From positions 17,023 through 81,022 of the IMG/VR virus record IMGVR_UViG_3300028920_000061: 64,000 nt of DNA; one strand, given 5' to 3'. The DNA is from a virus. Positions within the stretch are counted from its first letter, which is position 1; every line of letters starts with the position of its first letter. The notes beneath the pieces are model-generated. The model saw only the letters and a list, made by a program, of their open reading frames with translations. It searched no databases and was not told the DNA's origin. The translations under genes and the position numbers were made by a program. Shown in pieces: positions 1-64,000 of this stretch.

Positions 1-18
1 ATGGAAGCGACATTGTAA
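1..18 (+). CDS. C-terminal end of an upstream gene (partial)
   Basis: The first 18 bases can be read as five codons ending in TAA at 16-18. That stop overlaps the next ATG as TAATG, the coupling style used throughout this plus-strand block. Too little remains to say what the protein is. Confidence 0.35.
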   Translation: MEATL

Positions 19-332
19 TGGGGATGATATCCTGGGTTGAGTGGCATAAGATTTGTGATAACGTATCCCAATGGACGTATCGTGTAGAGTCTTTATCTGA
101 AAAAATCATTTGGAACGAATTCAAGGCAAGATGCCAACTTCCAAATAACGCTGAGTTTCCAACCGATATCAGTACTACATGGAATAGTAAGCGTCATAAG
201 ATACCAATCGTATCTAATTATCCTGAAGAATGGACATGGAGAGAACTTTCTCAGATTGATCGCCACTGGGCCAAGCAAGCCTACCATTTAGCCAAATCCT
301 ACGGCTACGAATATGATAATTATTTGTTGTAG
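18..332 (+). CDS. Hypothetical protein, 104 aa
   Basis: Small soluble protein rich in Trp and aromatic residues, with no signal peptide, membrane segment or motif I recognise. The start at 18 overlaps the preceding stop (TAATG). A second in-frame ATG six bases later is equally possible. A gap of about 70 bases with an AT-rich promoter-like stretch follows before the ubiquitin-like operon, so this gene probably belongs to the upstream transcript. Function unknown. Confidence 0.6.
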   Translation: MGMISWVEWHKICDNVSQWTYRVESLSEKIIWNEFKARCQLPNNAEFPTDISTTWNSKRHKIPIVSNYPEEWTWRELSQIDRHWAKQAYHLAKSYGYEYDNYLL

Positions 333-339
333 TGTTATT

Positions 340-370
340 TCATTTTTGATTCTGTAATAATAATAGTAGA
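340..370 (+). promoter_or_regulatory. Possible promoter ahead of the ubiquitin-like operon
   Basis: The run TAATAATAATAG near 355-367 resembles the -10 part of the clearer promoters at 5786 and 18348 (TGGTATAAT..ATAATAG), but the TATAAT core is degenerate. It lies 35 to 50 bases before the start at 404. Weak evidence, inferred by similarity only. Confidence 0.3.
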
Positions 371-403
371 GATGTTTATCCGCTATTTTTTTATGAAGGA
401 GAA

Positions 404-2215
404 ATGATGTATGGATTTGTAGAAACGGATATTGCCGATATTTTGTTGGATCGTAACCTCATAGAGCCGTATGAAGAGTTTGCTACGACAAGCGGTGAGA
501 GGGTAGCTATGCTTGAAAAGGAAGATTTTCTTCTTGTAAAACAAATTTTGGTTCGCATGTGTGGAGAAGAAAAAGTTCAATTACTCAGTAGCGATGTCGT
601 TGGAATGTATATACTTCTTTATCCATATTGGATGCATGAGAATTTGTTTGACGCACTCACACCTGGCCCAGTAAAAGAATCTCCATTATATCTTGAGATA
701 CGAACTGAACCATCAACTTCACGATTTAACTGGGATAGTTTCATAATCTCTTTTAAAGAACTTTTGGATATAATTTTAACTGAAAATGAAGAATGTGACG
801 ATATTGATGAGGAAGAATCGACAGAAGAGGATCCAACGGAAGAAGAACAGGCCGTTCCGCCGAATTTCAATCCAGGCTACAGTTTTGCCAAAGATTTTTT
901 TAAATGTTATGATTTAGGATTCAGGGAAATAGAAATTGATAATATGCAATTTCTTATCCATTGGAATAGTAATATTCTGAACAAAACAGTGACGGAAATT
1001 GCTACACGGCTCAAGAAAAATGTAATTGTGCTTTCAGGATCGTGGTCTTCCAGAACTCAAGGTATTGAAAGGCATAAGGACGCGCTTAATCATGTTCTTA
1101 TCATACATACCAATCCGGATCATTTAAAATTTCTCTACCCGCCAATGGAAATGGAACATACGCTATTTGGGTATGAGTTGAGAAAGCTCGCTCAGATTCA
1201 TGGCAACAGTAGTGATATAAATCATGATCCAAACAATCCTCATCCTATCAGTCCTGTTTATTCTGATTTCGATTATGTATATCGAGATTATAAAACGGGT
1301 ATTGTCTGGGCGTTACAGAAGAATATGCAAATATTTTTCATGTTTGATTTGCTTGATGTTTCTGAAGACCTTCGATATATTGTACTTGAAGAATTGATTG
1401 ATCGATTTAATGGTGCACTTTCGTATGAAGAAATGGTAAAAAGAGATATTGAACATTTCAATATGAAATCTCAGTATATCAAGGAAGAGTTTCTGAGTAT
1501 GGCCATTAAAAATTCTAATAGCCTTATAGAAGAATTAAAAAATCAATATCTTTACGCAAAAGAACAATATGCTGAAGCTCTTGACAAGGCTATGGAGTTT
1601 GGAAAAGTAGCCCAGCGTCTTGAAGAAAATCTTGTCAGCCTTGATGAAGACAAGATTAAAAATAAAGAAGCTGAACGTTGTGAAAAAATGTTTGATGACG
1701 TTCTTAACATACCTAAGGTTGCCGCGATCAAATTAAAAGGAAGTGCCGTTCATGTTTACACGAAAAATATATATGTGAAGCATGATAAAGAAGGCACTTG
1801 GCATGATGTTGGTACGTTCAATATCGAAATAGGAATGTATGGGAATACTTATAACCCATCTAAAACTGTCAAGATATTTAACACCAAACATCAAATGCAT
1901 GCATTTAATTCACAAATGCAAGCCCCTCATGTATTCGATGATGGCCATTTATGTCATGGTAATTTAACTGCTGGTATGATTGATGCCTACAAAAGACGAG
2001 ATTTATACCAAATGATTTTGATGATTATCATGTTCCTTGAAAGTGCGAATCTTGACGATGCCGCTGGAGCCTATTTACCACGATGGCCTGAGGTTTCTGA
2101 AGAAATTGCCACACAACCTGAATCAGATGATAATGAAACAACGGTTGTGTTCCAAGAACAGACAGAAGAAGAAAAAGAATTTGATGAAATACTTGATATA
2201 CCAATTCACATATAG
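404..2215 (+). CDS. E2-like (UBC/RWD-fold) domain protein with acidic linker and coiled coil, 603 aa
   Basis: First gene of the ubiquitin-like operon; AAGGAG sits just before the ATG at 404. The N-terminal ~200 residues are unassigned and include a Glu/Asp-rich stretch around 125-150. A predicted coiled coil covers about 365-425. The C-terminal part, about 430-565, looks like an E2/RWD fold: beta strands, then a PHVFDDGHLCHGNL segment, then helices. That segment resembles the HPN...C active-site stretch of E2 enzymes and puts the candidate thioester cysteine at Cys517. By family knowledge such a protein would carry an activated ubiquitin-like protein to a target. The long N-terminal region could choose targets. 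Related bacterial E2-like families occur beside E1, JAB and Ubl genes, as here. Exact Pfam family not determined. Confidence 0.65.
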   Translation: MMYGFVETDIADILLDRNLIEPYEEFATTSGERVAMLEKEDFLLVKQILVRMCGEEKVQLLSSDVVGMYILLYPYWMHENLFDALTPGPVKESPLYLEIRTEPSTSRFNWDSFIISFKELLDIILTENEECDDIDEEESTEEDPTEEEQAVPPNFNPGYSFAKDFFKCYDLGFREIEIDNMQFLIHWNSNILNKTVTEIATRLKKNVIVLSGSWSSRTQGIERHKDALNHVLIIHTNPDHLKFLYPPMEMEHTLFGYELRKLAQIHGNSSDINHDPNNPHPISPVYSDFDYVYRDYKTGIVWALQKNMQIFFMFDLLDVSEDLRYIVLEELIDRFNGALSYEEMVKRDIEHFNMKSQYIKEEFLSMAIKNSNSLIEELKNQYLYAKEQYAEALDKAMEFGKVAQRLEENLVSLDEDKIKNKEAERCEKMFDDVLNIPKVAAIKLKGSAVHVYTKNIYVKHDKEGTWHDVGTFNIEIGMYGNTYNPSKTVKIFNTKHQMHAFNSQMQAPHVFDDGHLCHGNLTAGMIDAYKRRDLYQMILMIIMFLESANLDDAAGAYLPRWPEVSEEIATQPESDDNETTVVFQEQTEEEKEFDEILDIPIHI

Positions 2216-2223
2216 GAGGTATC

Positions 2224-3348
2224 GTGCAAATACGATTTTCTCGTGGTACTGGTGTCACTATTGACACTGTTCCGACTCAACTTCTTACATGGGCACAGCG
2301 ATGGTGGGTTGCGGATGATGGCGATTTCTGTCTTCGGTCAGCAATGCCTACAGAGCCTATCAGTAAAACTTTGACAGAAAATGGGTTCAACAATTTCTAT
2401 TATGATGATATCACTAATGTGGTAGCCATCGGTCAAAACATCACTGAAGAACATGTCAATACAGCAAGAGCGGTTGCTGAGGGCGGTGAAGCCGCGCCGG
2501 CTACCCCAAGACCCGTCGCTGCTTTAGAAACTGATATGGGTGAAGTTGAGCCCCTCCAAAGAGAAGAGGAGCCAGTAGAAGGCGTTGATTACGAAATTGA
2601 ACCGGAAGAAGAAGATGACCCCGATGGTGAGGATGAAGACGATCTCGAACGTCCATTCACTCCACATCTTGATCCGGTTGTTGACATCAATAACGATGAA
2701 ATTCTCAAACGCCTTCCACCAATGCTTCGTATGGAAGAAGCAAGCGCAATCAAACTGTATTGTGACAAGCTTCGTGAATACGAACGTGTCTGGAGTCAGG
2801 CGATCACAATGAAGAGAATAATTAACGAGATGATGACCAAAATCGATGAAAACGTCCTTCTGAAAACGGTACGTGACGATATCTCGTATCTTCAGGAAAA
2901 ATGCGATGATGTTGAATCAGTACGGTTTGGAACCGGTGTCAGAGAGTATAATCTGGTTATCACAACCAAAGAAATCATTACAGACGACCAGGAAAAGTAC
3001 GGTCGGCGCAGGCTTGGTGCAATGAGGATCACAATTGATTTGAGATACCTGTATGCTCAAACACCTCCTGGATCGAACTATACCAAAGCGATTGAAATAC
3101 AAAATCTCGACCGGCACCCAAGATTTGGTGGTACTTATTGGGATTGTGGCCATGTGCATCATGAAGATGAAGGTTCTACAATGAGCGCCTGCTTCGGTGG
3201 ATATTACCAACACATATTCGAAGCGTTCGTATCACGGAACCTTCCGATGCTGTTCGATACAATCATACGTTTTATCAAGCGTCCATACGAAATGGATGAA
3301 TGGGGTTGTAAGGTACGCCTCTTTCCGGAGGTAACCAGTGAATCCTGA
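2224..3348 (+). CDS. Second E2-like domain protein, 374 aa
   Basis: GTG start at 2224 preceded by AGGAGG, nine bases after the previous stop. Layout: a small N-terminal domain (1-75), an Ala/Pro then very acidic linker (~85-150), a helical segment (~165-225), and a C-terminal E2-like domain (~235-374). The last holds an HPRFGG segment, then GHVHHEDEG, then SACFGGY, with Cys323 as candidate active cysteine. The layout (acidic linker, helix, C-terminal E2-like fold with H-P...G..C.G) parallels the 603-aa neighbour, so the two are probably diverged paralogues or act as a pair. One could be inactive or act as a ligase-like scaffold. The stop overlaps the JAB gene start, indicating translational coupling. 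Confidence 0.6.
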   Translation: MQIRFSRGTGVTIDTVPTQLLTWAQRWWVADDGDFCLRSAMPTEPISKTLTENGFNNFYYDDITNVVAIGQNITEEHVNTARAVAEGGEAAPATPRPVAALETDMGEVEPLQREEEPVEGVDYEIEPEEEDDPDGEDEDDLERPFTPHLDPVVDINNDEILKRLPPMLRMEEASAIKLYCDKLREYERVWSQAITMKRIINEMMTKIDENVLLKTVRDDISYLQEKCDDVESVRFGTGVREYNLVITTKEIITDDQEKYGRRRLGAMRITIDLRYLYAQTPPGSNYTKAIEIQNLDRHPRFGGTYWDCGHVHHEDEGSTMSACFGGYYQHIFEAFVSRNLPMLFDTIIRFIKRPYEMDEWGCKVRLFPEVTSES

Positions 3349-4315
3349 TTCAAGAAAATGCTCATGGTCGTTTCTTTCCGAAAGGACGGAAACGGCCCCT
3401 AATATTCAATTTACACCAAAGGCCTTGAAATGGATCAAGGCGATGGTTGAAGAACATAGTGAAGAAGTTGGCTTTCTTGGTATTGTTAGAGAGGTTGATT
3501 CTTCATATGTCATTGATGAAATATTCTATCCGAAACATTGCCTTGCTACTTCATCAACATGTGAAATAGCGCCCGAAGGTGAAGTAGAATTGGCGCAATA
3601 TCTGATTGATAATAACAGGGTAGAAGATGTTGCTCGAGTCAGATTTTGGGGTCATTCTCATCATACGATGGGAACAACGCCGTCTGGCCAGGATGACGAT
3701 CAGGCATTACAAAAAATGAATAATAACGGTGCGTATTTCGTTCGCGCCATATGCAACAAAAAAGGCGAAATGTCAGTTTCATTCTTTGATCATGAACGAC
3801 AACTCAAATTTGAGAATGTCAAATGGTCGATATGTGAAAACTACGACGAAATTCTCGCCAATGTTATTTGCGCCACAAATATGGAATCAAATAGTAAGGG
3901 GAAAGTTCAAGCCATACGTGCTGCTATCTCTGCACAAATTGATTACAAAGATGACGAATACAAAAAGATTACCGAAAAAGTGAAAGAGCTCAAAAAGAAA
4001 AATCTCCCGGCATCCGAAACAAGGGGGTTGGCTCGGCAACCATACCAGAGAGGGGTTATACATAGCCCCGGACATTATCCAAACGACATCCTTCCCGGGT
4101 TCCAGCAAGATATGTTCGATGATGATTGGCCCCCGTATGGTCCTGAATTCTATCGGAACAACGCTGGGCAGATGCCTTATCAACGCCGGCAAAGTAATTT
4201 TCCAAAAGTGAATGGTGCAAGAAAAAACAAAAGAAAAAAAAATCGAAACGGGGCTCTTTTGTCCGATAAGGAAATAGATTCGGTTGTTTCAGAGGCATGG
4301 GAGGGTGGATTATGA
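3338..4315 (+). CDS. JAB/JAMM metalloprotease (deubiquitinase-like), 325 aa
   Basis: GTG start at 3338 after CCGGAGG; overlaps the preceding gene by 11 bases. The JAMM signature is complete: H106-S-H108, seven residues, S116, two residues, D119 (HSHHTMGTTPSGQD), with an upstream acidic EEVGFLGIV segment supplying the expected glutamate. This is a zinc-dependent isopeptidase/processing-protease fold. The C-terminal ~120 residues are Pro/Gly/Asn-rich and then very basic (KNKRKKNRN), and may bind nucleic acid or a partner. In this operon it probably trims the two-domain Ubl precursor, removes the modifier from targets, or both. The stop overlaps the E1 gene (ATGA). Confidence 0.85.
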   Translation: MNPDSRKCSWSFLSERTETAPNIQFTPKALKWIKAMVEEHSEEVGFLGIVREVDSSYVIDEIFYPKHCLATSSTCEIAPEGEVELAQYLIDNNRVEDVARVRFWGHSHHTMGTTPSGQDDDQALQKMNNNGAYFVRAICNKKGEMSVSFFDHERQLKFENVKWSICENYDEILANVICATNMESNSKGKVQAIRAAISAQIDYKDDEYKKITEKVKELKKKNLPASETRGLARQPYQRGVIHSPGHYPNDILPGFQQDMFDDDWPPYGPEFYRNNAGQMPYQRRQSNFPKVNGARKNKRKKNRNGALLSDKEIDSVVSEAWEGGL

Positions 4316-5070
4316 TCGACTATCTCAGGCAGCTTGATCTGCTAGACCCGAAACAGATCGGCAATCGTTCTGTCAGCCTGATTGGGGCAGGAGCTACGGG
4401 TTCGCACATTGCATGGTATCTCGCTCAGCTCGGGTGGGGTGCTTCAAATCAAGGTCAAGGCATTCTCAAGGTATTTGATGACGACACAATTGAAGGTCAC
4501 AATCTGGCTAACCAGATATACTGGCCGGAGCATGTCGGCAAGCTGAAAGTCGAAGCTCTCAAAGATATGATAATCAAGAAGTTTGGGTTTGAAATAGAAA
4601 CCCATCCTGAAAAGGTTACTGACCAGAGAAACGACGTTGCAGCAAAATATGTATTTCTTCTTACGGACACCATGAGCAGCCGTGAAGAAATATTTGAGAA
4701 ATGTCTTCATTTCCAATTCGCAACAGACTTGGTGATTGAAACCCGGATGGGTTTGCGAGACGGTCGGGTCTACGCATTCAATCCGAACGATCCTAACCAT
4801 ATTGAGGAATGGAAAAAAACGCTCTATAAGGATGAGGAGGCGTCTGCGTCACTCTGTGGTGCAAGCGCATCCATTATATCCACTGTAACTTTCCTGTCAT
4901 CGCTTGCGGTCTGCCGGCTTGTGCAGCATTTCAATTGCAACTATGGGAGCGACACTCTCCGTGAGGAGGGTAAACCAATGAGGATGTGGAACGAAGTCCA
5001 CTTCTCCCTGTACCCCGAAGCAATGATGTTGCGCCAATTCGGTGAGGCTAAAGAGCCAATAATTTTCTGA
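4312..5070 (+). CDS. ThiF/MoeB/E1-like ubiquitin-activating enzyme, 252 aa
   Basis: The start at 4312 is preferred over an in-frame ATG at 4297 because GGGAGGG precedes it and it overlaps the JAB stop as ATGA. A Rossmann nucleotide-binding loop, GAGATG (25-30), is followed by the DDDTIEGHNLANQ segment (56-68) typical of the ATP/Mg site of ThiF-fold enzymes. A cysteine at 182 in SLCGASAS is the best candidate for the thioester cysteine. No CxxC zinc pairs are seen. Expected reaction: adenylation of the C-terminus of the Ubl encoded next, then handover to the E2-like proteins. The single-domain size resembles bacterial ThiF-family E1s and not eukaryotic E1s. Confidence 0.85.
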   Translation: MIDYLRQLDLLDPKQIGNRSVSLIGAGATGSHIAWYLAQLGWGASNQGQGILKVFDDDTIEGHNLANQIYWPEHVGKLKVEALKDMIIKKFGFEIETHPEKVTDQRNDVAAKYVFLLTDTMSSREEIFEKCLHFQFATDLVIETRMGLRDGRVYAFNPNDPNHIEEWKKTLYKDEEASASLCGASASIISTVTFLSSLAVCRLVQHFNCNYGSDTLREEGKPMRMWNEVHFSLYPEAMMLRQFGEAKEPIIF

Positions 5071-5086
5071 CGGAAGGTTTTATCAG

Positions 5087-5554
5087 ATGGTTATCGTTCA
5101 GCTCGTTAAGGTCGGATCTGAGGTCCGTTCTTTCGACATTTCAGACAATCCCACTCTCGGCAACCTGCTTCGCATAGCTGATGAGTCTTTCACTCCCAAT
5201 ACCATTACTATCAATGCCCAGAACGTTGTCAGTGAAAACACCACCCTCCGTGATGGAGACCGTGTTTTTATTGGTAACAAGGTCAAGGGAAATACTCCCT
5301 ATATTGTTGAGTTTATCCGACTCGGGCAGGCTGAGGTCGTTCGCATATCCACTGAGGGTAGTGCAACCATTGGTGACTGCATCAATATGATGAGTGACAC
5401 CAATCGGAACTATTTTATTGGTGGTGATGGAAACGATGTTTTTCAATACCAAATAAGCGGCGTTACCAAACAGTCCAGTGATATTGTTCCTTTGCCATCC
5501 CAGGAGGGCGGAACAGTTCGTGTTATCTGCGCGACGAAGGTAAAAGGCAATTAA
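5087..5554 (+). CDS. Tandem ubiquitin-like (beta-grasp) modifier precursor, 155 aa
   Basis: ATG at 5087, 16 bases after the E1 stop. Two beta-grasp-like units can be read: residues 1-69 and 70-155. Each begins with alternating beta strands (VIVQLVKVGSEVRSFDIS; YIVEFIRLGQAEVVRIS), then a short helix, then a strand. Both end with the same five residues, KVKGN, the second at the very C-terminus. MoaD/ThiS and ubiquitin end in GG; here it is GN. The identical ends suggest a poly-ubiquitin-like precursor cut after each unit, presumably by the JAB protease, though this is inference. Bacterial multi-ubiquitin proteins in E1-E2-JAB operons are the nearest known parallel. Confidence 0.75.
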   Translation: MVIVQLVKVGSEVRSFDISDNPTLGNLLRIADESFTPNTITINAQNVVSENTTLRDGDRVFIGNKVKGNTPYIVEFIRLGQAEVVRISTEGSATIGDCINMMSDTNRNYFIGGDGNDVFQYQISGVTKQSSDIVPLPSQEGGTVRVICATKVKGN

Positions 5555-5577
5555 GTCGCCACTTTAATAAGCAGATT

Positions 5578-5605
5578 AACCGGCGATGAGAAATCATCGC
5601 CGGTT
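5578..5605 (+). terminator. Strong stem-loop after the ubiquitin-like operon
   Basis: An 11-bp perfect stem (AACCGGCGATG / CATCGCCGGTT) with a 6-nt loop lies 24 bases after the Ubl stop. No U-tract follows, so it may be a processing or stabilising structure and not an intrinsic terminator. Confidence 0.5.
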
Positions 5606-5662
5606 CTATACTGCAGAAAGGAGTAGGCATGTTTCTAACTTTAACCCATCCTCGGAGGTATT

Positions 5663-5785
5663 GTGTTTCATCGAATTTTCCAAAGCGCAAAAGGGGAAAA
5701 CAACAACCCTACTAGATTGGTGAAACTTGCTACAATTATAAAATCATTTGTGGGCCGCGGCCCCGCAAGGGGTCGCCCATTTTAG
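5663..5785 (+). CDS. Possible small basic protein, 40 aa
   Basis: GTG start with GGAGGTATT in front, the same spacing as the E2-like gene at 2224. The 40-residue product is basic and ends in a Gly/Arg/Pro-rich tail. An overlapping alternative in another frame starts at ATG 5629 after AAAGGAG and gives 28 basic residues ending at 5715. The 3' end of the 40-aa frame coincides with a GC-rich hairpin, which argues against it. At most one is likely real. Confidence 0.3.
   Translation: MFHRIFQSAKGENNNPTRLVKLATIIKSFVGRGPARGRPF
5752..5783 (+). terminator. Probable terminator hairpin with GCAA loop
   Basis: A GC-rich stem (GGGC..GGCCCC / GGGGTC..GCCC) closed by GCAA is followed by ATTTT. It lies directly upstream of the promoter at 5786 and would end the ubiquitin-like operon. 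Confidence 0.5.
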
Positions 5786-5822
5786 CCGTTAGTTAAATAA
5801 AAAATATGGTATAATAATAATA
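5786..5822 (+). promoter_or_regulatory. Phage promoter, extended -10 type
   Basis: CCGTTAG, then about 17 bases, then ATGGTATAAT (TG-N-TATAAT extended -10 at 5807-5815) and ATAATAG. The same arrangement recurs at 18348 and 18811, which supports a phage-specific promoter class. It lies 25 bases ahead of the start codon at 5847. Confidence 0.7.
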
Positions 5823-5846
5823 GAAAACTTTAACAAAGGAGAAGTT

Positions 5847-6668
5847 ATGAAACGCCTTTTTATTATTCTTATGCTTGCTGCTACTGCATTTTCTTATGAT
5901 TCAACATGGGCTCATGCCAAATTTGAATTATCCGCCGCAGTACCAGAATGGTTTTTTCGTCAACATGATACGCTGGTAACATGGAATTACCCTGTTCATG
6001 AGTTTGATTCAGTATGGTACGTCAAAAAACATGTTAACAGCATATCATCATGTTTTGTATCAGATACTTATACACAAATTACCATTAATATTTGTGATAG
6101 TATGGAATTTTCTCAGCGACTTTTTGATGAATCAATTAGTTATGATGAAGATGATTACGGTTTTCATTACAGATCAATGGTCAAGTTATACTTTTTAAGA
6201 ACCGATTTTCAAATGGATAAAGTTTGGTATTGGTTCAGAACAGTTCGTAAACCTCTCGAAAGTTCTCGAACAGATACTATCCCATGGTATAATTATGGAT
6301 GGAGTTGGGACAATAATATCTATGTTCAAGGATTGCGAATTGTTAATAACGACGACGATACGTTGTTATATAGAGTTCCAATAGGATGTAGAATTTGTGA
6401 CCACCTTCTTGTCAAAGGCTTTGTAATGAATATTGATAGCGTTGGCGATCTCGTTTTTGTATATAATCGGTATAATGATTTTCAAAAATTTGACGGCTGG
6501 GAAAATCGTCTTACCATTTTACCAAAAAGGGAAGATATAGTTTCCACCAGCATGCCACAGACGCTTGCACCGTATCGTTTTCAAAATATTTTTCATGAAT
6601 TTGACGCTTTAGGTAGATTAGTTAGAGAAAAGCGTCAATGGCAAATCGTTTTTAAAAAGGCGCATTGA
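5847..6668 (+). CDS. Exported hypothetical protein, 273 aa
   Basis: AAAGGAG precedes the ATG. The N-terminus is a textbook Sec signal peptide: MKR, a hydrophobic stretch (LFIILMLAATAFS), and a likely cleavage site near residues 20-24. The mature part is rich in Tyr, Trp, Asp and Phe, looks like all-beta secreted material, and has two cysteines close together (CRIC). It has its own promoter and a terminator overlapping its stop codon, so it is a stand-alone unit. An exported phage protein could act on the host envelope, for example in superinfection exclusion or lysis control, but nothing in the sequence shows which. Confidence 0.7.
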   Translation: MKRLFIILMLAATAFSYDSTWAHAKFELSAAVPEWFFRQHDTLVTWNYPVHEFDSVWYVKKHVNSISSCFVSDTYTQITINICDSMEFSQRLFDESISYDEDDYGFHYRSMVKLYFLRTDFQMDKVWYWFRTVRKPLESSRTDTIPWYNYGWSWDNNIYVQGLRIVNNDDDTLLYRVPIGCRICDHLLVKGFVMNIDSVGDLVFVYNRYNDFQKFDGWENRLTILPKREDIVSTSMPQTLAPYRFQNIFHEFDALGRLVREKRQWQIVFKKAH

Positions 6669-6682
6669 TATGCGCCTTTTTT
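6654..6682 (+). terminator. Intrinsic terminator overlapping the stop codon
   Basis: AAGGCGCAT, loop TGAT (which contains the TGA stop), ATGCGCCTT, then a run of T. A compact rho-independent terminator that shares bases with the end of the exported-protein gene. Confidence 0.85.
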
Positions 6683-6683
6683 A

Positions 6684-6712
6684 GTTATTTGTCAATAGAT
6701 TGTGGTATAGAA
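6684..6712 (+). promoter_or_regulatory. Probable promoter, variant of the 5786 type
   Basis: GTTATT, 16 bases, then TGTGGTATAGAAAT matches the TGGTATAAT core of the other promoters. It sits 20 bases before the ribosome binding site of the gene starting at 6733. Confidence 0.45.
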
Positions 6713-6732
6713 ATTATGAAAGGAGATTAGCT

Positions 6733-7008
6733 ATGCCAACAGCGTATATTATTTGTGATAACGATTCGGCACTTCATGTTGTTATGGGTAATGACAAGGA
6801 TAAGGCCGCCGACGATCATTATGCTGAACAAGTCAAGAAGAAAATAGCTGACCACGAACGGGAGCAATGCAAGAAGCATTATGGCAATAGTGGTTGGGAA
6901 GAGGTATTCAAACGACATTTTTTTCATATTAACAGGGTTACTGCAGAGGAAGCGCCTAATGAACAAGACTCTCATCATCAACATAAGCATGAGAATACGA
7001 TTGGATGA
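6733..7008 (+). CDS. Hypothetical protein, 91 aa
   Basis: I take ATG 6733 because AAAGGAG lies eight bases ahead. The in-frame ATG at 6700 lies inside the promoter-like stretch. The protein is highly charged and His-rich at the C-terminus (SHHQHKHEN), with no membrane segment or known motif. Its end overlaps the next small gene by 50 bases. Function unknown. Confidence 0.6.
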   Translation: MPTAYIICDNDSALHVVMGNDKDKAADDHYAEQVKKKIADHEREQCKKHYGNSGWEEVFKRHFFHINRVTAEEAPNEQDSHHQHKHENTIG

Positions 7009-7123
7009 AGATGTGCAAATCCATGAAGTACTCCAAAACGCCGCCATCAGCTTTCAAGATACTACTGGGAAAGCAGATATCGACGAAGCACATATTTTAG
7101 ATTATTCAGAAGTAGAACACTAG
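6959..7123 (+). CDS. Small acidic hypothetical protein, 54 aa
   Basis: The start at 6959 is chosen because AGAGGA lies seven bases upstream. The frame is +1 relative to the preceding gene, which it overlaps. The product is acidic in its C-terminal half (Asp/Glu/His). Its last codon is 17 bases before the tmRNA. A frameshifted extension of the 91-aa protein is an alternative, but no slippery sequence stands out. Confidence 0.4.
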   Translation: MNKTLIINISMRIRLDEDVQIHEVLQNAAISFQDTTGKADIDEAHILDYSEVEH

Positions 7124-7139
7124 AGTGTATTCAAACTAT

Positions 7140-7543
7140 GGGCCCGCACTTGGGTTTCGATGTGGGTACTGAATCATATGTAGCATGCCGAGGACGACGG
7201 TTGGCCTCGTTAATCATCCGTCAAAACAACAACTGCCAAAAACGACGGTTGTGCAATGGGCGCTGAGTTCGCAATCCAGTTCGCTGAGATTTGCAACCTG
7301 GCGACCGCACCAGCGCTGGTCTAAAGACCGGCAAACATCACTGATTGACGCCGATATGGCAGTGGTGTAAAACATCGGCTGGACGGAGAGAGGGTCGAAC
7401 TCTCTGTTGAGATAAGACTAGAGTTCCAGTATAGCTGCCGTGTTCAGTAGACGGAACTGACAATAGAAATGGACCGGATAAGCATGTAGAAGCGTGTGTG
7501 GATGTATTTACAGACATCGGTTCGATTCCGATCGGGTCCACCA
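7140..7543 (+). ncRNA. ssrA: Transfer-messenger RNA (tmRNA)
   Basis: One-piece tmRNA of 404 nt with CCA encoded at 7541-7543. The 5' end GGGCCCG pairs with CGGGTCC at the 3' end over seven positions, including the G3-U70 wobble that marks alanine acceptors. The 5' domain carries the tmRNA-specific GGTTTCGATGTGGG. The 3' domain has TAAGCATGTAG, very close to the E. coli tmRNA, and a proper T arm (ATCGG TTCGATT CCGAT). After the 5' domain, GCATGCCGAGG..CGGTTGGCCTCG matches the conserved pseudoknot region. It would rescue stalled ribosomes together with host SmpB and tag peptides for proteolysis. The ORFs seen across it are shadows. An intrinsic terminator follows five bases later. Confidence 0.95.
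7235..7324 (+). other. Proposed tmRNA tag reading frame (29 codons)
   Basis: The resume codon is proposed as GCC at 7235, aligned with the E. coli context in which an alanine codon is followed by AAACGACG (here GCC AAA AAC GAC). The frame then runs 29 codons to TAA at 7322-7324. The tag begins AKNDGC and ends APALV, a hydrophobic end like other ssrA degrons. It is long compared with the 10-residue E. coli tag, though long tags are known. The resume site is inferred by alignment only. Confidence 0.55.
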
Positions 7544-7547
7544 ACTC

Positions 7548-7576
7548 AAAGGCTGTCTTCGGACAGCCTTTTTTTT
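7548..7576 (+). terminator. tmRNA terminator
   Basis: AAAGGCTGTC, TTCG tetraloop, GACAGCCTTT and a T-run. A canonical rho-independent terminator immediately 3' of the tmRNA. Confidence 0.9.
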
Positions 7577-7588
7577 GAAAGGAGTATT

Positions 7589-8008
7589 ATGCCACCATGC
7601 TCAACATGTAACGGCGCATGCTGTTACCTATTTATGTTACGATGGTCGAAAAGGGATCTTCTGTTAAGACTGTCCGGAAAAGGTATGTTTCGAAATCTTA
7701 AAGTTTCAACTTTTGAAATAATCAAACAGCTAACCTTTCTTCGCGATGCAACCAGTCAATTTGAAAAGAATCGGGATCCATCGGTAAGATTTTTCACCTG
7801 TCTCGCCTTCTCTAATAACAGATGTTCTATTTATAAATACAGAATGGCCTTTTGTGAACCATACGATTGCAAAGGAACCAAACAAATAGCTCATACTATG
7901 TCACTTGATGGAAAACCGCCGCTCCCAATAATGAATCAGGAGGTGGATATTGACAGACAAACAGATTATAGCCTGCAAGTTGCCCGGCGACCTGTTCTCA
8001 TCTCCTGA
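7589..8008 (+). CDS. CxxCxxCC-type putative metal-binding protein, 139 aa
   Basis: ATG 7589 follows GAAAGGAG. The N-terminus has CSTCNGACC, the C-x2-C-x2-CC signature of the YkgJ/UPF0153-like family, which is proposed to hold zinc or an iron-sulfur cluster. The second half adds the expected cysteines: FFTC, CSIYKYR and FCEPYDC, matching the family pattern C..(aromatic)..C-IY..RP..C. The molecular role of this family is poorly known. The stop lies inside the next gene, which starts 59 bases earlier in another frame. Confidence 0.7.
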   Translation: MPPCSTCNGACCYLFMLRWSKRDLLLRLSGKGMFRNLKVSTFEIIKQLTFLRDATSQFEKNRDPSVRFFTCLAFSNNRCSIYKYRMAFCEPYDCKGTKQIAHTMSLDGKPPLPIMNQEVDIDRQTDYSLQVARRPVLIS

Positions 8009-8954
8009 AAACATGGAGAAGGAATTCACCGAGCTTGCCCAGCGTTGGCATCCGGACAAGATGGGCGGCAACAGCATTGTTATGGCTCATGTGAATTCTC
8101 TTCATGCGCAGGGGAGGGAGATGGTTGCATCCGGCAATTGGAAATCATCCAATAAACGATTTTTCACCCTCTCTAATGGCAGAACTGTTCGTATAAGCTT
8201 TCTGTCTGAAAATGATTTTGAACTCGGCAAATGGTACCTCTGCGAATCGGTTTGTGTCTATGCTTTCAATACTGGCTCTGCAATAAATTTCAAACTTCCG
8301 AAATTCAGATTTCGCAATACCAGTATGACAGATGAATTTACCGCATATTTGCCAAGAATTATCGACCAGTATGAAGTAAACAACGGGAAAAAGCTCATTG
8401 TCATTAATCGTGAGAAAGACCTTGTTCTTCTACGCGATTTGTTGGCATGGTTTGGAAATGCAGTACCGCCAAAGCATGTAGCGTGGATTCTCAGCTCCCT
8501 TTACAACCTTTGTGCTTTCTTCAAATATAATGGAATTGTTCACCATTCCATTAATCTGAATACATATTTTATTTCCCCAGCAAAACATAAAGGGGTCTTG
8601 CTTGGCGGGTGGTGGTATCACAAAGGGTTCGACCGTCGAATGAAAGTAGTACCAAAATCAACATACGACGTGATGACTCTAGACACGAAAAAGTCCAAAA
8701 AAGCCACGCCCATTACCGATCTCGAATGTGTAAAACTTATAGGTCGTCAGCTTCTTGGAAGTGCCAGTGGGAGCACGCTATATTCCAATCCTGATATACC
8801 GAAGCCAATGATACAATTCCTGAGAACCATCTCGTCTGAGAATGCCTACAAGGAATATGAGGCCTGGACGAATGTTCTACAAGAAAGTTTCGGCCCAAAA
8901 AAATTCATTGAGATGGATTGCAACGCGGACGAAATTTACAAGAAGCCATCCTAA
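7950..8954 (+). CDS. J-domain protein with kinase-like C-terminal region, 334 aa
   Basis: TTG start at 7950 with CAGGAGG in front. Residues 1-60 form a J domain with the HPD tripeptide in QRWHPDKMGG, so it should stimulate an Hsp70/DnaK ATPase. Residues ~130-300 look like the C-lobe of a protein kinase fold: helices, then YNGIVHHSINLNTYFI in the place of the HRD catalytic loop, followed by GVLLGGWWY where DFG would lie. The catalytic Asp is replaced (HHS for HRD) and no DFG is seen, which points to a pseudokinase. The alternative is an unrelated helical domain. It may recruit host or phage chaperones to a client. Confidence 0.6.
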   Translation: MTDKQIIACKLPGDLFSSPENMEKEFTELAQRWHPDKMGGNSIVMAHVNSLHAQGREMVASGNWKSSNKRFFTLSNGRTVRISFLSENDFELGKWYLCESVCVYAFNTGSAINFKLPKFRFRNTSMTDEFTAYLPRIIDQYEVNNGKKLIVINREKDLVLLRDLLAWFGNAVPPKHVAWILSSLYNLCAFFKYNGIVHHSINLNTYFISPAKHKGVLLGGWWYHKGFDRRMKVVPKSTYDVMTLDTKKSKKATPITDLECVKLIGRQLLGSASGSTLYSNPDIPKPMIQFLRTISSENAYKEYEAWTNVLQESFGPKKFIEMDCNADEIYKKPS

Positions 8955-8994
8955 CAGGTGGATAATCAATAACTTATAACAAAAGGAGTGTTTC

Positions 8995-9249
8995 ATGGGT
9001 GAAGCACCAAAGGGCTTCGAGCCCGAAACTGCCGTTGAAAAAACTGCGGACACCACCACAGAAGAAGCCCAGGCGGCCCCAGAATCCACTGGAGGGCAGC
9101 GGTCTGAAGAAGCTGCCGAAGAGGTTGCGTCGGAAGAGGCACCTGCAGAAGGCGGCTCAGAGGGCGCCGCAGAGCCTACAGCAGAAGATCCTGACGATGA
9201 ACCCTCTTCCGAGGTGCCTGAAGAGGACGAAAAAGCAGATTCCGAATAA
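8995..9249 (+). CDS. Acidic disordered protein, 84 aa
   Basis: AAAGGAG before ATG 8995. Almost entirely Glu, Ala, Pro, Ser, Thr and Asp, with no hydrophobic core, so intrinsically disordered and strongly acidic. Such proteins can be DNA mimics, chaperone clients or linkers. Placed between the J-domain protein and the vWA protein. Function unknown. Confidence 0.7.
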   Translation: MGEAPKGFEPETAVEKTADTTTEEAQAAPESTGGQRSEEAAEEVASEEAPAEGGSEGAAEPTAEDPDDEPSSEVPEEDEKADSE

Positions 9250-9290
9250 AAATCCAAGTAACTCCTTGATTCCAAGGCGGTTATTGTATC

Positions 9291-9312
9291 GGGAGACCCG
9301 AATGGGTCTCCC
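9291..9312 (+). terminator. Stem-loop between the acidic-protein and vWA genes
   Basis: A perfect 9-bp stem GGGAGACCC / GGGTCTCCC with a GAAT loop, followed by TTCACCATTT. The weak T-tract suggests partial termination or attenuation before the vWA gene. Confidence 0.45.
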
Positions 9313-9338
9313 TTCACCATTTCAGAGAGGAATTCCAC

Positions 9339-10265
9339 ATGGGAAGTGGAAGAATGACAGCCGATGACTGGGGGGCATACTCGACCACCCATTTCGTAGA
9401 TCGTACAGTAGACAAGATCTACACCTCATCAACCATCGATTCCCGGTTCGATCCCAAGAAAATCACCATGAGAGAGTCGTGCGACTCTGATGACAATCCC
9501 GAATCAACAGCTGCTATCATCGCCCTGGATGTCACCGGTTCGATGTCTTATGTTCTGGAGGCAACTGCAAAGAACCTTGGCGTCCTGGTTCAGGAAGTCT
9601 ACGACCGGAAACCCATCACCGACCCCCACATGATGTTCATGGGAATCGGAGATGCGGAGATGAGAGACGAATATCCACTTCAGGTGACTCAGTTCGAAGC
9701 CGACATCCGGATTGCCGAACAACTCAAAAACATCTATTTCGAACGTCATGGCGGCGGCAACTCTTATGAGTCATATGCGCTGGCGTGGTATTTCGCGGCT
9801 CTGAGGACCAAAATTGACTGCTTCGAGAAGAGGGGCAAGAAAGGCACCCTGTTCACCATCGGTGATGAGGGTCCCACGCCATACCTGAAAGCAGACGACA
9901 TCGAGTACACTCTCGGGGAACGTCCTCAGAAGGACTTCACCGACAAAGAGCTGCTCGAAATGGTCTCACGGCAGTACGACGTGTTCCATCTCATCGTTGA
10001 AGAAGGCGACTTCGCCAGCCGGCACGGCGGGGAAGTGATCAAGAAGTGGACGGAGCTTCTTGGCCAGAGAGCTATCCCGATATCCGACTGTACCAAAGTT
10101 GCCGAAGTGATCGTGTCCGTTCTTCAAGCCAATGCGGGTGAAGACAAGGATAAAATCATTTCCAGTTGGGATGGCGACACATCAGTCGTTGTTTCAAAAG
10201 CAATCAACGGTCTCACTAAATCCGATGGGGTGGCCTCCTCATCGGATGGCGTTGTGGAACTATAG
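9339..10265 (+). CDS. von Willebrand factor A (vWA) domain protein, 308 aa
   Basis: ATG 9339 preceded by AGAGGAA. The MIDAS metal-binding motif is visible as DVTGSMS around residues 64-70 within a hydrophobic beta strand (AAIIALDVTGSM). A Thr/Ser-containing GGGNSYES segment and a second strand ending GTLFTIGDEGP follow. This is the vWA fold, used for Mg-dependent protein-protein contacts. Its base composition is more GC-rich than that of its neighbours. In bacteria vWA proteins often work beside AAA+ ATPases, but none is next to it here. The direct partner is unknown. An intrinsic terminator follows. Confidence 0.75.
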   Translation: MGSGRMTADDWGAYSTTHFVDRTVDKIYTSSTIDSRFDPKKITMRESCDSDDNPESTAAIIALDVTGSMSYVLEATAKNLGVLVQEVYDRKPITDPHMMFMGIGDAEMRDEYPLQVTQFEADIRIAEQLKNIYFERHGGGNSYESYALAWYFAALRTKIDCFEKRGKKGTLFTIGDEGPTPYLKADDIEYTLGERPQKDFTDKELLEMVSRQYDVFHLIVEEGDFASRHGGEVIKKWTELLGQRAIPISDCTKVAEVIVSVLQANAGEDKDKIISSWDGDTSVVVSKAINGLTKSDGVASSSDGVVEL

Positions 10266-10282
10266 TTTCACTTCGCCCGACT

Positions 10283-10321
10283 GCGCCCAGGTTTCGTTAG
10301 GGTTTCCTGGGCGCTTTTTTT
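10283..10321 (+). terminator. Intrinsic terminator after the vWA gene
   Basis: GCGCCCAGG / CCTGGGCGC stem with a long loop and a run of seven T. Confidence 0.9.
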
Positions 10322-10337
10322 CTGGAGGATTTGTTAT

Positions 10338-10676
10338 ATGACTTACCCACATCCAGGAGTCGATGCCTGGGAAAGCTACAAAGAGGAAAATCCCATGGAA
10401 CTGAAAGTTCTTTTCTTCTGGGCCCCATGGTGCGCCCCATGCAAACTTATGAGTCCAGGATTTGATGATGCCTCAAAAGCAAATCCGAATATAAAATTCG
10501 AAAAAATAAATGTTGATCAGGATGACGCAACTCCAAACAGATATGGGGTATATGTTATCCCGTCAATATGTTTTTGCATCAATGGGCTTCTCTATCATAC
10601 TCATATCGGTATAATGACAGAATCTTCAATAAATGATGAAATTATGAAAATGAAAAAAGAAATCGAAAGTGGATAG
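10338..10676 (+). CDS. Thioredoxin-like protein, 112 aa
   Basis: GGAGG before ATG 10338. The active site WCAPC lies in FFWAPWCAPCKLMSP, and the cis-proline region YVIPSICFC follows at the usual distance. Length fits a single thioredoxin domain of about 105 residues with no signal peptide, so it acts in the cytoplasm. In phages thioredoxin or glutaredoxin proteins commonly reduce ribonucleotide reductase or protect phage enzymes. No reductase gene is in the window. It precedes the purine enzyme by about 20 bases and is probably co-transcribed. Confidence 0.9.
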   Translation: MTYPHPGVDAWESYKEENPMELKVLFFWAPWCAPCKLMSPGFDDASKANPNIKFEKINVDQDDATPNRYGVYVIPSICFCINGLLYHTHIGIMTESSINDEIMKMKKEIESG

Positions 10677-10697
10677 ATTATTTGAAAGGAAGAATTT

Positions 10698-11873
10698 ATG
10701 AGAATCAAAGCAATAATTGGAAGTGGCATGGGTGATGAAGGTAAGGGTCGCATGACCGAATACTTTTCCGACAGCAAATCAATTGTTGTACGATTCAACG
10801 GAGGGGCACAAGCTGGTCATACTGTCGTACTTTCTGACTGGGCGCGTCATGTATTTCATCATTTTGGAAGTGGGAGCCTGCATGGTGCTCAAACATATCT
10901 GAGCAAATTTTTTATTGCCAATCCGATGTTCTTCTGTCGAGAGCGTAGAGAACTTCTGGCGAATTTTCAATGTAATCCTGATGTTTATATCAGTCCGTTT
11001 TGTTTTGTTACGACACCATGGGATATGATCATTAATGATCTAACAAATCAGAAAAACCAACATGGTACCTGTGGATTTGGCATTAACGAGACTGTTGAAC
11101 GATGTCAGAAGATGACATTAAATGTCAGTACGCTTCAGGCGGACTACTTTGACGACCTTCTCATGCACATCGTCAATGACTGGGTTCCGGTAAGAATTGA
11201 AGAGCTTGGGCTTGAGCCCGACGCAACATACCGCAAATGGCTTTCAAGCGAGAAGATGATAGACAATTTCAAAGATGATGTCAAATCATTTCTCAATTGG
11301 GTAACGATAGGAGACCCAAACTTTGACTTTGCCGAACAAGTCATTTTTGAAGGCGCTCAGGGACTCATGCTCGATCAGAATCATGAAAATTTCCCATATG
11401 TTACCAGGTCGAATACGGGAACCGGAAATGTCCGCGAACTGATTGAGGATTTTCATCTTCACGATGAACTGGAAGTGACATACGTTACCCGGTCATATGC
11501 GACCAGGCATGGGGCCGGACCTTTACTTCATGAGGATAAGACTCTCCAATATGGCGACCCAACAAACGTTCCAAACAGGTTTCAGGGAAGTCTACGATAT
11601 GGCCTTCTCGATATAAATCAAATTGTTCATGAAATCAATCAAGATATGGTAAATCTAAACGGCCTGGAGTACAATCCAAGTATTGCAGTCACCTGCCTGG
11701 ACCAAAATCCCGGATATTGTATCTGGGATGGTAAGGAAGAGCGCTTGTCACACAGTGAGCTATGCAAGCACGCTCTTGCGGACAATCTCCAGTTTAGCAA
11801 GGCGTATGGGTCCATTGGCCCCAGAACAACTGATCACATGAAAGTGTGGGAAAGGAAAGGGGTGCCAGTATAA
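10698..11873 (+). CDS. Adenylosuccinate synthetase family enzyme (PurA or PurZ), 391 aa
   Basis: AAAGGAAG before ATG 10698. The P-loop-like GMGDEGKG (residues 10-17) includes the catalytic Asp13. NGGAQAGHT holds His41, with Gln in place of the usual Asn38. Further on are EGAQGLMLDQ, TRSNTGTGN, TRSYATRHGAGP (the family GxGP region) and TCLDQ for guanine recognition. The PurA reaction joins aspartate to IMP using GTP. Phage PurZ uses dGMP to make the precursor of 2-aminoadenine (Z-DNA). I cannot separate the two by eye. The Q38 change and the phage setting make PurZ worth testing. Confidence 0.85.
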   Translation: MRIKAIIGSGMGDEGKGRMTEYFSDSKSIVVRFNGGAQAGHTVVLSDWARHVFHHFGSGSLHGAQTYLSKFFIANPMFFCRERRELLANFQCNPDVYISPFCFVTTPWDMIINDLTNQKNQHGTCGFGINETVERCQKMTLNVSTLQADYFDDLLMHIVNDWVPVRIEELGLEPDATYRKWLSSEKMIDNFKDDVKSFLNWVTIGDPNFDFAEQVIFEGAQGLMLDQNHENFPYVTRSNTGTGNVRELIEDFHLHDELEVTYVTRSYATRHGAGPLLHEDKTLQYGDPTNVPNRFQGSLRYGLLDINQIVHEINQDMVNLNGLEYNPSIAVTCLDQNPGYCIWDGKEERLSHSELCKHALADNLQFSKAYGSIGPRTTDHMKVWERKGVPV

Positions 11874-12226
11874 TGGCTGAAGTAGCGCTGGTCAAAATCA
11901 CTTGTTGCGCCGAAGGTTACCATGTTCCATTCTGGATATCGGCAGCGCACAATTCGCATCTTCATGATACGCATGAATGGTTCTATTGTCCGAATGGTCA
12001 TCAACAGCATTACCCGCAGGAGACCGACGAAGAAAAATTCAAGCGACTCTACGAATTCGAAAAGAAAAATCGGGTTCAGGTAGAGCGTAGAGCAGAAAGA
12101 AATTACCAGAATTTTGAACAACAGATTCGATATACAGCGGCGCAGAAAGGGCTCGTTACAAAACTTCGCAAACAACTGAGGGAAAAGAATGAAAGAGATA
12201 ATCTACCCAAACGGGGAAACGCTTGA
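11873..12226 (+). CDS. Hypothetical protein with CPNGH zinc-ribbon-like motif, 117 aa
   Basis: The start at 11873 overlaps the synthetase stop (TAATG) and is preferred to an in-frame ATG at 11846 that lies inside the upstream gene. The N-terminal half has TCC and FYCPNGH, a half zinc-ribbon pattern seen in many small phage proteins. The C-terminal half is a charged helix likely to form a coiled coil. Role unknown; possibly DNA- or protein-binding. Confidence 0.7.
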   Translation: MAEVALVKITCCAEGYHVPFWISAAHNSHLHDTHEWFYCPNGHQQHYPQETDEEKFKRLYEFEKKNRVQVERRAERNYQNFEQQIRYTAAQKGLVTKLRKQLREKNERDNLPKRGNA

Positions 12227-12452
12227 CTTTGAAACAAAAAAAGAGAAGCCAAGTCTTAAAGAACTGCAGAAAGCGGTTGGGGGGTACATTGAGTTGGTTC
12301 AGCTTCTTGATGGCAATATCATGATCATAAATGAAGAAGGGAAGCTCAACGATCTTGAGCCGAACCATGTTGCTACTGAAAAAGCGTTTCCTAAAGGTGG
12401 TGATATTATTGTCGGGAATGCTGTCGTACTTTCACCGGAGTTGATGATCTAA
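12189..12452 (+). CDS. DUF3846-like phage protein, 87 aa
   Basis: Overlaps the previous gene by 38 bases, with GAGGGAAAA ahead of ATG 12189. The pattern GGYIELVQLLDGNIMIINEEG, then NHVAT and GGDIIVGNAVV, matches what I recall of the DUF3846 family of small phage proteins of unknown function. Soluble, about 10 kDa. The stop overlaps the next start (TAATG). Confidence 0.65.
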   Translation: MKEIIYPNGETLDFETKKEKPSLKELQKAVGGYIELVQLLDGNIMIINEEGKLNDLEPNHVATEKAFPKGGDIIVGNAVVLSPELMI

Positions 12453-12676
12453 TGCCAGAAATTATTATAACCATAGCAGCCAAAGAGCTGGATCATGAGC
12501 AGCTTGATGAGGTTCGATATACAATTGAAAAGGTGGCTTCTTTGTTAGCAAATTCAAAGCCACCAAGCTTAAATGAAGTTATGGCGAATGCGTTAACAGG
12601 CACATTACCTGAGATGAGAACTCCAACCATGGTAATGAAAGCCACTTATGATTACATGCGGGGGAATCGTGGGTGA
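12452..12676 (+). CDS. Hypothetical protein, 74 aa
   Basis: Coupled to the preceding gene by TAATG. Predicted mostly helical after an N-terminal beta strand (EIIITIAAKEL). No recognisable motif. It is part of a run of four tightly overlapping small genes from 11873 to 13027. Confidence 0.6.
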   Translation: MPEIIITIAAKELDHEQLDEVRYTIEKVASLLANSKPPSLNEVMANALTGTLPEMRTPTMVMKATYDYMRGNRG

Positions 12677-12680
12677 ATAC

Positions 12681-12824
12681 ATGATACCAGCAGATGAGTT
12701 TATTGACGGGTTCGAAGACTTCCTTCGTAACTTTGAAGGTAATGTGTCAGCGGAATGTGTAGCCGAAGCGTGGAACAGGCTGGCTGAAAAATACGAATGG
12801 TCTGATAAGTTATTTGCCAAATGA
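12681..12824 (+). CDS. Small hypothetical protein, 47 aa
   Basis: ATG 12681 starts four bases after the previous stop and the TGA at 12822-12824 overlaps the next ATG as ATGA. Acidic and aromatic, predicted helical (FIDGFEDFLRNFEG..WNRLAEKYEW). Its fit between two coupled genes supports it being real although short. Confidence 0.6.
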   Translation: MIPADEFIDGFEDFLRNFEGNVSAECVAEAWNRLAEKYEWSDKLFAK

Positions 12825-13027
12825 AAAGAAAAAGAATTGATATACCCAATGACGCGGTTCGGTCACTTGACTGGTTATGTGAAAAATGTGGCGAATCGCG
12901 TCCTGGGTGTATTTTAAGATTAATAGCAATGGGAGTTCGTGAAACAGAACTTTTTCTTCAAAGAAAGAAGTATCAAGAAGTTATCAATCGGTGGGGAGAA
13001 CCTACTCGAAAGATGGTCAAAAAATGA
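12821..13027 (+). CDS. Small basic protein, possible DNA-binding, 68 aa
   Basis: Start ATGA-coupled to the 47-aa gene. Basic N-terminus (MKRKRIDIPNDAVRSLD) followed by helices, which is loosely the shape of ribbon-helix-helix proteins but without a clear match. Contains CEKCGES with two cysteines. Function unknown. Confidence 0.55.
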   Translation: MKRKRIDIPNDAVRSLDWLCEKCGESRPGCILRLIAMGVRETELFLQRKKYQEVINRWGEPTRKMVKK

Positions 13028-13091
13028 AAGTTTGTAATACAAGGAGTTATGCAAAACTCTAGTCATGCTTTTTATTGATCGGAGGTTGCTT

Positions 13092-13322
13092 GTGTTTCAA
13101 ATAATGTTAGCATCATTCATAACAGGGTTTGTGTGTTTCTTGCTTGGTTGCTGGTATCAGCAACGCAACAGTAACACTAAGGTAGGCACTCCTTCCGCAT
13201 CGCACAACAGGCCAATTATGCAAGTTTGCCCTGTGTGCGGTAGTAGCGTTTCTTTACAACCATCTTTGGGTGCAAATATATACGGCTGTTGCAAGTGCGA
13301 GTGGTACGGCAAACCAGCATAA
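13092..13322 (+). CDS. Membrane-anchored zinc-ribbon protein, 76 aa
   Basis: I take GTG 13092, which has GGAGG six bases ahead, over the in-frame ATG at 13065. One N-terminal membrane segment (about residues 3-20: IMLASFITGFVCFLLGCW) is followed by a polar linker and a C-terminal zinc ribbon (CPVCGSS...CCKCEW). Expected to sit in the inner membrane with the ribbon in the cytoplasm. First gene of the small-gene array. Confidence 0.6.
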   Translation: MFQIMLASFITGFVCFLLGCWYQQRNSNTKVGTPSASHNRPIMQVCPVCGSSVSLQPSLGANIYGCCKCEWYGKPA

Positions 13323-13378
13323 GTTGGCCGAACCGTTGTCGGCAATATCTGTTGAACCATAATGTAAAGGAGTGCCTA

Positions 13379-13696
13379 ATGGCAAATTTTCGTAATCAAC
13401 TTACCGACCTTATCAACTGTCACTCGCTAGAGAACGGCAGTGATACTCCAGACTACATCTTGGCAGCATACTTGGATGGTTGCCGCAAAGAATTTGACGC
13501 TGCCGTTAACGCCCGTGCTCGGCACTCCTCAGAACAAGAGGTGTCAACAGAGAAAGCCGACAACAGCGACTATGCGGCGGCGCTTGAAGTGTGGGGCGAG
13601 TTTTTGAACACGTTCGTGATAACAGAAAGCGATAATAAGGTTTTTCCAGAGTGGTGTCGTAAGCGCCTCAATTCGGAGAAACCGAACTGCGCATAA
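13379..13696 (+). CDS. Hypothetical protein of the small-gene array, 105 aa
   Basis: The true start is ATG 13379 after AAAGGAG; the frame is open further upstream without a ribosome site. The C-terminal half (DYAAALEVWGEFLN..PEWCRKRLN) resembles that of the 79-aa protein at 15378 (NRYATALEVLNEYEED..FEIWLKLRLN), so the two are paralogues. Soluble and helical. Function unknown. Confidence 0.6.
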   Translation: MANFRNQLTDLINCHSLENGSDTPDYILAAYLDGCRKEFDAAVNARARHSSEQEVSTEKADNSDYAAALEVWGEFLNTFVITESDNKVFPEWCRKRLNSEKPNCA

Positions 13697-13745
13697 TCGC
13701 AAACGTTGTACAAAATTTGTGCGCTTTTGAATTGGAGGTTGCGCC

Positions 13746-13949
13746 GTGAAATATTGTAAGGTTGAATTTATGTGCGATTGGTATCCGAACGATACGAGTA
13801 AATGCCCTCACCGTGTTTTAGATAAGTACCGTGATTGCATTTACGAAAATATTATTGCCGAAAACTATGCTATTTGTGGCAGCGAAGAGGCGCAACGGGA
13901 AGCTATGGAAGCGCACAAACTTCGTACAACAGGCCAAGTGTCGCAATAG
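13746..13949 (+). CDS. Cys-rich hypothetical protein, 67 aa
   Basis: GTG 13746 after TTGGAGG. Contains C4, C10, and the spaced pair CPHRVLDKYRDC, then ICGS; possibly one metal site. Short and acidic toward its end (GSEEAQREAMEAHK). Part of the independent small-gene series; function unknown. Confidence 0.55.
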   Translation: MKYCKVEFMCDWYPNDTSKCPHRVLDKYRDCIYENIIAENYAICGSEEAQREAMEAHKLRTTGQVSQ

Positions 13950-14020
13950 TCAAAGCACTACTGCGCACGTTGGCCGGAACGTTGCAGGCCATAGGGGCTG
14001 AACCATATTGGAGGTTGGTA

Positions 14021-14302
14021 GTGGTGCAAGTAAAGTGGTTGCAGATATACAAGTGTCGTGACTGTTGGCACCTTGAGCCGAGTTACGGAACTGGTGATAG
14101 GCGTTGCGGATTAACTGGGCGCAAGTGTGAATATGTCCCCGGCGTTGGGTGGTATGAGGATGTGCCGGAATGGTGTCCACTACCAACAGCAGAATCGGAG
14201 TCAGCCCCAACAGGCCAACAACAGTCCGCAGGAACGCCATTGTCGCAGGATTATGGAATAAATAAACGGTTGGAGCGCGAACAACAGCGTCCGTGCGGCT
14301 AA
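14021..14302 (+). CDS. Small zinc-finger-like protein, 93 aa
   Basis: GTG at 14021 (a second GTG at 14024 is possible) after GGAGG. An ORF open from 13835 exists, but its first part overlaps the previous gene. Has CRDCWHLE, then CGLTGRKCEYV and PEWCPL, a pattern seen in small phage Cys4 proteins. The C-terminal third is Gln/Ser/Pro-rich and probably disordered. Confidence 0.6.
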   Translation: MVQVKWLQIYKCRDCWHLEPSYGTGDRRCGLTGRKCEYVPGVGWYEDVPEWCPLPTAESESAPTGQQQSAGTPLSQDYGINKRLEREQQRPCG

Positions 14303-14348
14303 TCGTTGTAGGTCATAGCTGGTGAACCATATTGTAAAGGCGGTCAAC

Positions 14349-14639
14349 ATGGATTTTGAAAATAGAAAGAAGTTGCGCGAGAAGTACCGAGAAGAAACTG
14401 GATTTATGTGGAAGGTTCCACACCCAAAGTTTCTGCTTGCATCAGAGGGGTATGTCATGTGGCTTGAAGACCGCCTTGAAAAGGCGGAGTCACCAGCAAC
14501 GAACCCACAACAAACGCAGCCTGCCATTGCTCAACTCTGGGAACGGTATTCTGGTATTATGCCTGACGATACTCTGGAGAAACGTGCTTGTATTGCTAAT
14601 TTTGTCAGATATGTTGAGCAACAACAGGCGGGTGCGTAA
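14349..14639 (+). CDS. Hypothetical protein, 96 aa
   Basis: Starts at ATG 14349 behind the repeated TGAACCATATTGTAAAGG leader. Charged N-terminal helix (RKKLREKYREE), then WLEDRLEKAES, a Pro/Gln-rich linker and a helical end. No known motif. Confidence 0.55.
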   Translation: MDFENRKKLREKYREETGFMWKVPHPKFLLASEGYVMWLEDRLEKAESPATNPQQTQPAIAQLWERYSGIMPDDTLEKRACIANFVRYVEQQQAGA

Positions 14640-14696
14640 TCAGTTGTGCGCAATCAACTGGCGAGTCTACATTGTAGGCCGCCGAAGGAGGTAAAG

Positions 14697-14900
14697 ATGA
14701 AAGGATTTATCGGTTTGATTATTGTGGTTCAAATTGTAGTGTACATCGGGATGGTGTCACTGGTCGGATGGGGCCTCTGGACTGGCGCAAGATATGTGTC
14801 AAAGCACGGCGTAAAATCAATTGTAGAGGAAATGTGGAACGGGTCGGCGGCAGAAAAAGAGGGTTCGCCAGTTGACAACACACAACAGCCGCAGCACTAA
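14697..14900 (+). CDS. Small membrane protein, 67 aa
   Basis: AAGGAGG before ATG 14697. One long hydrophobic segment at about residues 4-30 (FIGLIIVVQIVVYIGMVSLVGW) followed by a charged cytoplasmic or periplasmic tail. A holin-like or envelope role is possible, but only the single membrane segment is seen. Confidence 0.55.
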   Translation: MKGFIGLIIVVQIVVYIGMVSLVGWGLWTGARYVSKHGVKSIVEEMWNGSAAEKEGSPVDNTQQPQH

Positions 14901-14977
14901 ATACTATCGTACTTCGTGCGAGTGCGGCGATACGTTGTGTGTTCGCTTCGCAAATTTTAACCTTTGGAGTATTGTAA

Positions 14978-15250
14978 ATGGAAATACATTGTTGCGGTTG
15001 CGTTGCTGAAGATATTTGTGAGGCTGTTCAGGGCGATAATAGATGTCTTGATTTCCATAAGGCTTTGGAAGCGGTTAAAACGTCACACAACAGCGCTAGT
15101 ACGCAATATTTTCCCGATGAAAAGGAGATGAAACATGCCGCGAGTCAGTGGATTGATTACCTAAGCACTATAGATTCAACATACTCTGACTTAGAGCAAA
15201 CTTTTATACAGGGAGTACGATGGGGTATCGGCCAACTGCCGGGCAAGTAG
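14978..15250 (+). CDS. Hypothetical protein, 90 aa
   Basis: TTTGGAG before ATG 14978. N-terminus Cys-rich (IHCCGCVAEDIC), remainder helical and acidic. The 77 bases before it form a GC-rich region with short inverted repeats (CGTACTTCGTGCG). Function unknown. Confidence 0.55.
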   Translation: MEIHCCGCVAEDICEAVQGDNRCLDFHKALEAVKTSHNSASTQYFPDEKEMKHAASQWIDYLSTIDSTYSDLEQTFIQGVRWGIGQLPGK

Positions 15251-15306
15251 TGCGAGACGTTTTGTGAATATGCCGATGTAAAATGCAAATGGAGGTGTGA
15301 TTAAAC

Positions 15307-15363
15307 ATGAAAGCTATAGTATTCGGATCAGAAGGTTGTGTGAAAGTCCAGTCAGCTTTTTAA
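15307..15363 (+). CDS. Possible 18-residue leader or remnant peptide
   Basis: ATG 15307 lies nine bases after GGAGG and gives an 18-aa peptide starting MKAIVFGSEGC. It ends 14 bases before the next start. The beginning resembles a truncated Rossmann or thioredoxin-like protein, so it may be the stub of a lost gene, or a leader peptide. Confidence 0.3.
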   Translation: MKAIVFGSEGCVKVQSAF

Positions 15364-15377
15364 CAATTGGAGGCGGC

Positions 15378-15617
15378 ATGCCACATTTCAGCGAAGAAGA
15401 AACGATTTCGATAATCAAACGTCTGATTGAGTTAGCAGAAATCAAGGAAGGGCGCCTCAAATCTAAGGAGTTGGCTACTTCACCCAACAACCGCTATGCG
15501 ACGGCGCTTGAGGTGTTGAATGAGTATGAAGAGGATGATTCATATTCTCCCAACGAACCGCCGTTTGAGATATGGCTCAAGTTGCGCCTAAATGCCGATG
15601 GCACTTCGCATAGCTAA
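15378..15617 (+). CDS. Hypothetical protein of the small-gene array, 79 aa
   Basis: Start at ATG 15378 after TTGGAGG; the frame is open back to 15297 but lacks a good start there. Its C-terminal half is similar to the 105-aa protein at 13379 (ALEV..E....W....LN), showing duplication within the array. Acidic, helical, unknown function. Confidence 0.55.
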   Translation: MPHFSEEETISIIKRLIELAEIKEGRLKSKELATSPNNRYATALEVLNEYEEDDSYSPNEPPFEIWLKLRLNADGTSHS

Positions 15618-15679
15618 ATCGTTATAGTCAATAAATTTGCCTTCTGATAGTATAGTCAGCTGGTAAGAAAGGAATTATT

Positions 15680-15832
15680 ATGCCATTGTATACAGTATCA
15701 GCAGATTGTCCAATCACGGAGTACGAAGCTGATGATGAAATGGGTGCTATCGAACAGTATTCTGAGAATTATCGTGTTAATTACAAGTTTTGTTCAGCAA
15801 CAAAGTGTGATGAACCCGCTGAAGAAGAATAA
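15680..15832 (+). CDS. Small acidic protein, 50 aa
   Basis: ATG 15680 after AAAGGAATT. Acidic (ending DEPAEEE) with three cysteines; begins with a short beta strand (MPLYTVSADC). Independent short gene in the array. Confidence 0.5.
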   Translation: MPLYTVSADCPITEYEADDEMGAIEQYSENYRVNYKFCSATKCDEPAEEE

Positions 15833-15937
15833 GGTGGGCAAATTTACAGCAACCAACAACCGTATGGTGTTCGTTTCACGAATGCGGGTATGCACTTCAC
15901 CATACTTTCCCGTTATAGGCTGTTTGAGGAGGCTTTT

Positions 15938-16204
15938 ATGGATATAGCAAATTTGACCCGATACACTATTGATTATGTTCCAGACTCTTGTGATGGTGAT
16001 TATGTTCAGCATAATGTAAGCAAGGATGGCGAGTATGTCAAATTTGAGGAAGCTATGGAAGCCTCCTCAAACAGCCTACAACAGCTAAAGGCTGAAATTT
16101 TAGCACTACGCAAAGATGGTGTAGTTGCAGACGATATGTATTGGATTGGTTGGAACATGGCCCTTGAACGTACTGCTGGTATGCTAAAACAATCAGCCGT
16201 TTAG
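15938..16204 (+). CDS. Hypothetical protein, 88 aa
   Basis: ATG 15938 after GAGGAGG; the open frame back to 15890 has no ribosome site. Central part KFEEAMEASSNSLQQLKAEILALRKDG suggests a coiled coil; the N-terminus is YTIDYVPDS. No known motif. Another member of the small-gene array. Confidence 0.55.
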   Translation: MDIANLTRYTIDYVPDSCDGDYVQHNVSKDGEYVKFEEAMEASSNSLQQLKAEILALRKDGVVADDMYWIGWNMALERTAGMLKQSAV

Positions 16205-16250
16205 CAAACATTGTCGGTAATCGGTTGTCAAATTATAGAAGGGCGGCAAA

Positions 16251-16562
16251 ATGAAGTTGAAAATGCACTCGTTTGATTTTGGTGAAAACACTCTGACATT
16301 TAGTATTCCCGCTGCTACTATGGAGTCCCATGCTTGGGGTAATGTCCCTGATGGTGTAGATGTAGACCTGTCCAAGGTGACTAATGACGTTGCCCTTGGG
16401 ACTAATGGAACAACCGACTCCGCTGGCGCTACCGACAACATCGCAAGGGACGAAATATTGCGCTGTATCACGTACATAGATAATTATTTATCGGCTGGCA
16501 ATATTGAATCGGCTCGCAAATGGTGCAACGAAGTACGCGCAATACTATCGCCCGTTGCGTAA
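16251..16562 (+). CDS. Hypothetical protein, 103 aa
   Basis: ATG 16251 after GAAGGGCGG. The N-terminal half is beta-rich, the middle Ser/Thr/Asn/Ala-rich (GTNGTTDSAGATDN), and the C-terminal 40 residues are a helical pair with WCNEVR. No membrane segment. Function unknown. A shared-loop hairpin overlaps its stop codon. Confidence 0.55.
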   Translation: MKLKMHSFDFGENTLTFSIPAATMESHAWGNVPDGVDVDLSKVTNDVALGTNGTTDSAGATDNIARDEILRCITYIDNYLSAGNIESARKWCNEVRAILSPVA

Positions 16563-16599
16563 CCGTTGCACGCCAGTTTTGATTTTGGAGATTTGTATT

Positions 16600-16782
16600 A
16601 TGTCAATATTGCCTAAACGTTGCAAATGTGGCAGATGGTCGTGGAGTATTCGGCGTAGAAGATTAAACACAGCCTACGTTGACGAGGAAAGAAATTATAT
16701 GTACTCGTGTCGCGAGTGCTATGAAGAGGCTTACGAATACTACGCCGAACGATGGGCGGATTATTATGCTAATTGCATGTAG
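16600..16782 (+). CDS. Small Cys4 zinc-binding-like protein, 60 aa
   Basis: ATG 16600 after TTTGGAG. CKCGRW and SCRECYEE give two Cys pairs for a zinc finger, separated by an Arg-rich stretch (SIRRRRLN). The C-terminus is Tyr/Trp-rich. Likely nucleic-acid or protein binding; function unknown. Confidence 0.55.
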   Translation: MSILPKRCKCGRWSWSIRRRRLNTAYVDEERNYMYSCRECYEEAYEYYAERWADYYANCM

Positions 16783-16823
16783 GAAGTGCAAAACCAGCAT
16801 GCAACAACAGCCGGAGGTAAAAA

Positions 16824-17066
16824 ATGCAAGAACAAAGAGAAAAAGCCCATTCGATATTACGCAAGGCATTCGATGAGGCTGGAATAGCAGATGGGTTTTA
16901 TTGTGGTGTTTTAATGGATGGAACTGATGTATCCGCGTACAGTGTCGGACGTGAGAATAAGGCAGAGTATTCTAACGTAGAGCGGTATCAACGCCTTCTC
17001 GGTGTTGTTGAATCGTGCAAATACTCATTATTGGTCAAAGCTCACGAAAAGCAGGAAAAATCATGA
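16824..17066 (+). CDS. Hypothetical protein, 80 aa
   Basis: CCGGAGG before ATG 16824. Helix, then a short beta-rich centre (GFYCGVLMDGTDVSAYSVG), then helix. Last gene of the small-gene array. No family recognised. Confidence 0.55.
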   Translation: MQEQREKAHSILRKAFDEAGIADGFYCGVLMDGTDVSAYSVGRENKAEYSNVERYQRLLGVVESCKYSLLVKAHEKQEKS

Positions 17067-17175
17067 AAGGTTTTGTCACCCCACAACAATGATGTTATTT
17101 TTTTTCACTTTGTGGAATAGTAATAATATACAGATCTTTTGAAATATCATATATTCTACAACAAAGGAGGAATTC

Positions 17176-17937
17176 ATGGCAAAGGTCCATGAAATTGTTG
17201 CTGTCGAGAAAGACGTGAAGGGCACATTCAATAAGATGCTGGGTGAAACTCGCATGACATTCCTGAAGGGTGAGCATTTCGATGAGCACCTGAAAGAATA
17301 CCAGCCGCTCAATGCTGACGATCGTGAACAGCTCGATGCCGAACACAAGCCCATGGCTGACACTGTCCCCAGCAAGTTGTCATATTTCATGGGGCATATG
17401 AAGAGAATGTTCGACTTGGTGATACAGAAAGAAGTATCCAATCTGGACGCCAAAGCTGATGTCACTGTTCAAACAGACAGTGGTGATGAAGTTGTTTTGT
17501 ACGAACAGGCTCCGGTTGCGGCTATTGTTCAGCTTACCAATCTGATGGAAAGCGTTCGGATTCAGGTTCTTTTGAATATCCCCACGCTTGATCCGGCAAG
17601 ATCCTGGGCATCCGACGGAAATCGTCAGGACGTGTTTGTCACCCCCGAAGTCAGACGCGCCAGAACCAAGAAGGTGCAGGTCCCTATCGAATTGTCGCCG
17701 GCTACAGACAGACACCCGGCGCAGGTTCAGCTTGTCACGGAAGATGTGACTACCGGCCACTGGGTGCAGAAGTACTGGTCCGGTAAGATATCTTCGGCTG
17801 ACAAGTCAATGATTCTGAAACGAACCGACGCCCTCATAGCAGGCCTCAAAAGAGCCAAGTCGAGGGCTAATGAGAGTGAGGCGAAGAAGGTTGCCATAGG
17901 CGATCGCTGCGCCAAATGGATTTTGACAGGAGAATAA
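17176..17937 (+). CDS. Conserved phage/bacterial hypothetical protein, 253 aa
   Basis: AAAGGAGGAATTC before ATG 17176. The opening MAKVHEIVAVEKDVKGTF resembles a widespread family of uncharacterised proteins that start with MAKLHEL.AVE (recalled, not searched). Soluble, mixed alpha/beta, rich in charged residues, with a higher GC content and better codon bias than the small-gene array, suggesting good expression. The upstream 110 bases hold AT-rich promoter-like sequence (GTGGAATAGTAATAATATAC near 17112). The gene is followed directly by the structured RNA with tRNA halves. Confidence 0.65.
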   Translation: MAKVHEIVAVEKDVKGTFNKMLGETRMTFLKGEHFDEHLKEYQPLNADDREQLDAEHKPMADTVPSKLSYFMGHMKRMFDLVIQKEVSNLDAKADVTVQTDSGDEVVLYEQAPVAAIVQLTNLMESVRIQVLLNIPTLDPARSWASDGNRQDVFVTPEVRRARTKKVQVPIELSPATDRHPAQVQLVTEDVTTGHWVQKYWSGKISSADKSMILKRTDALIAGLKRAKSRANESEAKKVAIGDRCAKWILTGE

Positions 17938-18097
17938 TCAATTGGACGTATACTGAATTCGGGCTGGGGGACCAAATGAACCCGGCCCCGTCATATTCAG
18001 ATTCATGTTGATGGGAGTAGTTTTTACGAAACCGCTCATGTTATTGCGTCCTATGTTCAGGTTTATAACCTCAAAAACTTTTGATGCCGACACTAAC

Positions 18098-18198
18098 ACC
18101 TGTAACGAGAGTTCAAATCTCTCCCCGCCATCCAGAAATCAAAAATCATTTTTGGTTTCTCGATGGCGGGTAGTCCAGTGGTAAGACACAGGCATGAT
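18098..18198 (+). tRNA. Candidate circularly permuted tRNA gene (3' half before 5' half)
   Basis: 3' half, 18098-18134: anticodon-stem strand ACCTG, variable loop TAAC, T arm GAGAG-TTCAAAT-CTCTC, acceptor CCCGCCA, T73, encoded CCA. 5' half, 18164-18198: acceptor TGGCGGG (pairs 7/7), T8 A9, D arm GTCC-AGTGGTA-AGAC, A26, CAGGC (four of five anticodon-stem pairs), A32, U33. G15 and C48 fit a Levitt pair. A 29-nt linker (18135-18163) continues the acceptor helix as a hairpin. Placed in normal order the pieces give a standard class I tRNA, but the junction falls in the anticodon loop, so the anticodon is uncertain (CUA, GUA, GAA or GAU by where the halves join). How the halves are joined is unknown. 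Confidence 0.6.
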
Positions 18199-18285
18199 GT
18201 TTATGCTCGGTACGTCGATAGTCAAGAGGTGAAAAAAAATTCGTAATGAATACCAACACTTGAACTGTTGATTTATTCAATAAGT

Positions 18286-18322
18286 GGCGGGGTGGCAGGA
18301 TACGTCTGCCCCGCCTTTTTTT
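18286..18322 (+). terminator. Terminator of the structured RNA
   Basis: GGCGGGG..GCAG / CTGC..CCCGCC stem followed by seven T. Marks the 3' end of the ncRNA transcript. Confidence 0.9.
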
Positions 18323-18347
18323 ATTTTGGTTACAACATTTTTTTAGC

Positions 18348-18425
18348 CGTTAGACTAACGGAAAATCTGGTATAACTATAATAGGCAAGAGAATTCACTC
18401 TTGTCTATTTCCGTCGGAGGAAATA
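18348..18425 (+). promoter_or_regulatory. Promoter plus stem-loop leader, copy 1
   Basis: CCGTTAG, then TGGTATAAC (-10 region 18371-18376) and TATAATAG (18377-18384), then a stem-loop (GGCAAGAG / CTCTTGTC, loop AATTCA), then TATTTCCGTCGGAGGAA with the ribosome binding site. Nearly identical to the leader at 18811. The one stem difference (G-U for A-U) keeps pairing, so the leader RNA structure appears to be conserved. Confidence 0.75.
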
Positions 18426-18734
18426 ATGGTAGCCCTTATCACAAAAACAATAAAATACGAATGCCACATTTATGAAGAGTCTGATGACGCGGCTGAAGAA
18501 TTAGTTAAGATGGTTGATGAATGTCAACCTCATATTATTAAAATCCCCAAAGATATTGAAAAGTTTGCTAATGATTATAATATTTTTATTATATACAAAC
18601 TTCCCGGGGAAGGAAATCCAACTATAAAAGAATTTCTGTCAAAACCTGATGAATTTCGGCGATTTGAATGGCATGATACCATTCATGAGATGGGGCTTCG
18701 TAATCGCTTAAAAAATGGCGTTGGGGAATCGTAA
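18426..18734 (+). CDS. Hypothetical protein, 102 aa
   Basis: Strong CGGAGGA site before ATG 18426. Soluble, acidic, mixed alpha/beta (YECHIYEESDDAAEELVKMV..). No motif recognised. It has its own promoter-leader and a terminator, so it is a monocistronic unit. The duplicated leader suggests regulation together with the next small gene. Confidence 0.65.
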   Translation: MVALITKTIKYECHIYEESDDAAEELVKMVDECQPHIIKIPKDIEKFANDYNIFIIYKLPGEGNPTIKEFLSKPDEFRRFEWHDTIHEMGLRNRLKNGVGES

Positions 18735-18766
18735 ATCCCCCGGTCCGAAAGGCCCGTTAACCGGCT

Positions 18767-18808
18767 GCCCTCCACAGATACTGACATATCTGTGAAGGGC
18801 TTTTTTTT
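18767..18808 (+). terminator. Intrinsic terminator
   Basis: GCCCT.CACAGATA / TATCTGTG.AGGGC with eight T. Ends the 102-aa gene transcript just before promoter copy 2. Confidence 0.9.
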
Positions 18809-18810
18809 AC

Positions 18811-18892
18811 CCGTTAGAATAGAAGAAAATATGGTATAACTATAATAGACAAGAGAATTCGCTCTTGTCTATTTCCGTCGGAGGAATTCATT
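18811..18892 (+). promoter_or_regulatory. Promoter plus stem-loop leader, copy 2
   Basis: CCGTTAG, ATGGTATAAC (18831-18840), TATAATAG, then a perfect 8-bp stem GACAAGAG / CTCTTGTC (18848-18869) and CCGTCGGAGGAA. A direct repeat of 18348-18425. Confidence 0.75.
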
Positions 18893-19057
18893 ATGTCACA
18901 ATATTTTTATAACCAATTCTATTTTAATGCGCAATTTCTTCCACATCTTCTAATAGATGATTATGTAGACGGTGGTAGCAGACGAAAGAGGAAAACCGAC
19001 CCAGTCGATATGGCTGACAAATTCATCGCGAGAATGGAGATTGACTGGAGGGAATGA
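18893..19057 (+). CDS. Small hypothetical protein, 54 aa
   Basis: ATG 18893 behind the strong duplicated leader. The N-terminus is aromatic (QYFYNQFYFNAQF), the centre basic (GGSRRKRKTD). Too short for a family call, but the conserved promoter-leader makes expression likely. Confidence 0.6.
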   Translation: MSQYFYNQFYFNAQFLPHLLIDDYVDGGSRRKRKTDPVDMADKFIARMEIDWRE

Positions 19058-19101
19058 TTTCTCTCCTTTTTATCCATCAGGTTGGCAAACCCTTTGCCCA
19101 T

Positions 19102-19133
19102 AAAAAACCCCTCCCGAGGGAAAACGGGAGGGG
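19102..19133 (-). terminator. Terminator of the minus-strand structural operon
   Basis: Stem CCCCTCCCG / CGGGAGGGG; on the minus strand it is followed by six T (19107-19102). It lies 55 bases beyond the portal stop, between converging transcripts. Confidence 0.85.
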
Positions 19134-19188
19134 CCGGAGGTCGCACCTCAAGAAGAATAGAAAAGGTGCGTGGCCAGCAACAGGCTGG

Positions 19189-21261
19189 TTAAATCTGCGA
19201 ACTCACTTTCGACCCAGGCGGTCGCTGTTCAGGAAGAGCTGCAATATCAACTCCAGCTTCCGCCGGACCTGGCGGCTCTTCTCCATACGTGTCCCCCTGA
19301 GTTGTTGAAGGTATCTGCCCAGGTGTGTATTTCTGGACAGTCTCCATATCTGGTTTTGTATCTGCAAGAATAACATTCATCTCCTTCAGGTTCGAATAGA
19401 CCTCCTGATAGAGAGATGGCATGGAATTCTTCATGGCAAGCATTCTAATCTTGAATTCTTCAGGATTAATATCAGCAAGTCTTGCAAATCGCTGTGTAAT
19501 AATCATTATCAGGTTCGGAACTGAGATTTTGCCCGGATCCATACCTCTCTGCTGACTAAGTGCGGCAGTTTCCTGCGCAACCCCTTCAGCGTTCATCATT
19601 CTCTGCTCTTCAATCTGCTGCTCACGAGTAGCCTGATACTCTCGCTCGTTTTGTTCCATACGGCTACGATTGGCAAGCTCAGCATCAGCAGCATACATCG
19701 CATTTACAACTGTGGCACCACCAGCAGCCTCAGCCTCACCTTCAGCGGCTTTGACCTTCATTTCAATCATTCTCTTGAGTTCCTGCTCTTTGAGATTGTA
19801 TTCTTTCTCAGGATCAAGACCAAGCTCTTTTTGCATGGATGTACGGGAAATAAGCGATGTCGCCGGGTCATCCCCTGCGTTTCTCATCATCATTTCCTTC
19901 TTCTGAAGATCGTCAGCCATTTTGAAGTCTGACATTTTGATATCAATTGTCGGTATACTGAAATAGGCTGAAGTCTTATTCTTCACCCAGTCTATAAACT
20001 CGATCATATCATTACGATGATTGAGAAACGTGTTCTCAACAACACGCAGGGATACGTTACTTCCAGACCATGATGCTCCACCACGAATAATTTCAGGTAT
20101 CATCCCAACACCGGTAATGATATCATCTTCAACGAATTTCAACTCTTGAGAAATCAAAAGTAGTTTTGCATCGCCGCTGAAATTTTGCATTCCAAGAGGT
20201 AACGGTACGATTGACACGTAGTTCGGGTCTGCTCTCCACTTTCGTATCTCATCCTCGACTTTGGTTCTCCAGCTACCAAGGTTCATTATGGCATGAGGAC
20301 TGACATCGCCTTGAGACATTGGAAACAGAATTCGAAGAGGCACGATATGATCAAACGCAATCATCTCGTTGCCCTTCTTAAGAACCCTGACGTGGAATAT
20401 GTCTTTCAAAACAGGCATAACCGCGGGTATTCCCCAACCTCTCTGACCGGGTATGAGATATTGGGGCCCTGGGCGCTTGAGGTGATACACGTTGTCTGAA
20501 AGAAGCTTCAGCTGCTTACGCTTCTGAACCGCTTCAATAACTTCAAGCCTGAGAGTGCTGACAATATCCATATCCCCCTGACGAACCGCTGTAGCAATAG
20601 ATGGCGGTATAGTATAGTAATAGAAATGGTCGTCAGAAATGGGATTGTATTTAATGTCAATAAATGTGAGATCCCAGGAAATGATAGACATCTTGGACAT
20701 CTCTCGACTGTTCACATCACGGGCTTCCATTACCCCGTTGTATCCACAGTCTTTTTTGATGCACTTCGCGACAAACTTGAAATTCTTGAAAGAAGCGTTG
20801 AGACCTTCCGCCGTATGCTCTTCATTGCATTTTGGGCATTTCAGCATGCGTTTGAACGGATAGTGAATTGACATTATCGAATTGCCATAAGCGTAATAAT
20901 CCATTCCACACTGTTTGAGAACGCGAGTCATTTTCATATGATCTTCAAACAGTTTTTTCCACTTATCGACAGTCTTGTCATTTTCCAGATTAGCCGGCTT
21001 TTCCTCATCACCATATATGAGGTCGGTGATGGGATATTCAGACATCTTATTGACGCATTGTGATATCAGACCATCGCCAAGAACAAAAGAAGCAATAAAT
21101 GATATGAGACTCTTGATGGTCTTAGGAAGGAACGTGGATGTCATATCAAGAAACGGGCTATCGTACTTGATAGAACCACGATGAAACGTAACCGGCGTAG
21201 TGGTAGAAGTACTTGTACTGGTGGCCGCGGTAACCAGCCCCTGTCCTGACAAATCAGCCAT
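19189..21261 (-). CDS. Portal protein, 690 aa, with embedded zinc ribbon
   Basis: Size and overall pattern fit a tailed-phage portal: N-terminal membrane-like helix region (FLPKTIKSLISFIASFVLGDG), a long mixed alpha/beta core with GNSIMSIHYPF and DLTFIDIKYNPISDDHFYYY segments, a long stem helix region, and a Glu/Gln-rich C-terminal coiled coil (about 490-580) then a Pro-rich tail. The portal ring is the vertex for DNA packaging and tail attachment. Unusual is a four-cysteine ribbon (CPKC...CIKKDC, about residues 139-171) inserted in the N-terminal half. It is the last gene of the minus-strand operon; terminase and capsid genes are not in the window. Confidence 0.7.
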   Translation of the reverse strand: MADLSGQGLVTAATSTSTSTTTPVTFHRGSIKYDSPFLDMTSTFLPKTIKSLISFIASFVLGDGLISQCVNKMSEYPITDLIYGDEEKPANLENDKTVDKWKKLFEDHMKMTRVLKQCGMDYYAYGNSIMSIHYPFKRMLKCPKCNEEHTAEGLNASFKNFKFVAKCIKKDCGYNGVMEARDVNSREMSKMSIISWDLTFIDIKYNPISDDHFYYYTIPPSIATAVRQGDMDIVSTLRLEVIEAVQKRKQLKLLSDNVYHLKRPGPQYLIPGQRGWGIPAVMPVLKDIFHVRVLKKGNEMIAFDHIVPLRILFPMSQGDVSPHAIMNLGSWRTKVEDEIRKWRADPNYVSIVPLPLGMQNFSGDAKLLLISQELKFVEDDIITGVGMIPEIIRGGASWSGSNVSLRVVENTFLNHRNDMIEFIDWVKNKTSAYFSIPTIDIKMSDFKMADDLQKKEMMMRNAGDDPATSLISRTSMQKELGLDPEKEYNLKEQELKRMIEMKVKAAEGEAEAAGGATVVNAMYAADAELANRSRMEQNEREYQATREQQIEEQRMMNAEGVAQETAALSQQRGMDPGKISVPNLIMIITQRFARLADINPEEFKIRMLAMKNSMPSLYQEVYSNLKEMNVILADTKPDMETVQKYTPGQIPSTTQGDTYGEEPPGPAEAGVDIAALPEQRPPGSKVSSQI

Positions 21262-21273
21262 TATGTCTACTTT

Positions 21274-22020
21274 CTATTCAAAGTATGTTAAAGCCGCTGC
21301 TTCTGCATTTACAAGCCGCTTGGCTTGAATATCAACCATTTCTTCTTTTATCACAGTATCTTTTTCAGTTACAATCTCATTGTATCGCTTTAGTATCTTC
21401 AGCCAGTTCTTTTTCGTTTCTTCAGAAACAAGTTTGGACATTCTTTTTTTAATCAGAAGTAAAATTGATGGTGGCGGAATATACAGCCCATCATCAATCA
21501 AAGCTATGCTGGCATATTTGAGAACATCATCACCAAAAAAACCTTCACGGTCAGGTCTGATATGAATCATTGCCTTGAAAGTATTGATAACCATTCCAGG
21601 AGATGGTTTTCTCAACATCTCAAAATCGGCTATAGCCCCGGCAAATGACAGAGCTATTTGATTGAACTCGAACCAGTCATGAAATGCCCGGTCGCTCTGA
21701 CAGAGGTGCCTGATAGCCTGAATCTTGTCACGGTTCACATCCTCGAGAGCGACGCCGTATTTGATGAACAACATCTTCTCAATCGTTTCCCATTCCCATT
21801 CCCACCAGTCAGTACCAAGCGCTTTATTGAGAAAATCATAGACTTTGATTACTGACGCCTTCTCGTTATTGAGAACGGTATTAAGCTGTATCACATCTCT
21901 TTTTTTAGCCGTCAAGTGAGACTTTTGAAAATCAGAAATCTCCCGACGGACAGATTCGATGTCTTCAGGAGTTCCGCCCATGTAGGCGTTCATGAGACGC
22001 TGTGAGAGTTGTGATGGCAC
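21274..22020 (-). CDS. Hypothetical protein, 248 aa
   Basis: Lies 12 bases upstream of the portal in the operon. Almost wholly alpha-helical, charged, with WWEWEWE near residue 75 and a Lys/Glu-rich C-terminus. No motif recognised. Position beside the portal suggests a structural, packaging or scaffolding role, but this is position only. Confidence 0.6.
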   Translation of the reverse strand: MPSQLSQRLMNAYMGGTPEDIESVRREISDFQKSHLTAKKRDVIQLNTVLNNEKASVIKVYDFLNKALGTDWWEWEWETIEKMLFIKYGVALEDVNRDKIQAIRHLCQSDRAFHDWFEFNQIALSFAGAIADFEMLRKPSPGMVINTFKAMIHIRPDREGFFGDDVLKYASIALIDDGLYIPPPSILLLIKKRMSKLVSEETKKNWLKILKRYNEIVTEKDTVIKEEMVDIQAKRLVNAEAAALTYFE

Positions 22021-22074
22021 TTAATGATCCTTTTCACCTGCCACGCTTTTTTCCGGTGCTTTTGAATAAATGAT

Positions 22075-22653
22075 TCACGTTATTGCTCTCTTTAATAGAT
22101 AGGACCCATTAATAAACTCTATAATATCTTTTTGCAAAAGTGAAACAATTAATTTTTCTATGGAATGATGCCCTTTTATATGATCGCTTTCATTTTTATA
22201 TAACCAAAGATTTTCAATGTTATTATTTTCTTTATTCAAATCAATGTGATGCACTGTCTCATTTGAACTTAATTGTCTTCCAATTTTTTGTTCAATTAAA
22301 TATCGATGTATGTATATTCTTCTTCCTTTTGACGTTACCAGTTGTGGTCGCCATTTTTTAAATTTATTAGAACTTTTTTTTCGACCTTTCTTTTTTTTAC
22401 CCCTATTAAATTCAATACCACATTCAAAAGAACAAAATTTCTTTTTTTTCCATTTTTCAATTTGAAAAATCACCCTACACTGTGGGCATTTTCTCGATTC
22501 ATAAAATACGTGCCTAGGTTTTAACCCACATTTTATAGAACAAAATTTTTGCTTATTCCATTTTTGAGTAAAAAATGTTTTTTTACAACTTGGACAAACC
22601 CTTTGATCGTTTTTATACGATCCATATTTTGCTACAGATTCTTTTGTTGGCAT
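22075..22653 (-). CDS. HNH endonuclease (homing-type), 192 aa
   Basis: Start taken at 22653 because AAGGAGG precedes it; the frame is open to 22683. Two N-terminal zinc fingers (CPSCKK..FCSIKC; CPQCRV..FCSFEC) precede a very basic linker (RGKKKKGRKKSS) and an HNH core: ETVHHIDLNKENNNIENL then HIKGHHS. Typical free-standing HNH homing endonuclease of phages. It is strikingly more AT-rich and Lys-rich than its neighbours, a sign of recent insertion between structural genes. Confidence 0.9.
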   Translation of the reverse strand: MPTKESVAKYGSYKNDQRVCPSCKKTFFTQKWNKQKFCSIKCGLKPRHVFYESRKCPQCRVIFQIEKWKKKKFCSFECGIEFNRGKKKKGRKKSSNKFKKWRPQLVTSKGRRIYIHRYLIEQKIGRQLSSNETVHHIDLNKENNNIENLWLYKNESDHIKGHHSIEKLIVSLLQKDIIEFINGSYLLKRAIT

Positions 22654-22712
22654 AACATCATCCTCCTTGACAACATTATACATCCAAGGTAATGGTTAAG
22701 GCAAAGGAAAAT

Positions 22713-22967
22713 CTAATTTGTTCTATTACGACCTTGACCAGACCCTTTTCCTTCTCCGCCACCAGGACCGTCAGCTTCGCACTCTTCTTCATTCTTGTTG
22801 CGACGCATACCACCCGGCATTCCTTTGCCTTTACCGGCTCCGCTTTTGAGACCACGGCCCAGGCGAGCCATACGAGAAACGACTTCATCATCGCTTTCGG
22901 CAAGCTTGTTCATTTCATCCTCGAATGCTGCCTGCCGAACCTCTTCCAATAAGGCTTGCTTGTTCAT
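22713..22967 (-). CDS. Small Gly-rich protein, 84 aa
   Basis: GGGAAGG before ATG 22967, overlapping the stop of the gene upstream. Helical N-terminus (ALLEEVRQAAFEDEMNKLAES) then a Gly/Lys/Arg-rich disordered tail (SGAGKGKGMPGG). Possibly a minor virion or nucleic-acid-binding protein. Unknown. Confidence 0.6.
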   Translation of the reverse strand: MNKQALLEEVRQAAFEDEMNKLAESDDEVVSRMARLGRGLKSGAGKGKGMPGGMRRNKNEEECEADGPGGGEGKGSGQGRNRTN

Positions 22968-23263
22968 TTTTTTTCCTTCCCGAGCTTCTTCTTAGCCCAT
23001 TCATTAAATGTTTCGAGCGACCGCTCGATGACGGTTGTGACTTTCAGCACCTTCGGTAGGTATGCATGAATTACCCCTCCGCTCCAGATAACAGTGCCGA
23101 CACCGAACAGGATATTCAGAAGGTCGTCATCGATCTCAAAATCGGTTCCGGCCTGAGCGTTTGATATCCTGATGACGTACTTCACGATCATGGGGATCAT
23201 GACGATGAGTGCGCCGAGGCCACGTTTCTTGCCGGTGCTTTTGGTCAATGATTTGAAATTCAT
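22964..23263 (-). CDS. Small two-segment membrane protein (holin-like), 99 aa
   Basis: Two hydrophobic segments, about residues 15-33 (GLGALIVMIPMIVKYVI) and 50-70 (ILFGVGTVIWSGGVIHAY), a short polar loop, and a basic C-terminus (KKKLGKEKK). Size and topology fit a class II holin or other small phage membrane protein. No endolysin gene is adjacent, so holin is only a possibility. Starts within the last bases of the preceding gene. Confidence 0.5.
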   Translation of the reverse strand: MNFKSLTKSTGKKRGLGALIVMIPMIVKYVIRISNAQAGTDFEIDDDLLNILFGVGTVIWSGGVIHAYLPKVLKVTTVIERSLETFNEWAKKKLGKEKK

Positions 23264-23928
23264 ATTACCTCCCCAAGGGCAGCCCTCTCAGCTGCACCTA
23301 ATGCTGAAACAGTACCCAAAGGGTCCTTACCGAAAGCGTCGGCGAACTTCTTCCCAAGTGACTTGGCGACCTTCTCCAGCGTCTCAGGCGTTCGTGAGGC
23401 CCTCGTAAGGTCATACTGGGTCTTATCACCCGCCAGCTTCACCGCGTCGTATTCCGGGTTTGTATAGCCACCAAACACAGCCATGTACGGGTCAGGGATG
23501 AGAGTATCATAATGATGTTCCAGATTTGCCAGCTTATCAAACTCCTGAACAGCGCTGAGGACCTCAAGAGGGGAAAGATCTGACGCCTGCTTTACGAGGG
23601 CTTCAACAACGCCAGTTCCTTCAACCTGCTTGCCACCAACATTTACTTTCACTTTATGGGTAAGACAGGCCTGTTTACGCATTTCCATAGAACGCCTGAA
23701 ATCGGGCGAAATTGGAGACCCCTCTTTCAAAGGGCGTGAATAGTTGGTTACCCAGTCTTCCGACAAGGCAACGCCGAGGTCGGCAGCACGTTTCTCGATA
23801 TTACACGCCGCGGTTACACGGTCGTTAGGGGAGAACCGATGCAGGTTCTTCTTGAAATAGACACAGGCCGTCTTGACCTGACGGTCTGTTTCGATTGGAT
23901 ACCTGTTTTTCAGTGCGTAATGCATCAT
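23260..23928 (-). CDS. Hypothetical structural-operon protein, 222 aa
   Basis: Opening HYALKNRYPIETDRQVKTACVYFKKNLHRFSPNDRVTAACN is a helical repeat-like pattern I associate with uncharacterised virion-cluster proteins. The C-terminal part is helical, with GGYTNPEYDAVKLAG. No catalytic motif. Gene order suggests a virion-associated role. Confidence 0.55.
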   Translation of the reverse strand: MMHYALKNRYPIETDRQVKTACVYFKKNLHRFSPNDRVTAACNIEKRAADLGVALSEDWVTNYSRPLKEGSPISPDFRRSMEMRKQACLTHKVKVNVGGKQVEGTGVVEALVKQASDLSPLEVLSAVQEFDKLANLEHHYDTLIPDPYMAVFGGYTNPEYDAVKLAGDKTQYDLTRASRTPETLEKVAKSLGKKFADAFGKDPLGTVSALGAAERAALGEVI

Positions 23929-23936
23929 AACTCCCT

Positions 23937-24959
23937 TTAATAGTCTGTTATTGTTGATATAGTCAAATAACGATCGTTATTATTTGAAGCTGGAATTGTC
24001 TGATTATTTCCTGAATTTTGATAAATATTCAATTTAACATAATCGCCGGCTGATAGATATACAAGAGCACTACCAATAGATTCTCTCTCTATAACACCCT
24101 CAGCATTGTTTGCAAAACCTCTATATGACCCCTTAAAACAATAATTGGAATCAATATTGTCATTGATACATATGTACGTTTTACAAAATTCTTGAACTGC
24201 CCAATTTGAAGAGTCTTGCAAAGAAATTTTCCATGATATCTGACGAAAACCATTTGTTCTTGCAGTATAATAATTCGGGGTCCCGTCGCTCCATTCTTCA
24301 GCAGTATCTTGAAGAACTGTTCCAAATGATAGATGAAAATCGTTGCCAGAAGTTATCGTTAGCTCGCTTCCGCCAACAACAATAACTTGCCCTCTAGATG
24401 CGCCACTTCTTGTTATTCCTGTAATTGATCCACTCGCCATTGTTATTGTGGCAATATGAACCAAATCATGATCTGCTTGTATTTGTGATATTGATGATTT
24501 TACTTCAAGAATGTTGCTATTAACTGGTGATGATGCGAATCCAAGTTCATCAAAAACTATTTGCTCATTTGCTGCCCCAATAAGCGGTGTAAACTTTCCA
24601 TATGAAAGTGTATTATCAACAGATGATAAACTATATCTTAGACACAAATAATTGTCAGCATCGTCAGTCAGATCGCCACTTAAATCCTTTTCAAGTGAGC
24701 TTTCAAGCGATATAATTCCACCATTTAGGGTAACGGCATATCCAGACGCAACAGTAACAACCAATCCGGAATTTGTAACTGTAAGTCCTGATAGAATTTT
24801 ACCTATACTTGATCCTGAATTGAGCGCTTTGGCAATCCTTTCAAAATTACTGAGCATTGCTGATTGAATAGACCACGCGGTCAGGTCACCGTCAGTTCCC
24901 TGACCGAGTATTTCATTAATCCTTTGCTTAATTCCAGTAACGATATTGACACGTCTCAT
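23937..24959 (-). CDS. Tail fibre / receptor-binding protein with C1q/TNF-like tip, 340 aa
   Basis: N-terminal ~60 residues are helical (INEILGQGTDGDLTAWSIQSAMLSNFERIAKAL), as in fibre attachment regions. The middle is beta-rich. The C-terminal ~130 residues form a jelly-roll-like module (TARTNGFRQISWKISL.. then SIGSALVYLSAGDYVKLNIYQ and LTISTI), the pattern of C1q/TNF-like receptor-binding tips. Probably touches the host surface. Ser/Thr/Gly/Asn-rich composition is typical. Confidence 0.6.
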   Translation of the reverse strand: MRRVNIVTGIKQRINEILGQGTDGDLTAWSIQSAMLSNFERIAKALNSGSSIGKILSGLTVTNSGLVVTVASGYAVTLNGGIISLESSLEKDLSGDLTDDADNYLCLRYSLSSVDNTLSYGKFTPLIGAANEQIVFDELGFASSPVNSNILEVKSSISQIQADHDLVHIATITMASGSITGITRSGASRGQVIVVGGSELTITSGNDFHLSFGTVLQDTAEEWSDGTPNYYTARTNGFRQISWKISLQDSSNWAVQEFCKTYICINDNIDSNYCFKGSYRGFANNAEGVIERESIGSALVYLSAGDYVKLNIYQNSGNNQTIPASNNNDRYLTISTITDY

Positions 24960-25345
24960 TTTACCAACCCTTGAGGTGGCGTGATAATTGTCGATTTAGG
25001 AGCTGTTGCGCCAGCCATGTCGGCTGGTGCATTTTCAGGAACCTGAAACTGTTTCGGTTCGAACTTACTGGCAAACTCATCAATCTGTTCCGGGGTCATT
25101 TTTTCCCCAATAAGTTCAAAAAGCATTTTTGCTCCGCCAAGCTTCTGACCAAGCTCAGCATCGAGAGCTTCCATTTGTGCCTTTATGGACTGAATTTGTT
25201 TGACAATATCCATTCCCTCGGAATTAATTTTGATGAGCTTTTCAAGCTCTTTTTGAGTTCCATCAGGAGCGAGTTCTGGATTCTTTGAAAGAAAAGCTAC
25301 GGCCGCTGAGGCCTTCTGCTCACGAGAAGCGTTCGAAATGTCCAT
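24956..25345 (-). CDS. Hypothetical helical protein, 129 aa
   Basis: Starts with MDISNASREQKASAAVAFLSKNPELAPDG and continues as a coiled coil (about 30-75: IVKQIQSIKAQMEALDAELGQ) ending in a Pro-rich tail. Both ends overlap the neighbours, so translation is coupled. Might be a fibre chaperone or connector. No family recognised. Confidence 0.55.
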   Translation of the reverse strand: MDISNASREQKASAAVAFLSKNPELAPDGTQKELEKLIKINSEGMDIVKQIQSIKAQMEALDAELGQKLGGAKMLFELIGEKMTPEQIDEFASKFEPKQFQVPENAPADMAGATAPKSTIITPPQGLVK

Positions 25346-26436
25346 TAAATATACCTTCCACTATAGTTATACAATTCAGTTCCAACAGTTTGCTGATACA
25401 AATTCTCAGCAACAGTAAAGTAATCACTCACCGTTGATGACAATGATGCCATCCCCTGGAATATGCCATGATACGCTCTGATTTTTAGAACATCAGTTCC
25501 AGCAACAGGAGCTGTACCACTCGTAAATCTTGAACTATTCCATTTTTCAAGAGCGATATTATACGCGCTTCCTGAAATAGTTTTTGATAGAACGATACCA
25601 TAACATGTCACGTCTGGAGTGTCGTCAAAAACGACTTTAAGAATGTCTCCAATCCCAACATTGTTGTATATCGTTAAATAATCAGCAACACTCGCGTCCC
25701 CGGTAATTGTGAACGTATAAGCGTTGCTTGATTGCATTTCAACTTCGTCAGTAGAAAACTCGTCGCCCTCTTTTGAGATCAAAAATGGATTGTTTGTTGT
25801 GATCGAAAAATAATCGAGAGGTACGACGAGTTTTGAATCTGACTTGAACCGTATGCCGGGAACACCGGCCCATTTAATTCTTCGGTACGCTGTCTGCGAA
25901 GCGGTAAGAGGTTGGTAATATTCTATATCAAAACGTGGAATTGTGATTCTAGCATTGGCTGAAAATCCAAAAAATTGAGATAACTCATACAAGTCACTGT
26001 CGTCATCATGCAGACTCGATAACAATTTATTATAGATTGGAAATGAGCTACCAAGAAGGTCAACACTCATGCTCTCCGGCTCTATCTGAAGAAAATACTT
26101 GTATTTCTGCAGACGCTCTTCTTCAACAAGGGTAGAAAAAGGAGTAATATCAGAATCAAAATAGTTGTATGCATCAGCCTTGAATGCTGGAATTGATACA
26201 CGGTCAGGCGTATGAATAATTCTTGAAGTGACAATGCCTGACTCTATTATATCGTAGGTTCCATTTGGTAGTGGGGAACTGACAAAATATCCTTGATCGT
26301 CAGATGATACAGAGTCAACAGTAACTGACCCGGAAGGGTCGTTTCTGGCTATTGAAATTGTAGTATTACGAATGACATTACCGGCACTGTCGGTAATAAA
26401 TCCTTGTATCGGGCTGGATCGAAGATTTGATATCAT
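25345..26436 (-). CDS. Tail fibre-like protein with carboxypeptidase-regulatory-like domain, 363 aa
   Basis: N-terminal ~75 residues match the CarboxypepD_reg/Ig-like beta-sandwich pattern: IQGFITDSAGNVIRNTTISI.., SSDDQGYFVSSPLPNGTYDI. The remainder is beta-rich with no catalytic motif. Such domains decorate virion surfaces and fibres. It sits between the 1154-aa protein and the receptor-binding protein, so likely a distal tail component. Confidence 0.55.
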   Translation of the reverse strand: MISNLRSSPIQGFITDSAGNVIRNTTISIARNDPSGSVTVDSVSSDDQGYFVSSPLPNGTYDIIESGIVTSRIIHTPDRVSIPAFKADAYNYFDSDITPFSTLVEEERLQKYKYFLQIEPESMSVDLLGSSFPIYNKLLSSLHDDDSDLYELSQFFGFSANARITIPRFDIEYYQPLTASQTAYRRIKWAGVPGIRFKSDSKLVVPLDYFSITTNNPFLISKEGDEFSTDEVEMQSSNAYTFTITGDASVADYLTIYNNVGIGDILKVVFDDTPDVTCYGIVLSKTISGSAYNIALEKWNSSRFTSGTAPVAGTDVLKIRAYHGIFQGMASLSSTVSDYFTVAENLYQQTVGTELYNYSGRYI

Positions 26437-26440
26437 AATA

Positions 26441-29400
26441 TCATCTGGAAAGGAGTGAAAAATAGCTCAAACCGAACCTGCGTATATATTCTACAATGTC
26501 GATCTTAGACCAGTCAAGGCCGTCATCCCAGTCTCCTGAAGGGGGCGTTATCGGATTCCACCATGGCATATTTGTATAATCATTTACTACACCGGTAACC
26601 CTACTATCAATATACTGCATGGTATCCGATCCGGTCCCAAAATTCCCATAGGAAACCGGGTAGGTTCTCGCCTTTAAAGGTCTTATTCGAATATATATTT
26701 TGCTGTTTTCATCCACATATCTATCAAAATCGCTATCGTCACCCCTTGATCCAAAATCCATGTGTCTTGTTTTAAAAAGCGTATCCACAGCTGAAGATGA
26801 AAACTGTGTTTCACAGCTCTTAAACTCAAAATCAGTTTTCTTATTCAATTTCGAATAGGGCTTATGAAGGGAAACGGGCCCTTCCCAGTCATATATATTT
26901 GCTGGTATGCCAGAGCCGTCAGTGATATTGTATGAGGCGCTTGGTGTTGTGAAATACACCTTTAAGCGTGTATTGTTCGGGTAGACGGTGTCCTGCTCCA
27001 CATAGGCAACATGATACATTCTTCCAGTTTCACTGTCATACATGACGAGGTTTGATTTTTCATCAACTTCAGCTGCCTCTTCGTCTGTTAATCCATAATC
27101 AATTGCTGAAGAGTCGTATTTTTCCAATATGACAAAATAAAGATTATTATGCACTAAAACTTTTGAAACTGCTGCATGAAGTCCTGAGACAAGGGTTTTA
27201 GCAGTGTATTTCTTATTGTCATACAGAGTCATTGAAAACGGTCGCCACATTGCCCTTGTTGAACCATTGACTGGGTAAGCAGTATCCCATACTTCAATTA
27301 TCACATCCGACAGAGATTCTTCAGTTGGTTTGTACCTGGTCCCATCCGTATAATCTTCATTGCTTGTTGCGGGTGGCCAGTATGCGGTATGACAAAACGC
27401 TGACACTTTTGAATAAATCCATCGTTTAATATCAGGAATCCCAGCATATTCATCCTGCTTTCGTCCTGTTGTACTTGACAACTCAGCAGTATCAAGCTCA
27501 AGCACATAAGATGGATACTCACGGTTGATATACGAACTGAATTTATTGTCTCCATATTTCCAGACGCGATTATCAACATTCCAAACCATTTTCATATCGG
27601 CTGGATTATGTGAAAAAAGCGAATCATCAATATCAATATCAAACGTACCAAATGTTGGATAAGTCTGTCTTGGTTTTGTCATTGATATGAAAATGGATGT
27701 CTCATCAACTCGATAATAACATAGATGCGCAGGATATATCAGACGATTAGCCGGTCGTGACACCATTTGTGTCAGATGACCGCCGGCGGATTCTGGGTCG
27801 CTTTCAATGGTGTCCTCAGTTGGTGAATCCATTCCTTTGAAATAATCTATTCGACAAAATGCGTCATCACCTTCAGGGGCATACCTGGCGTTGTAGGAAT
27901 CATAATGATTGTTGGAATCCAACGCCCATGATCCGGCGTTAATATAGGATGATTTTTTGAATATTTGAGTTTTCTTGAATTCAGACTGCCCTGCTACTCT
28001 GACCTGATATGAGCCGGCGCAAAATGGAAATTCCACTTCATACATTATTTCTTCACGGCCATCACTTAGCAATACCGGTTCGATATATGGGTCCCTTCTA
28101 ATGATTTTAACATACCCATGTATTCCAGGTATTCTCAGCATTGGTCTGAAAAGTTCATAATTGTCTATTTGGTGAATCCATTGAGGCATTGTTATGAGGG
28201 AGTCGCTTACAGTATCAGGACCGCCGGGTACATAATTAGTACAATAGAGTTTCGCATACACAGACGCTGAGCCCATTCCATTTTTTTTAGAATAATGACC
28301 GGCACCACAAATTCTAATCTTTTGGTCGGTGTAATAGCTTTCTATATCAGCAACTTCAGGACTGGCTGCTGAATTAGTATAAAAACTAAAACGTTTTACT
28401 CCTGTATCACCAACAAGTCCGCCAAGTAAATCATCAAGGGCATATTCTTCTCTTTTGAAATAGTCATTTAAAGAGGCTCCCTTGAAAGTATCATATGCCT
28501 CCGTGTCTTCACCTTCCATTTTCATTTCTGGGCCGTTCAAATGAAGAACATGAAGAATATCAGTATTATATTCTTCTCTATCAAGTTCACGGTCAAGTTC
28601 ACGAATATATGCTCTTGGCGCACGTATTTTAACACATGCTGTCCAAGCTTTTGGCCAACTAAAACTTATGTCACCCCCATCAGCTCCAACGATTTTGTAA
28701 TCTATCGCCTGTCCGTTCGCAAGGGGTCTCACTTTCATGTACGGCTCTGTTGTAACGATAGAGGAATACCGGCGATTTCGTTCTGTCTGTACATCTATAC
28801 CGCGTATGAAATTTGAACTATCATACATTTCCTGACCAATCACATAATTTCCACCGCCTTCATCGTATACGTTATTGCGAGAAATATGAAAGGCTATTTG
28901 TGACTGATCATCCTCTTCATATGATAAGCCTGGAGCATGAAAAAATGATTTTCCTTCTGGGGTAACAGGCCCCGAATGTGCCAATTTTTGTTTTTCAATA
29001 ACATTTTTCTGAGACAATTGAGGCAATAGGCGCGTAGTTAATAGTGCAATAGTTGCTTCCTGAAATTGGCCATCAACTTTATCGTCTCCATCGTAAACTT
29101 GATTATAGAAAAGTGGCAATCCGATATACGGATGGCACGTCCATGGTTCTTCCGATTTGAAATCATACGGATAGTGAATAAATTCTACTATTCCGCCATC
29201 GCAAAAACCCCAGTTGATGTCAGTTGGTACAACTTTATAATCAAGTAGTCTTGTAGTGTGTGCGATATCTGCATTAGCTACAAGGGCCTGTGCGGCACTC
29301 GTACAGTCCGCGTTGTATGTCCCCATTACCACAGAGAAACTGTAATCCTTCAGGGTTAATGGGCTGAATGATCGGTGTGCCCATATATAAAGGTCATAAC

Positions 29401-29905
29401 CGGGTTTTGAAGTATATGGTAAGCTTAAATATTCCTGATCGATTTTGTATCCGGTTTCATAAATTACAGGAGCAAAATAAAAAGAATGATACCTGCTGAT
29501 TGTCCCATCTGCGTCAGTAACCAGCTCAGATTGATTAATGAATTCGATAATATCAAAAGCAGCGTGCCTTTGTCCTACTTTGGAATACTGTTTGGTAGAA
29601 AGTTCATGCTCATATCCAAGCTTTTCATCTGCTATCAGAAGTATAATACCGTATACATCTGTAAGCTGCGTCACATTGGCGTATTCACTAATGAATATGT
29701 CATGGTTGCTGAAAAATGAGACGTATCCGACGTGCGGATTGAATGATGTATTGTTATTGAACTTGTGAAGAAAGTCGGCAAACCAGACATACCTCTCCGC
29801 AACAAACCCCTTGGCTGCCCCGGAGGCAAGAAAGCGTGACGACTCTGAAAAATCATTTATCAAAGCGTGGTGATACGATTCTTTATCTGGATTTATGCAT
29901 TTCAT
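26441..29905 (-). CDS. Large tail-associated protein, 1154 aa
   Basis: Tyr/Asp/Ser-rich, beta-dominated protein without membrane segments or obvious enzymatic residues. The N-terminal part has alternating aromatic strands (FVAERYVWFADFLHKF..). The start overlaps the stop of the 2441-aa spike gene (ATGA-type coupling), so the two are probably made together. Likely a baseplate-attached fibre or adhesin. No family recognised. Confidence 0.55.
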   Translation of the reverse strand: MKCINPDKESYHHALINDFSESSRFLASGAAKGFVAERYVWFADFLHKFNNNTSFNPHVGYVSFFSNHDIFISEYANVTQLTDVYGIILLIADEKLGYEHELSTKQYSKVGQRHAAFDIIEFINQSELVTDADGTISRYHSFYFAPVIYETGYKIDQEYLSLPYTSKPGYDLYIWAHRSFSPLTLKDYSFSVVMGTYNADCTSAAQALVANADIAHTTRLLDYKVVPTDINWGFCDGGIVEFIHYPYDFKSEEPWTCHPYIGLPLFYNQVYDGDDKVDGQFQEATIALLTTRLLPQLSQKNVIEKQKLAHSGPVTPEGKSFFHAPGLSYEEDDQSQIAFHISRNNVYDEGGGNYVIGQEMYDSSNFIRGIDVQTERNRRYSSIVTTEPYMKVRPLANGQAIDYKIVGADGGDISFSWPKAWTACVKIRAPRAYIRELDRELDREEYNTDILHVLHLNGPEMKMEGEDTEAYDTFKGASLNDYFKREEYALDDLLGGLVGDTGVKRFSFYTNSAASPEVADIESYYTDQKIRICGAGHYSKKNGMGSASVYAKLYCTNYVPGGPDTVSDSLITMPQWIHQIDNYELFRPMLRIPGIHGYVKIIRRDPYIEPVLLSDGREEIMYEVEFPFCAGSYQVRVAGQSEFKKTQIFKKSSYINAGSWALDSNNHYDSYNARYAPEGDDAFCRIDYFKGMDSPTEDTIESDPESAGGHLTQMVSRPANRLIYPAHLCYYRVDETSIFISMTKPRQTYPTFGTFDIDIDDSLFSHNPADMKMVWNVDNRVWKYGDNKFSSYINREYPSYVLELDTAELSSTTGRKQDEYAGIPDIKRWIYSKVSAFCHTAYWPPATSNEDYTDGTRYKPTEESLSDVIIEVWDTAYPVNGSTRAMWRPFSMTLYDNKKYTAKTLVSGLHAAVSKVLVHNNLYFVILEKYDSSAIDYGLTDEEAAEVDEKSNLVMYDSETGRMYHVAYVEQDTVYPNNTRLKVYFTTPSASYNITDGSGIPANIYDWEGPVSLHKPYSKLNKKTDFEFKSCETQFSSSAVDTLFKTRHMDFGSRGDDSDFDRYVDENSKIYIRIRPLKARTYPVSYGNFGTGSDTMQYIDSRVTGVVNDYTNMPWWNPITPPSGDWDDGLDWSKIDIVEYIRRFGLSYFSLLSR

Positions 29906-32900
29906 AGGTTGAAAATTGGCCCTCCGCCAAATTTGACATTCTTAATCGGATTCTTTGCCCCGGAGATACAAAGGGTCACAGCCTCATTCAAAAGAAGCTG
30001 AAGCTTATTCTCCTGTTCATTAAAATAGAGTGAATACCTGTCATCATCAAGCATTCTACCAAGAATGAATGGGGATTCGCTGTTTATCTTTGTTGCAATA
30101 ATTGTCATTGATTCCGCATCATAATACGCAGTAAATTCTTCCACTACTTTTCTAACCTTATCGGTTTTCAAAAGAATAGAAGGTTCAGCCTTTAATTGAA
30201 TTGCGATTTTCTGTTCACGTATGAACTCTTCAAGCTCATCCTGATTGTATTGAAATCTTGCATACAAATCTTCATACACTGTATCATTTTTCAGACAAAT
30301 AAGACGCTTATTTTCTCGATCAAGGTCAATTCGTATTTGATCAACAGACCGCACATCAGATGATTCAAGATCAAAAATGTGAATAGCCAGCTCATAAGGG
30401 CCTATATCAATAAATCCACCCCTGAATTGCCTATCGCTTCCTTCTATATCAGTCGTCATTGAATACAAGGTAACGGCAGAATCGTTTCCAGTATTGGCAA
30501 CAATACTTGTAAGAAGTGGCTTGAGGTTTGATTGAGTCATAACTGTTGATGGAGCTGAAAAACTTTCAATTTCTGTGAACTCAGGATCTTCGTTTTCTTG
30601 AGGATTAACAACTCTCGAAGACGTTATACCTATATCAAAGTCACCAGATCCGATATTGTATGTTAAACCATTGTACATGTAATCATCAAGAGAGCCTGTG
30701 CATGTTTTAAATGTGAGAGTGCTTGACTCGTCACAAATGAATATCGAATTGTAATTTTTGTGACCTGTCAGTGTGGTTTTGGCCAAATACATCGTTGATA
30801 AAGAACCGTCATTAAAATATAAAACTATCGAATTCACGATTTCGATATTGGTATCAGAATTGACAAGTGTATCATTGTTTACCTGAACGATGCAATTGAT
30901 TAAAATGATTTTTGACGTAAGTGCAGAGTGCGATTCGTTCAGACTGTAATTTCCACTTGAGTCAACACTGTAAATTTTTATGTTTTCAAAAGTCAAACTG
31001 CCTTGTTTGCTGTCATCATCGAAAAGGCCATCTGAATTATACCGTATTGATGCCGGGCCCTCAGCCGCCTCGTTTGGATCAGTCATCACCTTAACGGTTC
31101 TATCTTCACGATTGTCAAATTCGAACATTCCTTCAAATGTCTTATTGGCTTCTACATATATGAGTATGTTATCAATTGTGTTTGTTGCCAGATATGCATT
31201 AAGAGTTGTTATAGTGTGAAACTGATAAATGGTTGAAACGCTGTCATAAAAATTATCTCTTAAATAAAGAGTTTGCGTTGGAAATTCGTCAGTTGCTATT
31301 CCAAATTGATTTGATATACTGACGGGGCCTATTTGCAGGGACCCTGTTCCTATTAACTGACTTTGTTCTATGGCACCCCTATCCCATTGCTCCTCTTCAC
31401 GATCTACACCGCGGCAGTCTTCAAAGAAATAATATGGTGAGGTTTCTCGGAGATCATAAGCTGAATTGATTGCGACAGAATCTACATCCAAGTCAGGGGT
31501 GTAATCTTCAGTTAATCGGTCAATGAATTTTATATATTGCTTGTTGATATTTCCATTATTAGTTCCGGCAGTCACGTCTCGGCTGATGTTGTACAACAAA
31601 AGGAATTTGCCGGTATTCTCAGGATGATCTTCTATGAAATCTCCAGCAACATTGTCTTGACATATGTTATTGTACATCTGCACAATAGTAGAAAGTCCAG
31701 AACTTTTAATTTGATAAATTCCATAATAGCAATTGACAATTGTGTTATTCATCACCCAAACATAATTGGTATAACCGCCTTCCATTGAGATGCCGCCTAT
31801 GCATCTGCTTAGAATATTATTGACGATTACATAGATTATACCATTGACCATTCCATCGTCGCAATCACAATGAATGGCTTTGGCGCCACATTCATGAATT
31901 ATGTTTGAATCAATTAAGAACCCTTTTGAATATTGTATGTATATACCGCCACCGTTTGCATTACTATTTTCAAGAATAATTCCAGAAATTTCAATATACC
32001 TTGCATTATTAACATTAATGGCATAGCCTAAATCGTTCAAAAGAACTTCGGATCCAGAGCTGGGGTTCCCTTTGTGCCTGTGAGGCACATTGCAGTGTTT
32101 TGTAATATCAATTGGTGAGAATATGCGTATGAAATAATCAACATCGCATGTGTACCCGGAAATCGTACATGCACTTGAAACAAGACCGACGCTGTCATCT
32201 GAAACAACAATATTGACCTGTACTTCAGCAGAAGTTAAATCACTTCCTACAATTGTTTCAATCCCACCGGAAAATGCACTTGGAAGATTACTGAATTTTC
32301 TCTTTATAATAGTAATCAGATGTTCACCAGAAACAGCATCATCACCATTTTCATCAGATATATACCAGTTTAAACTGTCAATTTTTTCTCCAAGATATCC
32401 AATAACAGTGGAGACGCCCGTTATAACCACATCACCTGATGCAATTTTATCGTTTGTTTGAGGGGTCCCAAACGTAATGATGGAACCGATTACGGTGGCC
32501 TTTGCGGCAGATGCTGTGTGATAATTCTGTGTAATATCTCCAACAGAAAAGAACACTTTTTTTGCTTGATACTCAAGGGCACCCATGTCCCAGAATCTGC
32601 CACGGGCATTTCCAACGGCGTCTGTATCAAAAGGATATGTGGTATCACCGTTAAGCTGTGTGCCAACCCCTCGAGGAGAGTCTTTTGTTAGATTATAATT
32701 TCTGTTTGGAACATCTTCAAATTCCGCTGTAGTTGAATCAAGATCCCCAGTTCCGCCACCGGTACTCGCATCTTCAGCCATACAGTATCTCGTATTGGGA
32801 ACGCCACCATAACATCCTGAAGGGCAATTCTGAACAATATTATTTGTCAAGTTGCACAATACTGTAGAGTATATCCCCACATCGCAATCGTCTATGGTGT

Positions 32901-35900
32901 TGCTGTAGATGTAATCAGTAAGTGATGCTAATATTCCTTTATTTAAAAAATCATAAATTATGTTATTTACGATTTTTGATTTCAAATCTGACGAAACACA
33001 TTCAATTCCATGTTTACCATTGAAAATGATATTGTTTATGATCTTACAATTTGATGCGTTTACATATATACAAGAAAGGGTGCTTGCCCCACTTACTGAT
33101 ATTAAAATTCCATCTATTTCTGTGTAATCGCATGATATGTCTACCATTGGTTGTAAAGTGGTAGAACTGTAAATCATTCTTGCATACGAATCGTATACAC
33201 CATCGTGTCTTTGGGTAGAATAGCATTCATCAGTTTCATATGGGGCATACAATCTTAGATAATTATCTTCATCAGTTGTGAATCCTGAAATGACTGCAGG
33301 TTCAATATTATTTGACCCTTTGTCCATAGCAATGCTTATTTGAAGCTTTGCTTTAACAAGGTCGGTCATTGGATTGGTAGCGTCTCCGTATGGAGAAAAT
33401 TGAGCAATACTTTCGGAATCAGTTGAATCATAAACTTTTTCAACATAATTGAATGTTCGCTTGATTGATATAACCAAAACGCCCGATGCCGCTTCCGGAA
33501 TTTCACCAACATCGTTCACAACGGTCCATGATGTATCTGAAATTTTATTTTTTAGATAAGCTGTTTTAGTGCTTGGCGCAATATCATATAGAAGAGTATC
33601 TCCAATAATAACACCGCTATCGGAAATATCCGTTGAAAATGTAGCCACATTTCCTGAAATGGTTACTGTCAACCCGGTTAAAGACAGTACTTTATTGTCT
33701 GTTGATGTACCACAAGAAAAAGTTTGAACCGTCGTAGTCAAATCTTGACAGTCAGCACCAATACTGTATTCCGGTATCAATTCCGAATCTATGTCCCGAG
33801 TGGGGTTGTTACTGTCAATCGCCCCCTGATTGAGTGCTTCAAAATCATTTCTAGCCAAATGGTAATCATCGGTACCGGCAAATGATAAAGTGACACTTGT
33901 AATTGTGCCTGTTGCATCTTCACTAATACAATTTGAAATTGAGCCTCCACCGGAGTAACCTGTTGCAGACCCTTGAGCAATATCGTTATTCAATGCGGCT
34001 GTCGCCTGGGTTGTATAGGCTGTCCCATTGTCAGAAACAATAGTATTATTATTGCTGTAACCATTCTTAATATCGAGCCCAACGGTGGTGGTATCGTAAA
34101 TAATATTTGCTTTTGCATATATCACATATGCATTCGTGTCCTGCGTTACTCCATCGGTGCTATCCTTGATGATACATCGCTTTACAGATGATCCGCCGGC
34201 AGACGAAAAAGCGACACCAGTACTGCTGGCTGCTTTGATTTGCAAACCATCAATATGTATGTATTGATTTGAAACTGCAATTGCAACTGCAGCTGAAGTT
34301 TCGATTCGATATCTCGTATCAAGCCATGCGCCTGAATGCCTTTGCCTTGTATTGCATTGGGTTAGAGTATCAAAAGGGGCTTCAATGGTCATGAAATATG
34401 TGGAGCTTGTCGTCCACCCCGAAACAGTGACTGTTGATGTATCTGCTGAAGCATCGTCCTGGTAGCACTCGATTTTGATATCAGCAGTATTCGTAACAAG
34501 ATCTTTGGACCCAAACTCAGCAGAGATATCGGTGCTCAAAGCTGTATGAAGGGCGTTCGAGACGCGTTTGATATCTGTAACAGTGTTAGAAAAATTTGCG
34601 ACAGTTCCACCGGTATTGTCTACAACCCTCCAGATACTCGCTGAGCCCTTTTCTGCCAGATAAACGTCCCCTCCAGGAGTTGTTACTTTATCACCTATGC
34701 CAATTCCGCTATCGAGAGATGCGCTGAATGTAGCAATACCGCCCACAACGTCAATGTTTACTGAGCCAGATTGAAGATCTGATGAATTATGACCGACTGA
34801 AAAATATGCAGCATTCTTTGTTGGTAACGAGTACTGATCAGCCCCAATGCTCCACCCATAAGGCTCATTATAGTATGTCTCGGGCCTTGTTTCACTGTCA
34901 ATATCAATATATGCCTGAAAGAAATGATCAACATTTGCGGCATAACCTGAACTCATCAAAATCTGTTGAGCAAAAGGTATATGAAAATCCCGAACATCTC
35001 TGAATGTAACCGTTTTTAAGGCGTCGTTATTCCGATCGAGCTTCAGCGAAAGTCCGGTAGAGTCAGAAGTCCAGTTTGATTCTGAGGTTATGTAATCTGA
35101 TGTTGGCTCATCACCCTCCAAATCAATTCCGTTTTGAAGCATCAAATTGTTAAGAAGTCGTATCTGATTAATTGCGCTGGAATCTACTGATCCTCTTGCA
35201 AGATATTTGATACCGTATCCGCAATTGTAAACAGTATTGTTGAAAATGGCAAATAGATAACCACCACTATCTGTGTTGTAATTATCAATCAATATTCCAG
35301 CATTCGTATTGTCATACACCACATTACTGAGAACAGCAATTTTTGAATCCTGTCCAGTTTCAGAAATAACTTGAATCCCTGCTTCTTTAACTATGTTGGC
35401 TTCAACTCTGGAAATTGCGTTCAGCAAATAGATATCATCATCGAGTTGCATTCCAATAATTTTGAAATATCCACCTGTTGAACTTGCTTGTATTCCACTC
35501 ACATACATCAAATCATTATCCCACACCCCTGCATGACGACGGTTCGAGTTTGATTTAGAGTCAGAACCTGTCGGGGTATAAATAGTAATACCTCTTGTTT
35601 CATCGCATGTGTATCCAGTAAAAGAAGCGTAAGAATCCGATGTCGCAGTTTTTTCAACACACACAAGTTCAATCTGAATATCGCTACTAACAAGATTGGT
35701 CGGTGCACCGCTTAATATGAAAGCTGCCAAACTATTAAATTGAGGAAGGATAGATGTAATAGCTGACGGGCCTGCGACATCTGCAGGTGCCAATCCGTTT
35801 GTTGCTGTAGTCCTCCATTGGGTGGAACTTATTTTTTCAGTGAGTATGCAGCTTCCAGACGCATGAGTCAGAACGTAGCCTGCCGATACCAGTGGGTTCA

Positions 35901-37227
35901 ATTGGTCGGTGCTGAATGTCACAACCCCATTTGATATGCTGATACTGGCGGCGGTATGAACACTGCCACCTAATGTGTTTCCAATTCCATACGGAACAAC
36001 CCGAACAAACTCAAGAGCACCCATTGTCGGGGTACTGTCGACCGGGTTTCCTTCGATATCTTCGCTAATCGCGAATAGCGAATACTTTGAAAGGTCGAGG
36101 GCCGCATCCATGACGCTCGTGTTGTTGGCGTTGGTAAGCCTGAAATCACCATTGGCGGCGTCGTAGAAATCAAGCGCGGCACTTGTTACGCAGTTGGTGC
36201 CTGTTGCCGTCGCATCATCACTGGCTGAATTGTAGAATGCGGCTGGAGGGGTTACAAAACCATTTGTGGCGTTACTTGCCGCCAAACAATTGGCACAATA
36301 TGTACTGGCTCCCGCGGCGGTAAATTCGTATCCAACTGGATACCCATGAACGGTGTTCTGAATCACTTTTGAAGATGCGTTTGCGCCAATACCTTTCCCC
36401 GCACTTCCATGTACAATATTTCTAGCTACTACCACATCATCAGACGATTCAGTGACAAGTATGCCATATCCTGTAAAATCTTTTAATTTGCAATCAGAAA
36501 CAACCCCTGTACCTTGCATGTCAATTCCGTTAGTGCAGGCACCATTCTTCTGCAGGTGGAGGCCTTCAACAAGCACATTGTCGTCTGAGCATTGAAGGAG
36601 CGTCGTGACAGCGTTCGACTCGATAACAAACCCGTCAGACGAATGGGTGTGACGTTGAGACTTGTTGCATTCTTTGGCAATGCTGGTTGGCGTGTATATC
36701 TTTATGAATGACGAATTGGATGTGGTCCAGCCGGTAACGTCAATAGTATTGCTTGTGTACGATGACTTTTCGTAACACGGGAAATATACTGTATAACCAT
36801 TTGATGCAATGTTGGCGCCTATTTCAGATTTTGTGTCACTCAAGGCGTCTATGAGATTGGAATAGACCTTATCTATTCTTTCGATATTACCTGAATGGTC
36901 GTATGGGACTTCACCATTATAAGTGCTAACTTCCCATTGCCGTGTGGATATCTTCCTTGTAAGATATACATACGGTCCAACAGATTTGTGAACGATATCC
37001 CCAATTCCAATATACGGATGTGTTTGAGGGCAGGAAAAAGTAAGTACACCGTTTTCTAACGAAAAGGTAGGTAAGCTGCCGTCGGTTTCTCGCGTAACAT
37101 ATGTACTGTTTAAAACCTGATCGCCAACCGACCTGGCAATAATTGTTCCTGATGGCTTATATCCATAGGTGGAGTATGCAGCGCCCTGAATTGGATTTGC
37201 AGGGCTGTATATGCGCCCGAAGAACAT
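29902..37227 (-). CDS. Giant right-handed beta-helix tail spike with five repeated modules, 2441 aa
   Basis: Five homologous modules of about 360-410 residues begin near 1, 414, 807, 1164 and 1556. Each has (i) an entry domain, FSVG..T....SISNGVVTFS..., an IGD segment and a KIS..W.V..NG strand; (ii) a YTP/AP..N..QRH.G.WD turn; (iii) a parallel beta-helix with N-N-I-V/I-Y-N rungs (for example NNTVYNCGYGIKYLA) as in pectate lyase/NosD-type spikes; and (iv) a closing D..G.RGR..D.GA-E motif. A sixth C-terminal region (~1960-2441) ends with an acidic capping domain. Spikes of this fold often bind or cut surface polysaccharide. No catalytic site was identified. Confidence 0.75.
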   Translation of the reverse strand: MFFGRIYSPANPIQGAAYSTYGYKPSGTIIARSVGDQVLNSTYVTRETDGSLPTFSLENGVLTFSCPQTHPYIGIGDIVHKSVGPYVYLTRKISTRQWEVSTYNGEVPYDHSGNIERIDKVYSNLIDALSDTKSEIGANIASNGYTVYFPCYEKSSYTSNTIDVTGWTTSNSSFIKIYTPTSIAKECNKSQRHTHSSDGFVIESNAVTTLLQCSDDNVLVEGLHLQKNGACTNGIDMQGTGVVSDCKLKDFTGYGILVTESSDDVVVARNIVHGSAGKGIGANASSKVIQNTVHGYPVGYEFTAAGASTYCANCLAASNATNGFVTPPAAFYNSASDDATATGTNCVTSAALDFYDAANGDFRLTNANNTSVMDAALDLSKYSLFAISEDIEGNPVDSTPTMGALEFVRVVPYGIGNTLGGSVHTAASISISNGVVTFSTDQLNPLVSAGYVLTHASGSCILTEKISSTQWRTTATNGLAPADVAGPSAITSILPQFNSLAAFILSGAPTNLVSSDIQIELVCVEKTATSDSYASFTGYTCDETRGITIYTPTGSDSKSNSNRRHAGVWDNDLMYVSGIQASSTGGYFKIIGMQLDDDIYLLNAISRVEANIVKEAGIQVISETGQDSKIAVLSNVVYDNTNAGILIDNYNTDSGGYLFAIFNNTVYNCGYGIKYLARGSVDSSAINQIRLLNNLMLQNGIDLEGDEPTSDYITSESNWTSDSTGLSLKLDRNNDALKTVTFRDVRDFHIPFAQQILMSSGYAANVDHFFQAYIDIDSETRPETYYNEPYGWSIGADQYSLPTKNAAYFSVGHNSSDLQSGSVNIDVVGGIATFSASLDSGIGIGDKVTTPGGDVYLAEKGSASIWRVVDNTGGTVANFSNTVTDIKRVSNALHTALSTDISAEFGSKDLVTNTADIKIECYQDDASADTSTVTVSGWTTSSTYFMTIEAPFDTLTQCNTRQRHSGAWLDTRYRIETSAAVAIAVSNQYIHIDGLQIKAASSTGVAFSSAGGSSVKRCIIKDSTDGVTQDTNAYVIYAKANIIYDTTTVGLDIKNGYSNNNTIVSDNGTAYTTQATAALNNDIAQGSATGYSGGGSISNCISEDATGTITSVTLSFAGTDDYHLARNDFEALNQGAIDSNNPTRDIDSELIPEYSIGADCQDLTTTVQTFSCGTSTDNKVLSLTGLTVTISGNVATFSTDISDSGVIIGDTLLYDIAPSTKTAYLKNKISDTSWTVVNDVGEIPEAASGVLVISIKRTFNYVEKVYDSTDSESIAQFSPYGDATNPMTDLVKAKLQISIAMDKGSNNIEPAVISGFTTDEDNYLRLYAPYETDECYSTQRHDGVYDSYARMIYSSTTLQPMVDISCDYTEIDGILISVSGASTLSCIYVNASNCKIINNIIFNGKHGIECVSSDLKSKIVNNIIYDFLNKGILASLTDYIYSNTIDDCDVGIYSTVLCNLTNNIVQNCPSGCYGGVPNTRYCMAEDASTGGGTGDLDSTTAEFEDVPNRNYNLTKDSPRGVGTQLNGDTTYPFDTDAVGNARGRFWDMGALEYQAKKVFFSVGDITQNYHTASAAKATVIGSIITFGTPQTNDKIASGDVVITGVSTVIGYLGEKIDSLNWYISDENGDDAVSGEHLITIIKRKFSNLPSAFSGGIETIVGSDLTSAEVQVNIVVSDDSVGLVSSACTISGYTCDVDYFIRIFSPIDITKHCNVPHRHKGNPSSGSEVLLNDLGYAINVNNARYIEISGIILENSNANGGGIYIQYSKGFLIDSNIIHECGAKAIHCDCDDGMVNGIIYVIVNNILSRCIGGISMEGGYTNYVWVMNNTIVNCYYGIYQIKSSGLSTIVQMYNNICQDNVAGDFIEDHPENTGKFLLLYNISRDVTAGTNNGNINKQYIKFIDRLTEDYTPDLDVDSVAINSAYDLRETSPYYFFEDCRGVDREEEQWDRGAIEQSQLIGTGSLQIGPVSISNQFGIATDEFPTQTLYLRDNFYDSVSTIYQFHTITTLNAYLATNTIDNILIYVEANKTFEGMFEFDNREDRTVKVMTDPNEAAEGPASIRYNSDGLFDDDSKQGSLTFENIKIYSVDSSGNYSLNESHSALTSKIILINCIVQVNNDTLVNSDTNIEIVNSIVLYFNDGSLSTMYLAKTTLTGHKNYNSIFICDESSTLTFKTCTGSLDDYMYNGLTYNIGSGDFDIGITSSRVVNPQENEDPEFTEIESFSAPSTVMTQSNLKPLLTSIVANTGNDSAVTLYSMTTDIEGSDRQFRGGFIDIGPYELAIHIFDLESSDVRSVDQIRIDLDRENKRLICLKNDTVYEDLYARFQYNQDELEEFIREQKIAIQLKAEPSILLKTDKVRKVVEEFTAYYDAESMTIIATKINSESPFILGRMLDDDRYSLYFNEQENKLQLLLNEAVTLCISGAKNPIKNVKFGGGPIFNL

Positions 37228-37239
37228 TGACAGCCTTCC

Positions 37240-37782
37240 TTATATCGCTTCAATTGGGCCACGGTGAGTAACCTTTGTGGCATCAGTGGCTGCTGTAGTA
37301 CCAGTCGAACCTTCGTATATTTCAGCACGAAATTTGGCCACAGCCCATGTCGTGTCTTCATACCATGTGATATATGAGGGTGTTCCAAAACTGTATTTGA
37401 ACGGGAGTCTCATCAGTGTCTCTTCGAACGAATTGTTATCTACACCGAATTCAGTAAGATAGAAATCTCTCATATTAGCTGTTCCACCAGAATGTTCTGA
37501 TATTTTGGCGACATATTTATGCCTGTCCGTCAATGCTGAAGAAATACTTGAAACGGGTATGGACCAGAAACCAGATGCAGAATTGTATGTCATTGTGACA
37601 GACGAAACGGTAGCAACAGCGCTTCCAGCAGTAACATCGTAAAAATCAATATCAATTGTTATTGGGGAAACGGCAACTGTAAGCGCGGTCTGAGTTGTAT
37701 CATCAATAACATCTGCACCAATAACAACCAGGGAAGTGTCAGGGTTTGCTCCGGCAATTGAAATAGTCTGTGGGTATTTCAT
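37240..37782 (-). CDS. Tail-fibre-associated beta protein, 180 aa
   Basis: Small beta-sandwich-like protein (TISIAGANPDTSLVVIGADVIDDTTQTALTV). Thr/Ala/Ser-rich, no catalytic motif. Lies 12 bases upstream of the spike gene, a position often held by adaptor or chaperone proteins for spikes. Unknown. Confidence 0.55.
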   Translation of the reverse strand: MKYPQTISIAGANPDTSLVVIGADVIDDTTQTALTVAVSPITIDIDFYDVTAGSAVATVSSVTMTYNSASGFWSIPVSSISSALTDRHKYVAKISEHSGGTANMRDFYLTEFGVDNNSFEETLMRLPFKYSFGTPSYITWYEDTTWAVAKFRAEIYEGSTGTTAATDATKVTHRGPIEAI

Positions 37783-37792
37783 AATTTTTCCT

Positions 37793-39166
37793 TTATGTAT
37801 CCATGACGTGAATTCTTCCCGTCATAAACATGCTCCATTCACTTGTTGACAAACCATTGTATATAAAGGCTATTCCATCAGCTTTAGCAATCACACTGAC
37901 CGGCCCTTCAGGAGTATTATCAAAATCAAAAAATGTTCCAGAGGCATATTGACTGCTATTAATTGCTGTGGATTTTGGCGTGATAGTATATGCGCTATCA
38001 TAACGTCGTGAAATCACCTCATCCGCCGGCCATGTACCCTCTCCAGAAATATTAAAGGCAGAATCTAAACGATGCAAATATATTGTAGAACCAACTCTTA
38101 CTTTTATGAATAAATCAAAAGCCATTAATGCATCTGAAGCCGGTATAGAAATTCCAACATTTGCATATTCAAAAAACCATGCTGCGCTTAAAACTGGCGT
38201 TATTGCAGCAGAACCTGTTTTTTTCAAGGATGCGAAAACATCATGAGATGACATATCGTCAGAATCCCAACCTGTTAATGAGTATACAGGGGTTTGATGT
38301 TTTACTGAAACATATACCGTTCCAAGATTATTAGCCAATACTTGGGTCCAATTAGTTGTTGCTTCAGCAATAGATACGCTTCCACCGGAAGGTTGAAACC
38401 TGACTGATGGTCCTATAAAATTTCCAGCTTGCGCTTGAACATCACCCACTGTTGCTATAATATCACCAGAAGAAGATGTTATAGCACCGCCGGCATCTAT
38501 ATCACCGCTTGCATCAACTTCGTCAGTTGTGACAGTGTTGGCAATTATTTCATCACAATTTTCGATATCCTGACCGCTCATATCAAGAGATCCGCCCCAT
38601 CCAGAAAGTATGGTCAACCCTCGAAATGATGGGGAAGAATTGATTCCAACATTTTGTAAATTAGCAACATAGTCCCATTCTGCTTGCGTAATCGAAGAGG
38701 CAATGCCGGTCATATTTACAAGGTTTTCTGCCGTGCCATAACTTATTTCAGAAAGCTTTTCCCATGTTCTCCAGGGGTTCGCCGGCCACGCAGGGTTACA
38801 GTTATCATAGAATTTTATGAACTGGTCACATAATGGACCAAGAACAAACGCTCTTGCAGTGTCGCTCGATGTAAGAGTGGCGTCACCCGTCATTAAAGCC
38901 TGTTCTATGAAGGATGTTTTATACTTGAATTCATAACGAGCGCCGGCGGTTGCAACTGAAGTGCCACCAAAAACAAATGTCCGTGAACCCGATGGGTTGA
39001 AATATGAATTACCAAGATCCGTTATGAGAATATTCGTTCCAACATAAATACGTGACGTTGTAATAGAATAGATTAAATCTATACTGTTAGAGGACGCTGA
39101 ACTATTCAGAATCTTCTTAGCTGAAATAGAATGATCAAGAGTTTCGGTTGGAACAAAGCTTTCCAT
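37793..39166 (-). CDS. Tail fibre protein, 457 aa
   Basis: The central part (about 185-265) has short repeats in which D, S and G alternate (SGWGGSLDMSGQDIENCDEI, DASGDIDAGGAITSSSGDI), a pattern of trimeric beta-prism/triple-helix fibre shafts. The C-terminal ~190 residues are a globular beta domain with aromatic residues. N-terminal region beta-rich. Probably a trimeric fibre. Confidence 0.6.
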   Translation of the reverse strand: MESFVPTETLDHSISAKKILNSSASSNSIDLIYSITTSRIYVGTNILITDLGNSYFNPSGSRTFVFGGTSVATAGARYEFKYKTSFIEQALMTGDATLTSSDTARAFVLGPLCDQFIKFYDNCNPAWPANPWRTWEKLSEISYGTAENLVNMTGIASSITQAEWDYVANLQNVGINSSPSFRGLTILSGWGGSLDMSGQDIENCDEIIANTVTTDEVDASGDIDAGGAITSSSGDIIATVGDVQAQAGNFIGPSVRFQPSGGSVSIAEATTNWTQVLANNLGTVYVSVKHQTPVYSLTGWDSDDMSSHDVFASLKKTGSAAITPVLSAAWFFEYANVGISIPASDALMAFDLFIKVRVGSTIYLHRLDSAFNISGEGTWPADEVISRRYDSAYTITPKSTAINSSQYASGTFFDFDNTPEGPVSVIAKADGIAFIYNGLSTSEWSMFMTGRIHVMDT

Positions 39167-39167
39167 A

Positions 39168-39554
39168 TTATGACCCCGTAGGAAATGCGAATTTGAGCTG
39201 AGAAATAATCACGATTTGATTTGCCTGCCATTCCACTTCGTTGAATTCTATATCGCTTCCTGAATTAATTAAACCTACTGTTCCGGACACGATAATTGCG
39301 GGTGTTGAATCGTAAATATTGAATTTACTGACAGTTCCGGTAGAACTTACAATTCCACGTATTATTCTTGAATCAGAGGAATCCTGAAAATAAAATTCGT
39401 TCGGAAAGCTGCCATCTGCTTCAATATCATCAAATGCTACATTACAAAGAGCCGTGCCATTAGATGTGGTGAAATAGACACGCTTATCTCCAGCGACTAT
39501 CTCATCGTGGAGCACATCAAACATATCTGCAATAATGGCAAGAGTCAGATTCAT
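39168..39554 (-). CDS. Small tail structural protein, 128 aa
   Basis: The start is taken at 39554 (AGAGG upstream); the open frame back to 39671 lies inside the neighbour. N-terminal amphipathic helix (LTLAIIADMFDVLHDEI) followed by a beta barrel-like series (KRVYFTTSNGTALCNVAF..GIVSSTGTVSKFNI..). This layout is common among small virion proteins that bind fibres in tandem arrays. Function inferred from layout only. Confidence 0.55.
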   Translation of the reverse strand: MNLTLAIIADMFDVLHDEIVAGDKRVYFTTSNGTALCNVAFDDIEADGSFPNEFYFQDSSDSRIIRGIVSSTGTVSKFNIYDSTPAIIVSGTVGLINSGSDIEFNEVEWQANQIVIISQLKFAFPTGS

Positions 39555-39582
39555 ATGTACCTCTATTATACAATATAATTGG

Positions 39583-42273
39583 TCACAGGACAATATACCC
39601 AGATGGGAAATATTGTCCAAATTTTGCCGATGAATCAGCAAAGACCAGCTCCACAATGTCAGTATCCACATTGATACCGGGCGACCGTCTAAAATTCATG
39701 TATTGGTTCCAGTGTGGAAACAGGCCGCCATTCAAAACTGACGCATTTCTACAAATAATTTGATATTGCTGCAATGTATCCCCGGCGTCATAAATAGTGT
39801 CCATGGGAGAATCCATATAAGCTCGATAAAGCCGGTCGCTTTCCATCATATACAGATACAGGAACTTATGCGTCGGCCAGCACATATGGGCAAACCCAAG
39901 AGTCAAGCTTTCATTAAGACATGTGCCAGTCGGAGGCTCGCTCAAATACGTTGTTTCAACATAATCGTTATACAATGGGTCTGTCGCTTCGTCAGGAGCG
40001 TACAGCGTTATTCTGACAACATTAGCAAACCCAAGCGGATGAGTTGCGGCGTTCGTCGCATGATACAGGCCATTATAGTTTATATCATTGCTTTCAGTAC
40101 CGTGAATTATTAATTCAGGATATTTCCCATAAAGACCGTAGACAGTGTCAATAATATGCTGGACCGGCTTGTAACCTTCGGGAATGTACACGTCAATATA
40201 CGGCGCCGAACTGCCTGAATTCGCATAAATATTTTTTATCGGGAATCGGTTGTTCAATCTCAAATACAGATGGTCACCATACGACAGCTCATCAAAATCT
40301 CCCGAAAGCTGAATCTTACCCGACGTTCTTGGGTTGATAACGTTTTCAATGGAAAACCCTTTACCCGAATCATTAATCATGGTGCAATGATTCTGAATAA
40401 ACGGATGAAGCTCTTCATCATCTTTAATTTCAAGAGTCACTATCGGATTTGAAACATCAATAATCTTGTACCCGTAGGATTCGAAGAGCCCGACAGTCTT
40501 ACACTTTTCAGGAGAGACCGGGAGCCCGTAGTAGACATTGAGCGCTTTTTGATATTCAGATATCGTACTCGAATCTCTCATAGAGGAGAGAAGCGTGTTG
40601 AGAGCAGCTTTTCCTGGGATATTTTTGTATTCGTACTGAGCCCACTGGTTGATACCAACCATGCCACCATGCTGGTCAAACAGGTAACGTTCAATGATAG
40701 GTGTTTTCTTGCTATACAGATAAGAATCAATTTCGACACTATCGTTAACAAATATATCTCTATTAAATTCAAGGACATACGAGTTTATGACAAAATCAGT
40801 CTCTTTATCAAATTGCGTTCCTGGTATCTCAATCCCGGTTGTCAGATATGGAATATCCAGAACCTCGTTGTTGATATCATAGGACTTCCCGGTCGTGAGA
40901 TATATCGAGAACGTCTCAACGCCAAGATAGTTCAGACTTCCTTCAACTTCAATCATATATTTGAACTTGGCACGACTTTCTGCCCAATAACCCTGACTAT
41001 CTGTACCAACAGTTCCGGTACTGTCAGACCATCCGGGGTACCACTTCCATACCTTCGCCGTGTCAGGATAATAGCGCCCTTCGCCGGTTTGAGCATTCAC
41101 ATAGCTGTCAAGATCCTCGAAATCCTCATTGGCGACTTCAGGACAGTCTGTTTTCAATGTCGATGGGTCGCTTGGGTCAACTGGGTCTGAAATGTCTGAC
41201 AAGGTAGCCCACGGTGTCCCCGTAGCAACCGCGGCAAGAACATCTGCTATCTGTGTCAAGCTCGTATTATCAAACGTAATATCAAGAGATGTTGCCGTCC
41301 ATGCAACCGCTGTCGGGCCGCCAGCAGATCCTGTAATCGTAATTTTGTATTGCGACACATCGGTTGTATCAACAGACTCAATTCTGAGAGCTCCCTGGGA
41401 ACTTGTCCCACTTATTATAGCCCAAGCCTCACGGTCATATGCTTCAGAAGAAGCATAGAAATCAGTAACAGGAAACCATTTTGTATCAAGAGAAGTGTCT
41501 TTTGGAGTGATTACAACATAGCATTCACTGACAATCTTGCCACCGCTCCGGTATCCAAGGTATCGAATCTGTTCATAATCATTGCCACGCACTTCAATCA
41601 AGTCATTATATATTGGACTAAGGTCAGAGTCATATGTTGGCTCTATGAGAACTGTCCCAATAGGATTGATAATTGATTTTGGGGACTTGAGTGTCGGGTC
41701 AAGAAATACTGGCCTTGAATATAATGGCCCTACCTGAAGGTCATAATAATCTTCAAATGGGCAAACGCCAGGCTCCTCAGGATTGACCGCAGCCAGGAAG
41801 CGCAGCCCTTTCTTAACAAGCGATCCGCCGGCTATGACAAGTCCAAACCAGAAATTTTCAGTCATGTCTCTGGAATCATCTTCAAGGAAATTCCAGAATG
41901 TGCTGAGATAGTCCCAGAATTGAACTCGTTCAAAATCATCTTCAGTACATGCTTCTGGAGCATCTATTGATTCATATTCGCTTCCAGGGAGTGTCGTGTA
42001 AAAATAGAAGAACCCTATTCCGTCACGAAGAGTATTGTAAATTCCATAGTTATAATTATTCGCAAGCCATGTTGATACCCCAGACCCAGAATTAACAAAT
42101 CCGAATATGGCATAAATGAAATCAATCTCATTGAAATCTGCGGCATCGAAGTAGTCCGGAAGCAAATCTGTCGGATCTGTTGAATCAAATGTACAGTCAG
42201 TTATAATAGTAGATGTCAAATCGGAACTTGGCCGATTTGTTTCTACATGCGTCCAGTTAACTGTACCTGCCAT
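39583..42273 (-). CDS. Large tail structural protein, 896 aa
   Basis: The N-terminal ~90 residues (VNWTHVETN..., ITDCTFDS, then FGFVNSGSGVSTWLAN) closely parallel an internal part of the next upstream gene product (TLTWDHCETN..KTDCTFSN..EITNSGNGSVFWIANG), so the two genes share a duplicated segment. The rest is beta-rich with KYMIEVEGSLNYLGVETFSIYL and a C-terminal globular part. Likely a baseplate-proximal fibre or adhesin. No enzymatic motif found. Confidence 0.55.
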   Translation of the reverse strand: MAGTVNWTHVETNRPSSDLTSTIITDCTFDSTDPTDLLPDYFDAADFNEIDFIYAIFGFVNSGSGVSTWLANNYNYGIYNTLRDGIGFFYFYTTLPGSEYESIDAPEACTEDDFERVQFWDYLSTFWNFLEDDSRDMTENFWFGLVIAGGSLVKKGLRFLAAVNPEEPGVCPFEDYYDLQVGPLYSRPVFLDPTLKSPKSIINPIGTVLIEPTYDSDLSPIYNDLIEVRGNDYEQIRYLGYRSGGKIVSECYVVITPKDTSLDTKWFPVTDFYASSEAYDREAWAIISGTSSQGALRIESVDTTDVSQYKITITGSAGGPTAVAWTATSLDITFDNTSLTQIADVLAAVATGTPWATLSDISDPVDPSDPSTLKTDCPEVANEDFEDLDSYVNAQTGEGRYYPDTAKVWKWYPGWSDSTGTVGTDSQGYWAESRAKFKYMIEVEGSLNYLGVETFSIYLTTGKSYDINNEVLDIPYLTTGIEIPGTQFDKETDFVINSYVLEFNRDIFVNDSVEIDSYLYSKKTPIIERYLFDQHGGMVGINQWAQYEYKNIPGKAALNTLLSSMRDSSTISEYQKALNVYYGLPVSPEKCKTVGLFESYGYKIIDVSNPIVTLEIKDDEELHPFIQNHCTMINDSGKGFSIENVINPRTSGKIQLSGDFDELSYGDHLYLRLNNRFPIKNIYANSGSSAPYIDVYIPEGYKPVQHIIDTVYGLYGKYPELIIHGTESNDINYNGLYHATNAATHPLGFANVVRITLYAPDEATDPLYNDYVETTYLSEPPTGTCLNESLTLGFAHMCWPTHKFLYLYMMESDRLYRAYMDSPMDTIYDAGDTLQQYQIICRNASVLNGGLFPHWNQYMNFRRSPGINVDTDIVELVFADSSAKFGQYFPSGYIVL

Positions 42274-42275
42274 AA

Positions 42276-44171
42276 TTACGCCCCCATTGGCGGACCACCG
42301 CCGCCACCAAGAGTATCATACAATTCACCAGCCTTGACGACAGAATCAATTAAATCGACTATAGATCCGGTTTCTGCAGTCGTAATAAAATCTCCAGGAG
42401 TTTTTATTGTTAAGCCTTCTCCTGACACATCCATGTTCCCATCAAAACTTGAAAAGAAAATATCTGCTGATTTGCAATATAACATTGCATTTTTAATATG
42501 AACATAAGATTTTTGAGAGACGCCCAATGAATCTACAGTAACAATTGTATTTGTATCTTCCGTGTTTTGCGTAAGAATAAAATCCTTAACTATAAGCTTT
42601 TTCATATTGGTAGATGTATCTATTTGTATAATTATGAATTCATCCGCTGGTGCATAGTCTTTCGTTTCTATGAACCAGGCTTTATCACGACCAATATCAG
42701 CAGCTTTAATGAAGGAATATCCGCCAATTTCTTCGTTTACATTAATAAAGAAATTATCAACCGGAGTAAATATGTTTTTCAAAAGAAATGTATCATATCC
42801 GGTTGGTGACACGCCGCATGAATCGCCTTCCGTATTATCAAAATAATTTCTCAATTGTCTGAACATGAACTGGTCGGATTCGCTACCGTCTCCTGAAAAC
42901 CCCTTTTCCCCATCTACATAATAAGAATACGCTTCAAACCTGAATGCGCCAATACCAGCCCTGGTATATCCTTTAATATCGAGCAGTATGCCATTAGCAA
43001 TCCAGAATACTGAACCGTTACCGGAATTAGTAATTTCATAGATGTAGTAATTAAAATCATTTTCAAGAAATGTGGTAGCCGTCAAGCTTGTCGGCATATC
43101 ATCAATGGAACTGTTACTGAAGGTACAATCAGTTTTTGTACCCGGTATCAAACCTGTCACAACGTTTGTTTCACAATGATCCCATGTCAGGGTTCCGCCA
43201 GAGTCGTTAATCGAAGCCGTTCCCTGCAGATTGATAACAGAATCGTATACCAAAGTGGTATCTGAATATTCATTGATTTCAAATGCGGCGTCCTCGAATG
43301 AGAAGTTGCATCCGTAAGCGGTAATGTTAGTCTTCTCAGTAGTGCTTGCTCCAGTCATATGCACTTCTTGATCACTGATAATCATTGACCCTCTTAGAAT
43401 AACACTATTCGGACCAGAAGTATTATCAGTTGATTTGGCTATGATTAAATCAGATGGTCCGGAGCCGGCTGTATCTTGAGGTATTACTACCATATCGCTT
43501 ACATTAAGCGTTACATCGGAAGACGCGATTCTGAATATTTCATGCCCCGAATTTGGGGTGGTAACTGTCCACAAACCATTTGTAGACTTGTCCCATGCTC
43601 TTAAAGTAATCTCTATGCTATCCCCAGGATCAACCAGAAACATGTATGCATTGACAGTGTCAATCGGTATGTCACCTTTAATATTGACAATATCCCCATC
43701 AACTGGGAAATATGTCGGAGCATCGGCCAGGTACAATTTAAGCTGTGCAAGATTCCACGGGCTTGCCTCTGTTCCAGCACCGGTCGCCACTTGGTTTACA
43801 TCAACGTAATAGTCGCTGGATGTTGAGGGATCGACATCAAATGCATTAAGAAGAGTGTCCTCTTGAGCATCAGATCGGACGACCTTGAGATCATATGTGC
43901 CATACAACAGTGCTAATGGCACACTCATGATAATTTGACCGTTCGTCCATGTATCATAAACCCCGGTTGTTACCCATGGGCCGCCATCTTTACGATAATA
44001 TAACACACCCGGATACAGGAAAAAATTCTCTCCAGATGCAGTGATATCAAGAGTAATTGGATTGTAAGCACCTGATATGATATTAGGTGCTCCAAGCTCT
44101 GTTAGCCAGATATGTGGGTCAACAAACCCGTCTTCCCACATATCGGATTCAAGGTAGCCGGATTGATACAT
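42276..44171 (-). CDS. Tail protein with Ig-like (IPT/TIG) domain and beta-helix, 631 aa
   Basis: Residues ~30-115 look like an IPT/TIG Ig-like fold (NPITLDITASGENFFLYPGVLYYRKDGG..YDLKVVRSDAQ). These are followed by a DVNQVATGAGTEASPWNLAQ entry segment, typical before parallel beta-helices, and then a beta-helix (about 140-480). Ends in GGGGGPPMGA, a flexible tail. Probably a spike or adhesin. See the neighbour at 39583 for a shared segment. Confidence 0.6.
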   Translation of the reverse strand: MYQSGYLESDMWEDGFVDPHIWLTELGAPNIISGAYNPITLDITASGENFFLYPGVLYYRKDGGPWVTTGVYDTWTNGQIIMSVPLALLYGTYDLKVVRSDAQEDTLLNAFDVDPSTSSDYYVDVNQVATGAGTEASPWNLAQLKLYLADAPTYFPVDGDIVNIKGDIPIDTVNAYMFLVDPGDSIEITLRAWDKSTNGLWTVTTPNSGHEIFRIASSDVTLNVSDMVVIPQDTAGSGPSDLIIAKSTDNTSGPNSVILRGSMIISDQEVHMTGASTTEKTNITAYGCNFSFEDAAFEINEYSDTTLVYDSVINLQGTASINDSGGTLTWDHCETNVVTGLIPGTKTDCTFSNSSIDDMPTSLTATTFLENDFNYYIYEITNSGNGSVFWIANGILLDIKGYTRAGIGAFRFEAYSYYVDGEKGFSGDGSESDQFMFRQLRNYFDNTEGDSCGVSPTGYDTFLLKNIFTPVDNFFINVNEEIGGYSFIKAADIGRDKAWFIETKDYAPADEFIIIQIDTSTNMKKLIVKDFILTQNTEDTNTIVTVDSLGVSQKSYVHIKNAMLYCKSADIFFSSFDGNMDVSGEGLTIKTPGDFITTAETGSIVDLIDSVVKAGELYDTLGGGGGPPMGA

Positions 44172-44172
44172 A

Positions 44173-45039
44173 TCAGTACGTTTCTATTTTAATGTAATCC
44201 GTCATGCCGACAGCAGTATCGAGAGTTGTTGTTACAGTCTCGTCCGTGCCAGTAGCCGCGTCTCCAACGTCAATTAATTGAGGTTTACCATTGGCGTGGC
44301 GATTAGTAACATTTCTCTTGAACAACAGGTCTTTCATCTGAACAAGAGTTACGTTATCTGATTCAGAATCCGCAAGCCCCTCTTGAGAATCGTACAGACG
44401 ATTGTATGAAGCAGCCCCGGCAGTCTTACCAGCCATCGCGGTCAGCATGGACACAATGTCAGTGTCACCGTCACCCAAATCTATTGGCGCACCAACCCGA
44501 CCATAAACATTATTTATGGCCGTATCAATATCTGAATTGTTATCTCCAAGAGTTGCCCCACTTCCAAGGTCGGAAGGTGTTCCAATTCTGGCATAGTTAT
44601 AATTTAAAATGGAGTTAATATCAACAACATTTTGAGAAATTGTTGCCCCGCCACCAATATCAGATGGTATTCCAATATGTCCATATAAATAATTTATAAG
44701 TGGATCGTAAGATCCGTCTCTCATTTGAAATGATTTTAATTCAGTCATTCCAACTGATGAAATTTCATAATAGACATATATATTATAACATTTTGCCTTT
44801 TCGAAACCGGCCGCAGCAGTCAATTGTATTTTTTCCGAATAAAATCCGATAGTGCCGGCGTCATCAAGCTTTGTCATTGTTCCTGTGAGAATTGGCGTTG
44901 CCGTCTCTTCTTCATAAATACGATAAGACGGATTAGAATCAGCGTCAACAGCCTGACCACCACCAGCAAATGTTGTTGGTGATTTTGCACATATTGCGAA
45001 TGTCAGATATTGATTTATTACACATTCTCCCAGGTACAT
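44173..45039 (-). CDS. Tail/baseplate structural protein of the MYLGE type, 288 aa
   Basis: N-terminal domain (MYLGECVINQYLTFAICAK.., PSYRIYEEETATPILTGTM, GFYSEKIQLTAAAGFEKAKCYNI) is a beta sandwich I have seen repeatedly in phage tail proteins (recalled, not searched). The middle holds three tandem copies of a ~35-residue segment (YGHIGIPSDIGGGATI, YARIGTPSDLGSGATL, YGRVGAPIDLGDGDTD), a short internal repeat. The C-terminus is a small helical and beta domain. Confidence 0.6.
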   Translation of the reverse strand: MYLGECVINQYLTFAICAKSPTTFAGGGQAVDADSNPSYRIYEEETATPILTGTMTKLDDAGTIGFYSEKIQLTAAAGFEKAKCYNIYVYYEISSVGMTELKSFQMRDGSYDPLINYLYGHIGIPSDIGGGATISQNVVDINSILNYNYARIGTPSDLGSGATLGDNNSDIDTAINNVYGRVGAPIDLGDGDTDIVSMLTAMAGKTAGAASYNRLYDSQEGLADSESDNVTLVQMKDLLFKRNVTNRHANGKPQLIDVGDAATGTDETVTTTLDTAVGMTDYIKIETY

Positions 45040-45040
45040 A

Positions 45041-45193
45041 TTATTCCCCTTTATCTATTTCATTATTTAATTGCTTCATTTGAGCAATCTCATCTTCTAA
45101 TTCTTTAATTCTTTTGCCACGTAATATTATTTCTTGACGCAAAATGCTTAATTCTTCATTTATAGATATAATGATATCGTTAACGGATTTCAC
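45041..45193 (-). CDS. Small coiled-coil protein, 50 aa
   Basis: GTG start at 45193 with TTGGAGG seven bases upstream; it ends one base before the next gene. The product is one long heptad-patterned helix (SINEELSILRQEIILRGKRIKELEDE split by few charged breaks), so likely a trimeric or dimeric coiled coil. It fills an otherwise empty gap in the operon. Confidence 0.65.
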   Translation of the reverse strand: MKSVNDIIISINEELSILRQEIILRGKRIKELEDEIAQMKQLNNEIDKGE

Positions 45194-45194
45194 T

Positions 45195-45695
45195 CTAATG
45201 CCTCCAATTAATTCCAATACTTTTTAAAAGATCAATATCCCTATCAAATGTAAACTGATTATCAAATACGGAATCATCAATAAAGTTAACTTTTTTAATA
45301 CGAAGAATTTTTCTGAACCCCCACAAATTATTGAATAAATTTCTTTCTTTAATTTGTTGAAGCATTTTCTTAAAAAATTTAATATTTTCACCATTATAAC
45401 AAAGCATTTCATCACCAACGCCGCTCGAATGTCTGGCAAAATATGGTCGATTATTTTCAGAATCAAATAATGGCCAAGATTTCAAAACAATATCACGATC
45501 GATATAAAAAGTATTCGAAAAATTTGACATGATATCAAAAATAATTTCATGCCTATCTTTTATTTCATTTTCACAATTGCCACGATATATACGTTCGTAT
45601 TCAGCGCCATTAGTATGAGCAATGGCCTCAGTCCCATTCAACCTTTCTACCGTTTGCTCCGACAGATTCCCATGGATGATCTGAACCACTTTCAT
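45195..45695 (-). CDS. DXD glycosyltransferase-like protein, 166 aa
   Basis: N-terminal strand MKVVQIIHGN, then FYIDRDIVL, which sits where a nucleotide-sugar DXD motif would be, then NRPYFARHSSGVGDEMLCYNG. Paralogous to the next upstream protein over its whole length. Short for a complete GT (usually over 220 aa), so it may be a reduced or decayed copy. AT-rich. Could modify fibres or host glycans; activity is uncertain. Confidence 0.5.
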   Translation of the reverse strand: MKVVQIIHGNLSEQTVERLNGTEAIAHTNGAEYERIYRGNCENEIKDRHEIIFDIMSNFSNTFYIDRDIVLKSWPLFDSENNRPYFARHSSGVGDEMLCYNGENIKFFKKMLQQIKERNLFNNLWGFRKILRIKKVNFIDDSVFDNQFTFDRDIDLLKSIGINWRH

Positions 45696-46179
45696 ATTTC
45701 CTCCATATTTCAGTACTTGTATAACAATGATGATTATATAAATTTTTTGGTATTACGTTAACTTTCTTTTTTCGTATTATCTTCATCGGCCACCCATGCA
45801 CATATGGAAGATTTCTATCATTTCTTTCATCAATAATTTTTTGAAAAAATTTTGTATTATTATTCACATAAAATAGACAATGGTTTATCTTTCCCTTTAT
45901 TCCATGCCCAAAGTATGGTCTACCATTTCCAGTTTCAAAATCTGGAATTTTTTTAAATTCAATATCGCAATCGGCATACAACATTTCCGGCTCTTGCGTG
46001 GCATATTCTATTCTGACAGTATCTGTAACAATTATTGGACTAAAAAAACCTTTCATGTCCTTTATAATAATTCTTTCATAATTAGGTAAAAACATTTCAC
46101 GAACCATATCCATAGATCGTTCATATTTTTTATACAAGTCAGTATTAGTTTCTCCGCACCAAATCTGAATCAATTTCAT
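45628..46179 (-). CDS. DXD glycosyltransferase-like protein, 183 aa
   Basis: Start set at 46179 (ATGAAATTG), just past the stop of the gene upstream; the longer open frame to 46218 overlaps that gene. MKLIQIWCGE, YERSMDMVREM, MLYADCDIEF (DXD-like), NGRPYFGHGIKG resemble GT32/capsule-type sugar transferases of the DXD class. Its 3' end overlaps the start of the 166-aa paralogue by 68 bases. Located within the fibre cluster, so glycosylation of virion or host sugars is possible. Confidence 0.5.
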   Translation of the reverse strand: MKLIQIWCGETNTDLYKKYERSMDMVREMFLPNYERIIIKDMKGFFSPIIVTDTVRIEYATQEPEMLYADCDIEFKKIPDFETGNGRPYFGHGIKGKINHCLFYVNNNTKFFQKIIDERNDRNLPYVHGWPMKIIRKKKVNVIPKNLYNHHCYTSTEIWRKYESGSDHPWESVGANGRKVEWD

Positions 46180-46180
46180 G

Positions 46181-46927
46181 TTATGCAGCTTGGCAAGGTA
46201 TTTTATATGATGTACCACTTGAATCTTTAATAGTGAGATATCCGTCAGGTGTCGGCGCTCCGGCCTGTCTTGCGTTACCTAATTGTAAAGATTTGCCAGA
46301 TGCTATTTCTAAATTAACAGATGTATATAACTGATATTCACTATTATTGTACCCAAGGCAAACATATGCATTTTCAGAATCATCAAAAGAACTATATGTT
46401 GACATACGAAGAAGGCCTTGAGGAATTCCGCCGCCATCTTGAGTTTGAACGCATTGTATTCTTGCCGATTTAGTTAAACCTCCGGGCTCAGAATCGCCAG
46501 AACCTTCTGTTATAAAATCCATACCAACAGCTTTATTAACATACCCCCATGCCGTATCACTATGACATAACGTAAGAAGAATCTTAAGATCGTCATCACC
46601 ATCTTCTACACCAATGAATAATTGTGGAGGGCTGCTTAATGATGTTGCTGGATCTCCAATTACTATACTGTCATGTATTTTTAAGTAATCTTCATCTTCC
46701 ATCCACGACATCTGGCCAATTGATGAATTCGCAGAAAATATTAGTAGAACATCATCATCTGTTCCACCTCCGATTGTCATACTATTACTTTTACATACTA
46801 TTGCACCAGATGCATCAACAGTAATACTTTCCACTGGTGCCGAAACATCTGATGCTATAATTCTATGTAAAGCAGAATGATCTGGTGATGATAAAGGATC
46901 TGTTGCGGTTGGTTGGGATATCGCCAT
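46181..46927 (-). CDS. Tail fibre-like protein, 248 aa
   Basis: GAGG site before ATG 46927. N-terminus (ISQPTATDPLSSPDHSALHRIIASD) resembles attachment regions of phage fibres. The middle is beta-rich (SITVDASGAIVCKSNSMTIGGG, LYTSVNLEIASGKSLQLGNA) in the style of short fibre proteins with intramolecular beta repeats. C-terminus GYLTIKDSSGTSYKIPCQAA is a small beta cap. Immediately downstream of BaseplateJ, the usual place for fibre genes. Confidence 0.6.
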   Translation of the reverse strand: MAISQPTATDPLSSPDHSALHRIIASDVSAPVESITVDASGAIVCKSNSMTIGGGTDDDVLLIFSANSSIGQMSWMEDEDYLKIHDSIVIGDPATSLSSPPQLFIGVEDGDDDLKILLTLCHSDTAWGYVNKAVGMDFITEGSGDSEPGGLTKSARIQCVQTQDGGGIPQGLLRMSTYSSFDDSENAYVCLGYNNSEYQLYTSVNLEIASGKSLQLGNARQAGAPTPDGYLTIKDSSGTSYKIPCQAA

Positions 46928-46936
46928 AGTGTTACC

Positions 46937-49930
46937 TCATATTTTTAAAACTGTTAGATTGTCAATACGAAAAAACTCAATATTCTTCACTTCCAGTTCA
47001 TCTGTAAAGGTACCCGTTTCTACATCAAGGTCATCGTCATATTTCGAATACGAGAACGTGATAGGTTGTACAACTGATGTGGCGTAATTATTATTGTACA
47101 AATAATTAATCATCTCCCTGACGTTGAGAACAGGCCCACTATTCTGGTCAAAATAACTTCTAATTTCATCAATCATCTGTTCTTCATTGATATCACCGCG
47201 GTATGACATGGAGAACGATATATTAACCGGCTGTTTATGCTTGACCAGTATATCACCAAATATTTTCCCATAGTCAGTCCCATCAAAAAAATCCTGAATA
47301 CTACTGATAACCGGATACGACCGATATTCAACAGTAATAGTGTTGATTGATGTGTCTTCCAGAACTATTCGTATGGTTTCATCTGAAGATAGATAATTTT
47401 CATCATCAGTACGGATGATTGAATATTCTGTAGGGGATATCGCTTCAACTTGTTCTGTCGTTCCACTTGCAGAAACGGAAACAATCTCAAGAACAGGCAT
47501 TGTACAATCATTTGCCGTGCTCATTTCGAAATATGAATCAGATGTATTTTTTTCAAGGACTGTTGTTACAGAGTCAGGCTCTTCAGAGTTCTGATATGTC
47601 ATTACATACACATCAGCCTTATTGTTGGCGTGATATTGCTGAGAAGCCAGATTTTCGAGCTTGATGTAATCAACTTTAATTATTGAATGAATATCATCTG
47701 CAAGGCTGCCACCATACTTTATTGATGGACGTGACGTTCCAGAAGTCGTAAGCATAATGAAAATGACTTTTCCATATCTGCTATTTACCACATATCGGTC
47801 AGAATTCTCAATCGTATGAGTAAGAAGACTTGTCGTTGTTAAGTCCTTCGTTCCGTCAGCATTTGATATTCCATCAAGGATAGACCACCCACCACTTGTC
47901 AACTCTGAAGAGGTAGTAGAGGCCACAGAATTGTTTTCCTTATCCCATATGTATGCCTCATATCCGTCGGTGAGAATGTTGTTGACGGCACCTTCTCCGA
48001 AGGCTCTCAGAAAAACAGTGAGAGGGTCTTCCATATCTTTCACGTTAATTGCGAAGAGAAGATTTGCTCGATGCTCGTCAATATCAAAAGCGTTGAGGTC
48101 GGCAACAATCCAGGCGTCATTTGGGTCCTCAGATTCCGTCTCAAGGGACACCTTCATCATTGTGCCATAATGCGTTGTTTCTGGATCCATTAATTCCTGA
48201 CGGAAAATATTAAGAACCTGCGAGGGCAAATTGAAATGCATGAAATTCTCAACATTGTCAACATCTGCGCCAGCATCAGGGTTGGGATCAACCTTTTTCA
48301 AATACAATGTGATTCGTAAGTCGTCATATACAACGAACTCGAATTCGTATTCTTTCTCAGGTTCAATTCTGAATGATTTTTCAGCCATTGCACCCATATC
48401 TGTAATAGATATATGGTCTGAAAAATCAGTGTCCGAAGCAAACACCTGAGCTTGTCCGTATCTCTCTGAATGGGCGAGATATACCACGGCGTTGTAATTT
48501 ACCGGGCTCGTGAGGGTGGCGTATTCGCTCGTTATACGAACGCCAAAACCAAGACCTGTAAAAGCATCAACAAGACCACCATTCGTTTCAGGATTCACCC
48601 CACCAAACATAATCTGAAGGTTACTGTTCAAAACTGCTGAGTCTGAATCATCAACAGCGGGACACGTAAAAGACCCTGTCAACTTCACACCAATACGCTT
48701 CAAAATATCCTTTGAAACTGAAACGACCTCTTCACATCCACCCGCAAGGGTGATTTCATTGTTATTGAAGTTCATTGATTCTATTGGAGATACACCATCA
48801 GCAAACTCTCCGAACTCACCATTCGGCCTCATATGGCATCCATAAATCCACTCGTCACTCGGAACGAGGACATCTGAAAAGCCAATATCCTCATCGTAAA
48901 TGTCGAACAGGTCGAGTGTGGAACGCTGCATGAAACCAGAGTAATCATTGAAAAATAAGCCTGAATACATGGCATCGGTGGCCTCTTGAGAAAGAGGGTA
49001 GCCATGGTAGGCTGGGTCATCTTGAGTGCTGTCGCTGGGCTCTATCGTGAGTGGGTATTCGAAATCTGAAGGGATTGGTATTCCCGCTCTGTAATCAGAG
49101 GCTGCGCTCCATGCTTCCGGAGGGAAAGATCCGAAAAAAGCGGCATGTTTGACTGAATTATTTGCCTGCGTTTTACCCAGATATGAAGCCACTTTTGTTT
49201 CGCTCGACAAGTCTTCACCTGAAACCAAATCTCTGGTCATATACTTGCTGCCTGGATTTGCGACAAACATCGAAATGATTGAAGGGAAGAATTCGGGTAG
49301 TCGAGCATACATGCTGCGAAGATTCATCAAGCTGCCATCATTAACGCCGTACCTCAGGCGTTTATAATACTGCTCATTAGTCTCGCGATTCGTTCCATTA
49401 ATGATTTTGCTTATATTCGTTGCAGTTTTGTACTGAAAATCAATACCTGTAACAGAAACGATTTTTCCTATTTCAAGATTGTATGAACTACCTTCCGAAT
49501 CGGCAATAATAGGAATATCAACGTAGTAAATACCATATGAGTCGCTGGATTTTTTGAATGAACTGGCGCTGACATATCCAGGCTGAACCGCGGAGAATGT
49601 CAAACTGTTGTATGCTACAGCCCTGAAATCTTCAGATACTTCAAATCTGAATTTGTAATCGAACCATATTCGAACTGACCCTGACGCCTTGCTTCCAACA
49701 GTTCGAGGCATGAAATATTTACCGCCAAACGCATCAAGTTGCTCCTCAGTCATTTGAGCCCATTGAGTAATATCATTTGATATGCGCTCATTCACTAAAG
49801 CATTATTGAAATCAGCTATGACAAGCCCAGTTGGTTTCACAGCAAGGTCATCTACAACCGTTCCCTGCTGACCGCTTGATGCCGAATACTCCGCGAACTT
49901 TCTTCTTATGAAAGCATAGAAATTAAACAT
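46937..49930 (-). CDS. Baseplate J-like wedge protein, large form, 997 aa
   Basis: ATG 49930 is preferred (AGAAGG eight bases upstream); a TTG at 49936 extends it by two residues. The first ~260 residues carry the Baseplate_J pattern: RKFAEY, PTGLVIADFNNAL, and the hallmark NGTNRETNEQYYKRLRYGVND. The long insertion region (about 280-780) is beta-rich, and the C-terminus (SYRGDINEEQMIDEIRSYFDQNSGPVLNVREMINYLYNN) is the typical end domain that joins neighbouring wedges. J-like proteins form the baseplate ring of contractile tails, supporting a myovirus. Confidence 0.8.
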   Translation of the reverse strand: MFNFYAFIRRKFAEYSASSGQQGTVVDDLAVKPTGLVIADFNNALVNERISNDITQWAQMTEEQLDAFGGKYFMPRTVGSKASGSVRIWFDYKFRFEVSEDFRAVAYNSLTFSAVQPGYVSASSFKKSSDSYGIYYVDIPIIADSEGSSYNLEIGKIVSVTGIDFQYKTATNISKIINGTNRETNEQYYKRLRYGVNDGSLMNLRSMYARLPEFFPSIISMFVANPGSKYMTRDLVSGEDLSSETKVASYLGKTQANNSVKHAAFFGSFPPEAWSAASDYRAGIPIPSDFEYPLTIEPSDSTQDDPAYHGYPLSQEATDAMYSGLFFNDYSGFMQRSTLDLFDIYDEDIGFSDVLVPSDEWIYGCHMRPNGEFGEFADGVSPIESMNFNNNEITLAGGCEEVVSVSKDILKRIGVKLTGSFTCPAVDDSDSAVLNSNLQIMFGGVNPETNGGLVDAFTGLGFGVRITSEYATLTSPVNYNAVVYLAHSERYGQAQVFASDTDFSDHISITDMGAMAEKSFRIEPEKEYEFEFVVYDDLRITLYLKKVDPNPDAGADVDNVENFMHFNLPSQVLNIFRQELMDPETTHYGTMMKVSLETESEDPNDAWIVADLNAFDIDEHRANLLFAINVKDMEDPLTVFLRAFGEGAVNNILTDGYEAYIWDKENNSVASTTSSELTSGGWSILDGISNADGTKDLTTTSLLTHTIENSDRYVVNSRYGKVIFIMLTTSGTSRPSIKYGGSLADDIHSIIKVDYIKLENLASQQYHANNKADVYVMTYQNSEEPDSVTTVLEKNTSDSYFEMSTANDCTMPVLEIVSVSASGTTEQVEAISPTEYSIIRTDDENYLSSDETIRIVLEDTSINTITVEYRSYPVISSIQDFFDGTDYGKIFGDILVKHKQPVNISFSMSYRGDINEEQMIDEIRSYFDQNSGPVLNVREMINYLYNNNYATSVVQPITFSYSKYDDDLDVETGTFTDELEVKNIEFFRIDNLTVLKI

Positions 49931-49932
49931 GC

Positions 49933-50385
49933 TCAAGGCCTTCTGATGACAGGTAAATTGGTGACTATTACGTCATATGTTTCAGTTTCGACAGGCTCAA
50001 CCTGTATCTGTGCGAATATTATACCATTCTCAATATACATATTCAATAGCTGTGCTGCATCAAGACGTTCAGTATCAGGCAATCCCACCGGCTCATCCTG
50101 TTTGATTTATTCAACCGTTCTCTCTATGCAGACGGATATCGCCGATATGATTCCGTTAGGGTCATTGAGTACTTGAGGGCGAACGAGAAGTATATCTGCG
50201 CTACCTCCATAATTGTCGATAAATGTCGATTCGTCATCACCTAGAAGATACACTTTTGCCTGTGTAAGAAAGGTGATTTCAAAATGGTTGAGAAGCGCCC
50301 GGTTACCCGTCACCTGCCGAGGGTTGCTTGTGAGCGATATCTCAAACCCGCTTCTTAAATCGGTAATAAAGTCTATGTCTGCCAT
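49933..50385 (-). pseudogene. gp25-like baseplate gene interrupted by an in-frame UAA
   Basis: Residues 1-92 (TDLRSGFEISL.., GNRALLNHFEITFL, FIDNYGG) fit the T4 gp25/GPW-like baseplate wedge family. After TAA (50109-50107) the same frame stays open for 57 further codons (DEPVGLPDTERLD.., IQVEPVETETYDVIVT) and ends at 49933, immediately at the next gene. The extension has the beta-rich C-terminal half expected of the family. Options: nonsense mutation or base-call error, stop readthrough (GAA/CAA-like codon), or reinitiation at GTG in GAGCCGGTGGGA with a weak site (AGGA). I annotate the whole span as one interrupted unit. Confidence 0.6.
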
Positions 50386-50400
50386 AATAGTAAAATAATG

Positions 50401-52413
50401 TTAGTTTTGAGCAACTGTACCTTTCAAATCAGTATCGTCGATATTAATCCTGTAACTATGGATGGTTTTGACAGCCTCAACCCGGTTCAATTCCTTCTCT
50501 TCCATGAACTGATTAGCCCTTGTGCTGAACTGTATCGGCTTCCTCATAGATTCTGCAGCAGCCTGCGCTTTGATTACTGACCCTTCAAACAAGTCTGGAT
50601 ACGCAACCTGACATGATTCAAGCTGCAGTCCATCGAGGACATCCTGGCCGTTCTTTGCGGCCAGTCCAACAACTAGCTTCAATGCGTCGAATGCGGCCGG
50701 CCCGACAAGAAACAGATTCATCAGGTCGGGATATTGACTCATGGCGCGTTCAAATTCTTCAATATAAGGACTGGTGGGTGGCGTGTATGATGTCAGGACG
50801 GATACTACATCAGAGTTGTGGCGATAAAGTTCCCGGAATGTTTTCGTGGTTTCTTTCAGCCTGTTATTGGTTGCCACAACCGCATTCTGGTTCGCAAGAA
50901 GACCAGTCGTCGCGATTGTTGATATGAGCCCCGCAACAGACGCAAGCATACGGGGATATGGGGAGGCGGCAGCTTCAGTTGGGTTTACTGCCCATACATT
51001 TGTCGTGCCATCCCAGTCAGGTATCTGCTCAAGGCGACCAATGAACAAGTCCAGCTTTTTACTTGCTTGATTCAGCTCTTCATCGGCATTGATAAGGTCT
51101 ATCAGGCTTTGTGTTATAGTCGCCGCAAGAGAAGCGTCTGCTGATATGAGCAGTCCGTTCCCGGCGCCGAGCTTGGTTGACATATATGTTGAACTGACAA
51201 AATCAGTGGAAGAGCTGTATTTCAATAACGCTTCTTCAAACATGTCCCGAACACGTTCCATGGAGGCTAAAGAAAAGCGCAACGGTGCGAGTACAGCAGA
51301 ACCAGCTCCATTACCGGCTTTTCCAATAAGTTCAATTATTTTCTCAATAAGTACGTTAATAAGCTCTTGTGATGAATGCAAGGAATAGCAATAACCCTGA
51401 CACTTTTTGTACTGTATGAATGCGTTGGTAAGGTTCGATTGAAAATCGTACAGCGCCGCCCCAACGTGTTGCCAATCAAGAGTAAATTGGTCTGATTTGC
51501 TGTTGATAATTCCAGAATATGTAGATGAGTTCGTAACTGCCTGTGCCTTGGCTCTTGTGCGTATAGTGGCTATGTCCCTTTTCTTTTTTGAATCAAGGGC
51601 TTTCAGTTTGGTCGAATACAGGGACGTATCTATTTCCTGCATGGACCCGCTAAGATATTCTTCTGTCAATTTCTTCTTATCTATTTTATATTGAGCATTA
51701 ACCCTGGATATCTGTTCTCGAGATTCTTTTTCAGCAGTAAGTTCGATATTCTCGTTAAGTTTTGCCTGATTTAAAAATACTGGGTCGGAATTTGTTATTT
51801 GTATTGCTGATGCCAGGTTGTCACGAAGATTGCGATATTTGTTTTCATCGAATTGGGCAGTCAAAAAACTATTTTCATCCACTTCCAGCTTCCGTATTAA
51901 AGCCTCACAACTTTCAATTGCAGACACTATATACGGTAATGAGTCATACATCTTAGCCGCATACCTGCCTCCGCCAATGTCATATGCCCATTTCGTTATC
52001 AATGTGAGGGCGGTGTTGAGATTTACTTTAGCCTGTTCAAGATAATACCTCTCACGTTCAGCGGCTTTGATGGCACGATTGAGTGGAAGTTTTATCAAAG
52101 CAAACATAGCCTCAGGGCCGGACATCAATATAGTAAGCAACGGCGCTAGAACCATTTCGATAGCTGCTGATGCCGCGGCTGATGTCTGGGCCACAACCTG
52201 TTGAGCTATTGATGTTGCCATAGTTGATGCCATTGAGATGACTTCAGATGCAATCAAGTCACCAACAGCACCTATCCCATACAGGATTTTATTCTTGAGA
52301 GAAAGAACGCGAAGAACAGCACGACGTATATCGGCAATAGTCTCGAGAAGCTGCGCCCAGACCTTGTAGACTTCAGCATATGCTGAACATATCGTTTTAG
52401 GAGGTGCTGCCAT
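50401..52413 (-). CDS. Large helical tail/baseplate protein, 670 aa
   Basis: Mostly alpha-helical with long coiled coils (about 215-290: EKESREQISRVNAQYKIDKKKLTEEY) and Ala-rich hydrophobic stretches (about 50-110: MASTMATSIAQQVVAQTSAAASAAIEMVLAP). Resembles internal tail or baseplate-hub proteins. No enzymatic motif. Its ATG overlaps the stop of the sigma-like gene (TAATG). Confidence 0.5.
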   Translation of the reverse strand: MAAPPKTICSAYAEVYKVWAQLLETIADIRRAVLRVLSLKNKILYGIGAVGDLIASEVISMASTMATSIAQQVVAQTSAAASAAIEMVLAPLLTILMSGPEAMFALIKLPLNRAIKAAERERYYLEQAKVNLNTALTLITKWAYDIGGGRYAAKMYDSLPYIVSAIESCEALIRKLEVDENSFLTAQFDENKYRNLRDNLASAIQITNSDPVFLNQAKLNENIELTAEKESREQISRVNAQYKIDKKKLTEEYLSGSMQEIDTSLYSTKLKALDSKKKRDIATIRTRAKAQAVTNSSTYSGIINSKSDQFTLDWQHVGAALYDFQSNLTNAFIQYKKCQGYCYSLHSSQELINVLIEKIIELIGKAGNGAGSAVLAPLRFSLASMERVRDMFEEALLKYSSSTDFVSSTYMSTKLGAGNGLLISADASLAATITQSLIDLINADEELNQASKKLDLFIGRLEQIPDWDGTTNVWAVNPTEAAASPYPRMLASVAGLISTIATTGLLANQNAVVATNNRLKETTKTFRELYRHNSDVVSVLTSYTPPTSPYIEEFERAMSQYPDLMNLFLVGPAAFDALKLVVGLAAKNGQDVLDGLQLESCQVAYPDLFEGSVIKAQAAAESMRKPIQFSTRANQFMEEKELNRVEAVKTIHSYRINIDDTDLKGTVAQN

Positions 52414-53105
52414 TATCGGTACATCTTCACTTTCTCTGCCATTGCACGTTTCGCACGATGGATGGCCATTTCATTGGTCCCAAGCTTTTGCGCAATTTGT
52501 TTATTATTTAATTTAGGTTTACCGCCAAGACCAAGTGAATACTCAAGAATTGTTTTATCCCTGCCATGGAGTTCGTGATACAAGTAGTCAACAAGAAGCC
52601 TGTCACGGCTTTCCATCTGCTTGGCATTGCCGAAAAAATCAAACTCAGCTTTTGATGCTGTTACCTCACCACCAAGCTCGGAATTCATTCGTGATACTTC
52701 ATTGCGGCTCCATCCGAGCTCATCAGCCATTTCATCAACATTAGGCTCGTATCCGAATTTATCCTGCAGGTTATCCCGGACAGTCATAAATGTCGAACGC
52801 TTGATATTCCTGTACTCAGGAACGTGGCCGGAAGTAAGGCTTTCCGTGGCAACACGCTGGACTTTCTGCATCTGATTCCAGATATGGGTTGTAGGCTGCG
52901 TTCCCCTGTTCGGGTCATAGCTCTTAAAAGCTTTGATAAGTTGAGTAGTCGCTTTTGTTCTCAACGATGCGGGGGATATTCCGACAGAACGATACTTGTT
53001 CACCACGCTGTTAACAACAGGCTGATATTCAACCACCAGCTCGGTGAATAGCTTGGGGTCTCTGGTCTTCTGCCATTCGAGTATTTTTTCAGTCTTATCC
53101 GCCAC
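52413..53105 (-). CDS. Sigma-70 family RNA polymerase sigma factor, 230 aa
   Basis: GTG start at 53105 (GGAG upstream, overlapping the previous stop); the open frame to 53222 lies inside the neighbour. Region 2-like: FTELVVEYQPVVNSVVNKY..LRTKATTQLIKAFKSYDPNRGTQP..IWNQMQKVQR. Region 3-like: GYEPNVDEMADELGWSRNEVSRM. Region 4 HTH: DYLYHELHGRDKTILEYSLG..LNNKQIAQKLGTNEMAIHRAKRAM. It would redirect host RNA polymerase to phage promoters, such as the TGGTATAAT-type ones. Unusual place: inside the baseplate gene cluster, between a hub protein and a coiled-coil protein. Confidence 0.75.
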   Translation of the reverse strand: MADKTEKILEWQKTRDPKLFTELVVEYQPVVNSVVNKYRSVGISPASLRTKATTQLIKAFKSYDPNRGTQPTTHIWNQMQKVQRVATESLTSGHVPEYRNIKRSTFMTVRDNLQDKFGYEPNVDEMADELGWSRNEVSRMNSELGGEVTASKAEFDFFGNAKQMESRDRLLVDYLYHELHGRDKTILEYSLGLGGKPKLNNKQIAQKLGTNEMAIHRAKRAMAEKVKMYR

Positions 53106-55743
53106 TGAACACGACTCCTGAAGCTGTTTTGAGAACAGCCAGCTTGTATGCCTCAACCGCTTCCCGGCGTTCTCGTATGAATGCGGTAATTGGTGAATGT
53201 TCCCTGATACTGCTGAATCCACCGGATTCTATTTCAAGATCCTCTTGCGCCTCCGTTACCCCAAAATACTGACTTTTGATGACATTGTCGAGAAAATCAT
53301 TTTCTCGATTCACATACTCTGGAGGCGATGTTCCCGGAATGAGTGATGAAAGCCCGAGAATTCCATGATAGAAAGCATCTGCGGAACAGATGTTGCGATC
53401 TATGTAATTCATGCATGCCGAGTAATCAGAGAGAAGGTCGGGGCGATTGCGTTTCAGTTCCTGGAAAGCTTCGTGCATTGAATTGTAAGCAAACCATTTC
53501 CTGCCGACGTGACCAAGCATGAAGTGGTGGGAACGATGCTGGAACACCTGTTCGTAGAACCGGAAAATGCGATTCGGTTCATATGACCGGTCAACATAAA
53601 TGTTTTCATCTTTACCTTCACTCAAATCTTTTGCGCTTGTCGAAAGGAAATCTTTCACAAACAGGGCATCATCCGGTATTTTAACTTTCTCATTCAAATC
53701 GAACTTCTCTCCATCATCATCCTCTTCGACAATGGATACACCAGTTGGTACAAAGAATGGGTCTTTAGGAGTTTGCTGATCTTTCTTGAATTCAAGCTTT
53801 TCTATGTCAACTTCAGCATCATTAATGTCTGTCACAGGCATATACAAAGGCATACCATTAGCATCAAGGTCTGTCGGCTCATCTTCAAATCTCACATTAT
53901 TCATAATGACTGTTGTAGAAGCGTCGGCGCCCTGTCCGGTAATGTAGATATTATGACTAACTTGCTGCACCATGCCAATCATTGTTTTTGAAACATTCGT
54001 ATTCATCTCTTCTTCAGCACTGATGACAGCGCCAGGGAATCCTGCCATTACATAAGGATTGAACACCATATCAACAGTCAACACACGCCCCTGGTACTTC
54101 AAATTGACATATTTAATCATTGCATGGCGCTTATACGCGGTAGCCACATCATCACCAAATTTTGTCTTTGTTTGATAAGAGGCCTGTAATGCAGCATATT
54201 GCTTCTTCGCAACTTCAAGCTCTTTCTTTTTTTCCTGCATAACAGGGTTGTTTGGATCATTATTGAATTGTGCATCAAGACCAGATCCTGGATCAAGCTC
54301 TTTGGTAAGCCTGTCAATATCAGCCTGTGCGTCTGTAACCTTCTGTTGTTTTTCCTTACTGAGAGGAAACATGGACGTTGCTTTTGCGGCATCAGAAGCT
54401 GCAAGATTGTACTCAACCGTCCCATGATATACACTTACACCTTTGTATCTCTCTTCAAGAGTAAGGGGTAAACCTTTCGTTTTCTTTGGTTTATCCTTTG
54501 ATGCTCCAAATAAATCGTTCGGAACTTGAAACTTTAAATTCCCCCAATCAACCCCAGCTTTTGCAACAAGAGAATGAATAACACTGAAATATCCTCGAGT
54601 AATATCACTGTCATCATCACGCCGCCAGTTGAGACGGTCATACATTGGAGGAAAAAATAAGTTGCAATTTGGTGGTGCTGTAAACTCGAGTGGTGGGAGA
54701 AGCATTGTTTCATTCAATGTGTATAGGGCCCCGTATTCAGCCTTGTTCGCTACAAGAAACTTTCGTACACCTTCATCCATAATGAATTCAAGACCGGGAT
54801 TGTTTGCTTCCTGTAACGATATGAGAGTTGGTGTATTGCATGAATATACCCTACATGAAAACATACCGGCGGCATTCATCATGGCTGCTTCCAGACTTGT
54901 GAATCTGGAATTACCCATAATAGCGGTCCCCACCTCTATTCCAAAATTGTTTTTCTTCCAGAAATTGAATCCGGCATAGTTACGAGGAACGAGGAACCGC
55001 TTGTCAGCACGAACCCTCTTATTGAGGAATGAGTTTACTCGTGTTCCTCCCACGGCCTCCATCCAGATGCCTCGAATGAACGCATCGAGGAATAGTCCAC
55101 CGTTTGCTTTTTTAGTTCCGTTTGCACCTTCCACTTCAGTTGTAGTAAAATTCATTGCAGAGAATTTTTTTGTCTTATTGATCTTTGCCCCACCAAAGGC
55201 TGTCCCGGCTATCTTCTCCATGGCAAAAGCAAGATCGGTGAGCCCCTCAGTATTGTAAATTCTTGTTGTCACTCCTTGGTCAACAACAGTATCTTCACCA
55301 ACTTCTTTTGAGGTAACCAACTTTTTTCTTGCAATTGTCTGTTTGATGCCATGTACACTGTACTGGACCATCGTATCGCCAGGAAGCTCATTTGATGGCA
55401 AATATGCCATTGCGGCCGGCGACTTCCTGATATCCATCCTGAAATCGCGACAAGTAATCCCGATAGCCCTTCCGCCCTGCGAGTCTTCCCCTGTCACATA
55501 ACCGCTAAAAAAACCATCGGCAAGCATACGCCATGCCTTCGCGGCGGTATGCCATTCACGAAACCATATCTGTACAGCTGTTTTAGGTTTGAGGTCGAGG
55601 AGTTCTTTATTGACGTGGACGTTGATATTGAACTCGACGCCGTTTGGAGTGCATACAACGTTAGCGCTCTTGAAAGGTAATTCTATCCCTTCAAGATGCA
55701 TCTTGAATTCGTAATTGTATGCTCTGCCGGCTACCTTGTTCAT
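53095..55743 (-). CDS. Baseplate hub-like virion protein, 882 aa
   Basis: N-terminal pattern IELPFKSANVVCTPNGVEFNINVHV, LKPKTAVQIWFREW, DGFFSGYVTGED, RAIGITCRDFRMDIRKSP is typical of large myovirus baseplate hub/tail-tube-binding proteins (gp27/gpD-like fold with OB-like strands). The central part includes a coiled coil (about 430-490). C-terminus is helical with an FRFYEQVFQHRSHHF segment. Starts with ATGA coupling to the upstream gene and ends overlapping the sigma-factor start. Confidence 0.6.
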   Translation of the reverse strand: MNKVAGRAYNYEFKMHLEGIELPFKSANVVCTPNGVEFNINVHVNKELLDLKPKTAVQIWFREWHTAAKAWRMLADGFFSGYVTGEDSQGGRAIGITCRDFRMDIRKSPAAMAYLPSNELPGDTMVQYSVHGIKQTIARKKLVTSKEVGEDTVVDQGVTTRIYNTEGLTDLAFAMEKIAGTAFGGAKINKTKKFSAMNFTTTEVEGANGTKKANGGLFLDAFIRGIWMEAVGGTRVNSFLNKRVRADKRFLVPRNYAGFNFWKKNNFGIEVGTAIMGNSRFTSLEAAMMNAAGMFSCRVYSCNTPTLISLQEANNPGLEFIMDEGVRKFLVANKAEYGALYTLNETMLLPPLEFTAPPNCNLFFPPMYDRLNWRRDDDSDITRGYFSVIHSLVAKAGVDWGNLKFQVPNDLFGASKDKPKKTKGLPLTLEERYKGVSVYHGTVEYNLAASDAAKATSMFPLSKEKQQKVTDAQADIDRLTKELDPGSGLDAQFNNDPNNPVMQEKKKELEVAKKQYAALQASYQTKTKFGDDVATAYKRHAMIKYVNLKYQGRVLTVDMVFNPYVMAGFPGAVISAEEEMNTNVSKTMIGMVQQVSHNIYITGQGADASTTVIMNNVRFEDEPTDLDANGMPLYMPVTDINDAEVDIEKLEFKKDQQTPKDPFFVPTGVSIVEEDDDGEKFDLNEKVKIPDDALFVKDFLSTSAKDLSEGKDENIYVDRSYEPNRIFRFYEQVFQHRSHHFMLGHVGRKWFAYNSMHEAFQELKRNRPDLLSDYSACMNYIDRNICSADAFYHGILGLSSLIPGTSPPEYVNRENDFLDNVIKSQYFGVTEAQEDLEIESGGFSSIREHSPITAFIRERREAVEAYKLAVLKTASGVVFSGG

Positions 55744-56600
55744 GCGCCTCTGATTTGCTGATCTTGAACAGCCCTGGTATTCATTGCGATGGATTGGTTC
55801 TGGTTTGCCTCAGAAGTTTGTTCAGCTTTCTGAATCTCCGCAGCTGACAACAATGAGGGGTATTGGTCCACAACACGATGAGCATTGTTCATCTGATTGT
55901 ACCCAGAGGCCTCGACAACCTTAGTTCCGAGAACTACAGCATTGTCCCTCAAATATCCTTCATGAGTGATAATAACAGTAAATGAGAATGTCTTTGAGTG
56001 GGGAGTATCTCCACTCAAAACAGTTTTTATGTTCATGAGATACCCGCCAACAATTTTGTTGTCGTAAACTATTTTCATCTTGTAACCATTTTCGACACAC
56101 TGCTTGCCGGCAAGATATCGGTCATACATCTCCATAAACTCTTGATAGTACGGGTATTCCCATGTATCAAGAAAGATGCCCCTGAATGTGTAGACACTCG
56201 GACTGTCGCCGAAGAAGAACAAGTTCCAGCTATCACCGAAGTTCTGATGCAATTTGACAATGGGATCCTTTGACTCCATCACTTCGAGCAGTGAAAAGTT
56301 ATTGAATATTCCATAGTACAGACCGCGGCTGTTGTTATTCAAAACAGGGACTTGCCCTGGAACCGCTATAGCCCTGCTTGTTGTATTGTTAAGCTTCGGC
56401 TGGATAGCCTTGACAGGCGTGAGGCTGTTATCATCCAGATAATTTACAAGAGACCTGTTGAGAGCCGTTGTAATGGCCGGAGCTGAAGTATACAGAACAA
56501 TCGTAGCTACCGAATTGTCACGTTCCCGGAATCCAACCGTATACGGCCTGACGTTGTTATCTTGTCGATTTTGAATAAGGAATGGATTTGACAAACTCAT
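55740..56600 (-). CDS. Tail/baseplate structural protein, 286 aa
   Basis: Start taken at ATG 56600 with AGGTGGG upstream; a GTG three codons earlier is possible. Beta-rich (SVATIVLYTSAPAITT, KMKIVYDNKIVGGYLMNIKTV, KTFSFTVIITHEG), with the look of LysM-less hub or tail-tube-adaptor proteins. C-terminal region Gln/Asn-rich. Function inferred from position between tape measure and hub. Confidence 0.55.
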   Translation of the reverse strand: MSLSNPFLIQNRQDNNVRPYTVGFRERDNSVATIVLYTSAPAITTALNRSLVNYLDDNSLTPVKAIQPKLNNTTSRAIAVPGQVPVLNNNSRGLYYGIFNNFSLLEVMESKDPIVKLHQNFGDSWNLFFFGDSPSVYTFRGIFLDTWEYPYYQEFMEMYDRYLAGKQCVENGYKMKIVYDNKIVGGYLMNIKTVLSGDTPHSKTFSFTVIITHEGYLRDNAVVLGTKVVEASGYNQMNNAHRVVDQYPSLLSAAEIQKAEQTSEANQNQSIAMNTRAVQDQQIRGA

Positions 56601-59600
56601 AATACCCACCTGTTGTTCCAGTAATTGAGAATCGGCGATGAGACGGAGGCGGTGTTGCCGGACTTGCCCTGGCCCATCATTTGAAGCATCATTTCTGTAC
56701 CAAGCTCTGCACGCTTTGCCGCAACAGCTTCGCGATCATCTCTTAATCGCTGAAGCTCTTGTTGTTTTTCTTCATTATTTGCAAATTTAACCTCTTTACC
56801 AAATTCATCAACACCAGTTGTAATAGCCTTTCTTCTCTTCTCCAGGGTTTCAAGCTCAGCAGCAAGAGACGCATGTACAGTACCTATGGTTGGTTTTTGC
56901 TCCTTAGCCGCACCTATAGTATATGAGAGAAATTTTTGCTGCTTTTGAGCAAGGGTTGTCTTTTGCCCAGGGGTAAGAACCTGCTCTCGCATTATGTCCG
57001 ATTCTTGATCAAAAAATTTAGCGTACTTATCTATAAACCCACCCATCTTTTCAGCTTTTTCTAACGCACCAAGGTATTCTTGAGGTGTGAACACCTCTGA
57101 CAGTGCTATACCACGAGCTTTTGCTATCCTCTTTGCGATATCAGAAGCTATGTAACCACGATTGGCAAGATCGAGGGCAGACGCTTTATCAGATGCCGCT
57201 ATGACATCTTGAAAATCTTTATCCTGATAATACTTTCTGTAAGCTTTAGATTCTTCAGGTGACGGGTCTTCACCACTATCCAATTTTGCTTTTGCTGATT
57301 TGTAAAGAGCGAGATTTTTTCTAAGTTCTGCACCTTCTTTTCTATTTATTCGATTTTTATACATTTTAGTCCAAAATTCATCTCTACCACCAGCGGACCC
57401 CCAACGATATATGTTTGAAAGCATGCCCAATCTATCTGAATATGGCCCTGGAGTCAAATATCTCTCTATAGCCTTCTGCCTCATACCTTCAACATCAAAC
57501 CGCAGAGGCTCCATTGTTTGTACTCCTGCGAGCCCCTGAGAACGTATTCTCTTCTCTGCAAGAGCTACAGCTCTTGACCTATCGAAAATTGATAAGCCTT
57601 CAGGAAGCGCTTGTCCAGAAATCATTCCTTCATATTCAGTGACGGCTTCGGTAAGGGTCGTTTTACTATCCCTTGTCCTCAAATAGCGGTTTGCATTAAT
57701 TAATTCGGTCTGAAATACAGGACTATTCAGAACATCTTTTCGTATGTTCTTCTCAAACTGCATAGCTTGATTTTGATCCTGCTTAACCCTTCCAGATATC
57801 GCGTCTATTGCCGATACTACACCGGCACGGGTATGAAGCTTTGACAGGTCTTCCGTTTGTAAAGCCTGTTGCAAACCAACATATTTCTTCAAATCTCCAG
57901 CAATATCAGTAGACTGAGCAAGAGAGTGGAGGCGTGATAATGTAAATTGTATAACCCGCGGGTCCTGGTTCATTATCCTATTTAAGTTCAACCCAGTATC
58001 AATACGCCCGACGGGATTAATAGTTGAAAAATCCCTAAACCCATTGGTTATTAAGCTGAGTTGTCTGAGACTTTCAGTAGGATTTGTCAGCGGATTTGCA
58101 CCAGTCAAAGACATCGCTAATTGTTCGGTGTTACCATAATTTATCGGCCTCCTCCATATTCCACGCCTGTCACCACCAAGGGCGCGATACCCAAGATTAA
58201 CAAGACCCCTGGGGGCGCCGGCCACATAACTCCACCAGTCACTCACGCCGGCACCAGCGGCCGTTATTGCTTCCATAGTGAAGTCGGTAGCACCATAGAC
58301 TCCACGTCGAACACCTCTTCCAGCCGCTCCCAATGCACGAATTATTGGACCGCTCTGCCACGGGGGTTCCATCATATCTGCAGAGGAAAATCTCTGTGCT
58401 GATGCAACCGCTTCAAGGTTCATTAATCCACTTGGGCCAATAAGAGACTCGTAGGCAAGCCTTCTCGAAACTGGATCATTGGTGAACATTTTTGCCCATA
58501 CAGCAGCTTGGTTTAACCCACCTCCACCACGACCCCTGCGCCACTCATTGAATGCTACTTTAGCGGCTCTAGCACGGTCCTGGTCAGACATTTGATTCAG
58601 TAAGTCTTCTTTGAACATATCAAACCGGACACGGTTAGCCCCCATAGCATACCCAGCCTGATTAGCACCACTAACTATTTGATATCCACTAACATTACCA
58701 CTGAGCAAATTTCGAAGGCGCCCCTGATTAACTGTCAAGTCTGGGTTTGCAGCATAAGCAGCCATTCTTGTTCCGATACCTGACTGAAGAACATTCATCT
58801 GGAATGAGGCTATTCCGGCCCCAGCCTGCCCAACACCACCAGCCCTTTCAACAGCCCTGGCACCTGCTGATGATGCATTTGCTATTGCAGCCGCGTTCAC
58901 TGCCCCCATTTGAAACATCGAAGCACCTGTAGCCGCCGTCCATGGTGTCCCCTGAACAGCCTGTGCTCCTGCGGCTCCTATTTGAAGCATGTTCTGCATA
59001 CCAATGCCAGTTGCAGTTCCTCCAGCTTTAGCCATGCGTATTGCTGACCTTACTTGAGGAAGTGTCTTAAACCCAATCTGATTCACTTCCTTGATGATGG
59101 ACATTCCACCTTCGATAGTTGTCTGAAGGGCTTTGACTATTTCCTCTGTTGAGTCAATCAGGTCTTTGAGATTTCTGGTATATCGCGATACGCTTCCAGA
59201 TTGGTTAAGCATTCCTTCAGAAAGACCAATCTTATGAATACGCATCATCTGTTCTTTAGAAAAGAATTTACCCTTATCATCAAGCATCATGCCGGCCGCC
59301 ATAGCTCCTCCAGCTGTTGCCTGGTTATAGGTCAATCCACTCATCCCAAGCCTGTCACGATTCTGCTGCAAATCCATCGCAATGGAATGCATGTATTTCT
59401 GTCGTGTCAAATTCTGATCAACGCGACCTGCTATCATATTCGTTATCGGAGCTGTTAAAGCCATAGCCGGCAGGAACACACTTGACCCTGCGAAGCCGGC
59501 TGCGGCCAGGGGGGCCGCCACAGCCGACCAGGCTGCAGAGCTCAATGCCCCGGTAGTTATAGCCCCGGCATACGCTGTCCGGTTGAGTGACGCCTGCCTG

Positions 59601-59845
59601 TTGTAATACGATGGATCCAGGCCACCCTGAACGCCATATGAGTATCTAGGGTCCGTCAGGACCTGACGTTGCATTTGTTGAGGAAGGTTATACTGGGTTG
59701 GCTGTTGTTGCTGGTATTGCGCCACCATCTGGTAACGCATCATTGCCTGATAATCAATTTGATTATTGAACGGCGCAAAAGGGCCCATCGGTTGTCCGGC
59801 AAAATTTGCCGGGCCCTGTCCATATGGAGGAGGAGTAGGTGGCAT
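56597..59845 (-). CDS. Probable tail tape measure protein, 1082 aa
   Basis: Long helical protein between tail-assembly and hub genes. The N-terminus is Pro/Gln-rich (PPTPPPYGQG.., YQQQQPTQ), followed by hydrophobic Ala/Gly-rich segments (AITTGALSSAAWSAVAAPLAAAGFAGS; ATGIGMQNMLQIGAAGAQAVQG), then charged helices to the end (AEKRIRSQG.., AIERYLTPG, KEQKPTIG..). This matches tape measure proteins, which set tail length and carry membrane-active stretches. No lytic transglycosylase or peptidase motif seen. No clear Shine-Dalgarno site, which is odd for a major gene. Confidence 0.65.
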   Translation of the reverse strand: MPPTPPPYGQGPANFAGQPMGPFAPFNNQIDYQAMMRYQMVAQYQQQQPTQYNLPQQMQRQVLTDPRYSYGVQGGLDPSYYNRQASLNRTAYAGAITTGALSSAAWSAVAAPLAAAGFAGSSVFLPAMALTAPITNMIAGRVDQNLTRQKYMHSIAMDLQQNRDRLGMSGLTYNQATAGGAMAAGMMLDDKGKFFSKEQMMRIHKIGLSEGMLNQSGSVSRYTRNLKDLIDSTEEIVKALQTTIEGGMSIIKEVNQIGFKTLPQVRSAIRMAKAGGTATGIGMQNMLQIGAAGAQAVQGTPWTAATGASMFQMGAVNAAAIANASSAGARAVERAGGVGQAGAGIASFQMNVLQSGIGTRMAAYAANPDLTVNQGRLRNLLSGNVSGYQIVSGANQAGYAMGANRVRFDMFKEDLLNQMSDQDRARAAKVAFNEWRRGRGGGGLNQAAVWAKMFTNDPVSRRLAYESLIGPSGLMNLEAVASAQRFSSADMMEPPWQSGPIIRALGAAGRGVRRGVYGATDFTMEAITAAGAGVSDWWSYVAGAPRGLVNLGYRALGGDRRGIWRRPINYGNTEQLAMSLTGANPLTNPTESLRQLSLITNGFRDFSTINPVGRIDTGLNLNRIMNQDPRVIQFTLSRLHSLAQSTDIAGDLKKYVGLQQALQTEDLSKLHTRAGVVSAIDAISGRVKQDQNQAMQFEKNIRKDVLNSPVFQTELINANRYLRTRDSKTTLTEAVTEYEGMISGQALPEGLSIFDRSRAVALAEKRIRSQGLAGVQTMEPLRFDVEGMRQKAIERYLTPGPYSDRLGMLSNIYRWGSAGGRDEFWTKMYKNRINRKEGAELRKNLALYKSAKAKLDSGEDPSPEESKAYRKYYQDKDFQDVIAASDKASALDLANRGYIASDIAKRIAKARGIALSEVFTPQEYLGALEKAEKMGGFIDKYAKFFDQESDIMREQVLTPGQKTTLAQKQQKFLSYTIGAAKEQKPTIGTVHASLAAELETLEKRRKAITTGVDEFGKEVKFANNEEKQQELQRLRDDREAVAAKRAELGTEMMLQMMGQGKSGNTASVSSPILNYWNNRWVL

Positions 59846-59871
59846 GTCAATAATATATATGGTTGAATGTG

Positions 59872-59901
59872 AAAAAGGTGAAACCTCAAAGGCTTCACCT
59901 T
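59872..59901 (-). terminator. Minus-strand hairpin between Tad2-like and tape measure genes
   Basis: AAGGTGAAGCC / GGTTTCACCTT stem with a TTTGA loop and a short T-run on the minus strand. Likely an attenuator that lowers tape-measure expression relative to the chaperone genes. Confidence 0.65.
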
Positions 59902-59951
59902 ATCATTATACATTAAACGCGGCAGAAAGAATAGTAGCTACTGCAAAAAAA

Positions 59952-60218
59952 TTATGCTTCGTCTTGAGTTGCAACTTCCCAATCGGTTGCGAGCATATCT
60001 GTCTGTGAAGCAAGCCATGGAATGCGGCATTTTGGAGCATTGGGATTTTCAGTCTGAAGTCCGGTCGTGTCGATAAAAATATACGGGCCGGTCATTTTCG
60101 AATTTTCATCAGGCAATTGGAGCTCAATGAAAATGCCTTTCCCATTCCATCCTTTTCGACGAAGCTTGTTTCCATTTTTGAGTTCTGACAGTGCGTAGCC
60201 AAAATCTGATTCTCCCAT
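59952..60218 (-). CDS. DUF2829 / Tad2-like protein (candidate anti-Thoeris), 88 aa
   Basis: AAGGATG before ATG 60218. The pattern DFGYALSELKNGNKLRRKGWNGKGIFIELQ..., then RIPWLASQTDMLATDWEV, is the diagnostic order of the DUF2829 family: FG.AL..LK.GK...R.GWNGK and PW.ASQ.DMLA.DW. Tad2 proteins of this family sequester the cyclic ADP-ribose signal of the Thoeris defence system. Length is typical of one domain. Its place inside the tail module, between chaperone and tape measure, is unusual. Family assignment from memory of the signature. Confidence 0.8.
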   Translation of the reverse strand: MGESDFGYALSELKNGNKLRRKGWNGKGIFIELQLPDENSKMTGPYIFIDTTGLQTENPNAPKCRIPWLASQTDMLATDWEVATQDEA

Positions 60219-60231
60219 AATACATCCTTTG

Positions 60232-61328
60232 TTAAAGTGGTTTCACACGCATATCAAAGCTTCTCATCTTGTTGAAAATCTTCTCAGCTTTTTTGTAATA
60301 TTTCACATCATCAAACTTATCCTCAGGAAACACCATGAAACGATATTGTTTCATCAAGTCCCCAGCCTTTTCCGGGTCAGCCAATGCAAAGAGAGGTTGC
60401 ATGTACTCTTTCGATCTTTGCCGCTGGAAAACAGCGATAGCAATCGCCTCATTTACTGATCCGTACTGGAATCGTTTTCCTTCATAGGTGAAGCTGGCTC
60501 TTGCGTATCCCGTGACTGACCCGAGGATTTTGGGATTAACTGTTTGGCAGTCATAATCTGATACATGGCTTGATCGAACATGATTTTCTCGTTCGATATG
60601 AAATCAATCACAGGGGTTGGTAACCGGCGAACTCTGACCGCACGGTGCTTCAAAGACCTTTTCAAGCTCTCACTCAATTTTGCCGACTTCTCGATGTCAC
60701 CTTCGTATTCGAGATCCTTCACTTTTATGACGGCACGTTTAATAGCCATGAGTTGATGAATGGGCTCATCACAATAATCCTTCCCATCCATACCTTTAAA
60801 GCCAATGGCTATCATCAGCGCAGACCTGAAGGTTTGTACGTGCTGGGCAGGAAGGTCAACCTGGCCGTCTTTATCTTCCTTGTCTTTCACCATATCGTAA
60901 ATGATTTCGTCGATAACACTCATGTCTTCAGCTGAAGTGGTGGTGATTGTGAATGTGTGCCCTGGCATATTTGGTATTGTGACGACTTTTTCAGCATACC
61001 CTTTGAAAATCACCTGTTCGGCAAGCTCGAGGTCTTCATCGCTGATTTTCTGGAGTTGTTCGAATTCGTCAAAATCAGGACCATTACCCATTCCTGAAAG
61101 TGCGGCATTTGCCTTATTGACCATTTCATCTGTTTTTGATTCAACTGCATTCTTAATCATTTCAGCGGCCGGCTTCCGCCTTCCCTGAACCATATCCTCA
61201 TGCTGCTGGGATACTGTCTTGAAGTCCTGTTTCTGTTGTGTGGGGGACTCTTGAGGCTCCTGAGCCCGCCCTGGAGATTGTTGCCTCTGGCTGGTCTCCT
61301 TAACGGTGCCCATCACTGATTTCTGCAT
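60232..61328 (-). CDS. Tail assembly chaperone, -1 frameshift fusion (G-T type), about 365 aa
   Basis: Translation from 61328 in frame 0 to the heptamer at 60534-60528, then -1, gives about 267 residues plus a 98-residue extension ending at TAA 60232. In the -1 frame the sequence is open through and beyond the frame-0 stop and reads like real protein (FTYEGKRFQYGSVNEAIAIAVFQRQ, KYYKKAEKIFNKMRSFD). This is the classic long-tailed-phage arrangement in which a small share of chaperones carries an extension that binds the tail tube protein. It lies upstream of the tape measure gene, as expected. Confidence 0.8.
60453..61328 (-). CDS. Tail assembly chaperone, frame-0 product, 291 aa
   Basis: ATG 61328 is chosen for its AAAGGAGGG site; the frame is open to 61442 without one. 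The N-terminal third is Gln/Lys/Pro-rich and disordered (KETSQRQQSPGRAQEPQES). The folded part begins near 95 (ADMSVIDEIIYDMVKD..., LIMAIGFKG-like core). The C-terminus, past the frameshift site, ends after a short polar tail. Chaperones of this group coat the tape measure protein during tail building. Confidence 0.7.
   Translation of the reverse strand: MQKSVMGTVKETSQRQQSPGRAQEPQESPTQQKQDFKTVSQQHEDMVQGRRKPAAEMIKNAVESKTDEMVNKANAALSGMGNGPDFDEFEQLQKISDEDLELAEQVIFKGYAEKVVTIPNMPGHTFTITTTSAEDMSVIDEIIYDMVKDKEDKDGQVDLPAQHVQTFRSALMIAIGFKGMDGKDYCDEPIHQLMAIKRAVIKVKDLEYEGDIEKSAKLSESLKRSLKHRAVRVRRLPTPVIDFISNEKIMFDQAMYQIMTAKQLIPKSSGQSRDTQEPASPMKENDSSTDQ
60528..60534 (-). promoter_or_regulatory. Programmed -1 frameshift slippery site CCCAAAA
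   Basis: On the minus strand frame 0 reads ATC CCA AAA TCC, so the heptamer is C CCA AAA, a perfect X XXY YYZ slippery site. Slipping joins the frame-0 chaperone to the -1 extension that ends at 60232. I did not define a stimulatory structure. Confidence 0.8.
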
Positions 61329-61788
61329 TAAAACCCTCCTTTGAAAATCGTCAAAAAGTAATATAATTGATATATATGAAAAATGCAAGATTAAATCATA
61401 TATTTTTTCTTTATTGGCCAATTCTTGTAACTTGAATTGCAATTTAGTTTACATAATGTTTGAACTTTTCGCGTAATGAATTGAAAAGGTACAAATTACG
61501 AAAAAAAACGAAAAAAAAAATCGAAGTGGCCGCACACTTCAGCCACGCCCGCCCCCTCCCTAAAACGCACATGTTCACGTAATGAGAAAAAAAAGCGTTT
61601 CGACTTGAACGACCAAAGGCAAGTACAACTGTAATTTGTTATATATACATGTGGGTTTATATATATAAAGTTAGTAAAATCAATGGTTTATATATAGTAT
61701 ATCCCTTATATTAAAAGCAAAAATCGTGCCAATCTAGAAGATATTGTAAATTGGGAAGTTACAACGTTTTTATAAAATAATACTTTAA

Positions 61789-62027
61789 TTTACTTCATGT
61801 AATTTCATCAGGCAATTTCTTGATAAAATCGGAATAATTTTACTTGGTTGATGGTTTTACTTTACTTCATACAGAACTAAGTAAAATTTTAGCAATTTTA
61901 TTTAAGCGCTAAATATAGGGGGTCTAAAACTTTACTTGGTTCTGTATTTTGTAAAACAAAAACTTTACTTGAGTGTAAAAATTCCCACTCTATCAAGTAA
62001 TTGCCTGATGAAATTACATGAAGTAAA
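61789..62027. repeat. 239-bp concentric imperfect palindrome
   Basis: Outer arms 61789-61825 and 61991-62027 match as inverted repeats in 36 of 37 positions. Inner arms 61870-61892 and 61924-61946 match in 21 of 23. The core AGCGCT (61905-61910) is itself palindromic. All three share one centre at about 61908, so this is one large interrupted palindrome, with partial similarity also in the spacer (GGAAT..TTAC). Short TTTACTT motifs repeat at least six times within it. Confidence 0.85.
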
Positions 62028-62052
62028 CTTTTTTTTAGACGCTGGGAAGCAT

Positions 62053-62089
62053 CACTTAAGTCTCCTGACTTAAAGTGTTACTTTAAGTG
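62053..62089. repeat. Inverted/direct 10-bp iterons
   Basis: CACTTAAGT, then ACTTAAAGTG, TT, ACTTTAAGTG; each is a near-palindrome of the same unit. Located 80 bases before the small operon with the ribbon-helix-helix gene, a likely operator for it. Confidence 0.6.
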
Positions 62090-62169
62090 TCGTTAAAATT
62101 ATATAAGAAAAAATCTTGTTTTCTCATATATTTTCATATATATTTTAAATAAGACAGGAGGTGTATATT

Positions 62170-62349
62170 ATGTGTGATAAAATAGGTAAACACTGGGATG
62201 ATTTCGTCGAGTACGCCAGGAAAGAGGGAATCGAATTCAGGCACTTGGAGGATTATGAGCCGTTCTGGAAATGCTGGATGACGGCTGTTCATTCAGTTGG
62301 TGCGGTTCATAAAGATGAGCAAAATTCGGTTACTGAAGAGGTGGTATGA
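62170..62349 (+). CDS. Hypothetical protein, 59 aa
   Basis: ATG 62170 with CAGGAGG at the right distance; the GTG at 62161 overlaps the ribosome site. Aromatic, acidic (HWDDFVEYARKEGIEFRHLEDYEPFWKCW). Starts the divergent small operon and ends one base before the RHH gene. Function unknown. Confidence 0.55.
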   Translation: MCDKIGKHWDDFVEYARKEGIEFRHLEDYEPFWKCWMTAVHSVGAVHKDEQNSVTEEVV

Positions 62350-62556
62350 ATGGAAGAGGCTTCAACCGCAGAAAATATCGTAACGGTGAATTTCAAGATA
62401 CCGGCAGAAATGCGAGATGAATTCAAGATGGCTGCTAAAAATAATGGCATGACCATGCAGACAGTAATATTCTTCCTGGTCCGAGATTATATTGACAATT
62501 CCGATCATCTGAAATTCAAACTGGTTGATGCAAGGGGTAACAATGGAAGAAAATGA
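62350..62556 (+). CDS. Ribbon-helix-helix (Arc/ParD/BrnA-like) DNA-binding protein, 68 aa
   Basis: Starts with ATGAATG coupling to the previous gene, at 62350. VTVNFKIPAEMRDEFKMAAKNNGMTMQTVIFFLVRDYI has the RHH signature: a beta strand with alternating polar residues (VTVNFKI), helix A (AEMRDEFKMAAKN), turn, helix B (TMQTVIFFLVRDYI). Such proteins bind tandem operator repeats as dimers of dimers. The iterons at 62053 and the palindrome upstream are obvious targets, so autoregulation is inferred. Confidence 0.75.
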   Translation: MEEASTAENIVTVNFKIPAEMRDEFKMAAKNNGMTMQTVIFFLVRDYIDNSDHLKFKLVDARGNNGRK

Positions 62557-62923
62557 TTTGAGAGGGCTTGTGGCATATGATTTTGAAATGCCAAAAGGTG
62601 GGGAAATCACCTATGCAGATATGCAGTTCAAATCATTTCAGGTGAGGGAAGTGTATATCAATGGAAGGCAAACAGGTGAATACCATGTGAAACCGGTTGG
62701 CAAAAGTCATGTGTCAGCAGTTATGTTTCTCAAAGCCAGAATGCACAGATGTTCTATTGGTTTGATTGATCCATCAGGCCTTCTTAATCTTGAGTATCCG
62801 ATTTACATAGTATGTAAAAACGATCCTATGGTAATGGAGGCTATTCCGCAAATCTTTGAACAAATTGATGAGGAAATGAATGAAACGACCGTATCTCAGC
62901 ATCGTAATGGCGTCCCGGAATGA
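62543..62923 (+). CDS. Hypothetical protein, 126 aa
   Basis: ATG 62543 after AAGGGGTAA; the longer frame to 62525 lacks a ribosome site. Beta-rich, single domain (GLVAYDFEMPKGGEITYADMQF.., REVYINGRQTGEYHV). Resembles no family I know. Its end overlaps the GT2 start by 44 bases. Confidence 0.55.
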   Translation: MEENDLRGLVAYDFEMPKGGEITYADMQFKSFQVREVYINGRQTGEYHVKPVGKSHVSAVMFLKARMHRCSIGLIDPSGLLNLEYPIYIVCKNDPMVMEAIPQIFEQIDEEMNETTVSQHRNGVPE

Positions 62924-63821
62924 CAACCATGGTGGAGACCTCAATGAGCGAACGCAGGCATGCATCAATAGCCTAAGACAGCAATCACGCGAACTTAAAA
63001 TGCCTATCGAAGTCGTGATGGTGGACTGGAATCCACCAGACGACAAACCCCCGCTTCATGAAATAATTGATTATGATGGTCTACTTTTCCATTCTATTAT
63101 AGTACCTCCGGAAATTCATCAGCGATACAAGCTGTCTGGAAAGCTCCCCCTTTATCAGATGATAGCAAAAAATGTTGGTGTCCGCCGGGCACATGGGTAT
63201 TTCATCCTGTGCACCAACGTAGACATTTTCTTCAGCAATGAGCTCATGAAAGAAATTTCTATGAAGAAGCTGAAGAAGAACCTGCTCTATCGAGCATACC
63301 GATACGATACACAGAGGGGCGTGAGGTCTCTTGATGGTATCGAGAATAAGCTGATACGAATCAACCTGTCCCGGAATGATGAACTTTGCACTAACGCATG
63401 CGGGGACTTCCAAATGATGCATCGGGATAATTGGCATGACCTCCGCGGTTACTACGAAGGCGACCTGTTCTCCATACATCTCGACTCACTGTTCGAATAT
63501 CATGCATACTATAATGGATATATGGAAAGTATTTTTGACCCACCAATGGTCACGTACCATGTGGAACATGATGGCGGGTGGGTTCCAGGTGTTGAAAAAA
63601 TCAGTAGTTACAACAGAATGAATGATAATGAAATTAAAAAACTTTCATATAAAGATTTTCTTGAGATTGTCGCAGTCATGGCTCGGAAAGAGCCACCGAT
63701 TCATTACAATAAAGAATCGTGGGGACTAATTGACGATGAGTTACAGGAGTTAATTAATGGGAAAAATTATCGAGTTTCAGAAGCTGAAAGAAATCTGCGA
63801 AGACAAGTTGTTCGAACATAA
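62880..63821 (+). CDS. GT2-type glycosyltransferase, 313 aa
   Basis: GAGG before ATG 62880. LSIVMASRNDNHGG at the N-terminus is the GT-A nucleotide-sugar strand, then PIEVVMVDWNPP, and KNVGVRRAHGYFILCTNVDIFFS, in which NVD takes the DXD place. Further on DFQMMHRDNWHDLRGYYEGD fits the acceptor-loop region of GT2 enzymes. Soluble; no membrane segment. Expected role: transfer of sugar to phage DNA base, virion protein or host glycan. Which one is unknown. Confidence 0.75.
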   Translation: MKRPYLSIVMASRNDNHGGDLNERTQACINSLRQQSRELKMPIEVVMVDWNPPDDKPPLHEIIDYDGLLFHSIIVPPEIHQRYKLSGKLPLYQMIAKNVGVRRAHGYFILCTNVDIFFSNELMKEISMKKLKKNLLYRAYRYDTQRGVRSLDGIENKLIRINLSRNDELCTNACGDFQMMHRDNWHDLRGYYEGDLFSIHLDSLFEYHAYYNGYMESIFDPPMVTYHVEHDGGWVPGVEKISSYNRMNDNEIKKLSYKDFLEIVAVMARKEPPIHYNKESWGLIDDELQELINGKNYRVSEAERNLRRQVVRT

Positions 63822-64000
63822 GGGCAGGGGGTACTATTTTGTTAGATGTAAAAGAGGTATTCCATTTTGTAATGAAAGAGTGTGCCCGATATGGAATGGT
63901 CTTGATGAAGTTCCACTCATGTCACTGGGTGATATCAATAGGAGTTTAAATGGCAAAAAAAATATTCCCATACATGAAGAAAAAGAAAAGCGGGACGTTC
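63757..64000 (+). CDS. Hypothetical Cys-containing protein (partial)
   Basis: GGAGTTAATTAATG gives a start at 63757, overlapping the GT2 gene end. Open to the window edge (at least 81 codons). It reads KIIEFQKLKEICEDKLFEH.., YYFVRCKRGIPFCNERVCPIW, with Cys spacing that could bind a metal. Incomplete. Confidence 0.5.
   Translation, partial: MGKIIEFQKLKEICEDKLFEHKGRGYYFVRCKRGIPFCNERVCPIWNGLDEVPLMSLGDINRSLNGKKNIPIHEEKEKRDV
63950..64000 (+). CDS. Start of a small basic protein (partial)
   Basis: AGGAGTTTAAATG gives a good start at 63950 in another frame, with a Lys-rich opening (MAKKIFPYMKKKKSG). It overlaps the end of the previous open frame. Only 17 codons visible. Confidence 0.4.
   Translation, partial: MAKKIFPYMKKKKSGTF

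What the first reader, a model, noticed from the sequence alone, without database searches (positions are those of the whole stretch)
404..5554. Phage-encoded complete ubiquitin-like conjugation system
Seen: five coupled genes encode two E2-like domain proteins (Cys517 and Cys323), a JAB protease with HSH-x7-S-x2-D, a ThiF/E1 with GAGATG and a candidate Cys182, and a two-unit beta-grasp modifier. Known: E1-E2-JAB-Ubl operons exist in bacteria (including defence systems). Phage tail operons of the lambda type carry JAB and Ubl-like proteins. A full E1/two-E2/JAB/tandem-Ubl set in a phage accessory region is unusual. Inference: the phage tags host or phage proteins with its own modifier, perhaps to disarm defences or protect virion parts.
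Basis: partly seen in the sequence, partly recalled or inferred. Interest (0 to 1): 0.95.

Follow-up and report, generated by a model that had tools for sequence, protein, structure and literature searches.

The report
Phage ubiquitin-like protein-tagging operon
A large tailed phage carries five side-by-side genes that look like a complete, self-made version of the ubiquitin system (a double tag, an activating enzyme, two transfer enzymes and a tag remover), and related uncultured phages keep the same set next to their DNA-replication genes, which suggests that phages run their own reversible protein tagging during infection.

Summary
Five co-directional, coupled genes (404-5554, closed by a strong hairpin) encode two paralogous E2-like proteins (Cys517; Cys323), a JAB/JAMM protease with a full E..HxH..S..D site, a stand-alone ThiF/E1 and a two-unit beta-grasp protein. 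AlphaFold plus Foldseek put the last nearest to linear di-ubiquitin, FAT10 and ISG15. The E2 fold rests on a confident C-terminal model (top PDB hit UbcH7, modest score) and an invariant PH...C active site. The same order recurs in 11 further distinct phage contigs (up to 208 kb), downstream of an SNF2 helicase and a VRR-NUC nuclease wherever the flank is available. So it belongs to a conserved replication module, not an accessory region. Every Ubl unit ends in KG(N), so the tandem reads as a polyubiquitin-like precursor cut by the JAB. Relatives occur in other phages, Melainabacteria, Clostridia and candidate phyla. The E2 family matches no Pfam model and the E1 carries an unusual R-to-N change. 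It is a new phage-borne variant of prokaryotic E1-E2-JAB-Ubl systems, working like BilABCD without being a member. Activity and targets are untested; disarming defences or protecting virions is only one option.

The parts
404..2215 (+). E2a: 603-aa protein; N-terminal alpha/beta region, long helices (341-434), C-terminal UBC/E2-like domain (about 415-567) with active-site motif APHVFDDGHLCHGN (His509, Cys517; Cys codon 1952-1954)
   Evidence: model; C-terminal domain pLDDT about 80-94; top PDB hit UbcH7, probability 0.80, E=0.064; Cys and His columns
2224..3348 (+). E2b: 374-aa paralogue of the E2a C-terminal domain; acidic low-complexity N-terminal half, E2-like C-terminal half with CGHV...ACFG (His310, Cys323; Cys codon 3190-3192)
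   Evidence: (A1 vs A8 probability 98.1, E=8.8e-14)
3338..4315 (+). JAB/JAMM metalloprotease, 325 aa; Glu43, His106-Ser-His108, Ser116, Asp119 (motif at about 3653-3694); predicted Ubl-processing and deconjugating enzyme
   Evidence: Prok-JAB, sub-threshold; site conserved in 19; profile hits RPN11, BRCC36, CSN5, E 1e-4 to 1e-2
4312..5070 (+). E1: stand-alone ThiF/E1 adenylating enzyme, 252 aa (ORF opens at 4297; ATGA overlap favours the start at 4312); GAGATGS, HNLANQ, Lys79, Asp119, Arg145, candidate catalytic Cys182 (codon 4855-4857)
   Evidence: ThiF 6.4e-18; best solved relatives Uba1 and UBA6
5087..5554 (+). Tandem ubiquitin-like modifier, 155 aa; unit 1 = 5087-5293 ending VKGN, unit 2 = 5294-5551 ending VKGN
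   Evidence: pLDDT 87.2; linear di-Ub, FAT10, ISG15; E 7e-7 to 1e-4; SAMP2, E=0.12, weak
5578..5605 (+). Perfect 12-bp hairpin with GAAA loop just after the last gene; probable end of the transcription unit
   Evidence: -35.2 kcal/mol for the stretch, z=-6.45, 0 of 200 shuffles

Best explanation
A phage-autonomous ubiquitin-like conjugation and deconjugation module. The JAB trims the precursor after each Lys-Gly (KG|N), freeing a C-terminal Gly (and perhaps splitting the two units, as with polyubiquitin). The E1 adenylates that Gly with ATP and takes it as a thioester on Cys182. The modifier passes to Cys517 of E2a or Cys323 of E2b, which place it on lysines of target proteins directly, as no E3 gene is visible. 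The JAB can remove it again. Because the operon is fixed in the early replication/repair block of this phage family, the most likely targets are proteins of phage or host DNA replication and repair, as reversible switches during genome replication. Shown here: gene content, folds or fold-level homology, conserved catalytic residues, conserved gene order, tail motif. Inferred: every reaction step, and above all the targets.
For: E1: ThiF 6.4e-18; nearest solved relatives are Uba1 and UBA6; Cys182, Lys79, Asp119 invariant in 16 diverse members. E2s: predicted helix-strands-active-site-two-helices topology; top PDB hit UbcH7; PH-x(6-7)-C active site like the HPN...C of E2s, Cys in 60 of 63 rows; E2a and E2b homologous. 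JAB: HxH, S and D in 19 of 19, Glu in over 90%, profile hits RPN11, BRCC36, CSN5. Modifier: double beta-grasp; KG invariant at both unit ends in 13 tandem homologues although the rest is about 30-36% identical; single-Ubl relatives mostly end in the same KGN, and Melainabacteria carry 2-3 near-identical tandem units each ending RGN. Operon order kept in all relatives; SNF2 helicase and VRR-NUC nuclease upstream in 11 of 11 distinct loci with enough flank. Primase/MCM-like and exonuclease/PD-(D/E)XK genes lie further upstream on the same strand.
Against: No biochemistry exists. The arginine of the NxxRQ motif of MoeB and E1 enzymes is Asn (HNLANQ) throughout this E1 subfamily, while PRTRC E1s keep it, so ATP chemistry may differ. 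The E2 fold hit is modest (E=0.064) and no Pfam E2 model matches any of 26 family members. E2b itself was not folded. The modifier ends in GN, not GG, so activity depends on trimming. The link to replication is by gene position only.
Confidence: 0.72

Rival explanations
1. Counter-defence: the phage modifier and JAB interfere with host ubiquitin-like defences (CBASS Cap2/Cap3, Bil) or tag host immune proteins to silence them.
For: Host E1-E2-JAB systems defend against phages (PMC10097602; review PMC12948488). A JAB can remove host-made conjugates. The phage E1 matches PADLOC 'E1-E2' models, best 2.8e-14.
Against: The set is in the core replication block in every related contig with enough flank, not in a variable anti-defence region. 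A decoy would not need two catalytic E2s. No host defence partner is known.
Confidence: 0.15
2. Virion or competitor tagging: conjugation to virion proteins, as Bil does to a tail fibre, either to exclude superinfecting phages or to control the phage's own assembly.
For: The layout (tandem Ubl, E2, JAB, E1) matches BilABCD, which tags the central tail fibre.
Against: The operon lies with replication genes on the strand opposite the structural block. The E1 is not BilD-like: 252 aa, so no room for the IAD+AAD+Cys-domain layout.
Confidence: 0.1
3. Sulphur-carrier pathway: E1 and the beta-grasp protein carry sulphur for a cofactor or nucleic-acid modification, as ThiF-ThiS and MoeB-MoaD do.
For: E1 also matches ThiF and MoeB models; SAMP2, the only beta-grasp modifier among the weak PDB sequence hits of the Ubl, is dual-function by general knowledge.
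Against: Two E2-like proteins with a conserved Cys have no role in sulphur transfer; no rhodanese or thiolase partner in the operon; two tandem units each kept with the KG tail.
Confidence: 0.06
4. Degenerate or non-covalent system: the E1 has lost full activity (R-to-N) and the proteins now form a binding complex.
For: HNLANQ replaces NxxRQ in all members of the subfamily in which the motif was read.
Against: The substitution is shared by dozens of diverged members that keep the other catalytic residues, including Cys182, Lys79, Asp119 and the E2 cysteines. Decay would not keep these.
Confidence: 0.08

Closest known systems
BilABCD (bacterial ISG15-like antiphage system)
   Same: Compact operon of a two-unit ISG15-like Ubl, an E2, a JAB/JAMM enzyme that trims the Ubl and an E1 (PMC11354881). 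The phage Ubl model also matches ISG15.
   Different: BilD has inactive and active adenylation domains plus a Cys domain; the phage E1 is one 252-aa domain. One E2 with a CEHH motif against two paralogous E2s with PH...C. Defence gene in bacteria against a replication-module gene in phages. Bil sequences themselves were not compared.
PRTRC system / Iyer operon type 6d (Prok-E2_D, Prok_Ub, JAB, stand-alone E1)
   Same: Stand-alone E1 next to JAB, E2 and small Ubl on mobile elements, with ParB or replication genes nearby. Best NCBIfam E1 match is PRTRC_ThiF, 3.4e-14. E2 active sites look alike: APL-x-N-x(3-4)-G-x2-C-x-G against APHV-x3-G-x2-CHGN.
   Different: Profile comparison with PRTRC_B is not significant (probability about 1%, 4 sequences); PRTRC E1s form a separate clade and keep NxxRQ; PRTRC has one E2 and a single Ubl; its alpha-helical partner is absent here; the phage E2s have His at the HPN position.
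Iyer operon type 6e (tandem Ubl, E1-JAB fusion, inactive E2/RWD domain)
   Same: One to three Ubl repeats per protein, with E1 and JAB (PMC1779556).
   Different: E1 and JAB are separate here, and both E2-like proteins keep the catalytic Cys.
Melainabacteria/Obscuribacterales loci found here (L040, L043, L051 and others)
   Same: Ubl mostly ending [KR]GN, two E2-like proteins of the same family, JAB and E1 with HN[LI]ANQ.
   Different: Ubl units are single or near-identical repeats, gene order differs, and a ClpB/ClpC-like AAA ATPase gene follows the E1 (L040: AAA_2 6e-65).
Cultured phages with E1 homologues (Xanthomonas PhiXhv-12, Flavobacterium FpV4)
   Same: PhiXhv-12 has E1 beside an 892-aa protein with this E2 domain (probability 90%, E=1.4e-6) and, further upstream, a 140-aa candidate Ubl ending KASGG; FpV4 has E1 beside a homologous JAB (probability 99.8%). 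Both lie among DNA-replication or repair genes.
   Different: Only 26-28% E1 identity. No JAB found beside the PhiXhv-12 E1; the FpV4 E2 is suggested by a motif only (hhalign probability 0.2%). No cultured phage matches the window E2a.

Membership tests
Prokaryotic E1-E2-JAB-Ubl conjugation operons (general kind) | E1-like adenylating domain of the ThiF/E1 superfamily | tested here: met
   Pfam ThiF 6.4e-18; Uba1 and UBA6 nearest in PDB
Prokaryotic E1-E2-JAB-Ubl conjugation operons (general kind) | E2/UBC-fold protein with catalytic Cys | tested here: met
   Model topology, top PDB hit UbcH7 E=0.064, Cys conserved 60/63; strength moderate
Prokaryotic E1-E2-JAB-Ubl conjugation operons (general kind) | JAB/JAMM peptidase with complete zinc and catalytic site | tested here: met
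Prokaryotic E1-E2-JAB-Ubl conjugation operons (general kind) | beta-grasp Ubl with a conserved C-terminal Gly | tested here: met
   Fold. KG invariant at the end of both units but followed by N, so Gly is terminal only after trimming
Prokaryotic E1-E2-JAB-Ubl conjugation operons (general kind) | covalent conjugation to lysines | not testable with these tools
   needs biochemistry
BilABCD | tandem ISG15-like Ubl plus E2 plus JAB plus E1 in one operon | tested here: met
   layout; Ubl model matches ISG15
BilABCD | E1 with inactive plus active adenylation domains and an approximately 80-aa Cys domain (PMC11354881) | tested here: not met
   E1 is 252 aa with one ThiF domain
BilABCD | single E2 with CEHH motif | tested here: not met
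   two E2s with PH...C and no such motif
PRTRC / operon type 6d | E2 of the Prok-E2_D family, lacking the classical His and with a downstream His | tested here: not met
   no Pfam Prok-E2_D match in 26 members; hhalign vs PRTRC_B probability about 1% with a shallow 4-sequence profile; His present at the HPN position
PRTRC / operon type 6d | E1 of the PRTRC_ThiF family (TIGR03736) | tested here: not met
   52.8 bits against a cut-off of 144.75; separate clade in the tree, 100/100
PRTRC / operon type 6d | JAB with an N-terminal domain bearing conserved Arg and Trp, plus a conserved alpha-helical protein in the operon | tested here: inconclusive
   no alpha-helical partner gene in the operon; JAB-N not compared
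Operon type 6e (multi-ubiquitin) | JAB (or another domain) fused to E1 | tested here: not met
   separate genes
CBASS type II (Cap2/Cap3) | E2-E1 fusion with a CD-NTase in the operon | tested here: not met
   E1 and E2 are separate and no nucleotidyltransferase was found in the operon
ThiF-ThiS / MoeB-MoaD sulphur transfer | E1-like enzyme with NxxRQ motif, no E2 | tested here: not met
   HNLANQ, two E2-like genes; no match over any ThiF/MoeB cut-off

The most novel reading that the evidence does not exclude
Phages control their own DNA replication and repair machinery by reversible ubiquitin-like tagging: a polyubiquitin-like precursor yields two distinct modifiers used by two dedicated E2s, with the SNF2 helicase and VRR-NUC nuclease of the same block as substrates or readers (an analogy to Rad5/HLTF and FAN1 from general knowledge, not a tested link).
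Probability: 0.25. Interest if true: 0.93.

Novelty: new variant of a known kind. Interest (0 to 1): 0.78.

Why it matters
Ubiquitin-like conjugation in bacteria is so far known mainly as a weapon against phages. A conserved, apparently complete pathway owned by a phage family and tied to its replication genes would mean that phages use the same chemistry for themselves. It also offers a small E3-less system with an ISG15-like double modifier, and it extends the E2 superfamily by a family that no Pfam model in the copy used here recognises. The related E1/JAB and E1/E2 pairs in cultured phages make the question directly testable.

Tried and rejected
Pfam, NCBIfam, PHROGs and PADLOC on single proteins: only the E1 scored clearly. 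PDB sequence profiles for E2a and Ubl: nothing significant. PRTRC_B, _C and _A as homologues of the E2, Ubl and JAB by profile comparison: not significant with the few sequences at hand. A search for Prok-E2_D genomes to deepen that profile gave one locus in 185 genomes, so I stopped. The hypothesis that two E2s go one-to-one with two Ubl units: rejected as a rule, because Melainabacteria with a single Ubl also have two E2s. E2 in phage FpV4: only a motif resemblance. Gp23 capsid and tail-sheath families in related contigs: no hit (Gp23 also rang in no control), and phrog_2 none. The viral character rests on Baseplate_J, Terminase_6N and the IMG/VR record. BFVD search with the E2a model gave three unannotated phage proteins with probability 0.93-1.00 among the first three hits, not followed. 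Sigma-70 promoter scan: no excess over shuffles. The papers describing Bil itself are not in the library.
Full report
What is there. The window is the last 64 kb of an 81-kb virus record. Five genes on the + strand, 404-5554, overlap or nearly touch one another, and a perfect 12-bp hairpin with a GAAA loop follows the last stop codon (z=-6.45). This looks like one transcription unit.

E1. The fourth gene is a ThiF/E1 protein (Pfam 6.4e-18). Its nearest solved relatives are yeast Uba1 and UBA6 (E 2e-5 and 8e-5). The nucleotide loop glycines, Lys79, Asp119, Arg145 and Cys182 are invariant in 16 diverse members. An unusual trait unites the subfamily: HNLANQ replaces the NxxRQ of MoeB/E1 enzymes, while plasmid PRTRC enzymes keep the Arg. 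That is the main biochemical doubt about the E1.

JAB. The third gene has Glu43, His106, His108, Ser116 and Asp119. H, H, S and D are invariant and Glu over 90% conserved among 19 homologues that include a cultured phage. The family profile hits RPN11, BRCC36 and CSN5, all deubiquitinases or deneddylases (E 1e-4 to 1e-2).

E2s. No Pfam E2 model matches any of 26 family members. Iterated HMM searches nevertheless join the C-terminal domains of genes 1 and 2, and independent alignments confirm it (probability 98.1, E=8.8e-14). Cys517 and Cys323 share one column; 60 of 63 rows with a residue there have Cys, mostly preceded by PH or GH, like the HPN...C of classical E2s. The AlphaFold model of gene 1 shows helix, strands, active-site loop and two helices (C-terminal region pLDDT about 80-94). 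The top PDB match is UbcH7 (probability 0.80, E=0.064). The homology and motif are strong; the fold evidence alone is moderate.

Modifier. The 155-aa protein models as two beta-grasp units (pLDDT 87). The leading PDB matches are linear di-ubiquitin, FAT10 and ISG15 (E from 7e-7, probability 1.00); TM-scores are low (0.3-0.4), as expected if the two units are arranged differently. In 13 tandem homologues at about 28-36% identity to the window, the Lys-Gly at the end of each unit is invariant and the following Asn at least 90% conserved. In relatives with a single Ubl the same tail is mostly at the end, and Melainabacteria carry two or three near-identical units in a row, each ending RGN. So each unit seems to keep its own processing site, as in polyubiquitin. 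In the phage, the two units are only weakly alike (16 of 83 positions in the window; 5 of 200 shuffles score as high), so two different modifiers may result.

Surroundings. The genome is that of a tailed phage: Baseplate_J here and in 4 of 9 related contigs, Terminase_6N in 3 related contigs, beta-helix and baseplate genes on the minus strand. Upstream of the operon, in all 11 distinct loci with enough flank, lie an SNF2 helicase, a small HTH protein and a VRR-NUC nuclease. In this genome a CHC2/MCM-like primase-helicase and an exonuclease/PD-(D/E)XK protein lie further upstream on the same strand. The operon is thus a fixed part of a replication/repair block. The cultured phages FpV4 (toprim, uracil-DNA glycosylase) and PhiXhv-12 (ligase, topoisomerases), and PRTRC plasmids (ParB, Pol III beta) show a similar neighbourhood for their own versions.

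Distribution. Scans gave 12 E1 sequences of the tandem-Ubl phage type forming one clade (support 100/99), apart from a Melainabacteria/candidate-phyla clade, a clade of single-Ubl phages with Allochromatium, and a Clostridia clade; PRTRC E1s fall outside. One MAG contig labelled Euryarchaeota (L037) carries the phage type and is probably a mis-binned phage piece.

How it probably works. Trimming by JAB after Lys-Gly, adenylation and thioester formation by E1, transfer through one or both E2s to lysines without an E3, and removal by JAB. All reaction steps are inferred from conserved residues. The targets are unknown; position favours replication and repair proteins, but counter-defence and virion tagging are not excluded.

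Comparison. The layout matches BilABCD most closely, but the E1 architecture and the E2 motif and number fail its definition. PRTRC/type 6d is the nearest by E1 profile, but the E1 score is far below the family cut-off and the E2 comparison is not significant. Type 6e and CBASS type II fail on fusion and partner genes. It is filed as a new variant of prokaryotic E1-E2-JAB-Ubl systems. I found no paper in the library that describes it, within ten searches of open-licence papers.

Noticed in passing
window 7140-7543 +: Phage-encoded tmRNA with an unusually long tag (AKNDGCAMGAEFAIQFAEICNLATAPALV); Rfam RF00023 at 141 bits. It points to a bacterial host.
   Followed up: partly
window 10698-11873 +: Adenylosuccinate synthetase-like gene; PHROG match named as a 2-amino-type adenylosuccinate synthetase (8e-54), so a 2-aminoadenine (Z) genome is possible.
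   Followed up: no
window 7950-8954 and 9339-10265 +: J-domain-like N-terminus (weak) with a kinase-like region (phrog_3043, 2.5e-6) and a protein with a VWA-like DxTGS motif (phrog_2971), next to a thioredoxin-like gene.
   Followed up: no
L043:2338-3216 and L042:2634-3281: Melainabacteria polyubiquitin-like genes with three and two near-identical Ubl units, each ending RPVRGN.
   Followed up: partly
L040:8750-11143; L043:8883-11348; L051:8745-11327: A large gene follows the E1 in Melainabacteria loci; in L040 it is a ClpB/ClpC-like AAA ATPase (AAA_2 6e-65), hinting that the cellular versions may feed tagged proteins to an unfoldase.
   Followed up: partly
L007:15620-15961 (upstream of the window): Phage-encoded RRM RNA-binding protein (RRM_1, 8e-18).
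   Followed up: no
L007:1853-5380: CHC2 zinc finger and MCM-type P-loop in one 1175-aa protein, an unusual primase-helicase arrangement.
   Followed up: no
L008:3322-6000: Xanthomonas phage PhiXhv-12 892-aa 'hypothetical protein' carries an E2-like domain with IHPHM...HGSLCLG and a Cys-rich tail that could bind metal.
   Followed up: partly
window 29902-37227 -: 2441-aa protein with right-handed beta-helix repeats (8e-17), probably a tail or receptor-binding protein.
   Followed up: no
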